From positions 1 to 46,841 of the forward strand of contig NZ_JACJRV010000056.1 of NCBI RefSeq assembly GCF_014697475.1: a DNA stretch of 46,841 nucleotides, given 5' to 3'. Within the stretch, counting starts at the first letter, position 1, and each line of letters begins with the position of its first letter. This document shows, piece after piece, positions 1-46,841 of the stretch. The position numbers were made by a program, and so were the translations under genes. The stretch is from Nostoc sp. FACHB-152. GTDB taxonomy: Bacteria; Cyanobacteriota; Cyanobacteriia; Cyanobacteriales; Nostocaceae. The notes below the pieces were generated by a model. It worked only from the letters and a program-made list of their open reading frames with translations, was not told where the DNA came from and did no database searches.

Positions 1-101
1 TTAAATAGAGCTTATTGCGAATAAATGCTCTTTTTCTTTTACCACAAATTGCTACACTCTTTGTAAGATAAGCATTCTAGACCATTTTGTCCCCCCGCAA
101 G
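1..101. mobile_element. MITE, second half (continues from 46741-46841 across the circle)
   Basis: Together with 46741-46841 this forms a 202-bp non-coding element. Its end at 72-101 matches the inverted end at 46741-46770 at 24 of 30 positions, sharing the block CTAGAATGC and ACAAAA. The 9 bases outside each end are identical (CGGGAGTAT). No transposase frame is present, so this is a MITE moved in trans. The parent IS family is not identified. Confidence 0.85.
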
Positions 102-110
102 CGGGAGTAT
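102..110. repeat. Target-site duplication of the MITE (copy 1)
   Basis: CGGGAGTAT directly abuts the inverted terminus at 101 and is identical to 46732-46740. Removing the MITE and one copy restores a continuous endonuclease reading frame, which is strong support that this is a true target duplication. Confidence 0.85.
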
Positions 111-627
111 ATAAATGCTGTTCAATCAAAGCAGGAGGTAATTCTGCAAAAAGCTTTGCCTGCCCGATATATTGCATAAACTCTTGTGTGGTTGCTTGGT
201 ATTGTTGTCTAAACTGCTGCATCTGTGGATCATTTTTAGCGTAACCGCAGTGAACTGGAGTTGTGCCAGGGCGTTGGTGTCTGAGTGCGGTATGGTTGTG
301 TTTGAGTGACAGATTAACTGTCCATGCTTTTGAAGTTAGGCGAATGTCAGTAACGTCATTTTGATTTTGATCTGGTAATCGATCTACTGTGATTGATGGT
401 TGCTGGGATAACTGAAACTGAGGATTAAGCCAGAGTAGCAGCAGTGCATCAGCCGCACTTGTCAGTTCATTTAAGAGTGGTGGTTTTAAGTCTGTTAACT
501 TGCTGGCATCTCTAAGTTGAGCATTGTTAGCTCTAACTGTTAGGTTTACTCCTGGATGCGTCCTAATTATTACTTCTGTTATCAGGTACTCTAATACACG
601 ACCATGCAGGTTTGAAAGGGGTGTCAT
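102..627 (-). pseudogene. Type II restriction endonuclease, N-terminal part, interrupted by a MITE
   Basis: The frame opens at the ATG ending at 627 and encodes about 172 authentic residues. It then runs into MITE sequence at 101 and stops at 52-54, giving a 191-residue hybrid. Residues near 10-17 (HGRVLEYL) and the SLKHNHTALRHQRPG block near 107-120 resemble type II endonucleases of the HaeIII-like kind; the family call is from memory and tentative. Excising the MITE joins IEQHLYTP in frame to VCHLVSQF at 46740, predicting an enzyme of about 285 residues. The neighbouring methyltransferase is intact, so the pair was probably an active restriction-modification system that has lost cleavage. 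The truncated product is unlikely to cut. Confidence 0.75.
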
Positions 628-630
628 ATT

Positions 631-654
631 TGTGGAATATTATATTTTTCCACA
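631..654. promoter_or_regulatory. Palindrome just upstream of the endonuclease start
   Basis: TGTGGAA (631-637) and TTCCACA (648-654) form a perfect 7-bp inverted repeat with a 10-nt AT-rich centre. It ends 4 bases before the endonuclease ATG on the minus strand, covering the ribosome-binding region. It could be an operator, as in timing control of restriction genes, or an RNA hairpin masking the start. No C-protein gene was seen nearby. Confidence 0.5.
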
Positions 655-842
655 GAGTAACCGATGACCTACCGAAGTAATGTGATTTGAAAGCTTCGTA
701 AAATCATGTAAAAGCCAGTTCAATAATTATGTAATTTTTTACCTAAAAATGCAATGCTGCTACTTAACAGTGTTAAATGTGGCAAACTGCGTCTCTGTTT
801 AAAAATCGAAACAGCCTCTTAATCCGGGGGCGAAAGCAAGAA

Positions 843-863
843 ACCCCTAGCTTTAGTAGGGGT
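843..863 (-). terminator. Hairpin terminator after the plasmid-maintenance operon
   Basis: ACCCCTA and TAGGGGT (7 bp, 7-nt loop) lie 27 bases past the stop of the P-loop ATPase gene on the minus strand and are followed by a broken T-rich run. This fits the end of the long minus-strand operon. The T tract is weak. Confidence 0.55.
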
Positions 864-889
864 ATTAGTTATTAACTGTTCGACATAAC

Positions 890-2950
890 TCATGGGAACA
901 GTTCTTTATATTCGGTATAAGCCTGCTTCCAACCCTTACCGTTTTTCTCTACTCCCCAGAGGGATTGAATAATTTGAGTCTGCGACATCTTCTTATCAGC
1001 CATCTGTTTTACGATGCCAGTCAGTTGTTCAGAAGTCAGGAAAGCAGGAGTATAGCGACGGTCAGTATCGATTCCAGTATCGTCAGCAAGAGTATTAAAA
1101 TCGCCCGTTTCTGGGATAGTATCACCGATTCCGGTATCGTTTTCAGTATCGATACCAGATGATTCTAAAACCTCAGAAGCCTTATCAGTCGGCTGGTATC
1201 GGTCGGTATCGCTTGGGTTTGGGTGCAGAGTTGGCGGTGGTGCATCTGATATTATCCAATTGTCATTAATCCACGCTCTCGCCTGATTTAAAAACTCATC
1301 CTGTGGCTTTTCTTGGGGTGGTACAGAATCAGCCAAAGCCGGGGAATCACTTCTTAATTCAGGGAAATATTTAAGCAGTGTCCGCGCCGGATCTGGTTGT
1401 CCAGAATGAGGATTAACCTCAGTTTTTAACCATTCTGGAATGATACCAATTTCACCGTGAGCAATCGGCTTATCAAAACTGTCAGGGTCTGCCAGGAAGT
1501 ACCGCCCAGTTGCCAGAGAGATTGACTTAAGCGGCGACAGCTTTTTACTAGTCGCCTCACAGCCAATAAAAGTAGCGCCACTTTTGAAAGTATCGCCAAA
1601 GCCTGCGGTGTTTTTCGTCCCCACCCAAGAAGTCAGGTTCTTACCATGCAACACCACGAAAATCTGAGCGCCCTTCTTGCTGGCGCGAGTGAACAGGAAG
1701 CGAATGATCCATTGCTTCTGCTCATCGCTGAGGTAGTCAGACAACGCGACCGCTTCATCAATCACCAAAATAATATCTGTGTAACTATTTTGGTTTGCGT
1801 TGTCCATTTCTCTGAGGTATTGGTACAAATCACCTGCCACAAGAGCATCAGCCTTTGCACCTTCCAATTGGGGATAACTAAGTCTGCACAATAAGCGATG
1901 GCAGGCAAACGGGTAGATGTCACTCCCGGCGGTGAAATAGTGAATTTTTGTATTTGGCTCAAGTGCTTTACTAAGGATGGCTAAAATCGCCATCAACGTA
2001 CCCTTACCACCTCGCTGATTACCAGCAATCACGGTGATTTGGTCACGAATGCACTTGGCGATATCAAAACCACTGTTGGTTAGTGCCTCGATAATTGCGA
2101 TCGCCCTGTGGTGTAGTGGCAGTGACAAGAGCGATTGAATGTCTGGTGCTATTGTCTGTGCATTGGCTGGTGCAGCAGTGGGAGACTGCGGTGGACTGGG
2201 CAACTGTACTAACTGCGGTTGTGGCAGTTCAGTAAATTTTGGTGAAGGTAGCTGTGGTTGTGGCTGTTGGGATTGTTGCTGAATTAGAGTCACTTGTGCA
2301 TGGTTAATTCTAGGGTCAGGGGCTACCTGTGCCAGATGTTTACCCAACTGCTCAACAGTAGGAAACGCGCCTCTGTAAGTAGTGAAGTTGTCCAACAGCC
2401 ACCTGTAAGCATAGAACCGCTTACCAGCTTCTACACCCGTGAGAAAATCGGTGAGGGTGTTGGTGTACTGCCGCAGCATCACAAACTCACTACGTTCTAA
2501 GGGTGTAAGGTGGTTCATTAAATCCACAATTTCATTTGAGCCAGCGAACCATTCGGCTCTTGCTTCGCTGTCACCCATTGCTGAGAGAAATTCGAGGAAG
2601 TTACCACGCACAAAGGGAATGGGCGCGAACTGGTGAGAATCGGTCATGTCTTGCACCACTGACCAAGCGTAGCCCAGTCCTGCAACTAACGCGCCGATGG
2701 GGGCTAGTGGGGAGGTGGCATAACAAACAGCCCCGATTGATGCCGTTGCTAAAGTAACGCATTTGGCTAAGTTCATTCCTGCCCTTTCAGTTTTGGCACG
2801 AACTAACAATTGATCCAGCCTTTCTACTAGCCAAGGGGCGATGTTACCCGCTTCCAGGTGTTCAATGCAGGGATAGTCAGCCCGTAATGAAGCAGTTTCT
2901 TTTGTGGCCAGCTGTGGTATTGGTTGATGAATATCGGGTGAAAATTCCAT
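890..2950 (-). CDS. Membrane-associated P-loop ATPase, possible conjugation/coupling or plasmid-maintenance ATPase
   Basis: 686 residues. A hydrophobic stretch at about residues 61-96 suggests two membrane helices. A Pro/Gln-rich linker at 225-265 leads to an ATPase domain with Walker A GNQRGGKGT (310-318) and Walker B ILVIDEA (394-400), followed by FVVLHG at about 435-440, reminiscent of FtsK/HerA/TraD-type motors. The acidic C-terminus (about 590-650) is Thr/Asp rich and is encoded by repeated GATAC(T/C)G words. It is the last gene of the minus-strand operon, after two small membrane proteins, which suggests a membrane complex. No type IV secretion genes are present, so a coupling-protein role is inference. 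The start is supported by a GGAG box 7 nt upstream. Confidence 0.6.
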   Translation of the reverse strand: MEFSPDIHQPIPQLATKETASLRADYPCIEHLEAGNIAPWLVERLDQLLVRAKTERAGMNLAKCVTLATASIGAVCYATSPLAPIGALVAGLGYAWSVVQDMTDSHQFAPIPFVRGNFLEFLSAMGDSEARAEWFAGSNEIVDLMNHLTPLERSEFVMLRQYTNTLTDFLTGVEAGKRFYAYRWLLDNFTTYRGAFPTVEQLGKHLAQVAPDPRINHAQVTLIQQQSQQPQPQLPSPKFTELPQPQLVQLPSPPQSPTAAPANAQTIAPDIQSLLSLPLHHRAIAIIEALTNSGFDIAKCIRDQITVIAGNQRGGKGTLMAILAILSKALEPNTKIHYFTAGSDIYPFACHRLLCRLSYPQLEGAKADALVAGDLYQYLREMDNANQNSYTDIILVIDEAVALSDYLSDEQKQWIIRFLFTRASKKGAQIFVVLHGKNLTSWVGTKNTAGFGDTFKSGATFIGCEATSKKLSPLKSISLATGRYFLADPDSFDKPIAHGEIGIIPEWLKTEVNPHSGQPDPARTLLKYFPELRSDSPALADSVPPQEKPQDEFLNQARAWINDNWIISDAPPPTLHPNPSDTDRYQPTDKASEVLESSGIDTENDTGIGDTIPETGDFNTLADDTGIDTDRRYTPAFLTSEQLTGIVKQMADKKMSQTQIIQSLWGVEKNGKGWKQAYTEYKELFP

Positions 2951-2960
2951 AGTTATTCTC

Positions 2961-2994
2961 CAATTAAAAACCCTCCACCCTTGCAGGTAGAGGG
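2961..2994 (-). terminator. Intergenic terminator/attenuator before the P-loop ATPase gene
   Basis: CCCTC-ACC pairs with GGT-GAGGG (2971-2979 with 2986-2994, one mismatch) and on the minus strand is followed by TTTTTAATT. The T tract ends a few bases before the GGAG ribosome site of the next gene, so it can reduce read-through from the membrane-protein genes into the ATPase gene. Confidence 0.6.
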
Positions 2995-3009
2995 CTATGA
3001 ATTGCTTAC

Positions 3010-3726
3010 TTATTTAGTTAATCGCCAAATCGTGTAACCTATCTCTCCAGCCATCATCGTGGTGAAGTTATAAGCTAAACATCCCAAGATTTGGCCAGGG
3101 TCGGTGTAGGCGAAGGGATTGCGACCTACAAAAGTTGTGGTTAAGTCGAATAGCCAGAAAAACAGTGCAATTGCTCCACCTGCATGGCGTTCTTTCATAC
3201 CTGCAACCTTATAATCCCGCCACAGTGCGGTAGTCAGGTCAATGTTTGCAGTCGGCTTGCTGCTGAGGGTGTACTGTTTGGATTCCTCAAACTCGCTTCG
3301 AGCTTGGTCTGGGCGTTTACCCCGTAAACTCCGGGCTTCCATTACCTGAACTAAAGCCGAAATTCCCAATGCCAGCCAGAAAAACAGATTAAATGGCAGC
3401 TTTAGCCAGCCAAACCAACCAATCCAAGTTTTTTCAAACCACGCGAACATCGGGATTCCTTGAAAGAGTGTCTGCCAAATTCCATCAGCACTCAGAAGTA
3501 TGCCAAGAAAGAAACCCATTGCACCGAGTATTTTTGTGCCAGATGAGCCAGGGGTAACAAACTGGGCGACGATATGAGTAATGAAGGTCACGGGCAGGGC
3601 AATGATATCAACAATCCACCCGGCTAAGATTTCTGCGTAGTTAGTGATTTTTTTGTTGTTAGTTTTTGGGGAAGTTGCTGCTGTCGAGTTTGAATCATTT
3701 GGCGGCTTATATTCTGCACTTTTCAT
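3010..3726 (-). CDS. Multi-pass membrane protein of the plasmid operon
   Basis: 238 residues with no recognised family. A polar N-terminus (about 1-28) precedes hydrophobic segments at about 33-55, 64-84, 106-128, 182-200 and 208-228, so about four to five membrane helices. Its start overlaps the stop of the upstream 136-residue gene by 4 nt (ATGA), indicating translational coupling. With the two neighbouring membrane proteins and the ATPase it may form an envelope complex; the role is unknown. Confidence 0.6.
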   Translation of the reverse strand: MKSAEYKPPNDSNSTAATSPKTNNKKITNYAEILAGWIVDIIALPVTFITHIVAQFVTPGSSGTKILGAMGFFLGILLSADGIWQTLFQGIPMFAWFEKTWIGWFGWLKLPFNLFFWLALGISALVQVMEARSLRGKRPDQARSEFEESKQYTLSSKPTANIDLTTALWRDYKVAGMKERHAGGAIALFFWLFDLTTTFVGRNPFAYTDPGQILGCLAYNFTTMMAGEIGYTIWRLTK

Positions 3727-4133
3727 GATTTACTCTGCTCCATTGGTGGGGATAAATTGCAGACATTTTTGTAGTGATACTTCCAAAGCCAACGCCGTTC
3801 AGAAATCTGTCCTATACAGCGACCAGAAGAGTCATAAACATAAACTTGTTCATCTTCTTGGTAATAGCTGGTGTCAGGTCTTGGGTTACGTTTTGGGTTG
3901 TCTAGATAGCCTCTGATTCTCAGTTTTAAACTGGTCGGTAAAATACCAGTTTCATTCAATTTGTCGCTGGTTAATTTGCGTTGTTGGATGCGTGAACGTT
4001 CAACAGATTCTCTTGCTTCCAAGTCCGACACAGCAGAAAAAGTGTAGAACTGCTGAGGCAATTTAATGAACAGAGGTGAAGCAATCAAACCCAATCCCAA
4101 TAGCCCCAGCATGGCTTGTTTTTGATACTTCAT
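3723..4133 (-). CDS. Small membrane-anchored protein
   Basis: 136 residues. One hydrophobic segment near the N-terminus (about 8-25, LGLLGLGLIASPLF) acts as a signal anchor. The rest is soluble and predicted outside or periplasmic, with several aromatic residues and two cysteines near the C-terminus (about 114 and 127). It overlaps both flanking genes by 4 nt, so it belongs to a tightly coupled operon. No family recognised. Confidence 0.6.
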   Translation of the reverse strand: MKYQKQAMLGLLGLGLIASPLFIKLPQQFYTFSAVSDLEARESVERSRIQQRKLTSDKLNETGILPTSLKLRIRGYLDNPKRNPRPDTSYYQEDEQVYVYDSSGRCIGQISERRWLWKYHYKNVCNLSPPMEQSKS

Positions 4134-4432
4134 TGTTGAGTCTTAAGTTGATTGATGATTGCTTCTGCTAGTCCCAAGTGGTCGCCTATGGGAGTGTATT
4201 GATACAAATCCTCTTGAAGTTTTTGGATAGTATCAGCCGATTCTTCTAGTAAATATTGTCCTTGGGTAGCAATTTCAGCAGCGATTAAATTGTCAGTTAT
4301 TGCTTTCAAAAAATGCAGTTTTTCAATGCGATTAATACCTTCAAGACAAGAACCATAAGTATCTTGCAACCAGTCTAGATAGGTTCCATCTCCAGGCGTG
4401 AGAGCGCAGTAGTACCCGATGGGTTTCGTCAT
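4130..4432 (-). CDS. Hypothetical plasmid protein, 100 aa
   Basis: A soluble, acidic, helix-rich protein with no recognised domain. The ATG has a good box (AAAGGA) upstream in ACAAAAGGATTGTAAATC. The stop overlaps the start of the 136-residue membrane protein. It lies between small genes of the ParM operon and the membrane genes, so a plasmid-specific accessory role is the most that can be said. Confidence 0.5.
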   Translation of the reverse strand: MTKPIGYYCALTPGDGTYLDWLQDTYGSCLEGINRIEKLHFLKAITDNLIAAEIATQGQYLLEESADTIQKLQEDLYQYTPIGDHLGLAEAIINQLKTQQ

Positions 4433-4435
4433 GAT

Positions 4436-4546
4436 TTACAATCCTTTTGTGTCTATGATGCGTAGATGCCATTCGGGGCGGTCGCTCGGTGTCCAGTCAA
4501 GCGAGATCGCTCTCCCATCACTGAAAAAAGCCTTCTCTGGAAACAT
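4436..4546 (-). CDS. Small ORF (36 aa), probably the frameshifted C-terminus of the gene upstream
   Basis: A frame reading MFPEKAFFSDGRAISLDWTP and onward to a TAA at 4436-4438, overlapping the 65-residue gene by 29 nt in a different frame. The composition is protein-like (Trp, Arg and Asp well spaced) and the frame stays open upstream through QLQLW before the ATG. It may be the true C-terminus of the 65-residue product after a frameshift near 4560-4580, or a separate coupled small gene. Confidence 0.4.
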   Translation of the reverse strand: MFPEKAFFSDGRAISLDWTPSDRPEWHLRIIDTKGL

Positions 4547-4715
4547 CCACAGTTGAAGCTGTAGCCTCCCATTGCAGAGTATTGAAAAATAGGCTGACAT
4601 CACCGATGGTTACATCGCAATCAAAATTCAACCTTTGATACTGTGGATGCTGCCGAATTTGGTTGAGCAATTGTTGGGCTTGTGCAATCAATTCTGGTAG
4701 CGGTTGAGTGTTCAT
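4518..4715 (-). CDS. Hypothetical protein, 65 aa (possibly frameshifted)
   Basis: A short soluble protein starting MNTQPLPELIAQAQQLLNQI, helical at the N-terminus, then a strand-rich part (FDCDVTIGDVSLFFNTLQ). The last ten or so residues (STVDVSREGFFQ) look out of frame with the following 36-residue frame, so the original gene may have been about 90 residues long. It starts just after the 88-residue gene in the same operon. Confidence 0.45.
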   Translation of the reverse strand: MNTQPLPELIAQAQQLLNQIRQHPQYQRLNFDCDVTIGDVSLFFNTLQWEATASTVDVSREGFFQ

Positions 4716-4723
4716 GATTCACC

Positions 4724-4990
4724 TCAAAATATTGATAATTGCAGTGATTCTTGGCTGATAACTGAAGCATTGGTACTCATCCCTGCCACTTCATAACAAC
4801 GAGTAGTTAAAGCTTTGTAATTGAGCAATAAATCAGCTTTCTTTCGTTGTCCAGCTAGAGGGCGAAAGTGGTACTTTTGATGCTGGATTGTGCCTGTTTT
4901 GTACAGGTATTGGTACAATGTTCTATCGATTTGGTACACCTTGGAATTGGTTAGTAGGGTTGAATCGTAGACCCTATTTAGGTTATTCAT
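4724..4990 (-). CDS. Hypothetical plasmid protein, 88 aa
   Basis: A basic, Tyr-rich protein (YQIDRTLYQYLYKTGTI near residues 19-35) with no recognised domain. Its ATG overlaps the stop of the upstream 52-residue gene by 8 nt (ATGAATAA), so it is translationally coupled. The Tyr/Arg/Lys content is compatible with nucleic-acid binding, but this is not shown. Confidence 0.45.
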   Translation of the reverse strand: MNNLNRVYDSTLLTNSKVYQIDRTLYQYLYKTGTIQHQKYHFRPLAGQRKKADLLLNYKALTTRCYEVAGMSTNASVISQESLQLSIF

Positions 4991-5141
4991 TACTACCTCT
5001 TAAAGACTTAACAAGGGTGTCACCGTAGTTAACCAACAGGATGGTAAATAACTGAGAGTAAGTGTTGATTCCTGTTTGTTCAATGATTTCTTTGGCTTTG
5101 GGTAGGTGCTTTTCGTCCAGGACTACACGCGTTTGACTCAT
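4983..5141 (-). CDS. Small ribbon-helix-helix-like protein, 52 aa
   Basis: Begins MSQTRVVLDEKHLPKAKEII and ends LRGSNE. The start overlaps the stop of the 138-residue gene (ATGA, 5138-5141) and its stop overlaps the next ATG, so it is embedded in the operon with no spacer. A short basic strand (TRVVLDEKHL) followed by two helices with a polar turn (GINTYSQLF) fits a ribbon-helix-helix DNA-binding fold, common for plasmid partition adaptors or autoregulators. The annotation rests on pattern and coupling only. Confidence 0.55.
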   Translation of the reverse strand: MSQTRVVLDEKHLPKAKEIIEQTGINTYSQLFTILLVNYGDTLVKSLRGSNE

Positions 5142-5554
5142 AATTTAAGACTCCTCATCAATGTTTGACCTTTCGGCTTATCTATTGTTTGTGTTTGTTC
5201 AATTGTTGTGATTTCTGTCTGAATTTGTGGCTGTTGAAGAACAGGTTTAGAAACAGGTGTTTGAAAACGGTTTACATTTCCTGCCAAGTATTCAGAAATT
5301 AATAAATTTGTGGCAGAGGCTATGTTTATTCCTCTTTGTGAACCATATTGTGACAACCAATCTAAATGGCGTTTATCTAGTCTCACTCTTGTTTCACTTG
5401 TCTCAATTTGTGACAAATCAGAGAGTTTTAAATCCCATTTATGTTTGATTCCATCTAACAGCAGATTTACGGTATCACTCAGCTTTGAATAGTTGAGTGC
5501 AATTCTGATTCCCTCTACTTTTGCAGCTACGAGTGCCGCTAAACGTACTTGCAT
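5138..5554 (-). CDS. Probable DNA-binding partner of the ParM-like actin (ParR-like)
   Basis: 138 residues, directly downstream of the parM-like gene with a 4-nt spacer. The middle segment (about 52-92, SETRVRLDKRHLDWLSQYG and following helix) looks like a ribbon-helix-helix unit, and the C-terminus is a Gln/Thr/Pro-rich tail. In type II plasmid partition the adaptor gene follows the actin gene and binds centromere repeats; position and fold suggest the same here. Sequence similarity to known ParR proteins is not evident by eye. Confidence 0.55.
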   Translation of the reverse strand: MQVRLAALVAAKVEGIRIALNYSKLSDTVNLLLDGIKHKWDLKLSDLSQIETSETRVRLDKRHLDWLSQYGSQRGINIASATNLLISEYLAGNVNRFQTPVSKPVLQQPQIQTEITTIEQTQTIDKPKGQTLMRSLKL

Positions 5555-5558
5555 TTTT

Positions 5559-6491
5559 TTACATAGCTAACAATGCTTGAATGTTGGACAAATGAGGGTC
5601 AACTGGAATATAAAACCCTGGTTTGGCACTCAATTTATGACGTACTAAATTGGCACATCCACCAATCAGCATGATGTTGGTGACATCAGCCAGATAATCA
5701 TTTGCTGCTGTGGTAATGCCGTCCATCAACCCGTTGAACCAGTTTTCTAACAAGCCAGGGAAGACTGAGGAAAAGTCATACTTCCGCCCGTATGTGAGGG
5801 AACCGTCAGCAATTGCATCCATCATCTTGGCCACTTTGAACGCAACATTATCGCGCTTGGCGTAACTCTGCATTAGGTCAGAGTTGATGATGTCGTTAGC
5901 CAGGGAGACACCGCCCACCTTCGGGATTGAGCGACGGGTCAGCACTTCACCATTCGAGGTCATCACAACATAGTTAGTAGTGCCGCCGCCGATGTCGATG
6001 CCGAGTGTATCGCCTTCAAGGTTGAGAAAACCTTTTTTGTAACCGTTGACCACAGCCACATCGGTTTCTAGGTAAAACTCAACATTTTTGATCCGGTGTT
6101 TATAGGTTCTGCCATTAACTGTGATTTGATGGTCGGCAATCAATGTTTGACGAATTGTGTCTTCATCCCAATGATTACGCTCTGGCACTAAAAACCGGAC
6201 AGTACCTTCAAAATCTTGCCGCAAGCCTGCCAGAGTGAAAGGTTTAACAAATTCTGGTAACTGCTTGCCTCGCTCGGCGGCGGTTTGCGGGTTCTTCTGC
6301 TTGGTGGCACGTTCGCCCAAGACTAATACTTTGTTGTCTAATTTGACGCTGGGTGAATCATCGGTGTCGTAGTCCCTGGCACTGGTGTAGGTTACGTCTT
6401 GAAAAACTGAGCGCATCACGCGGGGCTTTTCACCTTTGAGGGCAGTAATACTGGTGAAGTTGCCAATATCTGCAAAGTAAATGTTGTACAC
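5559..6491 (-). CDS. parM: ParM/StbA-like plasmid segregation actin
   Basis: 310 residues of the actin/Hsp70 ATPase fold. The N-terminal phosphate-1 loop is YFADIGNFTS (about 5-14), phosphate-2 is LGIDIGGGTTN (about 162-172), and the adenosine motif is IMLIGGCANL (about 274-283). ParM-like actins form filaments that push plasmid copies apart through a DNA-bound adaptor, here probably the next gene. It is the first gene of the minus-strand operon, reading away from the palindrome region at 6743-6778. The length is typical of the family. Confidence 0.85.
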   Translation of the reverse strand: MYNIYFADIGNFTSITALKGEKPRVMRSVFQDVTYTSARDYDTDDSPSVKLDNKVLVLGERATKQKNPQTAAERGKQLPEFVKPFTLAGLRQDFEGTVRFLVPERNHWDEDTIRQTLIADHQITVNGRTYKHRIKNVEFYLETDVAVVNGYKKGFLNLEGDTLGIDIGGGTTNYVVMTSNGEVLTRRSIPKVGGVSLANDIINSDLMQSYAKRDNVAFKVAKMMDAIADGSLTYGRKYDFSSVFPGLLENWFNGLMDGITTAANDYLADVTNIMLIGGCANLVRHKLSAKPGFYIPVDPHLSNIQALLAM

Positions 6492-6742
6492 TTGCTTTCT
6501 CCTATGAAGCTAGTAGCAGCCACACTGCATATATATAGATGTGGCTGTTGCTAACCTTTGAGGGTAGTTATTTTGGTTACAGCTTTCGCACTTATCCTGA
6601 TTTTTGAAAAAATTACTTTATTTACAAGCGTTTACGTTTATCTAAAGGCTGACAATCTTCCTAGCAACATATCAATGTGGTTTTTTACGCCTTTTATCGT
6701 CCGTCTTGCGCTCACATCTATACAATAACACCTTTTATGGTT

Positions 6743-6760
6743 TAATCCGTTAACGGATTA
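6743..6760. promoter_or_regulatory. Perfect 18-bp palindrome, probable operator
   Basis: TAATCCGTTAACGGATTA is perfectly self-complementary. It is followed 4 bases later by a second palindrome (6765-6778). Both precede the 52-residue ribbon-helix-helix gene at 6852, so autoregulation by that protein is the simplest reading. Confidence 0.6.
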
Positions 6761-6764
6761 ATGG

Positions 6765-6778
6765 ATTAGTATACTAAT
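6765..6778. promoter_or_regulatory. Perfect 14-bp palindrome, probable operator
   Basis: ATTAGTATACTAAT is perfectly self-complementary and sits one turn or so from the first palindrome. Half-site ATTAG resembles GGATTA only partly, so two different binders or a degenerate second site are both possible. Confidence 0.5.
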
Positions 6779-6851
6779 AAGTTATAGATTCATACGTAAG
6801 ATAAAGTATTAGTTATCTGATGGATTTATCCGGTAAACCGATATAAACTTT

Positions 6852-7010
6852 ATGGAGACTGAGAAACAGTACTTAAGAACAAAGATCGATAAGAAGTTAC
6901 ACAAGGAATTCAAAAAACTCTGTACTGACCTAGAGGTGACGATGGAACAGGTTACGGGAGAATTAATAGAGAAATGGGTGCAAGAGCAGCAACAAAAACA
7001 GAAGGGGTAA
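6852..7010 (+). CDS. Small ribbon-helix-helix-like regulator, 52 aa
   Basis: Starts METEKQYLRTKIDKKLHKEF and ends QQKQKG. The order is a short strand (QYLRTKID), a basic helix (KKLHKEFKKLCTDL), a turn (EVTMEQ) and a second helix (VTGELIEKWVQEQ), the pattern of MetJ/Arc/CopG proteins. It is the only plus-strand gene between the parM operon and the replication gene, and lies downstream of two perfect palindromes. It may repress itself, the parM operon or the replication gene. Confidence 0.6.
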   Translation: METEKQYLRTKIDKKLHKEFKKLCTDLEVTMEQVTGELIEKWVQEQQQKQKG

Positions 7011-7578
7011 AAGCTAACGCCTCCACCCTCAAAATAGTACATAATTATCAATATTTAGAATTCGTCTACGGCTAATTCATTAAAATTGATACAACCCCAA
7101 TCTTCAAAATGTCTGCTAAATAAGCAAAATTATATTTAATACCACTACCATTAATAAGATTATTAGTGGTATTAAATCTATGTTTATACTATTAGAAAAA
7201 ATTTTTAAAAAGCCTTTATTGTATGGGATTGAGGAGAATAAATAGATTATTTTCTTTTTGAAAGTGACAATTTACTATTTATTTTTTTTCAGATCAATTA
7301 TTATGAAAGAGGACTATACCCTTAGTCCATCTTTTCTAAGTATTTTGTCCTTCGATATACATAAGAAAAGAATGCCTCCCCAAGACTCAACTTGTTGACG
7401 CAAGTTGTTTAATAGTCTGAGAAGACACCCCTCGTTGAAAATATTCAAATTTCTTTATAACTTAATGCTATCAGTTCCGATGAACAGTAGCAACGGGTTA
7501 TAGAGAAATTTGATTAAAACCTTGGTGAATCTTCAGGGGAGGTAAAGCCCACACCATTTACCTCAAAAGGATTTCACA
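7011..7578. other. Leader region of the replication gene; origin candidate
   Basis: 568 bases with no gene seen. It contains a perfect 14-bp inverted repeat (7134-7177), a 7-bp hairpin CAACTTG/CAAGTTG at 7388-7407, and an AT-rich block at 7190-7300. Position directly upstream of the primase/VirE gene and its structure make it a possible origin or a long regulated leader. Confidence 0.4.
7134..7177. repeat. Perfect 14-bp inverted repeat upstream of the replication gene
   Basis: ATTTAATACCACTA (7134-7147) and TAGTGGTATTAAAT (7164-7177) are exact complements separated by 16 bases. There is no T run, so it is not a classical terminator. A protein-binding site or single-strand hairpin at an origin would fit. 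Confidence 0.6.
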
Positions 7579-10110
7579 ATGGTAGCCCTGTTCAAAGGAA
7601 ACGAGACCGTTGACTGCTCCGTTATGCCAGGGGCGATCGCCTCCAAACCAGTAGAAGTTACCAAAACTAACCCTTGCCCCCACTGCTCTAAACCGGACTG
7701 GTGCTACTCCATCGGTGAACTAACAGTCTGCAATCGAGATGCCGAACCCGCTACTGGGTGGGAGAGGACATCTAAAACTGACCGCAACGGCAAACCATAC
7801 TACGCACCAGCCACAGCCAAAAAATCGCCCCGTCCCCAAGGCAAGAAAGAATATATTTACACCGACACAGCAGGTAATCCCTTAATCAAAGTAACTGTTA
7901 TTCGTCCAGGGAAGACCAAAGATAAGGATGTCTTTCAGGAATATTGGCAAGGTACACATTGGCATAGAGCCAAAGACTTGACAGCAGAATTAAAACGTTC
8001 CTACCAGCAACAAATCACCATTTATCGTTATGCCGAAGTCCAAGAGGCGATCGCTGCTGGTAGACCTATATTTATGGTCGAAGGTGAGGAAATAGCCGAT
8101 ATTCTCTGGGCAATGGACATACCTGCCACCACCACAATCGGCGGTGCTGGTAAGTATCGCGCTTATGGTAACTACCAAGATTCTTTAGTTGGTGCTAACC
8201 TAGTTCTTTGTCCCGACCGTGACGAACCAGGGCTAAAGCACATGGAAGATATTAATGAAGACTTCCCAGATGCCAAGTGGTTGTATGCCCCACCCAATGA
8301 TTTTTACTGGACACACTTACCCAAACATGGCGGATTAGATATTAAAGACTGGGTACAAGATGGGGCAACAGCCGAAGACATCCTACAAGCCATCGAGGAT
8401 AGACGAGTCGTCGTTGATGCGCTCAATAAAACCCTGTCCCTGGAAGCCCAACGGGATAGGCCCACCGAAAGTAAACTGGAGCAAAAATTGAATGCTATTC
8501 GTGCCGTCTGGGGAGGTCGCCTACGCTGGAATATCCTCAAAAAGCAAGTTGAGTTAGACGGGCAAAGACTACCACTTGACCGGATTGATTTAAAAGTGGC
8601 AATTCATGTTCATATCGATATCAGCAAGGAACAAGCTAAAGGCATTGTCTTAGAACTAGCTCTAGCCAACCCATACAATCCAGTAGTTGAGTATTTAGAA
8701 TCAGTAGCCCAGCGTTACCCCAACGTAGATGTCAATTTCTTGGATAAATTAGCCGAACGTTACTTCGGTACTAAAGACCCCTTACACGCTGCACTAATGA
8801 AACGGACTTTAATTGCAGCTGTAGCTAGGGCATTTGAGCCGGGGTGTAAACACGATGAAATTACCATCCTCCAAGGTAAGCAGAAATCCCTCAAATCCAC
8901 ATTCTGGGAAGTCTTAGCTGGGGAGGAATTTTTCACCGATGACCTCAACGGCACAGAGAAAGACGAGATTTTAAAAATTAGCCAGTATTGGATTTTAGAA
9001 TATGCTGAGTTTGAGAACGCCTACAAGAAAAAGGATGTCTCCCAACTCAAAGCGTTTCTGTCGAGAAAGAAAGACTCAATGCGTCGCCCTTATGGTACTG
9101 ATATTGAAGATTTCCCCCGTCCATCAATCCTAGTAGGAACTACCAATTTAGATGAATTTCTCTATGACCCCACTGGGGAACGTCGCTTTTGGGTAATTAA
9201 GGTCTTATTCAAGAAAATACCCATTGACCTACTCAAGCAAGAACGGGATTTAATTTGGGCAACGGCTGTAGCTGCCTACCGTAATGGTGAACAATGGCGA
9301 CTGACTGACACTGAAGATGAATGGTTAGACGCAGCCAATAAACAATACCAAAGCACCGACACATGGGAATCGGCGGTGATGGCTTGGGCTGAGTTACACA
9401 AGGAAGTATCTGTGGGAGAAATCCTCAGCGATGTTCTCAAAATTGAGTTAGCCAAACAAACTAAAGCCGAACAAAACCGAGTCGCCGCTATCTTACGTTC
9501 TCACGGGTGGACAAGAGGCGATCGCAAACGGGTAAACGGTCGGTTAATTCGTCCCTGGATTCGACCCCAACCAGAGGTGGAACAAGAGGTGGAACGGGGG
9601 GTGGAACGGGGGGTGGAACAGGAGGTGGAACAGCCTCAAACCCTGATTAAACCAGACTTACAGCCAGAGTGTTCCACCTGTTCCACAAATTCCCTCCAAA
9701 CTTTGCCAAATTTTGATAGCAGTAATGAAACTGCTCAAGGGATACCGCCCCAAACGACAGTGCCAGAAATAACCGCACAAGAAACAACAGCGTTAGAAAA
9801 AAATCAAAAAAGTTTAGAGGGACAGGGGGTGGAACAACCTGTAGGCGAGCTTAAAACCCAGTCACCACAAGCAATAGAAACCTGTTCCACCTCCCGTTCC
9901 ACCCCCTGTTCCACCTTGAGATTAACCAGTGAGGAGGAACTACTCAGCAATGTGGAATTGATTAGAAGGTGTATTGCGGATCAGTCTTGGGAGATGATTG
10001 CCACGCTGACAGAAAAATGGACTGTTGAGTTGAAATCGGCTGTTTGGAATTTATTAACACTAGAAGAACGTTCAAGAATCAACGCGCTCAAAGCCCATAA
10101 CCAAACTTAA
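7579..10110 (+). CDS. Plasmid replication protein: zinc finger, TOPRIM primase and VirE-type helicase domains
   Basis: 843 residues. A CHC2-like zinc site uses Cys33, Cys36, Cys42 and Cys51. A TOPRIM-like segment at about 150-215 includes FMVEGEEIAD and LVLCPDRDEPG. The VirE/SF3-like ATPase at about 425-560 has LQGKQKSLKST (about 431-441), ILVGTTN and ERRFWVI. This layout is that of plasmid and phage primase-helicases, so it is the best candidate replication initiator. The C-terminal linker (about 665-790) is low-complexity and is encoded by GTGGAAC repeats in both orientations. The start is backed by AAAGGA 8 nt upstream of the ATG. Confidence 0.75.
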   Translation: MVALFKGNETVDCSVMPGAIASKPVEVTKTNPCPHCSKPDWCYSIGELTVCNRDAEPATGWERTSKTDRNGKPYYAPATAKKSPRPQGKKEYIYTDTAGNPLIKVTVIRPGKTKDKDVFQEYWQGTHWHRAKDLTAELKRSYQQQITIYRYAEVQEAIAAGRPIFMVEGEEIADILWAMDIPATTTIGGAGKYRAYGNYQDSLVGANLVLCPDRDEPGLKHMEDINEDFPDAKWLYAPPNDFYWTHLPKHGGLDIKDWVQDGATAEDILQAIEDRRVVVDALNKTLSLEAQRDRPTESKLEQKLNAIRAVWGGRLRWNILKKQVELDGQRLPLDRIDLKVAIHVHIDISKEQAKGIVLELALANPYNPVVEYLESVAQRYPNVDVNFLDKLAERYFGTKDPLHAALMKRTLIAAVARAFEPGCKHDEITILQGKQKSLKSTFWEVLAGEEFFTDDLNGTEKDEILKISQYWILEYAEFENAYKKKDVSQLKAFLSRKKDSMRRPYGTDIEDFPRPSILVGTTNLDEFLYDPTGERRFWVIKVLFKKIPIDLLKQERDLIWATAVAAYRNGEQWRLTDTEDEWLDAANKQYQSTDTWESAVMAWAELHKEVSVGEILSDVLKIELAKQTKAEQNRVAAILRSHGWTRGDRKRVNGRLIRPWIRPQPEVEQEVERGVERGVEQEVEQPQTLIKPDLQPECSTCSTNSLQTLPNFDSSNETAQGIPPQTTVPEITAQETTALEKNQKSLEGQGVEQPVGELKTQSPQAIETCSTSRSTPCSTLRLTSEEELLSNVELIRRCIADQSWEMIATLTEKWTVELKSAVWNLLTLEERSRINALKAHNQT
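9574..9914. repeat. GTGGAAC iterons inside the replication gene, both orientations
   Basis: Five tandem 12-bp units (9574-9633) carry GGTGGAAC, encoding EVEQ/GVER repeats. Inverted copies GTTCCAC lie at 9671 and 9680, a direct copy at 9829 and three inverted copies at 12-bp spacing at 9884, 9896 and 9908. That is eleven copies in 340 bp. They may be replication iterons inside the gene or a small dispersed repeat that expanded. Confidence 0.65.
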
Positions 10111-10163
10111 GGCTAAGGAAACAGCACAAAGATAGGTGAAAATTAGGCGTTTCTAGTGGAATT

Positions 10164-10841
10164 ATGGACACGAATGAACAACAAATCCTCAAATCATGGG
10201 CAATAAATGCCGAAAGGTGGACGCGCGTAGTTCAGCAAAAGCTTCTAGATAGCCGTGTTCTAGTTACAGACAACGCTATAGTAAAAGCCGTAGTTGAACT
10301 AAAACCACAAACATTCTTAGATATAGGGTGTGGTGAAGGTTGGTTGTGTCGGGAACTATGGGAGCGTGGGTTTGATGGCTGGGGAGTAGATGCTATTGCC
10401 CAAATGGTGGAAACAGCACTCGGCAATGGGGATGAGCGCTTTGTTGTCAGTTCCTACCGTGATTTGCCCTTACAGAGCTTTGGCAGCATAAAACAGTTTG
10501 ACTGCTTCATCTGTAACTTTTCTGTTCTAGGAGAAAACACCGTATTTGAGATAGCCCAGGCGGGTCAAAGCCTGTTAGAGCCGAATGGGAAAATAATTAT
10601 TCAAACACTGCACCCTCACATTGCTTGTGGTGAATTGCCATACGAGAATGGATGGCGCGAGACTAGCTGGCTTGGAATAGGAGACGAAGAATTTCATCCG
10701 GCTCCTTGGTACTTTAGAACAGTTTCATCATGGATTGAGGAATTTCATCGGCGCAATTACCGATTACTCAAGTTAATCGAACCTATCCACCCAAAGACCA
10801 ACTCCCCAGCCTCAATATTATTCATCTTTGAACAGCAGTGA
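10164..10841 (+). CDS. SAM-dependent methyltransferase (class I)
   Basis: 225 residues. Motif I is FLDIGCGEGW (about 51-60), followed by the acidic strand GWGVDA (about 73-78) and the later motif DCFICNFSVL (about 113-122). These mark a Rossmann-fold methyltransferase of the UbiE/small-molecule type. No DNA-methyltransferase catalytic motif (DPPY or PC) is present, so a small-molecule or protein substrate is more likely. It follows the replication gene by 53 bases on the same strand but has no obvious link with it. Confidence 0.75.
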   Translation: MDTNEQQILKSWAINAERWTRVVQQKLLDSRVLVTDNAIVKAVVELKPQTFLDIGCGEGWLCRELWERGFDGWGVDAIAQMVETALGNGDERFVVSSYRDLPLQSFGSIKQFDCFICNFSVLGENTVFEIAQAGQSLLEPNGKIIIQTLHPHIACGELPYENGWRETSWLGIGDEEFHPAPWYFRTVSSWIEEFHRRNYRLLKLIEPIHPKTNSPASILFIFEQQ

Positions 10842-10854
10842 TAGAGACTGTTAG

Positions 10855-12636
10855 CTAGAGAGTCATATTCTCGCTTTGGTTTGGCTGTTGAAATAACTGC
10901 TTTTGATAATCAAGAAGCTGCTGATTCCAATCTTTGGCTTTGGGCTTTAGCCTTTTGGACTGTGGCAGTAGTTCCAATACAGCCCGTGCATCTGCATCGC
11001 CAGCATTGTCTGTGTCAAATGCCACTTGTACAAGAGGAATGTTCCGCAATTGCTCCACTGGTAAGCTGTTGGGGTTATCTACTGCCAGAAAGAGCGTTCT
11101 AGTCGTTGGCGCACCTTGAACCTGATACTCCAGCATGGCAAAGGAGATGGCATCAATGGGCGACTTCAAAAGCACCAATTTCTCGACTGCATCAGTAGGC
11201 TGTCCACCCAAGTGGAAGTAAAACCAACCTTTACGCCGCTTAGTCCCTTTCTCATAACCCTTAAAACTGTTGTTCTCGGAGCGTGTCCCGCGCAGGAATG
11301 CACCGCTTGGTTGTCCGTCTAGATTCCGCATCACAAACACAGCGTTTTGTTGGTCATCAGCATAAACCAGTCCAGTGCTGTGTAGAAGTTGCACAAAATC
11401 TTGGGGTAAGCCCCGTTTCTGGGTAAGGTAATGTTCTACTCCTGGCCAATTGGCTTCATCCTCAACTCTTAGCTGGAACTGGGGACGAGGTTCTGACTGG
11501 ATAATCTCAGTAGTCACTTGACGAGCGTGAGCTAGAGCCGCCCGTTCTGCCCCAGCTTCCCCAAATCGCTCATGCAACCAGACAAGAGCCAGCCGGAAAT
11601 TGCAGTTGTTAACGTGCATCACCAAATCAATCGCACCGCCACCGCCTTTGGAGTGTTCGGGTGCAAAGTCATAAAACTTCGACCCATCTATATTAATGAT
11701 GTGTCCGTGGCCTTTCCACCTTTCATGATCATGATTTAGCCCCAACTCCCAGGCAACATCCTCCAGGGGCAAGTCGCGCAGAAGTTGAGTCTTTAACTCA
11801 AGCTCGCGTACCCGTTTTTCTAGTTGCTGCCGCTCCTTCTCGCTAGCCCTCGCCCGTTGTTCTGCCCGTTCTAATCGCTGTTGCATAAACTTACGGTCAG
11901 CCAATTGGTGGTTAATTGCTTGGAACTGGTCATCTGACTGAATCCTGGCTACATAACTACTAGCTGATTCAAATGGCGTTGGTGCTAATTGGTTATTCCC
12001 CAGGACTGCGGTGAGTGGTTCACTATTAACCGCTTGGTAATACTCTTTTACTTTAGTGTGGGTTGCCTTACTGCCCTTAACCCCCCGTTCAATGCCCAAA
12101 GGAGCGAGTGCAGCAGCATAACTGTCTTGGAGCTTGGATAACTTGATTCTTCCCTGTCCACCTCTGCCGCCAAACATCGCGTCATGACTGATTCTCCCGG
12201 TTTTCTCGTTGACTGGCACGATGTAGGCGTGGATATGTGGGGTACTTTCATCCAGGTGCAGTTCTGCCCTGACGCACTTTGACCCATAGTTTTGAGCTAG
12301 CCAATCACGAGATGCGATCGCCCATTGTTGCATCAGTGAATCAGACCATTGCCCAGAAACAGATGGATTTAAGGGGCGGAAATATTCAGGCGATGCCGAG
12401 AGAAACATTTCGGTGCATAACACCGCATCCTTTCGAGGGCGATGCTTGAGCGCAGAGATTTTCTCTTTGACTATCTCCTCTAAAGAGCGTGAGTCTTCTT
12501 CCCCAATCAACCGGACATTCTCTTTAGTTGGATCTGCGTTGGGTGTTTCTCTGTTCCTTAACACATGGTCATCACTTCCAGCCACATTACCAAATGTTTT
12601 GAGTTTCTCAATCCTGAGAATCGTCAGGGGCGACAT
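10855..12636 (-). CDS. MobV-family relaxase with CHC2-like and TOPRIM C-terminal domains
   Basis: 593 residues. The N-terminal part has the MobV/Pre signature HLDESTPHIH (127-136), with its histidines as metal ligands for nicking at oriT. A coiled coil follows (about 245-285), then a DUF3991-like zinc-finger-type domain (about 290-370), then a TOPRIM part (about 480-570) with DTDNAGD. Relaxases cut one strand and pilot it into a recipient; a fused primase-like tail could prime the complementary strand. No mating-pair genes are present, so the plasmid would be mobilisable, not self-transmissible. The gene reads away from the iteron region that could hold oriT. Confidence 0.8.
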   Translation of the reverse strand: MSPLTILRIEKLKTFGNVAGSDDHVLRNRETPNADPTKENVRLIGEEDSRSLEEIVKEKISALKHRPRKDAVLCTEMFLSASPEYFRPLNPSVSGQWSDSLMQQWAIASRDWLAQNYGSKCVRAELHLDESTPHIHAYIVPVNEKTGRISHDAMFGGRGGQGRIKLSKLQDSYAAALAPLGIERGVKGSKATHTKVKEYYQAVNSEPLTAVLGNNQLAPTPFESASSYVARIQSDDQFQAINHQLADRKFMQQRLERAEQRARASEKERQQLEKRVRELELKTQLLRDLPLEDVAWELGLNHDHERWKGHGHIINIDGSKFYDFAPEHSKGGGGAIDLVMHVNNCNFRLALVWLHERFGEAGAERAALAHARQVTTEIIQSEPRPQFQLRVEDEANWPGVEHYLTQKRGLPQDFVQLLHSTGLVYADDQQNAVFVMRNLDGQPSGAFLRGTRSENNSFKGYEKGTKRRKGWFYFHLGGQPTDAVEKLVLLKSPIDAISFAMLEYQVQGAPTTRTLFLAVDNPNSLPVEQLRNIPLVQVAFDTDNAGDADARAVLELLPQSKRLKPKAKDWNQQLLDYQKQLFQQPNQSENMTL

Positions 12637-12698
12637 AGAGGATTTATACTACAAATGCAGCACTTTGTACTACTCAAAAACCCCGTAGGGCGAACGAC

Positions 12699-12755
12699 GG
12701 TTTCGTGTCATGAGCGCAGCGAGGGATGGCGCAGCCACCCGCAGGGCGTGAAACC
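12699..12755. repeat. Small dispersed repeat of Nostoc type
   Basis: GGTTTC (12699-12704) and GAAACC (12750-12755) enclose the block GATGGCGCAGCCACCCGCAG. Relatives of that block occur at 25963-25992 and 30652-30680. Repeats of this kind are common in Nostocales intergenic DNA. Confidence 0.6.
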
Positions 12756-12867
12756 ATAGTGAGTATGGTATACATTATACCCCAGCCCTAAATCCACTTT
12801 TGGGGTAGAAATCCTTCACAATCCCTGGTGCAAAAATCCCCTCAACTCACCCTTTAGAGGGGAAAAT

Positions 12868-12932
12868 GACAGTCGTTTGACAGTCGTAGGGTAGGGGAGA
12901 TTTGACTGTCTTTTGACTGTGGTTTGACAGTC
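12868..12932. repeat. Five 11-bp-phased iterons, core TTTGAC(A/T)GT
   Basis: GACAGTC or its mirror GACTGT(C/G) starts at 12868, 12879, 12904, 12915 and 12926. The spacing is exactly 11 bp within each group, so all sites face the same side of the helix. This is typical of Rep or partition/relaxosome protein binding. Confidence 0.7.
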
Positions 12933-13056
12933 GTTTGGTATATTAAAGGGGTGATTACGGGGTGTTTACGGGGGATTTTGACATCGGAAAATTTTTAGTA
13001 TTAATTAAAACAATGGCTTACTAATAATCTACTTTAATTTGGTAGGAATACAGAAT

Positions 13057-13323
13057 ATGGAGCAACCTAATCTGGAAGTGCTTTCGATTAAGCGTAGTCA
13101 TGACAGTAGCGATGGTCAGCTACTGCAATTTTTACGAGAGCGTGAGCGTACTATGTCGGGCAGAGGTCTGACTAAAATTGTTCTCAACACTTTAAGGATG
13201 TGCTGGTGGCCTTTTGTTCTCAAGAGTCAGGGTGCTGACAAAAACACTTTAAGGACTGCTGTGATTTCCTGTGTCTCACAGTTGGAATTACAGATTTACT
13301 TGCTCAAGCAGTTACTCGATTGA
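13057..13323 (+). CDS. Hypothetical small plasmid protein between iteron arrays, 88 aa
   Basis: I prefer the ATG at 13057 (MEQPNLEVLSIKRSHDSSDG), which follows a purine-rich stretch, over an upstream alternative start at 13039. The protein is basic, with RERERTMSGRGLTKIVLNTL in the middle and a C-terminal helix. It is divergent from the relaxase gene and lies between two phased iteron arrays, so a DNA-binding accessory for mobilisation or replication is plausible. No family recognised. Confidence 0.5.
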   Translation: MEQPNLEVLSIKRSHDSSDGQLLQFLRERERTMSGRGLTKIVLNTLRMCWWPFVLKSQGADKNTLRTAVISCVSQLELQIYLLKQLLD

Positions 13324-13477
13324 GCAATTCTTTGAAGTACGCTTGCAACATCGCCGTCAAAACTTTTTTGCGTACTGTGCGAGAGTTTGGGTCAGGAAAA
13401 ATGGGCGGATAAATCAGGGTCGCTTATGAGGCTTTTGGGGTACACATCCTTAGATTTACCTTTGATTTACCTTATAA

Positions 13478-13658
13478 ATGCCATTAAAATGCCATTGCGA
13501 AACCTTATTTTTGGCAAAATGACCAAATTTTTCAAAAATTTAATTTGAGGCAGCAGTAAATCCTTACATCTGCCATTGCTATGCCATTTCCATGCCATTG
13601 GTTTACCTTATATTTGCCTTTTTTAAGAAATCCTTCTAAATACCTTATAAATGCCTTT
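13478..13658. repeat. TGCCATT iterons phased at 11 bp
   Basis: ATGCCATT occurs at 13478, 13489, 13581 and 13592, with a CTGCCATT at 13570 and a variant ATGCCTTT at 13651. The steps are 11 bp inside each cluster. CTTATAAATGCC or a close form also recurs (about 13471, 13607 and 13644). The region between the two genes (13324-13691) has no reading frame and is a strong origin or centromere candidate. Confidence 0.65.
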
Positions 13659-13691
13659 GGGGTTAAATAATAGTTAGGGTGCGAAGTTTAT

Positions 13692-13985
13692 ATGAAGCCA
13701 AGAAAAGTTAGTATCAATCCGCCTAAGATGTCTGTTGATAAAAAGGAACTGGTACGCCGCGTTTCCCAACGTTTGAGTAAACCTACTGGAGCAGTTGAAG
13801 AAATTATTGATGCCACCCTTGAAGAAATTTATGAATCTCTAAAACTTGGGGACAGTGTTGCTCTACGGAACTTCGGCACTTTCTATGTCAGAACAGGGCG
13901 AGATTGCTGGGTGTTTAAGTTCAATCCCTCACAACGGTTACGTCAAGCGTTTGGGTGGTCGTCTACTCATAAGCCCAAGCCCTAA
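13692..13985 (+). CDS. HU/IHF-like DNA-bending protein
   Basis: 97 residues. The segment MSVDKKELVRRVSQRLSKPT and IIDATLEEIYESLKLGDSVA matches the dimerisation helices of HU/IHF. RNFGTFYVRTGRD is the characteristic strand region, and the arm is shorter than usual. HU-like proteins bend DNA at replication and recombination sites. It sits next to phased iterons, which fits a role in assembling the origin or relaxosome. Confidence 0.75.
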   Translation: MKPRKVSINPPKMSVDKKELVRRVSQRLSKPTGAVEEIIDATLEEIYESLKLGDSVALRNFGTFYVRTGRDCWVFKFNPSQRLRQAFGWSSTHKPKP

Positions 13986-13986
13986 C

Positions 13987-14109
13987 ATGACAGAAAATGG
14001 GTTTGAAGTAGTTGATGCAGGGCTGCAAATTTTCGAGAAAAAGCCCAAGGAGCCTAAACCAGATGTAGAAGCAGAGGCTGCTTCTGAAGTAACTGGGGTA
14101 CCTTCATAA
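13987..14109 (+). CDS. Possible small ORF downstream of the HU-like gene, 40 aa
   Basis: Starts MTENGFEVVDAGLQIFEKKP and ends GVPS, beginning one base after the HU-like stop. It is very acidic at the end (Glu/Lys/Pro). Close spacing suggests re-initiation, and a strong hairpin follows at 14137. There is no homology evidence. Confidence 0.3.
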   Translation: MTENGFEVVDAGLQIFEKKPKEPKPDVEAEAASEVTGVPS

Positions 14110-14136
14110 AGGTATAAAAAGCATTCAACAGTAAAT

Positions 14137-14172
14137 TTCCACCTCTGCCAATATCTCATTGGAGAGGTGGAA
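14137..14172 (+). terminator. Strong hairpin after the HU-like gene
   Basis: TTCCACCTCT-CCAAT pairs with ATTGG-AGAGGTGGAA, 15 bp with a single bulged G and a 5-nt loop. There is no clear T run on either strand, so it could be a protected RNA end or a weak bidirectional terminator between this gene and the convergent GIY-YIG gene. Confidence 0.55.
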
Positions 14173-14275
14173 GCAATCTTAATTGGCGATTCTACGAGAT
14201 TCTAAATAGGTTTACTGCTAACTATATATCGTACCTATGCCCTAATGATTGTAATTAAAATTGAATTTGGTCTAG

Positions 14276-15109
14276 TTATTTATTAATCCAAAGTAATGGA
14301 ATAGGATCTTTTTCATAAAAACATATACCCAAAAATTCATGAGAATATTTGCTGCTCATTTCGGCTAAACCAACTTTAGTGAGCGCTCGTAACTTAATTC
14401 CAGCAAGCTCTTTAGTATCCGTACTCAATTTTAAATTTTTATAGTAATGAGTAGGAGTGATATGAATAAGAACTCCATTACAAGCGACTTGCCAATAATT
14501 ATTGTATGAAAGATTTTTCCGAGCATTTACTTTTTGCGCTCTACTACCTGGACGAACAACTTCCCCAAATATTCTTCCGTATCTATTCCACTGAAATTTT
14601 AGACTGGTATTTTTATCCTTATTCTCTTGTATAAAATTTTTAATCCTTGCTGCTGTTCCTTTTGGTGAACAGTCTGTCCAGTCATATTTTAAATAAACAT
14701 TTGTTAGTTCATCGTTGCTTTTATATTGGATACCAGTAATAATTAAACGTCTAGATAAACTCTTTAAAAATTCTTTAAAAATTTGCTCTGAAGGAATAAT
14801 CATAGAAGATTCAACTTCTGTTCCGTTGAGTAAAGGATGAAACTTTTTAATTAAATATTTTTCTGCCTCTGCTAATCCTGAATCATTCCAAGCTATCCAA
14901 GCTATCTTTACTGGATATTTTTTATCAATCTCTTCTAGTTGGTATTGACGATGATGATTTTTCCATCTGGCTGCTAAATTAGTAGCTTGTCCTATGTAGA
15001 GAAGCCGATTATCTGAATCTATTGCAAAGTAAATAGCAGTACAACTAGGAAGATTTTTCAATTCACATAACTGAACGCAAGGCAACTCAAAAGGATTAAT
15101 CAATGTCAT
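14276..15109 (-). CDS. GIY-YIG nuclease-domain protein (paralogue of 34299-35279)
   Basis: 277 residues. The N-terminal GIY-YIG domain has the first Tyr in CTAIYFAID, the second in LLYIGQATNL, the Arg in AARW, the metal-binding Glu in EAEKYL and the Asn in PLLNGT, so all catalytic positions look intact. The C-terminal 180 residues are unrecognised. The same two-part layout recurs at 34299-35279, so this is a small family kept twice on the plasmid. A restriction-like or mobile-element nuclease role is possible; no partner is evident. Confidence 0.75.
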   Translation of the reverse strand: MTLINPFELPCVQLCELKNLPSCTAIYFAIDSDNRLLYIGQATNLAARWKNHHRQYQLEEIDKKYPVKIAWIAWNDSGLAEAEKYLIKKFHPLLNGTEVESSMIIPSEQIFKEFLKSLSRRLIITGIQYKSNDELTNVYLKYDWTDCSPKGTAARIKNFIQENKDKNTSLKFQWNRYGRIFGEVVRPGSRAQKVNARKNLSYNNYWQVACNGVLIHITPTHYYKNLKLSTDTKELAGIKLRALTKVGLAEMSSKYSHEFLGICFYEKDPIPLLWINK

Positions 15110-15309
15110 TGGCAGCTTTTTTTTAAATTGCTTTCAGTTATTTTTTACTTGTGCTAATTAGTATAAGTAAACCAAACTTTATACAAAATTTAAGAAGAGT
15201 AAGGAAGTTTTCATTAATTACTACGAAGTAGAAAAAATTTACTTAGTTTAAGCTGAGACGGTGCAGACTACTTTCCAAATGCACAACCAGTATAAGGAAA
15301 TACAGTGCT

Positions 15310-16431
15310 ATGGGACAACTGTTTGGTCGAATTAAGCGACTCGTCAAGGCAGAACTTAACTATTCTAAGAGCGAAATCAGCACAGATAACTATGAAGACG
15401 CTGTAGCATTAGCGGTACTAGGAGGCGTAGCAGGTGCATCCCTTGGCAAAATAGGGATACTTGCAAAGGGTACTGGCTTGAGCGTTGGTACTGTTCCTTT
15501 AACTGCTACAGGTGCTTTAACTGGTCTTGCCTTGTATGAAGCTATAAGACTAATCACACTGGCGGATACTTCATCTGTTGGTGCAGCAGCAATTGGAGCG
15601 TCTGTTGGGGGTGGTATTTCTGCTGCCATTGGTGGTGTGGGAGTTGCCACGGGGGGAACTGCCTTTGCTGTTGGTATGGCTCCTATGGTCGCTGCTGGCT
15701 CTGTAGTTGGGCTTGGGATAGCTGGCTTAAATCGGCTACTTCAACGAGGAGTTGACCCAGAAAAACTATTAGACCTAGCTATTGAGGATATGCAGCAAGA
15801 GTTGTTAAAGTTACGTCGAGCTGTAATCCCAATTATGGTTACTCAAAAACAAACGCGGCAACAGTATGAACAAGCTCAATCTGAAGTGAGTAAGTGGCAA
15901 AGACGTACACAACTGGCTTTGCAAAATGGTCATGATGATCTGGCGCGAGAAGCACTCAAGCAAAAAAAGATTTTTACCGAAAAAGCTAATACTCTTAAAG
16001 CCAATTTAGATGAACAAACTGCCTTAGTAGATGTCCTCAAAAGTCAACTAGCAGCCTTTGAAAGCAAAGTTTCTGAAGCTAGAGCTTTTAAAGTTCAGAT
16101 TCAATCCCAAATTATAGCTGCTAAAACTCAGGAGCGACTTCAAAACGTGGGTTGTAGCATGAACACCAGTAGTGCAATGGCAGCATTTGAGAGGATGGAA
16201 GCAAAAGTTTTCATGCAAGAATCCCAGAGTCAATCGTTAGTAGAGTTAGCAGGTGCAGACTTAGAAAGCCAATTTGCAGCAATAGAATCCAGTAATGAAG
16301 TAGATGAGGAATTGGCTGCTTTAAAAGCACAGATAAATTTAAAATCTCCTGTCATACTATCTAACTACACAGCTAACCAAGTAGTTGATGAAGACTTAGA
16401 AGCACTACGAAAAAAACTAGATGAATTATAG
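15310..16431 (+). CDS. PspA/IM30-family protein with an inserted glycine-rich membrane segment
   Basis: 373 residues. The first 17 residues (MGQLFGRIKRLVKAELN) match the N-terminal amphipathic helix of PspA/Vipp1. The family normally continues straight into the coiled coil. Here about 110-120 residues intervene (about 28-145), rich in Gly and Ala with GxxxG-type spacing, forming several hydrophobic segments. The family pattern resumes at GVDPEKLLDLAIEDM (147-161) and a long coiled coil follows to about 260. PspA proteins form ESCRT-III-like membrane polymers. It is followed 35 bp later by a nuclease gene on the same strand, suggesting a two-gene unit. Confidence 0.75.
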   Translation: MGQLFGRIKRLVKAELNYSKSEISTDNYEDAVALAVLGGVAGASLGKIGILAKGTGLSVGTVPLTATGALTGLALYEAIRLITLADTSSVGAAAIGASVGGGISAAIGGVGVATGGTAFAVGMAPMVAAGSVVGLGIAGLNRLLQRGVDPEKLLDLAIEDMQQELLKLRRAVIPIMVTQKQTRQQYEQAQSEVSKWQRRTQLALQNGHDDLAREALKQKKIFTEKANTLKANLDEQTALVDVLKSQLAAFESKVSEARAFKVQIQSQIIAAKTQERLQNVGCSMNTSSAMAAFERMEAKVFMQESQSQSLVELAGADLESQFAAIESSNEVDEELAALKAQINLKSPVILSNYTANQVVDEDLEALRKKLDEL

Positions 16432-16465
16432 ATTTCAAAAAACAATGCTATTAAGATAAACGTTT

Positions 16466-17665
16466 ATGCCCTACCTGAAAGCCAAAAATTTAACAGTATC
16501 CTCTAAACGGCTTAATGATGAATTAGAAAAAGTTAATCCTCACTTAATATATGTAGGGTGTAAAATCAACTTTCAGTCAGAATTGCATTTAGAAGATTAT
16601 ATTGAAGATAATTTCCAAAAAATATTTCCTGACTTAGCTTTAGTCAAGCGTCAGCATACCATTAAAATGCAACGATGTGATTTATTATGTTTTACTAAAT
16701 CAGGCAAGCAGCCAGTAATAATTGAGTTAAAGAATGAAGAGGATAGAGGTTTAGTCTCTCAGTTAACTCGTTATCGAAAAGCAATTTTGCAAGAGCAACC
16801 ATTTTCAGATATTATAGATTACTCTTTACCAGTAAAGTTAATAGCGGTAGCACCTGCTTTTCATGAAGATAACTATACAGATAAAGAAGCCTCAAAGTTT
16901 GAAGATGATATTTGCTTTCATGAGTTCACTATCAAAATACATGAGAACTCAGCCAAATTTCAAATATGTAGTAAAACTTATGATATTCCTTACCCTATCT
17001 TAGGTTTACCTGAGAGTCAAACAAGTTTTGAGTTATCCCAAATAAGTTTATCAATTTTTATTAGGAATTTTATAAGTAACTTACCTCTAGAGTATCGCCA
17101 GGATTTTACAGCTTTGCGAACATTATTAATGGCTCAACCAAAAGTGAAAGAAATGGTTAGTTCTACTTATAGAAAGGTACTATATGCAATTGGTGAGGGA
17201 GAAAATCATAAAAAATTAGCAGAAATAACCAATACTAGCAAAGGCGTTATATTGTTTTTGTGGTTGCCTACTCATGTTAAAACAAATATAAAAATACCTG
17301 TAGCACGATTTGGATTGGTCTTAGCTAAAGATAACAATCCTTTCTCAGAAAAATCCATTGTTGAATGGTTAGTATGTACTAAAACTAATGTTAATTTGAA
17401 AAATCAACCTAATAATAATAATCTCGGACTCTCATTTAATAGGCATGGTATGGCATTATGGACTAAAGCTAATCAATACCTATTTCAAGCTTCGTTAGGG
17501 TCACAAAATACGTTTCAGTTGTTGATATATCTTTTGAAAGGTATTAAACCACCAATTGATGAGGAAACTTTTACATGGTGGAATTCATATAAAAGTAAAA
17601 CTCCAGAGAATTTAGGTTGGTATATTGATTTAGCTATAAAAACTTGGAACTACAGTCTTAAATAG
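16466..17665 (+). CDS. PD-(D/E)XK nuclease-like protein (NucS/DUF91-type N-terminus)
   Basis: 399 residues. The N-terminal domain reads RCDLLCF (Asp72) then PVIIELKNE (Glu87-x-Lys89), with an upstream LHLEDYIEDNF helix; this is the active-site order of PD-(D/E)XK nucleases such as NucS. The C-terminal 250 residues are unrecognised and could provide DNA or protein binding. It is in the same orientation as, and 35 bp after, the PspA-like gene. A membrane sensor paired with a nuclease is a reasonable, untested reading. Confidence 0.65.
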   Translation: MPYLKAKNLTVSSKRLNDELEKVNPHLIYVGCKINFQSELHLEDYIEDNFQKIFPDLALVKRQHTIKMQRCDLLCFTKSGKQPVIIELKNEEDRGLVSQLTRYRKAILQEQPFSDIIDYSLPVKLIAVAPAFHEDNYTDKEASKFEDDICFHEFTIKIHENSAKFQICSKTYDIPYPILGLPESQTSFELSQISLSIFIRNFISNLPLEYRQDFTALRTLLMAQPKVKEMVSSTYRKVLYAIGEGENHKKLAEITNTSKGVILFLWLPTHVKTNIKIPVARFGLVLAKDNNPFSEKSIVEWLVCTKTNVNLKNQPNNNNLGLSFNRHGMALWTKANQYLFQASLGSQNTFQLLIYLLKGIKPPIDEETFTWWNSYKSKTPENLGWYIDLAIKTWNYSLK

Positions 17666-17738
17666 TTATTCAAATTGGTGTTGAGCCGGGATATGTGTAA
17701 TTTTATGCAAGATGCCCTGAAAACTCTCACCATATAAG

Positions 17739-18116
17739 TTAATCCCACCAAGCATACAACTGTTGAGAATTAATCTCTAACTCATCGCAACCCCAGACAA
17801 ATTTTACAAATTCACCTACGAAGTCTAAATCCTTTACCCCTTTAACTGTAATTGCATCAATCACCAAATCTGGGCTTTCTGTGTCATTAAAAACTACACC
17901 ATCAAAAATTGCTGTTGCTTCTATACTCTTGCAACGTTGCCCAAATTCAATAAATGAACCAACTCTTGGAGCAGCATTAAAATTAGCATTTAGTGTAGTG
18001 TAGCCTTCTTGAAGCACTTGCTCCAATGATGACAAAGATAAACCCCGAAATTTGATTGCGTTAGGAGTATATTCAGTAATTGAGTTACCTAAAATTTCTT
18101 CAATACGTTGAACCAT
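17739..18116 (-). CDS. Hypothetical protein, 125 aa
   Basis: I chose the ATG at 18116 (MVQRIEEILGNSITEYTPNA); an upstream TTG would add 19 residues. It is acidic with mixed strands and helices, has no membrane segment, and ends in Trp-Trp-Asp. It is convergent with the nuclease gene at 16466 and precedes mcrC on the minus strand in map order, but is separated from it by 154 bases. Function unknown. Confidence 0.45.
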   Translation of the reverse strand: MVQRIEEILGNSITEYTPNAIKFRGLSLSSLEQVLQEGYTTLNANFNAAPRVGSFIEFGQRCKSIEATAIFDGVVFNDTESPDLVIDAITVKGVKDLDFVGEFVKFVWGCDELEINSQQLYAWWD

Positions 18117-18270
18117 ATATTTATATCCAGATTTAATGGACTGACACACATATATTTTTAAATAACTAAGCAACCTACATTCATAGGCTTTTAAAGCCTC
18201 TCTGCTTGCAGGGAAGAGGTTTGTAAAACGATTGAGAGCTTTTTGAGCAGTTTTATAGCCAGGAGCTTGC

Positions 18271-19491
18271 TTACCTAACTTCAGTTCCCAGTAAATCCTG
18301 TAAAAACCGATAACCTGCCTGCTCCAAATCCCCTACAAGAGAAAAAGTCAAGCTGCGAATTTGGATATTACCAACTTTGATATTCAACGGTTCTGCTAAG
18401 GGCACTGGATAAATTAGAATTGCCTCTTGACACCCTTTTGCTTCCGCATAGGCGACCATTTGGTTAATATCAGCTGTCGTTGGCTTAGAGGCAGCTTTAT
18501 ACTTGGTATCTAACACATATCTGGCTAGCCCTGTTGCCATATCATAGAGTATCAAGTCAATGTCAAAGTATAATGCTTTACACTGCCCCAAGTATACTCT
18601 TTCTTGGGATTGGATATCTAACGCAAGTGTTAGCAGTACCGTTTCCCGATGAGCTTTCAGCCACTCTGCCACAAAGCATTCGTAGAGTTGTGACATATTA
18701 ACCAAAAAGGGCAACGTCGCGTGTGTACCTGTTTTATGACTAGGTGCAATCTGTTCCAAAAAGAAGCGGCAAAGTGCATGTAGGGGGCGATAATCCTCAT
18801 TCAGACGGTTGTACTGTCGTCCTACACAAGTTCTGGGATTACATGGTTGCAATGTTACAAATCCCTGTAGTAGATGATACGCGCGGCGCACCGTTGGCAT
18901 TACCCGTTCCGTACACAAACCGCTACGGGCAATACACCAGAGTGTCCAAGCAAGAATTTGATTCTCTTCAACGTCTGCTGTATGTTCTTCATAATGGCAC
19001 TGGATTTTAGTGTCCCACGGTCGAGTGACAAGAAGCCGTACATCAATACGTCCCCGAACATAAGGCAAATGTTCTGTGTTGGGGATGTAGGCGCAGTAGA
19101 AACCCTGGCGACCTCGGTTGAGAATGCGACGGGCTAAAATATCAGCCAGCCGTTCATAAAATTCTAAGAGCGTTTGACAATCAACCAGTCCTGACAAAAA
19201 GCGAAAACTTTTGAGGTCATAGGCATACTCCAGCATTCGCAGAAGATTACCTAGCTTGACTTTCGGGTGCAGGGCAATGTGAAAATCACTAGTTAAGGGA
19301 ATGTGACCAACCCATCCTTGGGCAGTTAGTCGCCAGCGATCGCCTGTTTTTGGAGAAGGGAAATCTATACTCACTTGAGTATCGTAGTCACGCCACAACA
19401 TTTCTCCAACTGCATCGGGAAATAGCGATCGCGGTAATAATTTGGGAACGTATTCAGTTAATTCTATTATCTGTGGTGATGTTACACTCAT
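18271..19491 (-). CDS. mcrC: McrC-like nuclease subunit of a type IV restriction system
   Basis: 406 residues, overlapping the mcrB stop by 4 nt. The N-terminal half matches the McrC beta-rich domain (HIALHPKVKLGNLLRMLEYA at about 71-90). The catalytic PD-(D/E)XK core is DIDLILYD (Asp310/Asp312) with LDTKYK (Asp328-Thr-Lys330). McrC supplies the cutting activity when McrB translocates on modified DNA. It is the last gene of a four-gene minus-strand operon with McrB, ASCH and GNAT-PIN proteins. Confidence 0.85.
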   Translation of the reverse strand: MSVTSPQIIELTEYVPKLLPRSLFPDAVGEMLWRDYDTQVSIDFPSPKTGDRWRLTAQGWVGHIPLTSDFHIALHPKVKLGNLLRMLEYAYDLKSFRFLSGLVDCQTLLEFYERLADILARRILNRGRQGFYCAYIPNTEHLPYVRGRIDVRLLVTRPWDTKIQCHYEEHTADVEENQILAWTLWCIARSGLCTERVMPTVRRAYHLLQGFVTLQPCNPRTCVGRQYNRLNEDYRPLHALCRFFLEQIAPSHKTGTHATLPFLVNMSQLYECFVAEWLKAHRETVLLTLALDIQSQERVYLGQCKALYFDIDLILYDMATGLARYVLDTKYKAASKPTTADINQMVAYAEAKGCQEAILIYPVPLAEPLNIKVGNIQIRSLTFSLVGDLEQAGYRFLQDLLGTEVR

Positions 19492-21119
19492 GGGTCAATT
19501 TGCTTCTTGACTTCGTTCCAGCGAAACTGATCTACTTTACTGGGTTGGTCAAAAAAATATTCTTCCAAATACGGCTCAATCTCCAGTTGCCAAACACTGT
19601 CAATCTGGTCAGCTAGGTTGCTTAAAAGAAAGAAGCTAATACCCACTTCGTTGTGAGGATTACCAATTGCCTGGTTCAACTTCATCAGCGTTTTAATCAA
19701 CTTTTCTATTGGAAAATCAGTATTTGAGTGATATTGGTGGAGAATCTTATAGTTTGGGTAGAGAGGAATAAAGGCAAAGCGGCGACGGATGGCATGATCC
19801 ACTAATGCAATTGAGCGATCTGCTGTGTTCATTGTGCCAATAATTCGTACATTGCTGGGAATGCTGAATACCTCACCTGCTGCCAAAGGCATTTTTTCGT
19901 CACGATACTCCAACAGATACATCAACTCACCAAAGACGCGGGCAACATTGGCACGATTGATTTCATCTATAATCAGTACGCATATATTCTGGCGACGACA
20001 TGCCTCTTCACAAAAATTAAGAAACCGTCCATTAACCAGTGGATAATCTAGTTCTCCATCTATTCGTTGTGGGCGAATTCCTTGTATGAAGTCTTCATAA
20101 GTATAGGCTGGGTGGAACTGGACAATATCCACAAAACCATCACTGCCACCAGTCAGATATTGAGCCAATTTTTTGGCAACATATGTTTTACCTGTGCCTG
20201 GAGATCCGTAAAATATTGCCTGCTTTTTACGCTCTATTGCCTTTAACCAGTTTGAAAGTGTCTCCTCTTCTATTCCAGTATCCAATGCACATTGACTTAG
20301 AGAATATTCTGGCTGCATTTCTATTGCTTCAACATCATGAGGGATTTCACTAAACTCATCTATTGGGGAAAGTTTCTGTCCTGAAAAATCATATTTTTTA
20401 ACAGCAACTAGCCAATGACAGAACATATCGAATAAGTCATCGTCTCGCATAGATGGTACACCAGTCTGACGCATATCAGGAGCTAATTCTTGAATTAATT
20501 TTTGTCCTGTTGCGTTAACTGCTGGATAATCTATCAGCTTCTGACTATAAGATTTCCCTGTAAAGTAATTGATAACCTGTCGTGATTTGTTATTAATTAG
20601 TAAAAAGTCATCTGGTCGGAGTGCATTCAGGATAGGTGTGAGCATTCCTGTTTGTAAGCCTTTGGTATAAGGTAATTTTGAGAAATTCTTACAAGCCTCT
20701 CCCAACTCAGTAGGGTTTTGATTACATTGACGGACGAAATTAAAAATGGCTTGAGATATATTTGGCCAGTCTTCTGATTTTGTCCAACGCGCACCTTCAA
20801 ACCACATCTTAATGTCTTTGTCGATCGCTGGGGCATGATGTATCCAGACATTTCTTTGACTGTTGTTAGCCGTGGGCGCGTAGGGGAGAAGTTGTAGTAG
20901 AACTACCTCGGTTATATCTTCTCCAGACTCGTAGTCCGAAGAGATCGCTTGAAAATTCTCTTTACCTTTCTGACGCTGCTCATGGTAAACCTTCTGATGA
21001 CGCAATCCAGCCTGAGTATAAGGATAAGAGCTAATAAATTCTTTAAATAACTTTATAAATTCGTTATTTTTCGCTAATATAAAAACTTGTCTGTTATTAT
21101 GTAGTTTTTTTGTACTCAT
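19488..21119 (-). CDS. mcrB: McrB-like AAA+ GTPase of a type IV restriction system
   Basis: 543 residues. The AAA+ motor has Walker A GSPGTGKT (305-312), Walker B VLIIDEINRANV (about 381-392) and the McrB signature MNTADRS (430-436). The N-terminal 250 residues form a recognition domain unlike the E. coli one and may read a different modification. McrB hexamers use GTP to translocate and activate McrC. The upstream ASCH-domain and GNAT-PIN genes on the same strand suggest that sensing and effector functions have been added. Confidence 0.85.
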   Translation of the reverse strand: MSTKKLHNNRQVFILAKNNEFIKLFKEFISSYPYTQAGLRHQKVYHEQRQKGKENFQAISSDYESGEDITEVVLLQLLPYAPTANNSQRNVWIHHAPAIDKDIKMWFEGARWTKSEDWPNISQAIFNFVRQCNQNPTELGEACKNFSKLPYTKGLQTGMLTPILNALRPDDFLLINNKSRQVINYFTGKSYSQKLIDYPAVNATGQKLIQELAPDMRQTGVPSMRDDDLFDMFCHWLVAVKKYDFSGQKLSPIDEFSEIPHDVEAIEMQPEYSLSQCALDTGIEEETLSNWLKAIERKKQAIFYGSPGTGKTYVAKKLAQYLTGGSDGFVDIVQFHPAYTYEDFIQGIRPQRIDGELDYPLVNGRFLNFCEEACRRQNICVLIIDEINRANVARVFGELMYLLEYRDEKMPLAAGEVFSIPSNVRIIGTMNTADRSIALVDHAIRRRFAFIPLYPNYKILHQYHSNTDFPIEKLIKTLMKLNQAIGNPHNEVGISFFLLSNLADQIDSVWQLEIEPYLEEYFFDQPSKVDQFRWNEVKKQIDP

Positions 21120-21170
21120 CTAGTTATCGCTCATACAATAGCACGGGAGCATAGCTCTTAATCTTTAATA

Positions 21171-21644
21171 TTAGTTATTTGCCATCTTTGAAGTATTTTC
21201 CCCTCCTAACAGCATAATAGTTTCATATTCTTCCTCATTAAGATAACGATAGCTTTGGGGTGGACGTAAGTAAGATATTTTATCTTTTAACCGATTTAAT
21301 TCAATCGGGGTTTCAAATTTTTTCGCATTTATAAAATAAATTCCTACAGCAATTGATGCACCTTCATAATATTTATAAAAATCTTTGCGCTTGATGCCAG
21401 CATGGTCTTTAACTTGTTTCCATAATTCTTTTAAGTCATTTTTTGAAGCTGATTTTTCAATAACAAAATCTACTTCAAAAAAGCCTATAAAAGTTTTTTT
21501 TGGAGATGATACATATACAAAAACAATATCTCCTGTTTTTACACGAGTTCGTACCCTACGTAATTCCACTTTTTTTGTTCGGTCTTCAAAAATTTTATTG
21601 GCATACTCAGGTTTAACTGAAATTAATAGTATGTGACATGGCAT
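21171..21644 (-). CDS. ASCH-domain protein (PUA-like, RNA or modified-base binding)
   Basis: 157 residues. The opening ILLISVKPEYANKIFEDR, then KKVELRR and GDIVFVYVSSP, is the ASCH fold pattern, and YLRPPQSYRYL occurs near the end. ASCH domains are PUA relatives that bind RNA or modified nucleotides. Genes on both sides are co-oriented with short gaps (51 and 21 bases), so it belongs to the McrBC operon. A role in recognising modified bases for McrBC is inference. Confidence 0.75.
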   Translation of the reverse strand: MPCHILLISVKPEYANKIFEDRTKKVELRRVRTRVKTGDIVFVYVSSPKKTFIGFFEVDFVIEKSASKNDLKELWKQVKDHAGIKRKDFYKYYEGASIAVGIYFINAKKFETPIELNRLKDKISYLRPPQSYRYLNEEEYETIMLLGGENTSKMANN

Positions 21645-21665
21645 GACAATTTCTTACATGGAATA

Positions 21666-23795
21666 TTATTTAGTTCCTAAATTATACAATTTTATAAATG
21701 ATTCGGTATTAATTTTATAAGGTGAAATAAGCAATAAATTATCTTTATTCAAAATTTGCTGTAATTCTTGAAAATATATAGGATTCTTAAATAATTCTGT
21801 ATCACTAAATCGAATTGCCATAATATTAGCACTTTTATCTTTGTGTATATTTTCAACATTATTTTCGTTGTAAACTCCTAATCTTTGAAAACGTCGGTAA
21901 AGTTCTTTAGATTTACCTATAATTACTTCATCTACATAAGAACAAGCACCAATATAACCGACATCCTGAAAACCTTTACCTTGACCTTCACCTTGAGTTT
22001 CGCTCACATACCAAAGAATTCGACAAGGAGCATTTAAACCTCTAGAGTTTTGTATGGCTCGATAGTAAACTGCTTCACGATTGAATGCTAATTCTGGTTT
22101 AGAGCCAAATTCTGGCAAAGCAAGCATTTGCTTTCCTAAATGTTCATCAAATAAATAGGAAGCCCATCTTGGTTGAATCGGGATAATAAATGTAGTAAGT
22201 TCAGAATCAGTAATTTTTGCAGGAAACAGAAATCGTTCGATATCAACTGATAACTGAGCATCTAGAACTGTGCTTTCCTTATTAAGGTTCTTAGCAATTT
22301 CCTTAATAAAATTATATTCTTCACCAAATTCAGTAGCTAAATTAGTCAGATTATTGGATAATTCCACACAACTCTGTGTAACTGACAGATTTGCTTTTAA
22401 CCACCCATTATTTACTTTAACAAATACATCTTCTTGAATAGCTTCAATAACAGTTTCTTCTGGATATTTGTCAGTAATTCTTGTGAAATATCGCTGGTCA
22501 TGCGCTGATTTTAATATAGATTTAAAAAGTATGTGTCGTGCAAGTGTAGACGAAAGATTATGATTACCGACTCGAATTATTGGAATTTCTAGTTCCTTAT
22601 TTTTCTGCTTTCCATACACAATTAAAGCAAGCGGAACATTATTTGACTCTCTCACTAAAATACATTCAAATTTATCATATTCTGTCAAATAACGTCGGAG
22701 TTCTTGCTGAAATGCTGTTTTGTTTTCTTTTAATTTATAATTGTGGAAATAATTTGCTAAAAAGTCTTCCTGCCCACGTTTTACCTGTATTTGTTCTAAG
22801 TGTGTACCAGAAAAACGTACAGGTTGATAGTCAGGTTTATCGCGGAGTTCATCTAGCCGATTTATAAGTTCTTCAGGTTGAATAACAGATAATTTAAAAT
22901 TTCCATAGATTATATCGGCTAAATCTAAAAATTGCTTATCTCTACTTAAAAACACATGAGATTCCGAGGCTATACTCCTGGCAATATAACGTAATTTATC
23001 TTCATCAATTACAAAATTATTTTTCTTGGTTATTTTTTGCAAAATATTTAAATTATCGTCTAATTTCTGAACATCGCCAGGTAAGCAAGTAAAAGATTGG
23101 GCAAAATAATTCTGACTATCTCTCTCTTGACTATTGTCAATTCGATTGATTTGATTAAATATTTCATCATTAATGCACAAATCTAATTCACTCTGCACCC
23201 AGTCAGCTAATAATATATTTTCCTCATCACTATTAATATTTTCATCATTTTCATCCATATATAAATCCAAGAAGATATCAGGAGCAATCATTACACACAA
23301 CTTAGACTCAAGTTGTTGTTTAATCATTGTGGACAACAGAGGAAGAGGATTGTGTTCTAACACCCAAACAGTAAGTTTCTTATTTTTAGCCTTGGCTTCT
23401 ACATCGCAGGTGGCAATAAAACCAAAGCTCGACCACATCCCTTGTAGGTTATAATCTCGACGGCACTTTAGCTTAATTCCGCGAGAAGATTTTGTTATTT
23501 GTTTAAGGTGATCTACAAGTTGTTTAGCTACTCCCTTACCCCGACATGAAGGATCGATACACAGATGAGTGATAGTAAACCAATCCCGTGAATGTCGATA
23601 TAAAAGGTAACCTACACAGACTCCTTCAGAATCAAGTGCAACAAGAATTTGACGGCACGCTGCTCGTTCCTCAAATGCTCCTTTGGGCAAGTTACCAAGT
23701 GTTTTTGAGTTAGCTCGCCACAATTTTCTGACTGTTTCTAGGTGTGGGGAATGATTATCTATCGCTTCAATTTTGAACTGTGCGTCAATTTTCAC
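21666..23795 (-). CDS. Multidomain GNAT - PIN - GNAT-like - PUA/ASCH-like protein
   Basis: 709 residues with a GTG start (AAGG 9 nt upstream). Residues about 1-150 are a GNAT acetyltransferase (LCIDPSCRGKGVAKQLVDHL at about 76-95). Residues about 165-330 look like a PIN nuclease: acidic residues in MIAPDIFLDLYMDE, then VFLSRDKQFLDLADII. About 365-480 resembles a second GNAT fold. About 535-700 has PUA/ASCH-like strands (FIIPIQPRWASYLFD, DVGYIGACSYVDEVII). PIN domains cut RNA and GNAT enzymes modify tRNA or proteins in many toxins. As the first gene of the McrBC operon it may be a second effector. Confidence 0.65.
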   Translation of the reverse strand: MKIDAQFKIEAIDNHSPHLETVRKLWRANSKTLGNLPKGAFEERAACRQILVALDSEGVCVGYLLYRHSRDWFTITHLCIDPSCRGKGVAKQLVDHLKQITKSSRGIKLKCRRDYNLQGMWSSFGFIATCDVEAKAKNKKLTVWVLEHNPLPLLSTMIKQQLESKLCVMIAPDIFLDLYMDENDENINSDEENILLADWVQSELDLCINDEIFNQINRIDNSQERDSQNYFAQSFTCLPGDVQKLDDNLNILQKITKKNNFVIDEDKLRYIARSIASESHVFLSRDKQFLDLADIIYGNFKLSVIQPEELINRLDELRDKPDYQPVRFSGTHLEQIQVKRGQEDFLANYFHNYKLKENKTAFQQELRRYLTEYDKFECILVRESNNVPLALIVYGKQKNKELEIPIIRVGNHNLSSTLARHILFKSILKSAHDQRYFTRITDKYPEETVIEAIQEDVFVKVNNGWLKANLSVTQSCVELSNNLTNLATEFGEEYNFIKEIAKNLNKESTVLDAQLSVDIERFLFPAKITDSELTTFIIPIQPRWASYLFDEHLGKQMLALPEFGSKPELAFNREAVYYRAIQNSRGLNAPCRILWYVSETQGEGQGKGFQDVGYIGACSYVDEVIIGKSKELYRRFQRLGVYNENNVENIHKDKSANIMAIRFSDTELFKNPIYFQELQQILNKDNLLLISPYKINTESFIKLYNLGTK

Positions 23796-23990
23796 TTTTT
23801 GGTTACCTTTTCTAATTTCATAGTTACTTTTTTGGGTTCTTTAGTAGCAAATTTGTCACTTTGTCAATCCTGTGAGGTAGCTGGGGCAGAGAAAGATTTA
23901 AAAACGACAATTTTACTCAGAAGCATTTATATTTTCATCGGGTAATTTATTTGTATAAATATATACTTATTTTAAATCTTTAACCTTAAC

Positions 23991-24075
23991 TTCCCCAGAT
24001 CCAAGAGCTTCACCAACCCCGCCCGAAGGGCTTTCTCCCCCAGCCTTAAGGGTTTCCCCAGATCCAAGAGCCTCA
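23991..24075. repeat. Direct repeat pair in a 546-bp intergenic region
   Basis: TTCCCCAGATCCAAGAGC recurs at 23991 and 24054, each followed by a C/T-variant of TCA. GCCCGAAGGGC lies between them. The region 23796-24341 shows no gene; apart from these repeats it holds the hairpin at 24142 and the first 8-bp array at 24313. Confidence 0.5.
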
Positions 24076-24141
24076 ATCACGCAGGAAAGGTTAACAGCAT
24101 TGGCTCTCGAAAGCATTACTATAGCTTGATTGTTGCAACTC

Positions 24142-24190
24142 AAGTAAGAAATTCCCGTCTCAAATTTCTTACTTTGAGGTTTTTTATACC
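24142..24190 (+). terminator. Rho-independent terminator with no gene in front of it
   Basis: AAGTAAGAAATT (24142-24153) and AATTTCTTACTT (24163-24174) are exact complements, extended by CTC/GAG, and are followed by GGTTTTTTATACC on the plus strand. No plus-strand protein gene lies upstream as far back as 17665, so a small RNA ending here is possible. Confidence 0.6.
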
Positions 24191-24312
24191 TTTTTTACCA
24201 TCTGCTGGCTGCATCTAGGCGATCGCTCCAAGTTCAAGTTGAACTTGTCCCTTCCTCTTGTTCCAGTAACACTTGTTTTCCTATGCCATAACTAAATCAC
24301 TGATAAACTTAA

Positions 24313-24336
24313 TGCAGTAATGCAGTGATGCAGTAA
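24313..24336. repeat. Three tandem 8-bp repeats TGCAGT(A/G)A (centromere/operator array 1)
   Basis: TGCAGTAA, TGCAGTGA, TGCAGTAA are head to tail with no gap, ending 5 bases before the VOC gene start. The same word recurs before and after the parA operon (24723, 25792). Confidence 0.75.
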
Positions 24337-24341
24337 AATTA

Positions 24342-24707
24342 ATGTCTCACCCTGAGTTAAGTCTGATAGTTTTAAGAACTGGTGATGTTCTGAGTACATT
24401 ATTTTTTTACAGAGCTTTGGGACTGAGGTTTGAGCAAGAGTGTCACGGTCAGGGGTTGATTCATTATGCTTGTACGTTAGGCACAAGTACAATCGAAATT
24501 TATCCAGGAACCGAGGGATCTGCACCCCAACCCGTACAAGGTGGTGCAACTATGCTTATTTTTCGGGTATCCTCCATTGATCATGTACTTACTCAACTTC
24601 AAGAAATTAGCGATACTGTATTACCTACTATCCATTCCAGTCGGTGGGGTCGTCGGGTGGTGCTAACTGATCCTGACGGTCGGAAGGTCGAGCTTACAGA
24701 ACTATGA
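24342..24707 (+). CDS. Glyoxalase/VOC-superfamily protein in the partition locus
   Basis: 121 residues. LSLIVLRTGDVLSTLFFYRA and LGLRFEQECH form the first beta-alpha-beta-beta-beta unit, and VVLTDPDGRKVELTEL the last, as in VOC-fold proteins (glyoxalase, antibiotic-binding, dioxygenase). It starts directly after one 8-bp repeat array and is followed by a second array and parA, so it is probably under the same control. The metal-binding residues are not all obvious, so the substrate is unknown. Confidence 0.7.
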   Translation: MSHPELSLIVLRTGDVLSTLFFYRALGLRFEQECHGQGLIHYACTLGTSTIEIYPGTEGSAPQPVQGGATMLIFRVSSIDHVLTQLQEISDTVLPTIHSSRWGRRVVLTDPDGRKVELTEL

Positions 24708-24722
24708 TATTTTTTTCATTAA

Positions 24723-24738
24723 TGCAGTAATGCAGTAA
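24723..24738. repeat. Two tandem 8-bp repeats TGCAGTAA (array 2, parA promoter region)
   Basis: Two perfect copies lie 11 bases before the parA ATG, with a degenerate GTCAGTAA overlapping the start. The position suits autorepression by the RHH partner of ParA. Confidence 0.7.
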
Positions 24739-24748
24739 TTAAGTAAGT

Positions 24749-25393
24749 ATGTCAGTAATTGCGTTTATCAATCAAAAAGGTGGTTGTTCCAAGTCAACAT
24801 CTGCTGTACACATCAGCTGTTGGTTATCTCGCAAGGGGCACAAAGTTCACTTGCTAGATGCCGATGCCCAGCGTAGTAGTTCCATTTGGCTCCAGTCGAT
24901 GGAAGGTGGCGAGATTCCTACTACTGTACTGCAATCACCCGATGAACTCTTAGAGCAAATCCCAGAATTAGCGCAAAAGTGTGATTATCTGATTGTGGAT
25001 GGGCCAGCTGGTTTATCTGAAGCTAGCAGGGCGATATTATTCAGGACTGACCTAGCTGTGGTTCCCTGTCAGCCCACAGGTCTAGACCTACAATCTGCTA
25101 GTGATGCTGTTCGCCTGATTAAACAAGCTCAGTCAGTGCGTGGTGGTGCGCCCAAAGCAGCAATATTTGTTAGCCGTGCTGTCAAAGGGACAAAATTACT
25201 CGATGAAGCGATCGCACTGTTATCTAAAACAAAAGAGGTAACGGTGCTGAAAACGGTGATTCACCAAAAACAAGCGATCGCTGACACCTTTGGTCAAGCT
25301 GCAACCATTTGGGATTTATCAGGCCGTCCAGCAGCAGAATCAGGGCGGGAATATGAGCGACTATTTAAAGAAATTTTGGGGATGCTCAAATGA
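24749..25393 (+). CDS. parA: ParA-family partition ATPase (short, type Ib-like)
   Basis: 214 residues. It has the deviant Walker A NQKGGCSKST (about 8-17), the A-prime motif LLDADAQRSSS (about 35-45) and Walker B LIVDGPAG (about 79-86). The lack of an N-terminal HTH and the small size mark the type Ib group, whose partner is a ribbon-helix-helix protein. ParA dimers coat the nucleoid and position plasmids. It overlaps the next gene by 4 nt. Confidence 0.9.
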   Translation: MSVIAFINQKGGCSKSTSAVHISCWLSRKGHKVHLLDADAQRSSSIWLQSMEGGEIPTTVLQSPDELLEQIPELAQKCDYLIVDGPAGLSEASRAILFRTDLAVVPCQPTGLDLQSASDAVRLIKQAQSVRGGAPKAAIFVSRAVKGTKLLDEAIALLSKTKEVTVLKTVIHQKQAIADTFGQAATIWDLSGRPAAESGREYERLFKEILGMLK

Positions 25394-25791
25394 CTAAAAA
25401 ACGAAAATCCCTGGATGATGCCCTGGCGCGTGAGTTTGTTTATGGTGAGTCAGCTACAAAGGAAACTCTCCCACCGCAAGTGAACGCGAACCTGGAAGAT
25501 GAGAAGGATGAGGAGCCAGCACCAGAACAACCAACAACTCAAAACCAAACTCAGCCAGAAGTGCAACCCCAGCCTACACCTACACCTACACATACACCTC
25601 AAGCAACCAAGCCTAGTATTATGTCCCAACTCCAGCCAGCCACTCCCAAGGAACCAACAATTAGACTAACTGTGGATTTAACTGAGTCAATGCACCGTAA
25701 GCTGTCTGTATTGGCGGCGAAGACAGGTAGGAAAAAGGTTGAAATTGTGCGGTTTCTGCTGGATGAAGCACTGAAAGAAGTTGAAGAGTAA
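25390..25791 (+). CDS. Ribbon-helix-helix partner of ParA (centromere-binding protein)
   Basis: 133 residues, coupled to parA by ATGA. The N-terminal 90 residues are disordered and Pro/Gln/Thr rich, ideal for contacting ParA. The C-terminal 45 (IRLTVDLTESMHRKLSVLAA then a second helix) are a typical RHH domain. Such proteins bind tandem short repeats, here the 8-bp TGCAGTAA arrays at 24313, 24723 and 25792, both to segregate the plasmid and to repress the operon. The stop codon overlaps the first base of the third array. Confidence 0.8.
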   Translation: MTKKRKSLDDALAREFVYGESATKETLPPQVNANLEDEKDEEPAPEQPTTQNQTQPEVQPQPTPTPTHTPQATKPSIMSQLQPATPKEPTIRLTVDLTESMHRKLSVLAAKTGRKKVEIVRFLLDEALKEVEE

Positions 25792-25823
25792 TGCAGTAAT
25801 GCAGTAATGCAGTAATGCAGTAT
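25792..25823. repeat. Four tandem 8-bp repeats TGCAGTA(A/T) (array 3)
   Basis: Four head-to-tail units begin immediately after the stop of the RHH gene. In total nine copies in the same orientation flank the partition operon, the expected design of an RHH-bound centromere. Confidence 0.75.
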
Positions 25824-25962
25824 TTAAGTAAATAAGTATTTATGAGGCGATGCGTGTAATACTGCGATCGCCTTTTCTAATGCTTGAAAGAGCTTGTGGT
25901 ACTGGTGCATTTGTGTTGGGTACGCTGCGATCAAGTCTTCTGGATGAACCACCACAAATGAA

Positions 25963-25992
25963 GGCGATGGCTCCACCCGCCGTAGGCATCGC
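25963..25992. repeat. Small dispersed repeat in the tRNA-array/partition spacer
   Basis: GGCGATGGCTCCACCCGCCG and the following TAGGCATCGC belong to the same family as 12724-12745 and 30652-30680. It lies between the partition locus and the end of the tRNA array; the rest of 25824-26077 shows nothing else. Confidence 0.5.
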
Positions 25993-26077
25993 AGAAATAA
26001 TCCACCAGGGAGGTACTGCCCCTCCTATGACTGTGTTATCAGCACAGCGCCTCACTTTTCGGCTTCTGGTGGAAGGC

Positions 26078-26159
26078 GGAAGATGGAAGAATCGAACTCC
26101 CAGGTATTACCCTGCTCTAGTTTTCAAGACTAGTTGCCCTCCCTTGAGCAGCATCTTCC
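26078..26159 (-). tRNA. tRNA-Ser(UGA)
   Basis: Acceptor GGAAGAT/ATCTTCC, anticodon loop CTTGAAA, long class II variable arm and T loop TTCGATT. The structure looks normal. It is the last tRNA of the array, and no CCA is encoded. Confidence 0.9.
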
Positions 26160-26166
26160 ATTTAGG

Positions 26167-26241
26167 GGTGTCTGGCGGGACTTGAACCCGTTATGACTGG
26201 TTCCACAAACCAGCGCCGCGACCGCTTTGGCTTCAGACACC
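26167..26241 (-). tRNA. tRNA-His(GUG)
   Basis: Acceptor GTGTCTG/CAGACAC, loop TTGTGGA, encoded G-1 opposite C73, as required by HisRS. Normal cloverleaf. Confidence 0.92.
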
Positions 26242-26246
26242 ATCAG

Positions 26247-26321
26247 TGGAGCCAAGGGGATTTGAACCCCTAACCTCCTGTGTGCAAGACAGGCGCTCTA
26301 GCCATTTAGAGCTATGACCCC
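26247..26321 (-). tRNA. tRNA-Ala(UGC)
   Basis: Loop CTTGCAC. The acceptor carries the G3:U70 pair that specifies alanine, with A73. Normal T arm AGGGG/CCCCT. Confidence 0.92.
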
Positions 26322-26324
26322 ATG

Positions 26325-26399
26325 TGGCAGGAGTGAAGGGACTCGAACCCCTACAAATCGATTTAGAAGATCGATGCCCATCCATTAGGCGACACTCCC
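26325..26399 (-). tRNA. tRNA-Arg(UCU), CCA encoded
   Basis: Loop CTTCTAA on a 5-bp stem, G1:U72 wobble, G73 and a genomic CCA. The D loop is short but the T arm is normal. Confidence 0.88.
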
Positions 26400-26405
26400 A
26401 TCAAT

Positions 26406-26481
26406 TGGTAGCCCTGACAGGAATTGAAAGAGCGACTTCCTCTTTGTAAGAGAGGCACTCTCCCCACTGAGTTACAGGGCT
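26406..26481 (-). tRNA. tRNA-Val(UAC) with a broken T stem, CCA encoded
   Basis: Acceptor AGCCCTG/CAGGGCT, loop CTTACAA, A73 and CCA. The T stem should be 5 bp, but GCTCT faces CCTGT, leaving three consecutive mismatches next to the loop (positions 51-53). The same defect occurs in the Thr and Phe genes of this array. Confidence 0.75.
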
Positions 26482-26486
26482 ATGAA

Positions 26487-26558
26487 AGCGAGTGATGGGA
26501 CTCGAACCCATACGCTGAGTGTGGCGCACTCAGATGCTAGCCACTACATCACACCCGC
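26487..26558 (-). tRNA. tRNA-Gly(GCC)
   Basis: Acceptor GCGGGTG/CACTCGC, loop GCGCCAC, U73, normal T arm. No CCA. Confidence 0.9.
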
Positions 26559-26582
26559 ATTGACGAACTTATAAGGTTCAGA

Positions 26583-26610
26583 GCGATTGCCTTCGGCACG
26601 CTACGCGAAC
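26583..26610. repeat. Small dispersed repeat abutting tRNA-Gly(UCC)
   Basis: GCGATTGCCTTCGGCACG followed by CTACGCGAAC. It shares the 13-mer ACGCTACGCGAAC with the insertion at 27667-27679. Its last bases supply part of the 3' acceptor strand of the tRNA-Gly(UCC) gene, so the repeat has replaced or overlaps the original end. Confidence 0.65.
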
Positions 26611-26674
26611 GACGAGACTCGAACTCGTACCGTGAGTTTGGAAGACTCTGATGCTGCCTTTACACCACGACCGC
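26604..26674 (-). tRNA. tRNA-Gly(UCC), 3' end overlapped by a dispersed repeat
   Basis: Loop CTTCCAA, T arm ACGAG/CTCGT. The acceptor 5' strand GCGGTCG pairs with CGTTCGC except position 5:68 (T:T); the CGTTCGC strand is part of the repeat at 26583-26610. The D and anticodon arms closely resemble those of tRNA-Trp at 28326. Confidence 0.75.
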
Positions 26675-26682
26675 ACTAATTA

Positions 26683-26756
<74 letters not shown>

Positions 26757-26790
26757 AAAAGCAGACGGCGGGGACAGTCTGTATACTGGA

Positions 26791-26862
26791 CGCGGGGGTG
26801 AGAGTTGCACTCACCGTTTGCAGCTTATGAGACTGCCGAGCCGCTCTTGCTCTATCCCCGCA
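26791..26862 (-). tRNA. tRNA-Met-like (CAU)
   Basis: Loop CTCATAA, acceptor TGCGGGG/CCCCGCG with U1:G72, D stem GAGC/GCTC as in initiators (A11:U24), but no three G:C pairs in the anticodon stem. The T loop reads TGCAACT, with G in place of U55. A CAU anticodon could also be Ile after lysidine modification. It directly abuts tRNA-Leu(UAA) with no spacer. Confidence 0.7.
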
Positions 26863-26936
26863 TACCCCTGACAGGAATCGAACCTGCAACAAACCCGGTT
26901 TAAGCGGGCTACGTCTGCCAATTGCGTCACAGGGGT
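26863..26936 (-). tRNA. tRNA-Leu(UAA) with a short variable loop
   Basis: Acceptor ACCCCTG/CAGGGGT, A73, loop CTTAAAC, T arm GCAGG/CCTGT. The D arm is leucine-like (3-bp stem, 11-nt loop), but the variable region is only 5 nt; bacterial tRNA-Leu normally has a long arm. Confidence 0.75.
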
Positions 26937-26942
26937 AAAATT

Positions 26943-27017
26943 TGGTGGGCGCTACAGGGGTCGAACCTGTGTCAGCCTGATTAAGAGTCAGGAGCATAAC
27001 CGTTCTGCCAAACGCCC
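26943..27017 (-). tRNA. tRNA-Lys(CUU), CCA encoded
   Basis: Acceptor GGGCGTT/AGCGCCC, A73, genomic CCA, loop CTCTTAA, T arm ACAGG/CCTGT. Confidence 0.88.
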
Positions 27018-27033
27018 ATGTTTATTTGATATT

Positions 27034-27108
27034 TGGTGGGTCGCCCAGGGGTTGAACCTGGATAAGTCCGCTTAAAAGGCGGCTGCATACCCGCTCTGCC
27101 AACGACCC
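27034..27108 (-). tRNA. tRNA-Lys(UUU), CCA encoded
   Basis: Acceptor GGGTCGT/GCGACCC, A73, CCA, loop CTTTTAA. Closely similar to the neighbouring tRNA-Lys(CUU), suggesting tandem duplication with an anticodon change. Confidence 0.88.
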
Positions 27109-27112
27109 AAAT

Positions 27113-27190
27113 TGGTACTCCCGACAAGAGTTGAAAGAGTAAGAATTCCGTATTTCAAACGGAAGCGTTTACCAATTTCACTACAGGAGT
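27113..27190 (-). tRNA. tRNA-Phe(GAA) with Leu-like D arm and broken T stem, CCA encoded
   Basis: Acceptor ACTCCTG/CGGGAGT identical to that of tRNA-Leu(CAA) at 27369, loop TTGAAAT, A73, CCA. The T-stem strands ACTCT and CTTGT fail to pair at 51-53. The body looks derived from the Leu-type genes of the array. Confidence 0.7.
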
Positions 27191-27195
27191 ATGGT

Positions 27196-27209
27196 TGGGC
27201 AATTGCCCA
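27196..27209. repeat. Perfect 14-bp palindrome in a tRNA spacer
   Basis: TGGGCAATTGCCCA lies between tRNA-Phe and tRNA-Leu(UAG). As RNA it would self-pair and could guide processing or dimerise. Confidence 0.5.
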
Positions 27210-27210
27210 G

Positions 27211-27284
27211 TACCCTTGGTGGGAGTCGAACCCACAAAATCTGGTTTCTAAGACCAGCACGTTTGCCAGTTTCGTCACAAGGGC
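27211..27284 (-). tRNA. tRNA-Leu(UAG) with a short variable loop
   Basis: Acceptor GCCCTTG/CAAGGGT, A73, loop CTTAGAA, T arm GTGGG/CCCAC, 5-nt variable loop instead of a long arm. No CCA. Confidence 0.78.
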
Positions 27285-27290
27285 AAATGG

Positions 27291-27364
27291 TCGGGATGGT
27301 AGGATTTGAACCTACGGCTCCTTGTCCCCAAAACAAGGCTTCTAGACCACTGAATTACATCCCG
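27291..27364 (-). tRNA. tRNA-Pro(UGG)
   Basis: Acceptor CGGGATG/CATCCCG with C1:G72 and A73, loop TTTGGGG, normal D and T arms. Confidence 0.9.
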
Positions 27365-27368
27365 ATAT

Positions 27369-27446
27369 TGGTACTCCCGGTGGGATTTGAACCCACACAC
27401 AGACTGTTTTTGAGACAGCCGCCTCTTCCAATTGGGCTACAGGAGT
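27369..27446 (-). tRNA. tRNA-Leu(CAA) with a short variable loop, CCA encoded
   Basis: Acceptor ACTCCTG/CGGGAGT, A73, CCA, loop CTCAAAA, T arm GTGGG/CCCAC, about 6-nt variable loop. Confidence 0.78.
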
Positions 27447-27451
27447 ATAGG

Positions 27452-27525
27452 CTGGGAAGGAAGGAATTGAACCCTCAAACTTCGCATTCAAAGTGCGACG
27501 GCTTTGCCTGTTTGCCTACTTCCCA
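27452..27525 (-). tRNA. tRNA-Gln(UUG)
   Basis: Acceptor TGGGAAG/CTTCCCA with U1:A72 and G73, as expected for glutamine. Loop CTTTGAA. Confidence 0.88.
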
Positions 27526-27530
27526 ATAAA

Positions 27531-27606
<76 letters not shown>

Positions 27607-27615
27607 ATGTGCCAG

Positions 27616-27714
27616 TCCCCCAGGTCAGTATCGAACTGACGACCTCCTGTTCTTCTCCTATCGGAGACGCTACGCGAACAGACAGGCGCTACTACCAACT
27701 GAGCTACCAGGGGA
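27616..27714 (-). pseudogene. tRNA interrupted in the anticodon lo​op by a dispersed repeat
   Basis: Acceptor TCCCCTG/CTGGGGG, D arm GCTC..., anticodon stem CCTGT/ACAGG and T arm GTCAG/CTGAC are all present. Between the anticodon stem strands lie 31 nt instead of 7 (27651-27681). The extra sequence contains the dispersed repeat. The bases after CT read GTT, so Asn is possible, but an original Ile(GAU) or other G-starting anticodon cannot be excluded. No intron features are seen, so it is probably non-functional in decoding. Confidence 0.7.
27652..27679. repeat. Small dispersed repeat inside a tRNA anticodon loop
   Basis: It contains a 5-bp hairpin TCTCC-TATC-GGAGA and the 13-mer ACGCTACGCGAAC shared with 26598-26610. 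The unit resembles common Nostoc intergenic repeats. Confidence 0.65.
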
Positions 27715-27719
27715 TAAGG

Positions 27720-27793
27720 CGAGAACGGAGGGACTTGAACCCCCAACCTTCAGGTTCGTAATCTGAGATGCAATCCAGTTACACCACGTTCTC
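27720..27793 (-). tRNA. tRNA-Arg(ACG)
   Basis: Acceptor GAGAACG/CGTTCTC, G73, loop TTACGAA. A34 would need deamination to inosine to read all CGN codons it covers. Confidence 0.87.
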
Positions 27794-27799
27794 ATAAGG

Positions 27800-27887
27800 C
27801 GGAGAGAGAGGGAGTTGAACCCACAGTGAGATGCTGAATCCCACGACTGTTTAGCAAACAGCTTGCCCTGCCAATAGCAATCTCTCC
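27800..27887 (-). tRNA. tRNA-Ser(GCU)
   Basis: Acceptor GGAGAGA/TCTCTCC, G73, loop TTGCTAA, long variable arm. Class II structure retained. Confidence 0.88.
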
Positions 27888-27891
27888 ATAA

Positions 27892-27976
27892 TGGGCCGGG
27901 TAGGATTTGAACCTACGAAGCACATAGGCATCCGTTTTACAGACGGCTTCCTTCAACCGGACTTGGATACCGACCC
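27892..27976 (-). tRNA. tRNA-Tyr(GUA)
   Basis: Acceptor GGGTCGG/CCGGCCC, A73, loop CTGTAAA, long variable arm as usual for bacterial Tyr. Confidence 0.88.
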
Positions 27977-28015
27977 AAATCAACGTTCACTTTGCAGAAA
28001 TACATCCACAAGGGA

Positions 28016-28096
28016 TGGAGTGAAGGGGAATCGAACCCCTATCCAGCAAGCGTCCGTTTGTTGGTTTCGTTGCTGTCGATCGCCATTCGTCACCCC
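28016..28096 (-). ncRNA. tRNA-like gene without an anticodon arm; tmRNA-like ends
   Basis: Acceptor GGGGTGA/TCACTCC with G3:U70 and A73, and a perfect T arm AGGGG-TTCGATT-CCCCT. Between them no 5-bp anticodon stem with a 7-nt loop exists. Instead CAGCAA pairs with TTGCTG around a 20-nt loop. The 5' part GGCGATCGACAG followed by CGAAACC resembles the D-loop region of tmRNA, and G3:U70 is the alanine determinant used by tmRNA. A decayed tRNA-Ala or another interrupted tRNA is equally possible. Confidence 0.5.
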
Positions 28097-28103
28097 ATGA
28101 GGC

Positions 28104-28175
28104 AGTGCAGACGGGACTCGAACCCGCTAATTACACGCTTGAAAGACGTGCCGCTCGGCCACTTCGCTTCTGCAC
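28104..28175 (-). tRNA. tRNA-Glu(UUC)
   Basis: Acceptor GTGCAGA/TCTGCAC, loop CTTTCAA, T arm GCGGG/CCCGT. The discriminator is U where G is usual for glutamate. Confidence 0.82.
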
Positions 28176-28206
28176 CAAGAAAAAGATTTCTACCACATAC
28201 AAGTTT

Positions 28207-28304
28207 GAGAAGCTGTTTTTAACAGCCTCCAGGTTTGGCGGAGGCTGTAGGAGTCGAACCTACTTCGGTTTTTTTAGACCGATTAACCAATATGTAAGCT
28301 TCTC
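28207..28304 (-). pseudogene. tRNA-like gene with a hairpin inserted between T arm and acceptor, 8-nt A-rich anticodon loop
   Basis: GAGAAGCT at the 5' end pairs perfectly with AGCTTCTC at the 3' end. The T arm GTAGG-TTCGACT-CCTAC is perfect, but about 32 nt lie between it and the 3' acceptor strand, including a perfect 8-bp hairpin (28223-28247). The anticodon stem TCGGT/ACCGA encloses CTAAAAAA, 8 nt, so the anticodon (AAA or a 4-base reading) is uncertain. Insertion or aberrant rearrangement is likely. Confidence 0.55.
28223..28247. repeat. Perfect 8-bp hairpin inserted in a tRNA-like gene
   Basis: CAGCCTCC and GGAGGCTG flank a 9-nt loop. It splits the T arm from the acceptor of the surrounding tRNA-like gene. 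Confidence 0.6.
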
Positions 28305-28325
28305 GTGTTAGGACACGCAGTAGAA

Positions 28326-28396
28326 CGCACAGACAAGGATTTGAACCCTGACCAAAGGTTTTGGAGACCCTGATGCTGCCGTTACACCATCTGTGC
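28326..28396 (-). tRNA. tRNA-Trp(CCA)
   Basis: Acceptor GCACAGA/TCTGTGC, G73, loop CTCCAAA, T arm CAGGG/CCTTG. D and anticodon arms are similar to tRNA-Gly(UCC) at 26604. Confidence 0.88.
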
Positions 28397-28399
28397 ATT

Positions 28400-28474
28400 T
28401 GGTAGCAGCGATGGGAGTTGAACCCATATACTCTCGGTTATGAGCCGAGTACCTTGCCGTTAGGTGACGCTGCA
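28400..28474 (-). tRNA. tRNA-Met(CAU), CCA encoded, 1:72 mismatch
   Basis: Loop CTCATAA on CTCGG/CCGAG, T arm ATGGG/CCCAT, A73, CCA. The acceptor TGCAGCG faces CGCTGCT, leaving U1 opposite U72 unpaired, which is an initiator-like trait. Elongator, initiator or Ile(CAU) cannot be told apart. Confidence 0.8.
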
Positions 28475-28479
28475 ACGTC

Positions 28480-28554
28480 TGGAGTCCAGGGCGAGAATTG
28501 AACTCGCTGGGGGAGGTTTTGCAGACCAACACCCTACCATTAGGCGACCTGGAC
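28480..28554 (-). tRNA. tRNA-Cys(GCA), CCA encoded
   Basis: Acceptor GTCCAGG/CCTGGAC, U73 (cysteine determinant), CCA, loop CTGCAAA. The lower two anticodon-stem pairs are mismatched. Confidence 0.83.
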
Positions 28555-28559
28555 ATATT

Positions 28560-28636
28560 TGGAAGCCGTGACGAGAGTTGCACTCGCTTCTCTCTGAGTG
28601 AGAACAAGAGCGACTTTTCTATTCGTCCACAAGGCT
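28560..28636 (-). tRNA. Degenerate tRNA, probably Glu(CUC), CCA encoded
   Basis: Acceptor AGCCTTG/CACGGCT with one mismatch, U73, CCA, T stem GCGAG/CTCGT. The best anticodon arm is TCTTG-TTCTCAC-TCAGA, with one mismatch and a wobble. The T loop TGCAACT has G in place of U55, as in tRNA-Met at 26791. Confidence 0.5.
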
Positions 28637-28639
28637 ACA

Positions 28640-28715
28640 CGGGGATGATGGGATTTGAACCCACGTTATGAAGCTCGACAGGCGACTGCTTTAAACCGGA
28701 CTAAGCTACACCCCC
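28640..28715 (-). tRNA. tRNA-Asp(GUC), first gene of the array
   Basis: Acceptor GGGGGTG/CATCCCC, G73 (aspartate determinant), loop CTGTCGA, D stem GCTT/AAGC. Two mismatches occur in the anticodon stem. It is about 80 nt downstream of the predicted transcription start. Confidence 0.82.
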
Positions 28716-28781
28716 ACGTTGGGTGGCAATTATTCAGTTTTCATGGTTCTGAGGTGTTTGCTCTATGCCTTGTTGAGAGGC

Positions 28782-28798
28782 TGTAGTGCTTTACTACA
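28782..28798. promoter_or_regulatory. Inverted repeat at the start of tRNA-array transcription
   Basis: TGTAGT and ACTACA are separated by 5 bases and overlap the expected +1 of the promoter at 28802-28830. Related TGTAG words lie further upstream. A repressor site is likely; the protein is unknown. Confidence 0.45.
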
Positions 28799-28801
28799 TT
28801 T

Positions 28802-28830
28802 ATGCTACATAATGTATTACAAAGTGTCAA
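28802..28830 (-). promoter_or_regulatory. Promoter of the tRNA array
   Basis: On the minus strand TTGACA (28830-28825), a 17-bp spacer and TAGCAT (28807-28802) form a good sigma-70-type promoter. It reads into the array and lies between the HNH gene stop and the first tRNA. Confidence 0.6.
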
Positions 28831-28915
28831 GGGCGTACTACAAAATTTTTTTGAGAAGTGAGAGGACATTGTGATGTAATTGCGGTATTGTCCTCTCTGA
28901 CTAGGATTGAGTAAA

Positions 28916-29452
28916 TTACTCAGATTCACTCAGGCGTTGTGCGTTCCAAAATTGTTCAGCAAATGCAACTGCTGGGTGAATTGGGGCTTTGGGCTTGGTT
29001 TTCAGTATCATTCCTGCTTCATGCGGCAAGCGATCGCTCTTGGTTGAGTTGCATTTTTCACACGCTGTGACAACGTTGTCCCAGGTATGCTGTCCACCCT
29101 TTGAGCGGGGGATTACATGGTCAAGCGTTAAATGCTTGGTGCTACCGCAGTATTGGCAGGTGTGGTTGTCTCGTCGCAAAACTTCACGACGGTTTACAGG
29201 CGGTACTTTCCAATGACGTTCGGGATTGCCAACGGTTAAGCGGATGTGTTCGGGTACTTGTAATACAACACTGGGAGAACGTACTTCCCACTGTTTTGTA
29301 GTACCAAAATTCACAGACTCTGCTTGACCTGTGACTAATAGCACTATTGCCCGTTTAATGTTGATGCGTGCTAGTGGTAGGTAGTTTTTAGAGAACACCA
29401 CCACTGAGTTTTGTAATATGTGTGGTTGCCTAAAAGGTGGTTGAGCTTCCAT
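28916..29452 (-). CDS. HNH endonuclease
   Basis: 178 residues from the ATG at 29452 (MEAQPPFRQPH), preferred over an upstream GTG because AGGAG sits 8 nt before it. The C-terminal half has the zinc-type HNH: CQYCG, then LTLDHVIPRSKGG, NVVTACEKCN. The N-terminal half (ILQNSVVVFSKNYLPLARIN) is that of the widespread cyanobacterial HNH family. It lies directly upstream of the tRNA array. Whether it is a housekeeping nuclease or serves the array is unknown. Confidence 0.8.
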   Translation of the reverse strand: MEAQPPFRQPHILQNSVVVFSKNYLPLARINIKRAIVLLVTGQAESVNFGTTKQWEVRSPSVVLQVPEHIRLTVGNPERHWKVPPVNRREVLRRDNHTCQYCGSTKHLTLDHVIPRSKGGQHTWDNVVTACEKCNSTKSDRLPHEAGMILKTKPKAPIHPAVAFAEQFWNAQRLSESE

Positions 29453-29465
29453 GTGATTCACTCCT

Positions 29466-29508
29466 AAAAAAATAACCCCCGCCTCTGGATGAAAAGAAGC
29501 GGGGGTTA
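29466..29508 (-). terminator. Terminator/attenuator directly before the HNH ribosome site
   Basis: TAACCCCCGC (29473-29482) and GCGGGGGTTA (29499-29508) form a perfect 10-bp stem followed on the minus strand by seven T. The T run abuts AGGAG of the HNH gene. Transcripts from upstream would stop here unless anti-terminated. Confidence 0.7.
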
Positions 29509-29528
29509 GGTCATCGATACTTTTGTCC

Positions 29529-29744
29529 CTATGTTGGTGCTAGACATCTGCACCTCCCGCTCTGAATAAGTTGATCTGGATTCAGCCATTCAGCAATTGC
29601 TCCTAAAATGCCAACACTTGCAGATTTACCGCCGCCACAGCGATATGTACCCTCAAACGCAAACAGCGCAACAACTCTGCCTAAACCCTTGTTGGGTTGG
29701 CAATGTATCGCGCTACTAATGGTTAAGGACAATCTGCGGCTCAT
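29529..29744 (-). CDS. Possible small protein, 71 aa
   Basis: From an ATG at 29744: MSRRLSLTISSAIHCQPNKG, then a Gly/Cys-containing stretch (GTYRCGGGKSAS) and a helix. No family recognised and the ribosome site is weak. It lies between the RHH protein gene and the HNH attenuator on the same strand. It could be non-coding. Confidence 0.3.
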   Translation of the reverse strand: MSRRLSLTISSAIHCQPNKGLGRVVALFAFEGTYRCGGGKSASVGILGAIAEWLNPDQLIQSGRCRCLAPT

Positions 29745-29876
29745 TGAATGCTTGTAGTATTTGTAATGGATAATTATTTTAATAATACAGTTGTAGTATG
29801 TATTTGTCCACCGCACAGTTCTCTTGGATGAAGAGGGCGATCGCAGTTAACCCACTGATTTGCTTTCGATTGGAGT

Positions 29877-30437
29877 TTACTTGATGGGATGGTAAAGTCC
29901 ATCATCTTGATAGCGCCACGCTGTACTACTTGGATCTCGATTGCGGCTCCAACTCTCAAATTCAGATTGACTTTTACTTTTTTGCTCACGCGCCAGGGTA
30001 GCCGTATCAACTCCCAATCTTTTAGCTAAATTCTCTGCTAGGAATGGTTGAAGTTCTATTGATTGGGGAACTTGGCTATTGTACGGGTAAGCCTGCCTTC
30101 TTGCACTTTTGTAGCGCTGCCCTTCTAATTGGGTTAGCCTAGTTGCCAAAGTTTCTAGCCTTTGTTCTAGGCTGCTCAACCGTTGGGAATGCTGCCCTAA
30201 TTTATTATCTACACGGGATTCTACACCATTAGCAAGACGGTCTAATTCTGTTTCTAGTTGGGAAAGACGGGTTTCTACATCAGTTTCCATACCATCTACT
30301 TCACCCAGGACGTAACGTAGACCCTGAATCACTAAATCTGTGGCAGTGGTGTTGCGCTCTTTGGCTGCGGCTCTGAGCGCTTCGACTAAGGGCTTGGGTA
30401 GTTTGAAGTTGATTGATTCCCGTTCAACTTTCGCCAT
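29877..30437 (-). CDS. Ribbon-helix-helix protein with a long coiled coil
   Basis: 186 residues. The first 45 (INFKLPKPLVEALRAAAKER then NTTATDLVIQGLRYVL) form an RHH DNA-binding unit. Residues about 52-108 are a heptad coiled coil (TRLSQLETELDRLANGVESR and on). The tail is Ser/Gln rich. The layout suits a plasmid partition or copy-control DNA-binding protein. It does not adjoin an ATPase gene. Confidence 0.6.
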   Translation of the reverse strand: MAKVERESINFKLPKPLVEALRAAAKERNTTATDLVIQGLRYVLGEVDGMETDVETRLSQLETELDRLANGVESRVDNKLGQHSQRLSSLEQRLETLATRLTQLEGQRYKSARRQAYPYNSQVPQSIELQPFLAENLAKRLGVDTATLAREQKSKSQSEFESWSRNRDPSSTAWRYQDDGLYHPIK

Positions 30438-30869
30438 TTCTACACTTGGTTATACACATCCGGTGTAGACAGTTTACCGCTTTGTGATGGCTTTTCCCCC
30501 AGAACTGGGAGCGATGATCAAAGACCCGCCTTTAGAGCGGAACGCTCCGCGAACGGCAATTGCGCGGAACGCAGTGCAATCATGCAATCACAGCTTGGAG
30601 AGGCGAGACAGATCGGGCGTAGAGGTTGTTACATTCTCGACGCTTGACTGTGTGTGATGGCGCAGCCCGCCGCAGGCATCACCTGACGGGGTAATGGGAG
30701 GCTGGATTGTCGCGTCACCACCCATCAATATTTCTTCCACCCACCCCGGCGCTGCTGGGTGCAGTTTGCTCTAATTAATCGTAACTAGGAATAATTACGG
30801 CTAATTTAGGTAAATTTATCAATAGTATGTGCTGTTTTTTTCTATGAAACATTCCCTGATGATAATTTA
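30438..30869. other. Intergenic region with dispersed repeats
   Basis: 432 bases without a gene. GCGGAACGCTCCGCGAACGG (around 30537-30556) and GTGATGGCGCAGCCCGCCGC with GCAGGCATCAC (30652-30680) belong to Nostoc dispersed-repeat families, and GGCAATTGC is palindromic. Nothing else was recognised. Confidence 0.5.
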
Positions 30870-31364
30870 ATGGACATCAATCAACAAAAAGAACAATTTA
30901 GCATTACCTATGTTAGAGCCATCGCCGCCGTTGCAGGTTATTCTTTATATAGACCAGAAGTTGATAACGACAGCGTAGATTTAGGCATAGTTAGCAGAGG
31001 TGGCACAGGTAAAATCCTTTCTCCTAGACTAGAACTACAACTAAAATGTACAGCTAGAGATATTATTGAGGAAAATTATATTAAATATCCCCTCAATCTC
31101 AAAAATTATAATGATTTAAAAATCAATGCCCTTGTCCCTCGGATCTTAGTACTCGTTTTAGTTCCTGAAAAGATAACAGACTGGATAAAACAAACCGAAG
31201 ATGAACTGTGTCTAAGACATTGTGGTTACTGGGTATCATTGCGCGGAATGCCAGACACCGAAAATCTAACCAATGTTACTATTGAAATACCCCGTAGTAA
31301 TCAGTTGACACCCCTATCACTCCAATCCATTATTCAACGCATTAGTTTTGGAGATTTGCCATGA
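30870..31364 (+). CDS. DUF4365-domain protein, predicted PD-(D/E)XK-like nuclease
   Basis: 164 residues. EQFSITYVRAIAAVAGYSLY is the conserved DUF4365 opening. DNDSVDLGI (Asp37) followed by LELQLKC (Gln57-x-Lys59) fits the core of PD-(D/E)XK nucleases with Q for E. It overlaps the next gene by 4 nt, so the two are co-translated. DUF4365 proteins are frequent in defence-rich accessory DNA, but their substrates are not established. Confidence 0.65.
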   Translation: MDINQQKEQFSITYVRAIAAVAGYSLYRPEVDNDSVDLGIVSRGGTGKILSPRLELQLKCTARDIIEENYIKYPLNLKNYNDLKINALVPRILVLVLVPEKITDWIKQTEDELCLRHCGYWVSLRGMPDTENLTNVTIEIPRSNQLTPLSLQSIIQRISFGDLP

Positions 31365-31903
31365 AAGTTACTATCAAAGATAGTGAAATACTCAAAACTG
31401 TTAACCCTGATGTTATCCAGGCACACTTGCAAGCAACAGGTTGGCATGAAACAGGGCGTATATATAATGATGCTGGGGCAATTTGGCGACTGAAAAAAGA
31501 TGCCACTCCTGAATATGAAATCTTGCTACCTCTCCAACATAATTTAGGAGATTATGCCGAAAGAATCAGCGATATATTAAAAACATTATCGGCAGTAGAA
31601 AATCGTGACCAAGTTGATATATTAAGTGAATTTATTACCAATTATCCCAACTTCACGGTTCTTGGTGTAGTCATGCAAATTGCTACTCCTTCTCTTGATA
31701 AATTGAGTGGAGAAATTACTTTACTTGGGTCAATTTTTGAAAAATTACAAGAAATAAAAACCGAACTAGCTGACCATGATTATATCTTAGCTATTAAAGC
31801 TTATCAGGAACGTTTACCAATTCGTTGCACAGGCGATTTAGTAAAAGAAGACAGTCATTTCATTCTCAAAAATCCTCAAAAAATTCAAATTGATAATATT
31901 TAA
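31361..31903 (+). CDS. Partner protein of the DUF4365 gene, unknown function
   Basis: 180 residues, mixed alpha/beta, no motif recognised. It starts inside the DUF4365 stop (ATGA). A middle part is rich in Ile/Leu (GDYAERISDILKTLSAVENR) and the C-terminus (IRCTGDLVKEDSHFILKNP) looks strand-rich. The tight coupling argues for a two-protein complex, possibly nuclease plus inhibitor or sensor. Confidence 0.5.
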   Translation: MKVTIKDSEILKTVNPDVIQAHLQATGWHETGRIYNDAGAIWRLKKDATPEYEILLPLQHNLGDYAERISDILKTLSAVENRDQVDILSEFITNYPNFTVLGVVMQIATPSLDKLSGEITLLGSIFEKLQEIKTELADHDYILAIKAYQERLPIRCTGDLVKEDSHFILKNPQKIQIDNI

Positions 31904-31918
31904 ATCTTTAGGTCTTGC

Positions 31919-31965
31919 CTAAATAAGTTCTGATATCGAGCCACTCATCTACTTTTGCAAACGCT
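31919..31965 (-). pseudogene. Fossil 3' end of a tyrosine recombinase gene
   Basis: It matches the last 47 bases of the integrase gene at 35742-35788 with few differences, most at silent positions, plus a premature stop (CAG to TAG). Both copies end after Ile with a stop codon. It could be a remnant left by an insertion at this site, with 3.8 kb between the two copies. Confidence 0.65.
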
Positions 31966-32003
31966 ATAAATTAAGCAAAGATGTATTTTTAGAACAATAA
32001 ATT

Positions 32004-33293
32004 TTAATCTTTATCAGGTTCTATAAAATATACTTGCCATTCTCGTTCTTCTTGCTCTGGAGGTTGACCATGAGATTCTAGAACTTGTGGTTGTTTTATC
32101 TGACTATTGTCAGTGTCAATTTTCTCTAGATATAAATCAAATTCCCATTCTTGGAGTAAATCAAAGATAAATTGTAAATGACTACCTACCTCTAGGGAGA
32201 AATCACCTAAGCGAAAATCGCAGGTATTAGGGGGAATTTCGACAAAAGGATGATTAAATTCCCTAGTTCTTCCTAAACGGTCTTTGTAAATAAATCTGTA
32301 GAGGTGTTCCGGGTCAAAATCAAATGCTTGCACAATTGTGGCAGCGACTTCATCTAAATTCAAGTCACTAGGAATAGCAATCCGCCGCCAAGAATCTTGC
32401 AAAGTGGCTTTAAATATATAAATACCCTCTGTAAAACCGCCTTTGGCAATCACTAAAGTTTGTGACCATTCAGGGAAATAAGGTTGGAAATCAGGTTTTA
32501 AATTGTCAAAAGCAATGCGAAAATCTTCTCTAATTTCGGCATAATCTTCTACTTTTATATTTGAGCGACTTTCTGTTAATACAGCCATGATGGCATTCCC
32601 CCAATGCAAGGGTTTTACATGAGTAAAACGCCAGCCTTTAGCGGCTTGTGGTTTGACTGATGTCAGTTCAATTAATCCAAATAAATGTAAAAGAGCGAGA
32701 TTATGGAAACCAGGATAATAAACTAATTTATCTTGTTCTGAATAATTAGAGAAATTTAATCCTGATTCTGAGAGATTTTGCCAAAACAATAAACAGCGAT
32801 ATGCTTGGTCAAACATATCTCTTTGGTCGCCTAATAGTTCACTTTCTCCCCAAACTAACCAAGATTCTAACAGGGTGAAATATTGTTCTGTGGGGTTTAA
32901 TCCTTGCCACATTGACAGAAGATTTTGGTCTAAAACCAATTTGGTCTTTTTACCTTCGGTAATAACTTGAGACAGTCCAGAGGTGCGGAGGAGGAAATAA
33001 AGACCGTGAATATAAGGATAGGATTTTTGTACAGGACGTTTGAGATTAATATCTATGGAATAACTCAATTGAGAGTTAAGTTGCTGAAGATATTTAAGGG
33101 AGAATTGATGATGAGTGCTACTAACTTCAACGCCTTCGGGTTGGAGAAATTCTAAAATAGTTTGAAAATCCCGCAGAATTTTTCCTGGGGTATTTTGACT
33201 GATGGTTTGTTGTTGAAGTAGTTGTTTTTTATCTGACGTCAGTGGTAGTTTATCTTTGATTTGTTCTGGAATAAGAGAAAATAGTTTAATCAT
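32004..33293 (-). CDS. Plasmid pRiA4b ORF-3-like protein
   Basis: 429 residues. The C-terminal 130 contain the pRiA4b ORF-3 pattern: KATLQDSWRRIAIPSDLNLD, then IVQAFDFDPEHLYRF. The N-terminal 280 residues are helical and unrecognised. This family is common on plasmids and accessory islands with unknown role. Its start overlaps the end of a 33-residue frame (ATGATTAA), suggesting coupling to a short upstream ORF. Confidence 0.7.
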   Translation of the reverse strand: MIKLFSLIPEQIKDKLPLTSDKKQLLQQQTISQNTPGKILRDFQTILEFLQPEGVEVSSTHHQFSLKYLQQLNSQLSYSIDINLKRPVQKSYPYIHGLYFLLRTSGLSQVITEGKKTKLVLDQNLLSMWQGLNPTEQYFTLLESWLVWGESELLGDQRDMFDQAYRCLLFWQNLSESGLNFSNYSEQDKLVYYPGFHNLALLHLFGLIELTSVKPQAAKGWRFTHVKPLHWGNAIMAVLTESRSNIKVEDYAEIREDFRIAFDNLKPDFQPYFPEWSQTLVIAKGGFTEGIYIFKATLQDSWRRIAIPSDLNLDEVAATIVQAFDFDPEHLYRFIYKDRLGRTREFNHPFVEIPPNTCDFRLGDFSLEVGSHLQFIFDLLQEWEFDLYLEKIDTDNSQIKQPQVLESHGQPPEQEEREWQVYFIEPDKD

Positions 33294-33387
33294 CTGACTT
33301 GAGAGGAGGAATTTGTTCGGCGGTTAATTTAACCACTTGACCATCTTGCCAATTTGGGAATAACGTCTTACTATGCGCTCTGTTCAT
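33286..33387 (-). CDS. Short overlapping ORF, 33 aa
   Basis: MNRAHSKTLFPNWQDGQVVK and onward to SDD. It overlaps the end of the antitoxin gene in another frame and the first bases of the pRiA4b-type gene. It may be a leader peptide, or the C-terminal relic of a longer gene replaced by the toxin-antitoxin pair. Confidence 0.3.
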   Translation of the reverse strand: MNRAHSKTLFPNWQDGQVVKLTAEQIPPLKSDD

Positions 33388-33682
33388 GTTCCAGTGGAGT
33401 CAAATGAATCACTACTCGCTGATTAAGAGCCTGAGCGATTTTTTGAAGCATTGACAGAGAGTGTCCCTCGTAATCAGCATCTTCTAGCCGTGCAATTACA
33501 GGCTGTTTTGTGCCAATCAGTTCAGCCAGTTGTTTCTGTGTTAACCCGGCTTTTGTTCTAGCTTCATAAATCAACTGTGCTACTTCTGCATTGATTGAAG
33601 CTTCTGCTACCATTGCTTCAAGCTCAGGGTCGCTGCTAGTCATTTGGTCAATGATTTTTATTGCATCGCTAGTCTTCGCCAT
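33371..33682 (-). CDS. higA: HigA-like antitoxin (XRE-type HTH)
   Basis: 103 residues. The HTH is TKAGLTQKQLAELIGTKQPV (about 43-62), with IARLEDADYEGHSLSMLQKI after it. Antitoxins of this group bind the toxin and repress the operon. It overlaps the toxin gene by 14 nt and is second in the operon, as usual for HigBA. Confidence 0.8.
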   Translation of the reverse strand: MAKTSDAIKIIDQMTSSDPELEAMVAEASINAEVAQLIYEARTKAGLTQKQLAELIGTKQPVIARLEDADYEGHSLSMLQKIAQALNQRVVIHLTPLEHEQSA

Positions 33683-34067
33683 CCTCTTGTTCCTCTACGT
33701 AGGTGTGAACTTCTGGGTTTTCTTCAAATAAAAGCTTTCGTGCTATCGCCCGTTCAATATCAATTGGTGGTACAGCTGCTTCTTCCTTTGTAATGGCGTG
33801 TGCGAGAATTGCCACATTTTGCCCATGAAAGAAGTACAGAATGCGATATTGCACATGAATATGCTTTGCTCTAAGCTCATATATCCCGTCGCGCAAGTAA
33901 TCAGCCGCCGGGCGACGGAGTTCGTAACCTGAAGCCGCAAGTTGTTTGATTCGAGCAACACAGTTTGCATAACCTTTGCGGTCTTCTTTCAAAAGTCGCG
34001 TCAGCCATTTAAGGACAGGAACTTCTCCTTCTTCTTCCTGGTAGAAAACAACACGGGTTTCAGGCAC
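33669..34067 (-). CDS. higB: RelE/HigB-family toxin (Gp49-like)
   Basis: 132 residues with a GTG start and GAGGG box. LKWLTRLLKEDRKGYANCVA, then GIYELRAKHIHVQYRILYFF and the basic region are characteristic of phage Gp49-like HigB/RelE toxins, which cut mRNA on the ribosome. The toxin-first order with an XRE antitoxin supports HigBA. The pair would stabilise the plasmid by post-segregational killing. Confidence 0.8.
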   Translation of the reverse strand: MPETRVVFYQEEEGEVPVLKWLTRLLKEDRKGYANCVARIKQLAASGYELRRPAADYLRDGIYELRAKHIHVQYRILYFFHGQNVAILAHAITKEEAAVPPIDIERAIARKLLFEENPEVHTYVEEQEDGED

Positions 34068-34298
34068 AGCATACCCTCTAAATATATCAATATTGTTATA
34101 TTAAGGCAAGGGAGGAAACGAAACGCGCGGCCTATATGACGTTTCTCCTTAAATTGAAAAATCTAACTTTGTTACAAAAATGCCAACTATTAAAGTTACA
34201 GATGACGTTTTTTTGGTTGCAGTTTACACTAAGTATATTCTCCTATCTACAAGTTTAAAAAATCAGAAGTAAATATTAAATAATAATTGGCACTATAT

Positions 34299-35279
34299 AT
34301 GAATGCTGACGAGTCAATTTTAAATTTAGAGAAGGTTGATTTAAAAAATAAACATTTGTTACCAGAATATTCAGGCATTTACTATGTATTAGATGAAAAC
34401 AATATAGTATGGTACATAGGAAAAGCAAAAAATCTTAAAAAAAGATGGAATGGTAAAGCGCACCATAGACTTTACCAATTATCATCACAGAGTAGAAAAA
34501 AGTTTTATATATATTACAAGAAGTTAAGCTTCATCAACCTAGATGAAGAAGAGAAAAAATTAATAGCACAGTACAGACCGCATCTTAATAGCAGTCCAGT
34601 CAAGAAAAAAAGGGTTTTACCTGCTGAAAATCTGTTAAGAGAAACAATACTCAAATTACCAGATTTTTTAGTAGTTTTAGGTATAGAGCCACCCAGACAG
34701 ATAAATAAAAATGCCATCACACCTGACTGGTGGTTAAAAAATAAACTAGCAGGACTACAAATTATTCATCTTGTACTTGATTGGGAAAAACTAAGAGAGT
34801 TCGCCGAACAAGATATAGAAATATCTAGTGGTATATTAGGTTATGTATTTGGGACTAGAAAAGCTTATGCTAACCTTTGGGAAGCACCACACAAAGAATA
34901 TGTAAGAAGATATGGTGTAGTCCAGTGCAGGATTTTGGTAAATGGGTATGTTGTTGAAGTCAGTGTTTTAGATAACGTTAGTCAGATTTTAACTAAAACT
35001 AGAATGGGGACTTTAGCTGGTGAGCAAATAAAAATTGTAGAAGCAGATATATTAGATCAAATCAAAGCAGACCTAAAAATTCCAATTCCCAAAGATTTTG
35101 TCAATCAAATAAAACCTTACTTGCATGACCCCATAAAATTAGTTTTTAATGATGACATTGATGGAGAAAGTCTAGGAAAACAAATATACAAAATAAAAGA
35201 AGAGTATAAGCAAGGTCTTAGAGGAGTTGGTAGTAGAATTGCCAAACGAATTTCTAAAGGTGAATCCAATGCCTCATAA
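34299..35279 (+). CDS. GIY-YIG nuclease-domain protein (second paralogue)
   Basis: 326 residues from the ATG at 34299; an upstream TTG at 34287 is less likely. YSGIYYVLDE and VWYIGKAKNLKKRW give the two Tyr and the Arg, and EEKKLI and PHLNSS the Glu and Asn, so the active site is complete. The C-terminal 230 residues are unrecognised, like those of the protein at 14276. It lies in the segment between the two integrase 3' ends, next to a restriction-gene relic. Confidence 0.7.
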   Translation: MNADESILNLEKVDLKNKHLLPEYSGIYYVLDENNIVWYIGKAKNLKKRWNGKAHHRLYQLSSQSRKKFYIYYKKLSFINLDEEEKKLIAQYRPHLNSSPVKKKRVLPAENLLRETILKLPDFLVVLGIEPPRQINKNAITPDWWLKNKLAGLQIIHLVLDWEKLREFAEQDIEISSGILGYVFGTRKAYANLWEAPHKEYVRRYGVVQCRILVNGYVVEVSVLDNVSQILTKTRMGTLAGEQIKIVEADILDQIKADLKIPIPKDFVNQIKPYLHDPIKLVFNDDIDGESLGKQIYKIKEEYKQGLRGVGSRIAKRISKGESNAS

Positions 35280-35495
35280 ATCGCCAGCAACGCCACCATT
35301 GACTGGACTGTGAAAAAAGTGTCAAAGCTAACCTGCACCCGGTTAATCAAGCGCCTGCTGCGGAAATATGGCTATCCGCCAGAAAAGCAGGAGAAGGCGA
35401 CGCTTCCTGTGCTGCAACAGGCAGAGTTATTGTGTAGGGATTGGGCGGCGTGCGGTTTGATGACGATCACAATTTCAAAAGCTGGTTCAGCTTAA
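35280..35495 (+). pseudogene. Relic of a type I restriction HsdR C-terminus
   Basis: The frame after the GIY-YIG stop reads TIDWTVKK, then RLIKRLLRKYGYPPEKQEKA and LQQAELLCRDWAA, the C-terminal end of type I restriction endonuclease HsdR. No start codon and no upstream HsdR sequence remain; homology stops near 35452. It marks a lost restriction gene. Confidence 0.65.
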
Positions 35496-35502
35496 AGAGT
35501 AG

Positions 35503-35724
35503 ATTAATTTTCTTGTTTCAATTGGGCAGTATCAAAGTGACTGCGGTTATGAAGGCTATAGTGCTTGGGGTATTACTGTAAAAGATCCTCTAATTTTTGA
35601 TGTACCTATTGTTGATGTATTTGCACCAGAAGATACTTATAGCGAAGATTTCTGGGAACCAGAAACAGGAGCAGATTTAGCGGATTTTTTATTTGCATTA
35701 GAAAGGCCATTTAAGAGTGAATAG
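35503..35724 (+). pseudogene. Truncated gene fragment, 73 codons, no start
   Basis: Open frame from 35503 to TAG at 35724 without an ATG. It reads ...YQSDCGYEGYSAWGIT then acidic VDVFAPEDTYSEDFWEPE. A protein-like codon pattern and acidic C-terminus suggest the 3' end of a real gene cut off by rearrangement. Family unknown. Confidence 0.4.
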
Positions 35725-35741
35725 TTAAGCAAAATAGCATC

Positions 35742-36734
35742 TTAAATCAATTCTGATATCGAGTCACTCATCTGCTTTTGCAAACGCTGGCGGTTATCAT
35801 CATATTTCAATACCGTCTGCACTTGGGCGTGTCTGCTGAATCGCTGCGTAGCGCGGTAGTTGCCATTATTGAGATCCAATACAGTAGTAATCGCACTGTG
35901 GCGGACACGATGGGGTGACATCTTCTTAGTAATTCCGGCTTGCTTACATAACCCATCCACCAATCGCCTAATTGCCTCCCCGGTTAATCTCGCTCCATTC
36001 TTGTGATAAGCCAGCACCGTAAAAAGCGGGTCTGACCCACGTTTTTTCTTACTCGCTTTAATCCAACTGGCGATCGCCGTTGCGGTTTTATCCGATAAAT
36101 CAAGCACTTCCTTTTGGCTACCCTTGCCTTTACCTAGAATAGAGAGCGTTTTCTCCTTCGGGTTAAAGTCATGCACATTTAAATTGACAATCTCATTGCG
36201 GCGCAAGCCATTATCCCAAAGTAACCGTAGAATCGCATAGTCACGCTTGCCCTTCAAGGTGTTTTGGTCAACCAGTGCGATAACTTGGGCATAGTCAGTA
36301 GCAGCAATACCTGTAGTGTCGCGGTAGGTTTCAACCCTTTCACCTTTGACATCATCTAAAGAGAAATTGCACACACCCAGCCGCCGCCCCATTGCAACCA
36401 TCGACTTGATAGCACTGAGCCGACGATTCACCGTAGCTTCAGCCAGTTTTTTCTTGATGAGATGTGCCTTGTACTTGAGAACCACAGCAACGGCGTGACG
36501 CTGTTCCAGGTGCAGAAACTCTAACACTAAATCCCGGCTGGGTTCTTTCTTGGCAACGAAATTGAAGAAATCTTTCAGGTCTTTTTGGTATTCGCGTTTC
36601 GTGTTGGGCGATCGCTTATCCCCGATCAGCTGCTGAATCACGTCGGGGTCATTCTCTAGCGAGAAATCTTCCCCGATCGCTAAGGCCAAGGATTTTTCTA
36701 AAACACTCAGATTCTCCGGGTGAATGGGTGTCAT
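35742..36734 (-). CDS. Tyrosine recombinase (integrase)
   Basis: 330 residues. The N-terminal core-binding domain is at about 40-125 and the catalytic domain at about 150-325. Catalytic residues: Arg178 (GLRRNE), Lys202 (LGKGKG), His275 and Arg278 (SPHRVRH), His302 (FSRHAQ) and the nucleophile Tyr311 (LKYDDN). It is probably active. Its last 47 bases recur in degraded form at 31919-31965, suggesting a history of insertion at this point. It could resolve plasmid dimers or integrate the cargo next to it. Confidence 0.85.
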   Translation of the reverse strand: MTPIHPENLSVLEKSLALAIGEDFSLENDPDVIQQLIGDKRSPNTKREYQKDLKDFFNFVAKKEPSRDLVLEFLHLEQRHAVAVVLKYKAHLIKKKLAEATVNRRLSAIKSMVAMGRRLGVCNFSLDDVKGERVETYRDTTGIAATDYAQVIALVDQNTLKGKRDYAILRLLWDNGLRRNEIVNLNVHDFNPKEKTLSILGKGKGSQKEVLDLSDKTATAIASWIKASKKKRGSDPLFTVLAYHKNGARLTGEAIRRLVDGLCKQAGITKKMSPHRVRHSAITTVLDLNNGNYRATQRFSRHAQVQTVLKYDDNRQRLQKQMSDSISELI

Positions 36735-37236
36735 AGCGCAGCAGAGATTTGGGAAGTTGAATACTCTTGCTCTATCTTAGTTGAACAGGAGTGATTTTTC
36801 TTATAAGTAGTGTGAAAAGTGTGATTGTCGCACTATGTCCTGACACAGGTGAGGGAGGAGTTTGAAAAGTATTTGTCAGATAATTGACAATTGAAGAGGG
36901 TGATAGGGAGAAATTTTCTTCGATAAAAGTGTAAGGATTGACGAGGAAGTACGTGATCTGACGGTCAAAGAGCAGAGAGGTGACAGTAACGAACACCATC
37001 ATCCATCTTTTGGGGTTAGGGTGTTCCAGGGTGTGTTGAGCAGAGGTAGGGATGACAATAGTTGATAGCAATACTGCTATCAAAATCGTCTGTACTTGCT
37101 TCTATACCCCTGGTTGATAAATCATTGCTATCAGTGAGTGATATCAATTTTGAGCAGCTGGCTCTGGCGACAGCTACCCTTGTTTTGGGCTTACTCAAGC
37201 CCATGTTTTTGCTTTGATCAAGCTATGAGATGACAT
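36735..37236. other. Intergenic region between integrase and pPIWI-RE genes
   Basis: 502 bases. Short minus-strand frames here lack homology and codon pattern and are not called. The only structure seen is the palindrome at 37062-37083 with TGCTATCA echoed at about 37130. It probably holds the integrase promoter and the end of the pPIWI-RE operon. Confidence 0.4.
37062..37083. promoter_or_regulatory. Perfect 9-bp inverted repeat upstream of the integrase
   Basis: TTGATAGCA-ATAC-TGCTATCAA. A half-site TGCTATCA recurs about 50 bases further on. It looks like an operator; no T run for termination. Confidence 0.5.
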
Positions 37237-40200
37237 TTATTCGTCTTCTGAAGAATCTTCATCCACCATCAAAACATAATCTCCCATCTGCGCTGCTAGG
37301 TGAAGAACAATTGGACGAGCTAAGGTGTCTTTGTATTGCAATGCCATCCGACGCAATTCATGCGTCAATACTGCCCAATGCCAAGGTTCATCTTTTGGTT
37401 GTATGCAAGCCACTACTAACTCAAGTATTGCAGGGTTTGACCAGTGGAGTTGAGGTTTATCCAATTTACTGAAATCTCGTTTTTCCTTTGGCATTGTATT
37501 AGACTTTTGCCCAATACTAAGAAATATACGTTCATTGCTGTTCGTATTAAATAGTCCCTCTGTCGCTACACTTATTTGTTCAAGTTCCAGCAAATTATCA
37601 AACAACTTCACCTTCTGTTTCTCTTGATCATGCAGAGCATACCATTCTGGAGTTTCTCCATCTTGGCGTACCCGAACTACGCGAAGTTTTGACATCATTT
37701 GAGGAGATTCAGTGCCAAAAACTATCCCATCTTGAGATATTTGTGTATCTTGTAGCCATGTCCAATACCTTCGGATATTTTGAGCATCACAGAGTAGTAA
37801 TGTATCTTTACCCCTTAACTCTTTGGTTTGCAGCATTCGTTTGATAAATCCTTTTATCTCCTTTTTTAACTCGTTGTTATCTCCTGTAATAGATGTTCCT
37901 TTTGAGTTTATCTTTCTTAAAGCTTCATCGTAGGGTATCCAATCAGATAGACCGTTAAAAGTAGCTTCAATTGTTTGAGAGTCAGAACGCATTTTCACCA
38001 TAACTGGGATGAGTTGTTGTTTCCCATGCGCGCTGGTTTTAGAAGTGCGATTAACCAACCATAAACCTACATAAGTAAGAGGTTCAGGAAGAATTGCTGA
38101 TGGAATAACTATACGAGGTGGAGCTATCTGTACTCCCAGCGACCGGAGTAGGTCTAAAAAAGATGTTATGGCTTTCTGTGGTAGCTCTTCTTGTAATCTA
38201 TTAATTTCATTCTGTTCGTGCCTGTTTAACTCTCTTCCTTTATCTTTTGCTGTCTTTTCATATTCCTTTTTTAATTCCTCATGTTCAGGGACAAGAAACT
38301 TAGATACCCTGTCAATTTTATCTTGAACAAAGCCTAAGCGAATAGCTGCTAGGGGGTCTGTCCATTCAGGTTTCCAATGGTTTTCGCCATAAAGTTCAAC
38401 TAATACCCCTACTTTCCCTGTGACAGGTTGCATTTGATTAACAGTTTTTGCTACTTCAGCTTTTCTACTCTTAATAGCTTCTTCTCGTTGTTTGGAATTT
38501 GGTTTTTTTGTTTTATCTGTAGATAAAGCTAAACGTTCTGCTAATTTACCTATTTCTTGCGTGCGTATAGTTACAGTCAAATCTATATCTGGGAAATTAT
38601 GAATACCCGTTGTCGCTGTCTTCAACCCCAGGCAATACCATATCGCTTTTATAAGTGCATCCCGTGTTGACTCATTAATATACCAAATTTCGATGGTTAG
38701 CTCTTTGCCAATACAGTTACGTATGGCTTCACAAAGTCTTTTACTCTCTGAGCGGAGTTTTTCTGTAAATTCTTCTAATAAATTATCGTATCTAATTTTA
38801 AATTCTTCATCTGTTTCATCTTCTTTTTTATGAAAAGTATTTCTCTCTGATTCCTGTTTTATTAAAAGCTTTTCGTACCTAGCTTTAAATTGCTCCTCGG
38901 AAACGTTATATTTACTTTTAAGTTTATCTCTCTCTAATTCTTGTTTTTTTAAAAATTTATCGTACCTATCTTTAAATTGCTCCTCTGATTCCGCTTTTTT
39001 TCTTTTTGGGATACCCATAGTCCAAGATGTACCATCAGGCTTGGGTAAATCAAATATTTGAGCAGATTGCTTAGTATTTATTTGATAATTAAACCGCTCA
39101 TCTTCTATTAGTTCCCAATCATCTTTTAACAACAATGCTATTTGTTCAGCTAATTGACGACGGTTGGTTGGTGGCAATCCTTTACCTACTTTATGACCTG
39201 GAATTATCCCATCTTTGTAGGTAACACAAATGTTAGGAATATTTGAGAAATTAAGTGCTTGTGTGGGATTAGCTAAAATTTGCTCTGGGGTATATGGAAG
39301 CGGGTTGAATTGATCTAATAACCCAGCTAAGTTATTATTCCACTTAGGCTCTCCTTTCCATACCAGTGGAGCGACTTGAAAGTATTCGGTATAACCGTAA
39401 GGATTTAATCCCTTCCATTGAAGCTTGGTACGAATATACACAGAACTAGCTTGCCCTCCTGGTAGCAAACCAGTATCATTTCTACTGCACCACCGCCGGA
39501 TACTCATATCACATTGCAGTTGAGGATATGGCTGGAATGGAACCGTTTGTACTTTCAAAGTCAGAACTATTGAGTAATAGTAAGTATGTTTGTTTTCTGT
39601 GTACGATAGCGGAGGCCAAGATATCAACTCTGCTCCTGCTCCTTCTATTGGCGCACAGCGATAGAACTGAATTGTTTCATCACTTAATTTGAACTTTAAG
39701 TTTGGGTCACTCAGTTGTGTTGCTAGAATATCAGGCAATAGGATAAATCCATCTGCATTTTCAGTAATATTGGCGGTTCCATTAGCATATTTTTTCCATA
39801 ATTCCGTTTCTAGAGTCACCATTTCCCACTTGAAATTGTTAGGGTTCGACAGTTGCTGCATTACAGCTTGTCGTTGGTCAAAGGTTATCCCTTTCTTGCG
39901 CTTGTTTGGGTGTTCATCTGGAAACTCAGTATCTAGCCAATGAGAGAAAATTACTGATAATTTATCTATTGGAATTTCAACTGGACTATATAACCAATTT
40001 TTCTCCCAAATTTTACCAATGTAAATTAAACCAGGGATACTTGCCCGTAGAGCTTCATTGAGTGATGTGATGGGAATACCAACTTTATCTTTAGGGCGGC
40101 TATCTCTCTCGGCTACAAGATTTTTTAATGAGTCTTTAACTGTTTCTGGAAACTTCAGTGCATAAAAATTTTTAGCGGGTAAGTTGTGTTTGAGGCGGAA

Positions 40201-40239
40201 AGCACACAGGCGGATTTTGTTGTATTTAGGTGATGACAT
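37237..40239 (-). CDS. pPIWI-RE protein (prokaryotic PIWI)
   Basis: 1000 residues. The gene trio and ends match the pPIWI-RE family: an N-terminal X-type region, a MID-like part (about 510-560, KELTIEIWYINESTRDALIK), and an RNase H-like PIWI domain (about 610-1000) with strands GKVGVLVELYGE (609-620) and DTLLLCDAQNIRR (812-824), ending in HWAVLTHELRRMA (954-966) and PIVLHLAAQ. These proteins are predicted to use nucleic-acid guides or bind R-loops and restrict plasmids and phages. Between about 418 and 495 are three imperfect copies of EEQFKxRYDKFLKKQE-like coiled coil. It is last in the operon, 44 bases after the helicase. Confidence 0.75.
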   Translation of the reverse strand: MSSPKYNKIRLCAFRLKHNLPAKNFYALKFPETVKDSLKNLVAERDSRPKDKVGIPITSLNEALRASIPGLIYIGKIWEKNWLYSPVEIPIDKLSVIFSHWLDTEFPDEHPNKRKKGITFDQRQAVMQQLSNPNNFKWEMVTLETELWKKYANGTANITENADGFILLPDILATQLSDPNLKFKLSDETIQFYRCAPIEGAGAELISWPPLSYTENKHTYYYSIVLTLKVQTVPFQPYPQLQCDMSIRRWCSRNDTGLLPGGQASSVYIRTKLQWKGLNPYGYTEYFQVAPLVWKGEPKWNNNLAGLLDQFNPLPYTPEQILANPTQALNFSNIPNICVTYKDGIIPGHKVGKGLPPTNRRQLAEQIALLLKDDWELIEDERFNYQINTKQSAQIFDLPKPDGTSWTMGIPKRKKAESEEQFKDRYDKFLKKQELERDKLKSKYNVSEEQFKARYEKLLIKQESERNTFHKKEDETDEEFKIRYDNLLEEFTEKLRSESKRLCEAIRNCIGKELTIEIWYINESTRDALIKAIWYCLGLKTATTGIHNFPDIDLTVTIRTQEIGKLAERLALSTDKTKKPNSKQREEAIKSRKAEVAKTVNQMQPVTGKVGVLVELYGENHWKPEWTDPLAAIRLGFVQDKIDRVSKFLVPEHEELKKEYEKTAKDKGRELNRHEQNEINRLQEELPQKAITSFLDLLRSLGVQIAPPRIVIPSAILPEPLTYVGLWLVNRTSKTSAHGKQQLIPVMVKMRSDSQTIEATFNGLSDWIPYDEALRKINSKGTSITGDNNELKKEIKGFIKRMLQTKELRGKDTLLLCDAQNIRRYWTWLQDTQISQDGIVFGTESPQMMSKLRVVRVRQDGETPEWYALHDQEKQKVKLFDNLLELEQISVATEGLFNTNSNERIFLSIGQKSNTMPKEKRDFSKLDKPQLHWSNPAILELVVACIQPKDEPWHWAVLTHELRRMALQYKDTLARPIVLHLAAQMGDYVLMVDEDSSEDE

Positions 40240-40283
40240 AAATCAAATTATTTGTAAATTTGTGAAATGTTTACGGAAGAACA

Positions 40284-43200
40284 TCAGAAAAGATTTTTAG
40301 TTTTGGCGATCGCTTCATAAAATGGGCGATAAAGAGCTTGAACTATCTGCCTATCCCGTTGGGTAATCTGAAAATCATCCTCCTCAAAATAAGGTTGTAG
40401 CAAATCTCGGATGCCAATAAGGATACTTGTTGAAGGGGTATCCTCTTGTTCATTCATCTGTGCAACATTAAGCCCAAACTTGGCATCGCACCAAAAGAGT
40501 TCTGCATTACTACTGCCGCGAATAAGCCGACCTACTACCTGCCAAAGTGAAACAGCAATATCCCAATGCATAGCAGGTAAGTTTTTTTCATCAAGAGTTC
40601 TTAGCCTTACTGGTAGGTGTAGCAACCGCAACCATTGACGATAAGCTGTGTCTCGAAAATTATTACCTAAGTCTTCCAGATTTTCTGACTCAAATGTTTT
40701 GTAATTTTCAATTGCCCAACGGTTTATGGAGTGAATCGCATAACTGAGGTCATCAGGGCTTGGGTGGGGTAAAACCAGGAAGTAAGCTGCCCCAATTACT
40801 GCCATTCCTTTCTCATCAACAATATTGTGACCACGCTCTATCGCTTTTAGCGGGGCTATTAGAATTACCTTGTCAGGTTTATTGGCAAACTCAGATACTC
40901 GTCCTCTTTGCAATGTGTTATGACTTTCATTCTCTGAATCATCATCTAGCCATTCAGATTTATTATCATCTCTTGTTAAAGCTATAACTCGATTTCCCCA
41001 CCCTAGACGAACTAAATGTTCGTGGACTATTTTTACTTGTTCATAGCTATTAACTACCAACAATATTTTTCGTCCTTTAAGGTCTATTAGTTTCTGTTCT
41101 AAATATTCTTCCTCTACTAACTTCGTGACAATTTTCTCCAAGTTCTTCTGTTTTTTATCCCCTGTTCCTGATACAAAGATTGGTCGATTTTGCTCATCGT
41201 ATAACGGTAAAAACTCAGAGGAGATTGAAAATCCCTTATTAGTATTTGGTGACAGGACTCCGGTTACTGGTACATCAACGTGGTATGCCGGAGATTTACC
41301 CGCCCAACTTGTTCCTGACATCAGCAATATATGCGGACTTGCTATGTTGTCACTGGCGAACAAATCATTGAAATGTAGAAGTGACCAACGACCAACACCC
41401 GTACAACGAAAAAACCGCAGACTTCCTAACTGTTCTTTATAAGATTTGTGATACTGGAATGCCAACTGATTTCCCATTGGCATCGCGGGAATTATTGCGT
41501 TGTAGTCTGCGGGTGGTGCTTGAAACCACATTGAATCTTCTGCTTCTAGTTTGAGGGTATCTTGTACTTGCCTCCAGTGACGCATCATAAAGTAAAGTTT
41601 GTTTTGTAGAACGCAGACTAATAATGCAAACTCTAACTTAACGGCAATTTCTTGAATCTTCTGTGGTTCTAAAGGAATAGTGGCTTGTTTCTTGACCCAT
41701 TCAATAAGAGAATTTTTCTTACCACTGGCTTTATGAGTGAGGGTAAAAAGTAAATCCTTGTCATTGTCTAGATTATTTATATAAGGTTCAAATATATCCT
41801 TCATTAAATTATCGGCATTTTCTGTTCCGGCTAAATCAATAGCAACTTCTCGCAATAGCAACCAATCTGTAAAATATTTTTTACTATTTTGCCATTGAGA
41901 TAATTCAGGATAGTCCCCTCCTAACATCCAATAAATTTGGTCTGTGACTCGTTTAGCTTGTTGAGAAGCATCCCACCAATCGCTGACGATTTTTTTGCTA
42001 AGTGGTTGAGAATTTTGACGTACCAATTCAGCTTCAACCTTTTGCAAAACTTCATCTAACCAAGCATCTCTTGTTGGTCGGCGTAATGTTTGCTCTGGGC
42101 TAAATGCCTTATCTAGATAAGCTTGATATTGGTCTACTTCATCCACAATTACTAAGTCACTACGCCTCCAAACCAACTCAGCATAAAGTAAGCTTTCTTG
42201 GTTGATCTGCTGTGGCACCCTACTATAAATTAGACTTCCCGGTGTAGCAATCCAGATGGAACCTTTTACTAAATCTCGTTCTTTTTGATGGAAAGAGCAT
42301 ACGCTGTAAGCAGGACAAGCCATTTTCGCTTTTAGTGACTCTGACTGTTTCTCATCTGCCTCATTATTTTCTATATCCGTTGATTCTGATTTTTTAATAA
42401 GTTGTAGAGAGAGACAAGGTTGTTTGCCTATTTCAAACGGTTTTGACATTTCTGGGTTAACCAAACCGCTCAGCAAGCAAGTATTACTTATCCATTGAAA
42501 ACCAGGATGTTCTTGATTGAATGGTTCTTCAGGATGGTTATTATAAACAGCTTGATGTAATCGATTAATATGACTCTTTCTGTTTGAATTTCCTAAAATT
42601 GGGGCAACATCGGTTACTCCTACATCAGCAAAAGTCTTAGCCAATTCAAAAATTTGAAGGATATCTCCTACGATTAACGTGATGTGTAATCCTTTTCTTG
42701 CTGCCCAAACTGCCAGAACTTTCATTAAGTTGGATTTGCCTGATGATACCATCCCTACTAGATGCATCATCTTGTTGATGGTTAGAGATTCAACTTGGAC
42801 TAAACAATCATTATCATTAAAAACCTGTAATTTGACATTCTTTATCCATGTTTTCCAGTGGGATTTTAGCCCCCGCTTACTACATTGTCTATCCATCCAT
42901 GCTGCGGTATCTTCTAGCTCTCTCCAAGTTATACAAAGTGGCTCTCGTAGGGATTTACCACTTAAATTGTGTCCGTTTGGCGGAGACTTTACAAGAGCAG
43001 AAGGGATTGTAATTGTTTCTATGATTCCATTTACTTCACACTTATATGTCTGGTCAGCTTCTGCCCATTTTATTTCGCGTCTTTTATATAATGGGATAGG
43101 ATTTTTTAATGTTTTGGCATATACGTCAAATCTAAAATTGGCAATTGTTATATTGCTATTGATTTTAAACTCTTTTAAAGATTCAGATACTTCATAGCCC

Positions 43201-43493
43201 CTCTGGTCTGCGGCCAAATTACGATAATTATTCAGTGCTTCTGACCATACATAAGGTCTTCTATACTCTGTTAATAGATAACGCCCAGAGGCATACATTT
43301 TATGTTGCAACTGACTCCAGCTTTTGGATTCTGGAATAGAGAAAGGATAACCAGTCAGCAATACCCATAGACTACTTGCGGGAGCATTAGGAACTAAAGA
43401 ACTTAATAAATACAGTCCTAACTCTACATCACATAAATTCTCGTCTAATCCTTCTTTGATTAGTCGAGTCCGCCATTCTTTTGTATTTCTCAT
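40284..43493 (-). CDS. DinG-like SF2 helicase of the pPIWI-RE island
   Basis: 1069 residues from the ATG at 43493, which overlaps the stop of the upstream gene by 4 nt; an upstream TTG is less likely. Walker A is LVGMVSSGKSN (about 245-254), Walker B IVDEVD (about 449-454), and motif VI is QVVGRLIRGSS near the C-terminus. Four cysteines (about 339, 360, 393, 399) between Walker A and B are placed like the iron-sulphur ligands of XPD/DinG helicases. DinG-type helicases unwind R-loops and forked DNA, consistent with the predicted target of pPIWI-RE. The long N-terminal 240 residues are family-specific. Confidence 0.75.
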   Translation of the reverse strand: MRNTKEWRTRLIKEGLDENLCDVELGLYLLSSLVPNAPASSLWVLLTGYPFSIPESKSWSQLQHKMYASGRYLLTEYRRPYVWSEALNNYRNLAADQRGYEVSESLKEFKINSNITIANFRFDVYAKTLKNPIPLYKRREIKWAEADQTYKCEVNGIIETITIPSALVKSPPNGHNLSGKSLREPLCITWRELEDTAAWMDRQCSKRGLKSHWKTWIKNVKLQVFNDNDCLVQVESLTINKMMHLVGMVSSGKSNLMKVLAVWAARKGLHITLIVGDILQIFELAKTFADVGVTDVAPILGNSNRKSHINRLHQAVYNNHPEEPFNQEHPGFQWISNTCLLSGLVNPEMSKPFEIGKQPCLSLQLIKKSESTDIENNEADEKQSESLKAKMACPAYSVCSFHQKERDLVKGSIWIATPGSLIYSRVPQQINQESLLYAELVWRRSDLVIVDEVDQYQAYLDKAFSPEQTLRRPTRDAWLDEVLQKVEAELVRQNSQPLSKKIVSDWWDASQQAKRVTDQIYWMLGGDYPELSQWQNSKKYFTDWLLLREVAIDLAGTENADNLMKDIFEPYINNLDNDKDLLFTLTHKASGKKNSLIEWVKKQATIPLEPQKIQEIAVKLEFALLVCVLQNKLYFMMRHWRQVQDTLKLEAEDSMWFQAPPADYNAIIPAMPMGNQLAFQYHKSYKEQLGSLRFFRCTGVGRWSLLHFNDLFASDNIASPHILLMSGTSWAGKSPAYHVDVPVTGVLSPNTNKGFSISSEFLPLYDEQNRPIFVSGTGDKKQKNLEKIVTKLVEEEYLEQKLIDLKGRKILLVVNSYEQVKIVHEHLVRLGWGNRVIALTRDDNKSEWLDDDSENESHNTLQRGRVSEFANKPDKVILIAPLKAIERGHNIVDEKGMAVIGAAYFLVLPHPSPDDLSYAIHSINRWAIENYKTFESENLEDLGNNFRDTAYRQWLRLLHLPVRLRTLDEKNLPAMHWDIAVSLWQVVGRLIRGSSNAELFWCDAKFGLNVAQMNEQEDTPSTSILIGIRDLLQPYFEEDDFQITQRDRQIVQALYRPFYEAIAKTKNLF

Positions 43494-44758
43494 AATTGAC
43501 AAATTTTTAATTTTTTCTCAACTGCTTTTATAAAAGTCCCTTCAAACATTGCCTGAGACTTTTTTAATTTAACTGGACAGTGATTTATAAACTCTTGAAT
43601 ATACTCGTCTCCATACTCTCTAATTTCATCAGCAAATACAAAAAATGCTTCGTGGTATGGCTGATGGGGAAGTCTAGGTATAGGCTCGTTAACCTTTTTA
43701 GCTAAGTTATATGCAGATTCCCAAAACTTTACGTCAACTGCCCAGACTGTTTTATCAGGAAAGACAATATGCAGGTCGTATTTATCAAAATCTGGATAGA
43801 GAGTTACTTCTAATCCTAACTCCTTCATACGTTTTTCTATTCTTAGTTCTGCACACCCTGGTCGATGAATAAAATATCGCAGCCCTTTTTTCAGCCATAA
43901 AACTTGGTCATCTTTATCACATTCAAAAGGAACTGGAGCTTTTTTTTGTTTAGCACAGTGTTTGTTTTCACACTTTAATTGATTGTCCACAGTCCGATGC
44001 ATTAACCCGCCACAGTGACCGCAGCAATAAAACTTTCCCTGTTTTTTGTAAGAAGCAGGAGCTTCTTCATAGCTATCTTCTAAGACTTTTTGTAATGGCT
44101 TGAGTTGCAGAACTGCTTTTACATCTCGCTCGCCCTTTGTGATTACAGGGTTGCTAACAAGTAAACGGCGAAACTCTATATATAAGTTTGGGTTTTGTGC
44201 AGATTTTCTAAAAACTTCTTCCATCACCTCTTTTTGAATCCGCTCGGCTTCGCTAATATATGAACCATCTAACTCAATACAAAAACCACTAGGCTTTTGG
44301 TCTTCAACAAATTGAACATCTTTCCACTCTTCTGGACAGTTAATTTCAATAGTCCAATCTCTAATAGGATGTTCCGCCCAGTTACTGAGGAAATCTGGAA
44401 CCCCTTGAGGTTGGGTTTTACTTTGCATTACACAATTAGCTTGTAATTTTTCTACTCCTAGTTGCAGAACTGCTGGGTAAGGGAAAAGTTTTAGCTTTTG
44501 CATTTGTTGTGCATACTGAACTATTCCCTTAGCTATCTGACGCAGGGTTGGTTCATCTGTTGTCTTGACATTTTTTGAGCTTGCCTTTGGTTTTGTATCA
44601 GGTTTATCGCCTGGCACGTAGGAGTTAATGTCAAATCTTCTCTGCCCAGATGGGGTTCGGATTGCCTTAATTTTGCCCGCAGCTTCCCATCGTCTCAAGG
44701 AGTCAACGCTCACTCCCAGCCGTCGTGCTGCCTCTTTTGGGCTTACATACTCTGAAAT
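43490..44758 (-). CDS. REase-like subunit of the pPIWI-RE island: MerR-type HTH, zinc ribbon, PD-(D/E)XK
   Basis: 422 residues if started at ATT (44758). The frame before the first GTG (44713) reads SEYVSPKEAARRLG, the missing first part of a MerR-type winged helix (VSVDSLRRWEAAGKIKAIRT), so the GTG start would cut the HTH. ATT has GAGG 8 nt upstream and an extended -10 promoter. A zinc ribbon has CCGHCG and CENKHC (about 245-270), and the nuclease core is KYDLHIVF followed by WAVDVKFWE (Asp-x-Lys). It is the first gene of the operon, coupled to the helicase. Confidence 0.7.
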   Translation of the reverse strand: MSEYVSPKEAARRLGVSVDSLRRWEAAGKIKAIRTPSGQRRFDINSYVPGDKPDTKPKASSKNVKTTDEPTLRQIAKGIVQYAQQMQKLKLFPYPAVLQLGVEKLQANCVMQSKTQPQGVPDFLSNWAEHPIRDWTIEINCPEEWKDVQFVEDQKPSGFCIELDGSYISEAERIQKEVMEEVFRKSAQNPNLYIEFRRLLVSNPVITKGERDVKAVLQLKPLQKVLEDSYEEAPASYKKQGKFYCCGHCGGLMHRTVDNQLKCENKHCAKQKKAPVPFECDKDDQVLWLKKGLRYFIHRPGCAELRIEKRMKELGLEVTLYPDFDKYDLHIVFPDKTVWAVDVKFWESAYNLAKKVNEPIPRLPHQPYHEAFFVFADEIREYGDEYIQEFINHCPVKLKKSQAMFEGTFIKAVEKKLKICQL

Positions 44759-44784
44759 TGGTTTTTCCTCAATTCTTGTTTTTT

Positions 44785-44793
44785 ACTATAGCA
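44785..44793 (-). promoter_or_regulatory. Extended -10 promoter of the pPIWI-RE operon
   Basis: TGCTATAGT on the minus strand lies about 27 bases before the ATT start and leaves a leader of about 20 nt with GAGG. A -35 is not clear, as often with extended -10 promoters. Confidence 0.5.
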
Positions 44794-44806
44794 TTGTCTA
44801 GCTTTA

Positions 44807-44826
44807 CCTATGCAAACCTATGCAAA
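44807..44826. repeat. Tandem 10-bp repeat CCTATGCAAA in the pPIWI-RE promoter
   Basis: Two perfect head-to-tail copies lie upstream of the -10. One helical turn apart, they could bind the MerR-type HTH of the first gene product. Confidence 0.5.
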
Positions 44827-45033
44827 AATTTATGAAAATATCCATGAGGGGGGCTGGATAACTTATATATAAAGGCTTCTGGCTCTTCAAAAAAAAACCT
44901 TGATGCACTCCTTATGCTTCTGAAGCGTGCTGCGTAAGTCCTATCTCTTAAATATTCGCGATCGCACCCTTAGCTTGCCGCATTGAATACAGTCTGTTAT
45001 CTTGGACTGGTACAAATTTACTAAATAATCTAT

Positions 45034-45294
45034 ATGCCCCAAAATCGGCGTACTAGCGCAGAAATGGCTTCTTTAGCTTCTGTTATCCTTAACGATCCAC
45101 GTTCTAGTGCTACATCAAAGCAGCTTGCTGCATCTGTTTTGTCTCAGGCAGCACCTTCAGACCCTAGAGGTTATGGTCAACGCAGAACTAGCGCAGAAAT
45201 GGCAAGTCTTGCTAGTAAGGTTCTTGCCAGTCACTTCTCTACTGACATTGACAAAGAGTTGGCAGGTTCTGTCCTCTCTCAAAGGGCATATTAA
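45034..45294 (+). CDS. Small tandem-repeat protein, 86 aa
   Basis: Two copies of a repeat RRTSAEMASLAS followed 20-25 residues later by a LA(A/G)SVLSQ end (about 5-36 and 50-84). Short proteins with a T/S-x-E-x-A-S-x-A-S pattern are scattered in bacteria; I recall them as uncharacterised. A strong terminator follows at 45335. Not obviously linked with its neighbours. Confidence 0.6.
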   Translation: MPQNRRTSAEMASLASVILNDPRSSATSKQLAASVLSQAAPSDPRGYGQRRTSAEMASLASKVLASHFSTDIDKELAGSVLSQRAY

Positions 45295-45334
45295 TTCAAT
45301 TCCGCCTTCACTTGCGATCGCTCCATAGCGATTT

Positions 45335-45395
45335 AAAGGCTACTTGGATGCTCAAGCCAGGAAGTAATCTGATTTCAGACAAAAAGTAGCCTTTT
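45335..45395 (+). terminator. Terminator after the tandem-repeat protein gene
   Basis: AAAGGCTACTT (45335-45345) pairs perfectly with AAGTAGCCTTT (45384-45394) around 38 nt and ends in TTTT. The long loop is unusual; it may carry additional structure. Confidence 0.55.
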
Positions 45396-45429
45396 GTCCG
45401 TTTGTAAGAAAACTGAATATTCAGAAAAA

Positions 45430-45519
45430 TTACTTTATCTTATTGACAAAATATTCTATATCTTCCAAAGCTTTTTCATAGTTTCCACTGGGAAGATTTA
45501 CTTCTGTTCCATCTGGCAT
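45430..45519 (-). CDS. Very small ORF after the methyltransferase, 29 aa
   Basis: MPDGTEVNLPSGNYEKALED and IEYFVNKIK, with an in-frame GTG four codons upstream. It lies downstream of the methyltransferase on the same strand. Composition is protein-like; it may be a relic of a longer gene. Confidence 0.35.
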   Translation of the reverse strand: MPDGTEVNLPSGNYEKALEDIEYFVNKIK

Positions 45520-45561
45520 TTTATATACCACTAACTTAAATCACCGCTAGTTCTAAACTTT

Positions 45562-46404
45562 TTATACAACTTCCATAATTGTAGGCAAAATGTATGATTC
45601 AACAGGATAGTTAGTGATGAACAGCTCCTTGCCTTTGTCTGCCTTCCCCTGTTTGTAGTTGTTCATCCCGTATTGCAACTCCCATTCATAAATGTAGGCA
45701 AAGGCAAAGTTACGCCGCACTTGTTCACAATTATCGTAAGTGATCAACCATTTATGTGAACATTCCGCCATCAGCTTGGCAAAGCGAGAATGGTCAAAAC
45801 AGGTATGCAGATCACCTTTCTTACCATAAAGCTTAGATTGAGTCTTGCTGAGATAAGGTGGATCTAGAAAGATAAATACATCATCCCCTGGTTCAGTAAG
45901 TAGGGTGCTGTAATCTAAGTTAGTCACACGGGTATTAATAAAACAACCATCCAAGGCTGCTAACCGCTCAATCGAAGAGTCTGTAAACCGACTTTTGAAA
46001 GAAGCACTACTATAACCGCCACTCTCAATCGTTCCCGAAAAGGTAATCCGGTTAAGAACAAAGAACCGCACCGCACGATATAGTGGACTCATGGTACTTG
46101 TATCTGCGGCAGCGAGAGATTTAAACAAGGCACGTCCATCTGTTGTCTGTTTTTTTACTTTCCAGACAGACTCAACTAGCTCTGGTAGATTAGTTTTGAC
46201 CATGAACCAGAAGTAATACAGTTCTGGGTTGAGATCATTAACCCAGCAAGGCATACTAGGATGCTGCTGTGAAACATGAAAAAATACAGAACCTCCGCCA
46301 ACAAAAGGTTCGCGGAACTCCTTAAATTTAGGAGGTAGGTAGTGAGCAATTTGAGGAATTGCCTTTTGTTTACCGCCGGGATAACGTAATGGACTTTTAA
46401 GCAT
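45562..46404 (-). CDS. DNA adenine methyltransferase, D12 class (Dam-like)
   Basis: 280 residues. SPLRYPGGKQKAI (about 4-16) and REPFVGGGSVFFHV (about 32-45) are the SAM-binding motifs, and FLDPPYLSKTQ (about 180-190) the catalytic DPPY, typical of D12 N6-adenine methyltransferases. It overlaps the C-terminal endonuclease fragment by 8 nt, so it was the modification half of a type II system. With the endonuclease broken by the MITE it acts as a solitary methylase, protecting the plasmid from enzymes with the same site. Confidence 0.85.
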   Translation of the reverse strand: MLKSPLRYPGGKQKAIPQIAHYLPPKFKEFREPFVGGGSVFFHVSQQHPSMPCWVNDLNPELYYFWFMVKTNLPELVESVWKVKKQTTDGRALFKSLAAADTSTMSPLYRAVRFFVLNRITFSGTIESGGYSSASFKSRFTDSSIERLAALDGCFINTRVTNLDYSTLLTEPGDDVFIFLDPPYLSKTQSKLYGKKGDLHTCFDHSRFAKLMAECSHKWLITYDNCEQVRRNFAFAYIYEWELQYGMNNYKQGKADKGKELFITNYPVESYILPTIMEVV

Positions 46405-46740
46405 AAGGAATTATCGTAGCAGGAAGCGGATTTTTTAGTGCTTTAGTATCAAATTTCAAACTAGGAGAGTTTTTAATTTGGCTGGATGCGGTATGTAAGC
46501 GCATAGAAATTTCCCATCCATTATTAAAAATCAAATTTACATACTGTCTGTTGACCGTTGCTATCACATTAGTAGGGATTTGGATTTGTGCAAACTGCTG
46601 AATAGTCAGGGTTTTGGCGTGAGTATCAACAATAATTTTGTAGTAATTCACATCACCAACAAGGTACTGAAATAACTTAGTGGCACAAATGGAAGCATGG
46701 CTATTAATAAATTGGCTCACCAAATGACAGACGGGAGTAT
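46397..46740 (-). pseudogene. Type II restriction endonuclease, C-terminal part, cut by the MITE
   Basis: The frame from the target duplication reads TPVCHLVSQFINSHAS, then NYYKIIVDTHAKTLTIQQF, and finishes with NGWEISMRLHTASS and SPSLKFD, which resembles the C-terminal end of type II endonucleases. Without the MITE it continues the N-terminal half at 102-627. Internal TTG/GTG codons could start a 108-residue fragment but not an active enzyme. Confidence 0.75.
46732..46740. repeat. Target-site duplication of the MITE (copy 2)
   Basis: CGGGAGTAT, identical to 102-110, abutting the MITE end at 46741. Confidence 0.85.
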
Positions 46741-46841
46741 CTTAAGGGGCTACAAAAAGGGCTAGAATGCAGACAGAATAAGTCTCATAGCTCTTTGACC
46801 TTGTTGGTAGAAAGGACGCTTATTAGGACTTAATGTCAATA
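46741..46841. mobile_element. MITE, first half (continues at 1-101 across the circle)
   Basis: The inverted end CTTAAGGGGCTACAAAAAGG plus GCTAGAATGC (46741-46770) matches the complement of 72-101. Total length across the junction is 202 bp. No coding frame. Confidence 0.85.

Follow-up and report, generated by a model that had tools for sequence, protein, structure and literature searches.

A complete three-gene pPIWI-RE system on a Nostoc plasmid, with a PIWI protein lacking the first catalytic aspartate and operator-like repeats before its REase gene

Which protein of a pPIWI-RE system cuts DNA, and what purpose do the HTH domains fused to its nuclease serve? pPIWI-RE joins Argonaute-like sensors to restriction, and the text available of PMC3702460 predicts that it restricts invading DNA under the direction of RNA guides or R-loops. 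The experimental record was almost nil in the literature searched; an earlier note on this DNA called the class little studied, which held for that literature, except that one PIWI-RE protein has already been assayed (PMC10991935). The copy described here lies in the window, the whole 46,841-nt stretch of Nostoc sp. FACHB-152 that was analysed. It is intact and very closely related to copies in named strains, and as a plasmid copy makes both points directly testable. The island and its main features are:

43490..44758, minus strand: REase gene, 422 codons, with MerR-type HTH, Y domain, zinc ribbon and PD-(D/E)xK-like nuclease domain; ATT start (Pfam, PADLOC)
40284..43493, minus strand: DinG-like SF2 helicase, 1069 aa; its ATG overlaps the REase stop (ATGA) (Pfam, PADLOC)
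42732..42755, minus strand: Walker A motif GMVSSGKS of the helicase, residues 247-254 (GK[ST] in 36/36)
42297..42479, minus strand: candidate Fe-S cluster region of the helicase, C339, C360, C393 and C399 (all four in 36/36)
37237..40239, minus strand: pPIWI-RE protein, 1000 aa, with X, MID and RNase H-fold PIWI domains (Pfam, PADLOC)

The earlier note had read these genes as a PIWI protein, a DinG-like helicase and a zinc-ribbon REase, and a profile search with the pPIWI_RE, helicase and REase families had been named beforehand as the refutation test. All three genes matched. At curated Pfam cut-offs, the PIWI gene gave pPIWI_RE_X (1.1e-55), RNaseH_pPIWI_RE (6.8e-54) and MID_pPIWI_RE (1.4e-12), the helicase gave pPIWI_RE_Z (1.1e-36), and the REase gave pPIWI_RE_REase (4.5e-31), pPIWI_RE_Y (4.6e-24) and MerR (1.7e-11); the PADLOC profiles PprPIWI (1.3e-129), PprDinG (1.5e-247) and PprRE (1.2e-51) concurred. 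The island thus encodes a pPIWI_RE-family PIWI module carrying the conserved Arg and Glu, a DinG-type helicase with a Z domain and a Cys-rich Fe-S region, and a REase-fold protein with a Y domain and zinc ribbon. The order on the minus strand was REase, DinG helicase, PIWI, as published for the three-gene system, and order and architecture agreed with what is described in the accessible part of Burroughs et al. 2013 (PMC3702460), bearing out the class assignment. The four candidate iron-sulphur cysteines claimed for the helicase were likewise found, invariant in 36 of 36 aligned proteins. The claim of one coupled operon stood for REase and DinG, whose termini overlap by 4 nt (ATGA), but not for DinG and PIWI, which are separated by 44 nt, a gap in which inspection by eye showed no clear Shine-Dalgarno sequence. 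Judged by its sequence, the Nostoc island is a complete three-gene pPIWI-RE system of the kind already predicted in 2013.

We favour the reading that this is a restriction-like pPIWI-RE defence operon with a nuclease-dead PIWI sensor, a DinG unwinder and a REase that acts as both cutter and autorepressor (probability about 0.6). The PIWI protein, without its first Asp, would act as a non-cutting sensor that binds either a guide nucleic acid or an RNA-DNA hybrid; the DinG helicase would unwind or translocate the structure so recognised, leaving the zinc-ribbon REase to cut the DNA. The N-terminal MerR-type HTH of the REase would bind 10-bp direct repeats upstream of its own start and repress the operon, while an AUU start codon would keep REase translation low. 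Rfam models at gathering cut-offs matched only tRNAs and so detected no guide RNA belonging to a described family.

A plasmid location had also been claimed, and a plasmid origin of the window is well supported, because the window is a whole contig bearing replication-, partition- and mobilisation-type genes, has a plasmid, pTCL26-01_D (NZ_CP040301) of Nostoc sp. TCL26-01, as a near relative and carries multicopy elements at both ends, which interrupt one gene. A relaxase gene was present on the Nostoc-type plasmid. The island (36771-45526) was 98.4% identical in pTCL26-01_D, and a tyrosine recombinase and a D12 methylase adjoined it in both plasmids, whereas the rest of the plasmid was mostly diverged or unmatched; a HaeIII-type nuclease gene that is one annotated CDS in pTCL26-01_D was interrupted in the window. 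Relatives were gathered from 58 distinct match rows, of which 15, being weak, fragmentary or duplicated, were passed over and 43 retained: the window itself, 38 regions that were fetched (one with two rows) and three rows corresponding to L002, L004 and L038. The resulting 44 sources, 42 of which had matches to all three genes, some of them broken, yielded alignments of 36 full-length PIWI, 38 REase and 36 DinG proteins. Thirteen of the 38 fetched regions lay on contigs of at least 1.9 Mb, showing that plasmid carriage is not characteristic of the system, and the proposal of plasmid-versus-plasmid conflict was set aside as going beyond the evidence. No relative was found in viral_contigs by single-protein scans with three PIWI queries.

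These data bear on whether the role of the island is not defence but replication, of plasmid or chromosome, together with the clearing of R-loops, with PIWI and DinG resolving RNA-DNA hybrids and the REase processing ends. DinG acts on R-loops, according to the portion of PMC3702460 available. PsPIWI-RE of Pseudomonas stutzeri DSM4166, assayed in 2022, cleaves DNA as an RNA-guided nuclease that depends on D525 and D610, and its knockout raised ciprofloxacin sensitivity and filamentation (PMC10991935). Since this relative is an active nuclease whose loss altered ciprofloxacin survival, a replication or repair role of the island is possible. However, the distribution was patchy (45 of 145 family genomes and 9 of 292 in the phylum sample), the island was recently exchanged as a block of about 10 kb between plasmids otherwise diverged, and McrBC-EVE and R-M genes share the plasmid with it, so that replication in place of defence appears unlikely.

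The region around the REase start, which would regulate the proposed defence operon, contained the following features:

44633..44758, minus strand: MerR-type HTH, REase residues 1-42 (PF00376, E 1.7e-11, residues 7-42)
44767..44770, minus strand: Shine-Dalgarno-like GAGG, 8 nt before the ATT (spacing identical in 7/7 orthologues)
44785..44790, minus strand: candidate -10 element TATAGT (by eye)
44807..44826, minus strand: operator-like tandem direct repeat, TTTGCATAGG twice, 10-bp period (shuffles; kept in orthologues)

The ATT start at 44758, as claimed before, fits because the match to MerR sets in at residue 7, upstream of the first conventional start (GTG at 44713, residue 16). ATT stood at the REase start in 7 of 7 orthologues, and variable sites over the first 16 codons fell 3/2/9 by codon position. 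A TATA lay 27-35 nt before the ATT in all seven. A sigma-70 scan upstream of the REase listed an overlapping weaker site and not the TATAGT element, with no excess of sites over shuffles (24 vs 23.4). In 5000 dinucleotide shuffles, the 150-bp region yielded a run as strong as the TTTGCATAGG repeat 4 times, and runs of this strength (at least 11 matches, period 8-12) occurred at 6 other places on the plus strand of the window. In six MerR-class loci (L057, without the core, being left out), the repeats had 82-87% mean identity, compared with 33-42% for blocks lying 30-60 nt farther upstream.

REases were sorted into N-terminus classes by alignment, with Pfam run on 2 of 7 MerR, 3 of 7 LexA-like, 3 of 13 long-N-terminus and 3 of 11 HTH-less proteins. 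Operator motifs, derived from the very sequences that were then scored for them, among loci related within each class, lay near the start in 7 of 7 MerR (for L057 solely inverted and with 3 mismatches), 7 of 7 LexA-like and 10 of 13 long-N-terminus loci, and in 0 of 11 HTH-less loci; this count covered 38 of the 44 sources, the REase being absent, cut, split or unclassed in L046, L062, L063, L066, L068 and L070. No motif of one class was matched near the start in another class, and each motif had 0-2 further matches elsewhere in each locus. An Xre regulator adjoined 8 of 11 HTH-less REases, all cyanobacterial triads, versus 1 of 29 HTH-fused loci among the matches listed, L046 (contig end) and L063 (split gene) being hardly informative among the 29. 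Counted by lineage, the exclusion was 3/5 vs 0/3 (P = 0.20), with L042, which has one Xre neighbour, lying inside a fused class scored as without. Among the 25 of 42 families listed, the regulators beside HTH-fused loci included one AraC-type HTH, one sigma factor and the Xre of L042, and a divergent WYL-domain gene occurred in 3 of the 7 non-cyanobacterial plasmid triads examined, out of 14 such records.

As far as its accessible text goes, PMC3702460 lists four HTH fusion types, MerR among them, and leaves the role of the fused HTH open, with sequence specificity of the nuclease as the second option. If the HTH gave such specificity on target DNA and did not regulate the operon, its place within the nuclease chain would keep bound sites near the cutter. 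However, that each class has a repeat at its own promoter, with so few matches elsewhere, and that a separate Xre regulator accompanies most HTH-less triads, makes this reading distinctly improbable. Three N-terminus classes each with its own operator-like site, together with the Xre genes beside 8 of 11 HTH-less REases, favour autoregulation of the operon by the REase. We tentatively extend autoregulation, with considerable doubt, to a self-titrating defence switch in which the effector nuclease is the repressor of its own operon. The REase would have made at least three separate N-terminal captures, each paired with its own operator; a nuclease complex engaging invading DNA would leave the promoter, so that its own expression rises, and AUU initiation would hold resting expression low in the MerR clade.

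The assignment of cutting to the REase depends on the following positions:

38059..38061, minus strand: W727 of PIWI, at the first catalytic Asp position of Argonautes (lost; alignment, hhalign)
37786..37788, minus strand: D818 of PIWI, second catalytic Asp position (kept; alignment, hhalign)
37420..37674, minus strand: span of the family-defining R (R856 or R858) and E940 of PIWI (alignment)
43955..44026, minus strand: zinc ribbon region of the REase, C245/C246, C249, C263 and C268 (alignment of 38 REases)
43727..43735, minus strand: D342-x-K344 of the REase, candidate catalytic residues, with D325 and D328 upstream (alignment of 38 REases)

Active PIWI/Argonaute proteins have two catalytic Asp in the RNase H fold; here W727 stood opposite D528 of the pAgo L095 and D818 opposite its D595, a mapping that comes from one hhalign run with a low probability in its output (5.8, E 0.0065). 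Residue 730, which is N in the window but D in L004, was rejected as the first catalytic Asp, as hhalign puts W727 there. The first-Asp column was acidic in none of the 36 full-length PIWI proteins and drifted through T, Y, A, W, H, F, R and K, compared with D in 10 of 11 pAgos (the full-length proteins from 27 loci read on one strand, 16 loci giving none). The D818 column held D in 19, E in 14, H in 2 and S in 1, while R856 and R858 were kept in 36 of 36 and E940 in 35 of 36. This pattern suggests that the Argonaute-like PIWI is dead for cutting. In the REases, D325, D328, D342 and K344 were present in 38 of 38, as were C246, C249 and C268, with C263 in 32 and C245 in 10. The REase is likely the cutter, because PIWI lacks the first Asp and the helicase and REase motifs are intact. 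That PIWI is still a nuclease through a rearranged active site, the REase merely processing products, would suit the kept D818 and the cleavage by PsPIWI-RE with D525 and D610 (PMC10991935), but with the first-Asp column never acidic, the fourth-position column variable (H, Y, W, Q, F) and the REase D and K residues invariant, it is the least probable alternative considered here.

AF2 models (rows: window and L002-L004) were poor for PIWI (mean pLDDT 33.4) and for the REase (40.8), in which only residues 1-47 were good. Tandem Repeats Finder gave no strong array in the PIWI gene. PDB searches by sequence, up to E 1, found no relative of PIWI or DinG; the REase had five matches, all inside the HTH.

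Compared with known systems, the island resembles that of Burroughs, Iyer and Aravind (2013) in its three genes, their order and the domains X/MID/PIWI, Z/DinG and Y/ZnR/REase, with no family-level difference found from the text available of PMC3702460. The first Asp missing in this clade, the AUU start and the promoter repeats matching N-terminus class go beyond that text. As in the Nostoc island, PsPIWI-RE is encoded directly after dinG; by its published description it cleaves via D525/D610, whereas the Nostoc PIWI lacks the first Asp (PMC10991935). BldC of Streptomyces, in the part of PMC5859096 available, has a MerR-like wHTH and binds tandem direct repeats head to tail, but its repeats are 9 bp instead of 10 and it is a stand-alone 68-residue protein; its chains 6amk and 6ama were weak matches to the REase, at E 0.029 and 0.036, and ranked after 8jbs and SoxR.

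The pPIWI-RE system consisted of three neighbouring genes on the minus strand of the window (37237-44758):

43490-44758, minus strand, REase gene
40284-43493, minus strand, DinG helicase gene
37237-40239, minus strand, PIWI gene

Curated Pfam cut-offs were exceeded in all three proteins: PIWI matched for its X, MID and RNase H domains, DinG for its Z domain and the REase for its Y and REase domains. PADLOC models concurred on the pPIWI-RE identity of the three proteins, confirming the three-gene island proposed in the earlier note; it is a member of an already known system. The REase and DinG genes overlapped at ATGA, and a 44-nt gap separated DinG from PIWI. The PIWI domain was found in 45/145 same-family genomes and in 9/292 genomes of a phylum sample that shares part of its genomes with the family set; all three genes were matched in 42 of the 44 sources examined. 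When PLSDB (72,556 records) was searched by tblastn, the PIWI query retrieved 6 records and the DinG query 25. At one relative locus (L068, 3965-9139), a single 1725-aa open frame held DinG and PIWI, a possible fusion. Very long PIWI genes occurred in the plasmid triads of Bradyrhizobium (L090, 8886-14865) and Microvirga (L091, 8906-14883); the annotated CDSs ran to about 9.3 and 10.2 kb, and in both the first 1000 residues contained the RNase H domain. Another contig of the host genome (G000:C132:16256-17125) carried a Piwi-domain match (classical pAgo family) in a 776-aa open frame.

The window is one entire contig of 46,841 bp in a genome of 8.6 Mb and 190 contigs. It encodes VapE-like, Mob_Pre relaxase, actin-like and ParA-type genes, consistent with the plasmid location claimed previously. 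Window 52-627 and 46397-46723 matched the first and last parts of a HaeIII nuclease profile (gene pieces 52-669 and 46397-46741, at opposite contig ends), and against pTCL26-01_D, a plasmid of Nostoc sp. TCL26-01, the ends matched adjoining parts of one HaeIII-type gene with a 7-base overlap. The last 101 bases had 34 genomic matches and the first 101 had 27 (own copy counted), many of them at contig ends. Most simply, the contig is read as a circular plasmid that was broken in assembly at an insertion sequence, which apparently split the HaeIII-type gene; we infer both the circularity and the assignment of the two end sequences to a single element. The adenine-methylase partner of this nuclease (45562-46404) appeared intact. 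Window 36771-45526 was 98.4% identical to pTCL26-01_D, the adjoining recombinase was 88.5% identical and the remainder mostly had no match, indicating recent exchange of the island. Consecutive genes at 18271-23795 make up a second, type IV restriction-like module on the plasmid; they encode a McrC-like protein, an AAA ATPase, a protein whose EVE-domain match is weak and falls below the cut-off, and a protein with a GNAT domain. At 26075-28716 the plasmid also carried 24 densely packed tRNA genes with many different specificities.

The REase N-terminal end was a MerR-type HTH. The HTH reading frame, a GAGG 8 nt upstream of ATT 44758, conservation of this ATT in 7/7 orthologues and variable sites chiefly at third positions (3/2/9 by codon position over the 16 codons from ATT to GTG) point to ATT 44758 as the likely start. 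RefSeq starts the pTCL26-01_D REase at the same ATT; the pNe_2 REase is annotated to start later.

Upstream of the REase were two perfect 10-bp repeats, TTTGCATAGG. Only 4/5000 shuffles of the region reached this repeat strength, but equally long tandem runs occurred at six further places in the window, so the repeat was unconvincing by itself. Orthologues kept 2-3 copies despite largely diverged DNA farther upstream; the most divergent MerR-class orthologue (L057) had a weak inverted match alone. GGAAACATTGGAAACAT repeats lay near the start in 7/7 loci of the LexA-like class (a weak label, E 0.035 in one of three scanned proteins), and a TTTACATCATTTAATGTAAA palindrome in 10/13 of the long-N-terminus class, whose N-terminus had no Pfam match. 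None of the three motifs was near the start in the 11 HTH-less loci, and no class carried another's motif there. An Xre regulator neighboured the REase in 8/11 HTH-less loci and in 1/29 HTH-fused loci (Fisher values assume that related loci are independent and are only descriptive; by lineage P = 0.20). An IrrE-like M78 peptidase accompanied Xre in all five HTH-less loci scanned for it, suggesting a protease-triggered switch; at L041, L052, L064, L069 and L072 the two were paired or fused, adjoining the triads. Burroughs et al. (PMC3702460) did not decide between autoregulation and specificity for fused HTHs; the class-matched motifs, together with Xre beside HTH-less REases, favour autoregulation.

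REase D325, D328, D342 and K344 were invariant (38/38 aligned), as were the DinG GK[ST], DE and four cysteines (36/36). In a profile alignment with 11 full-length cyanobacterial pAgos, of low reported probability yet spanning MID and PIWI, PIWI W727 aligned with the first catalytic Asp and D818 with the second. Column 727 was acidic in 0/36 proteins, column 818 was D in 19, E in 14, H in 2 and S in 1 (n = 36), and the fourth position (Q968) was variable. By eye, the first-position Asp was also missing from seven PIWI proteins encoded on named plasmids outside the cyanobacteria. Between X and MID, PIWI residues 414-500 formed a charged insertion shared by the MerR clade; in the four compared members of other classes this stretch was shorter or differed.

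A nuclease-dead PIWI sensor with an autorepressed REase effector is plausible, and this reading is open to direct testing. Among the matches listed (preprints and most subscription papers being outside scope), PMC3702460 and PMC10991935 were the publications chiefly about pPIWI-RE, and none concerned its operators or start codons. According to PMC3702460, only a subset of pPIWI-RE proteins retains catalytic residues. The assayed Pseudomonas stutzeri DSM4166 protein, PsPIWI-RE, falls within that subset, with the catalytic pair D525/D610 (PMC10991935), whereas the PIWI clade of the window seems to lie outside it. CvkR, a MerR-type protein that represses CAST systems of cyanobacteria (PMC9938897), offers an analogous case, in which a MerR regulator acts on a CRISPR-derived system.
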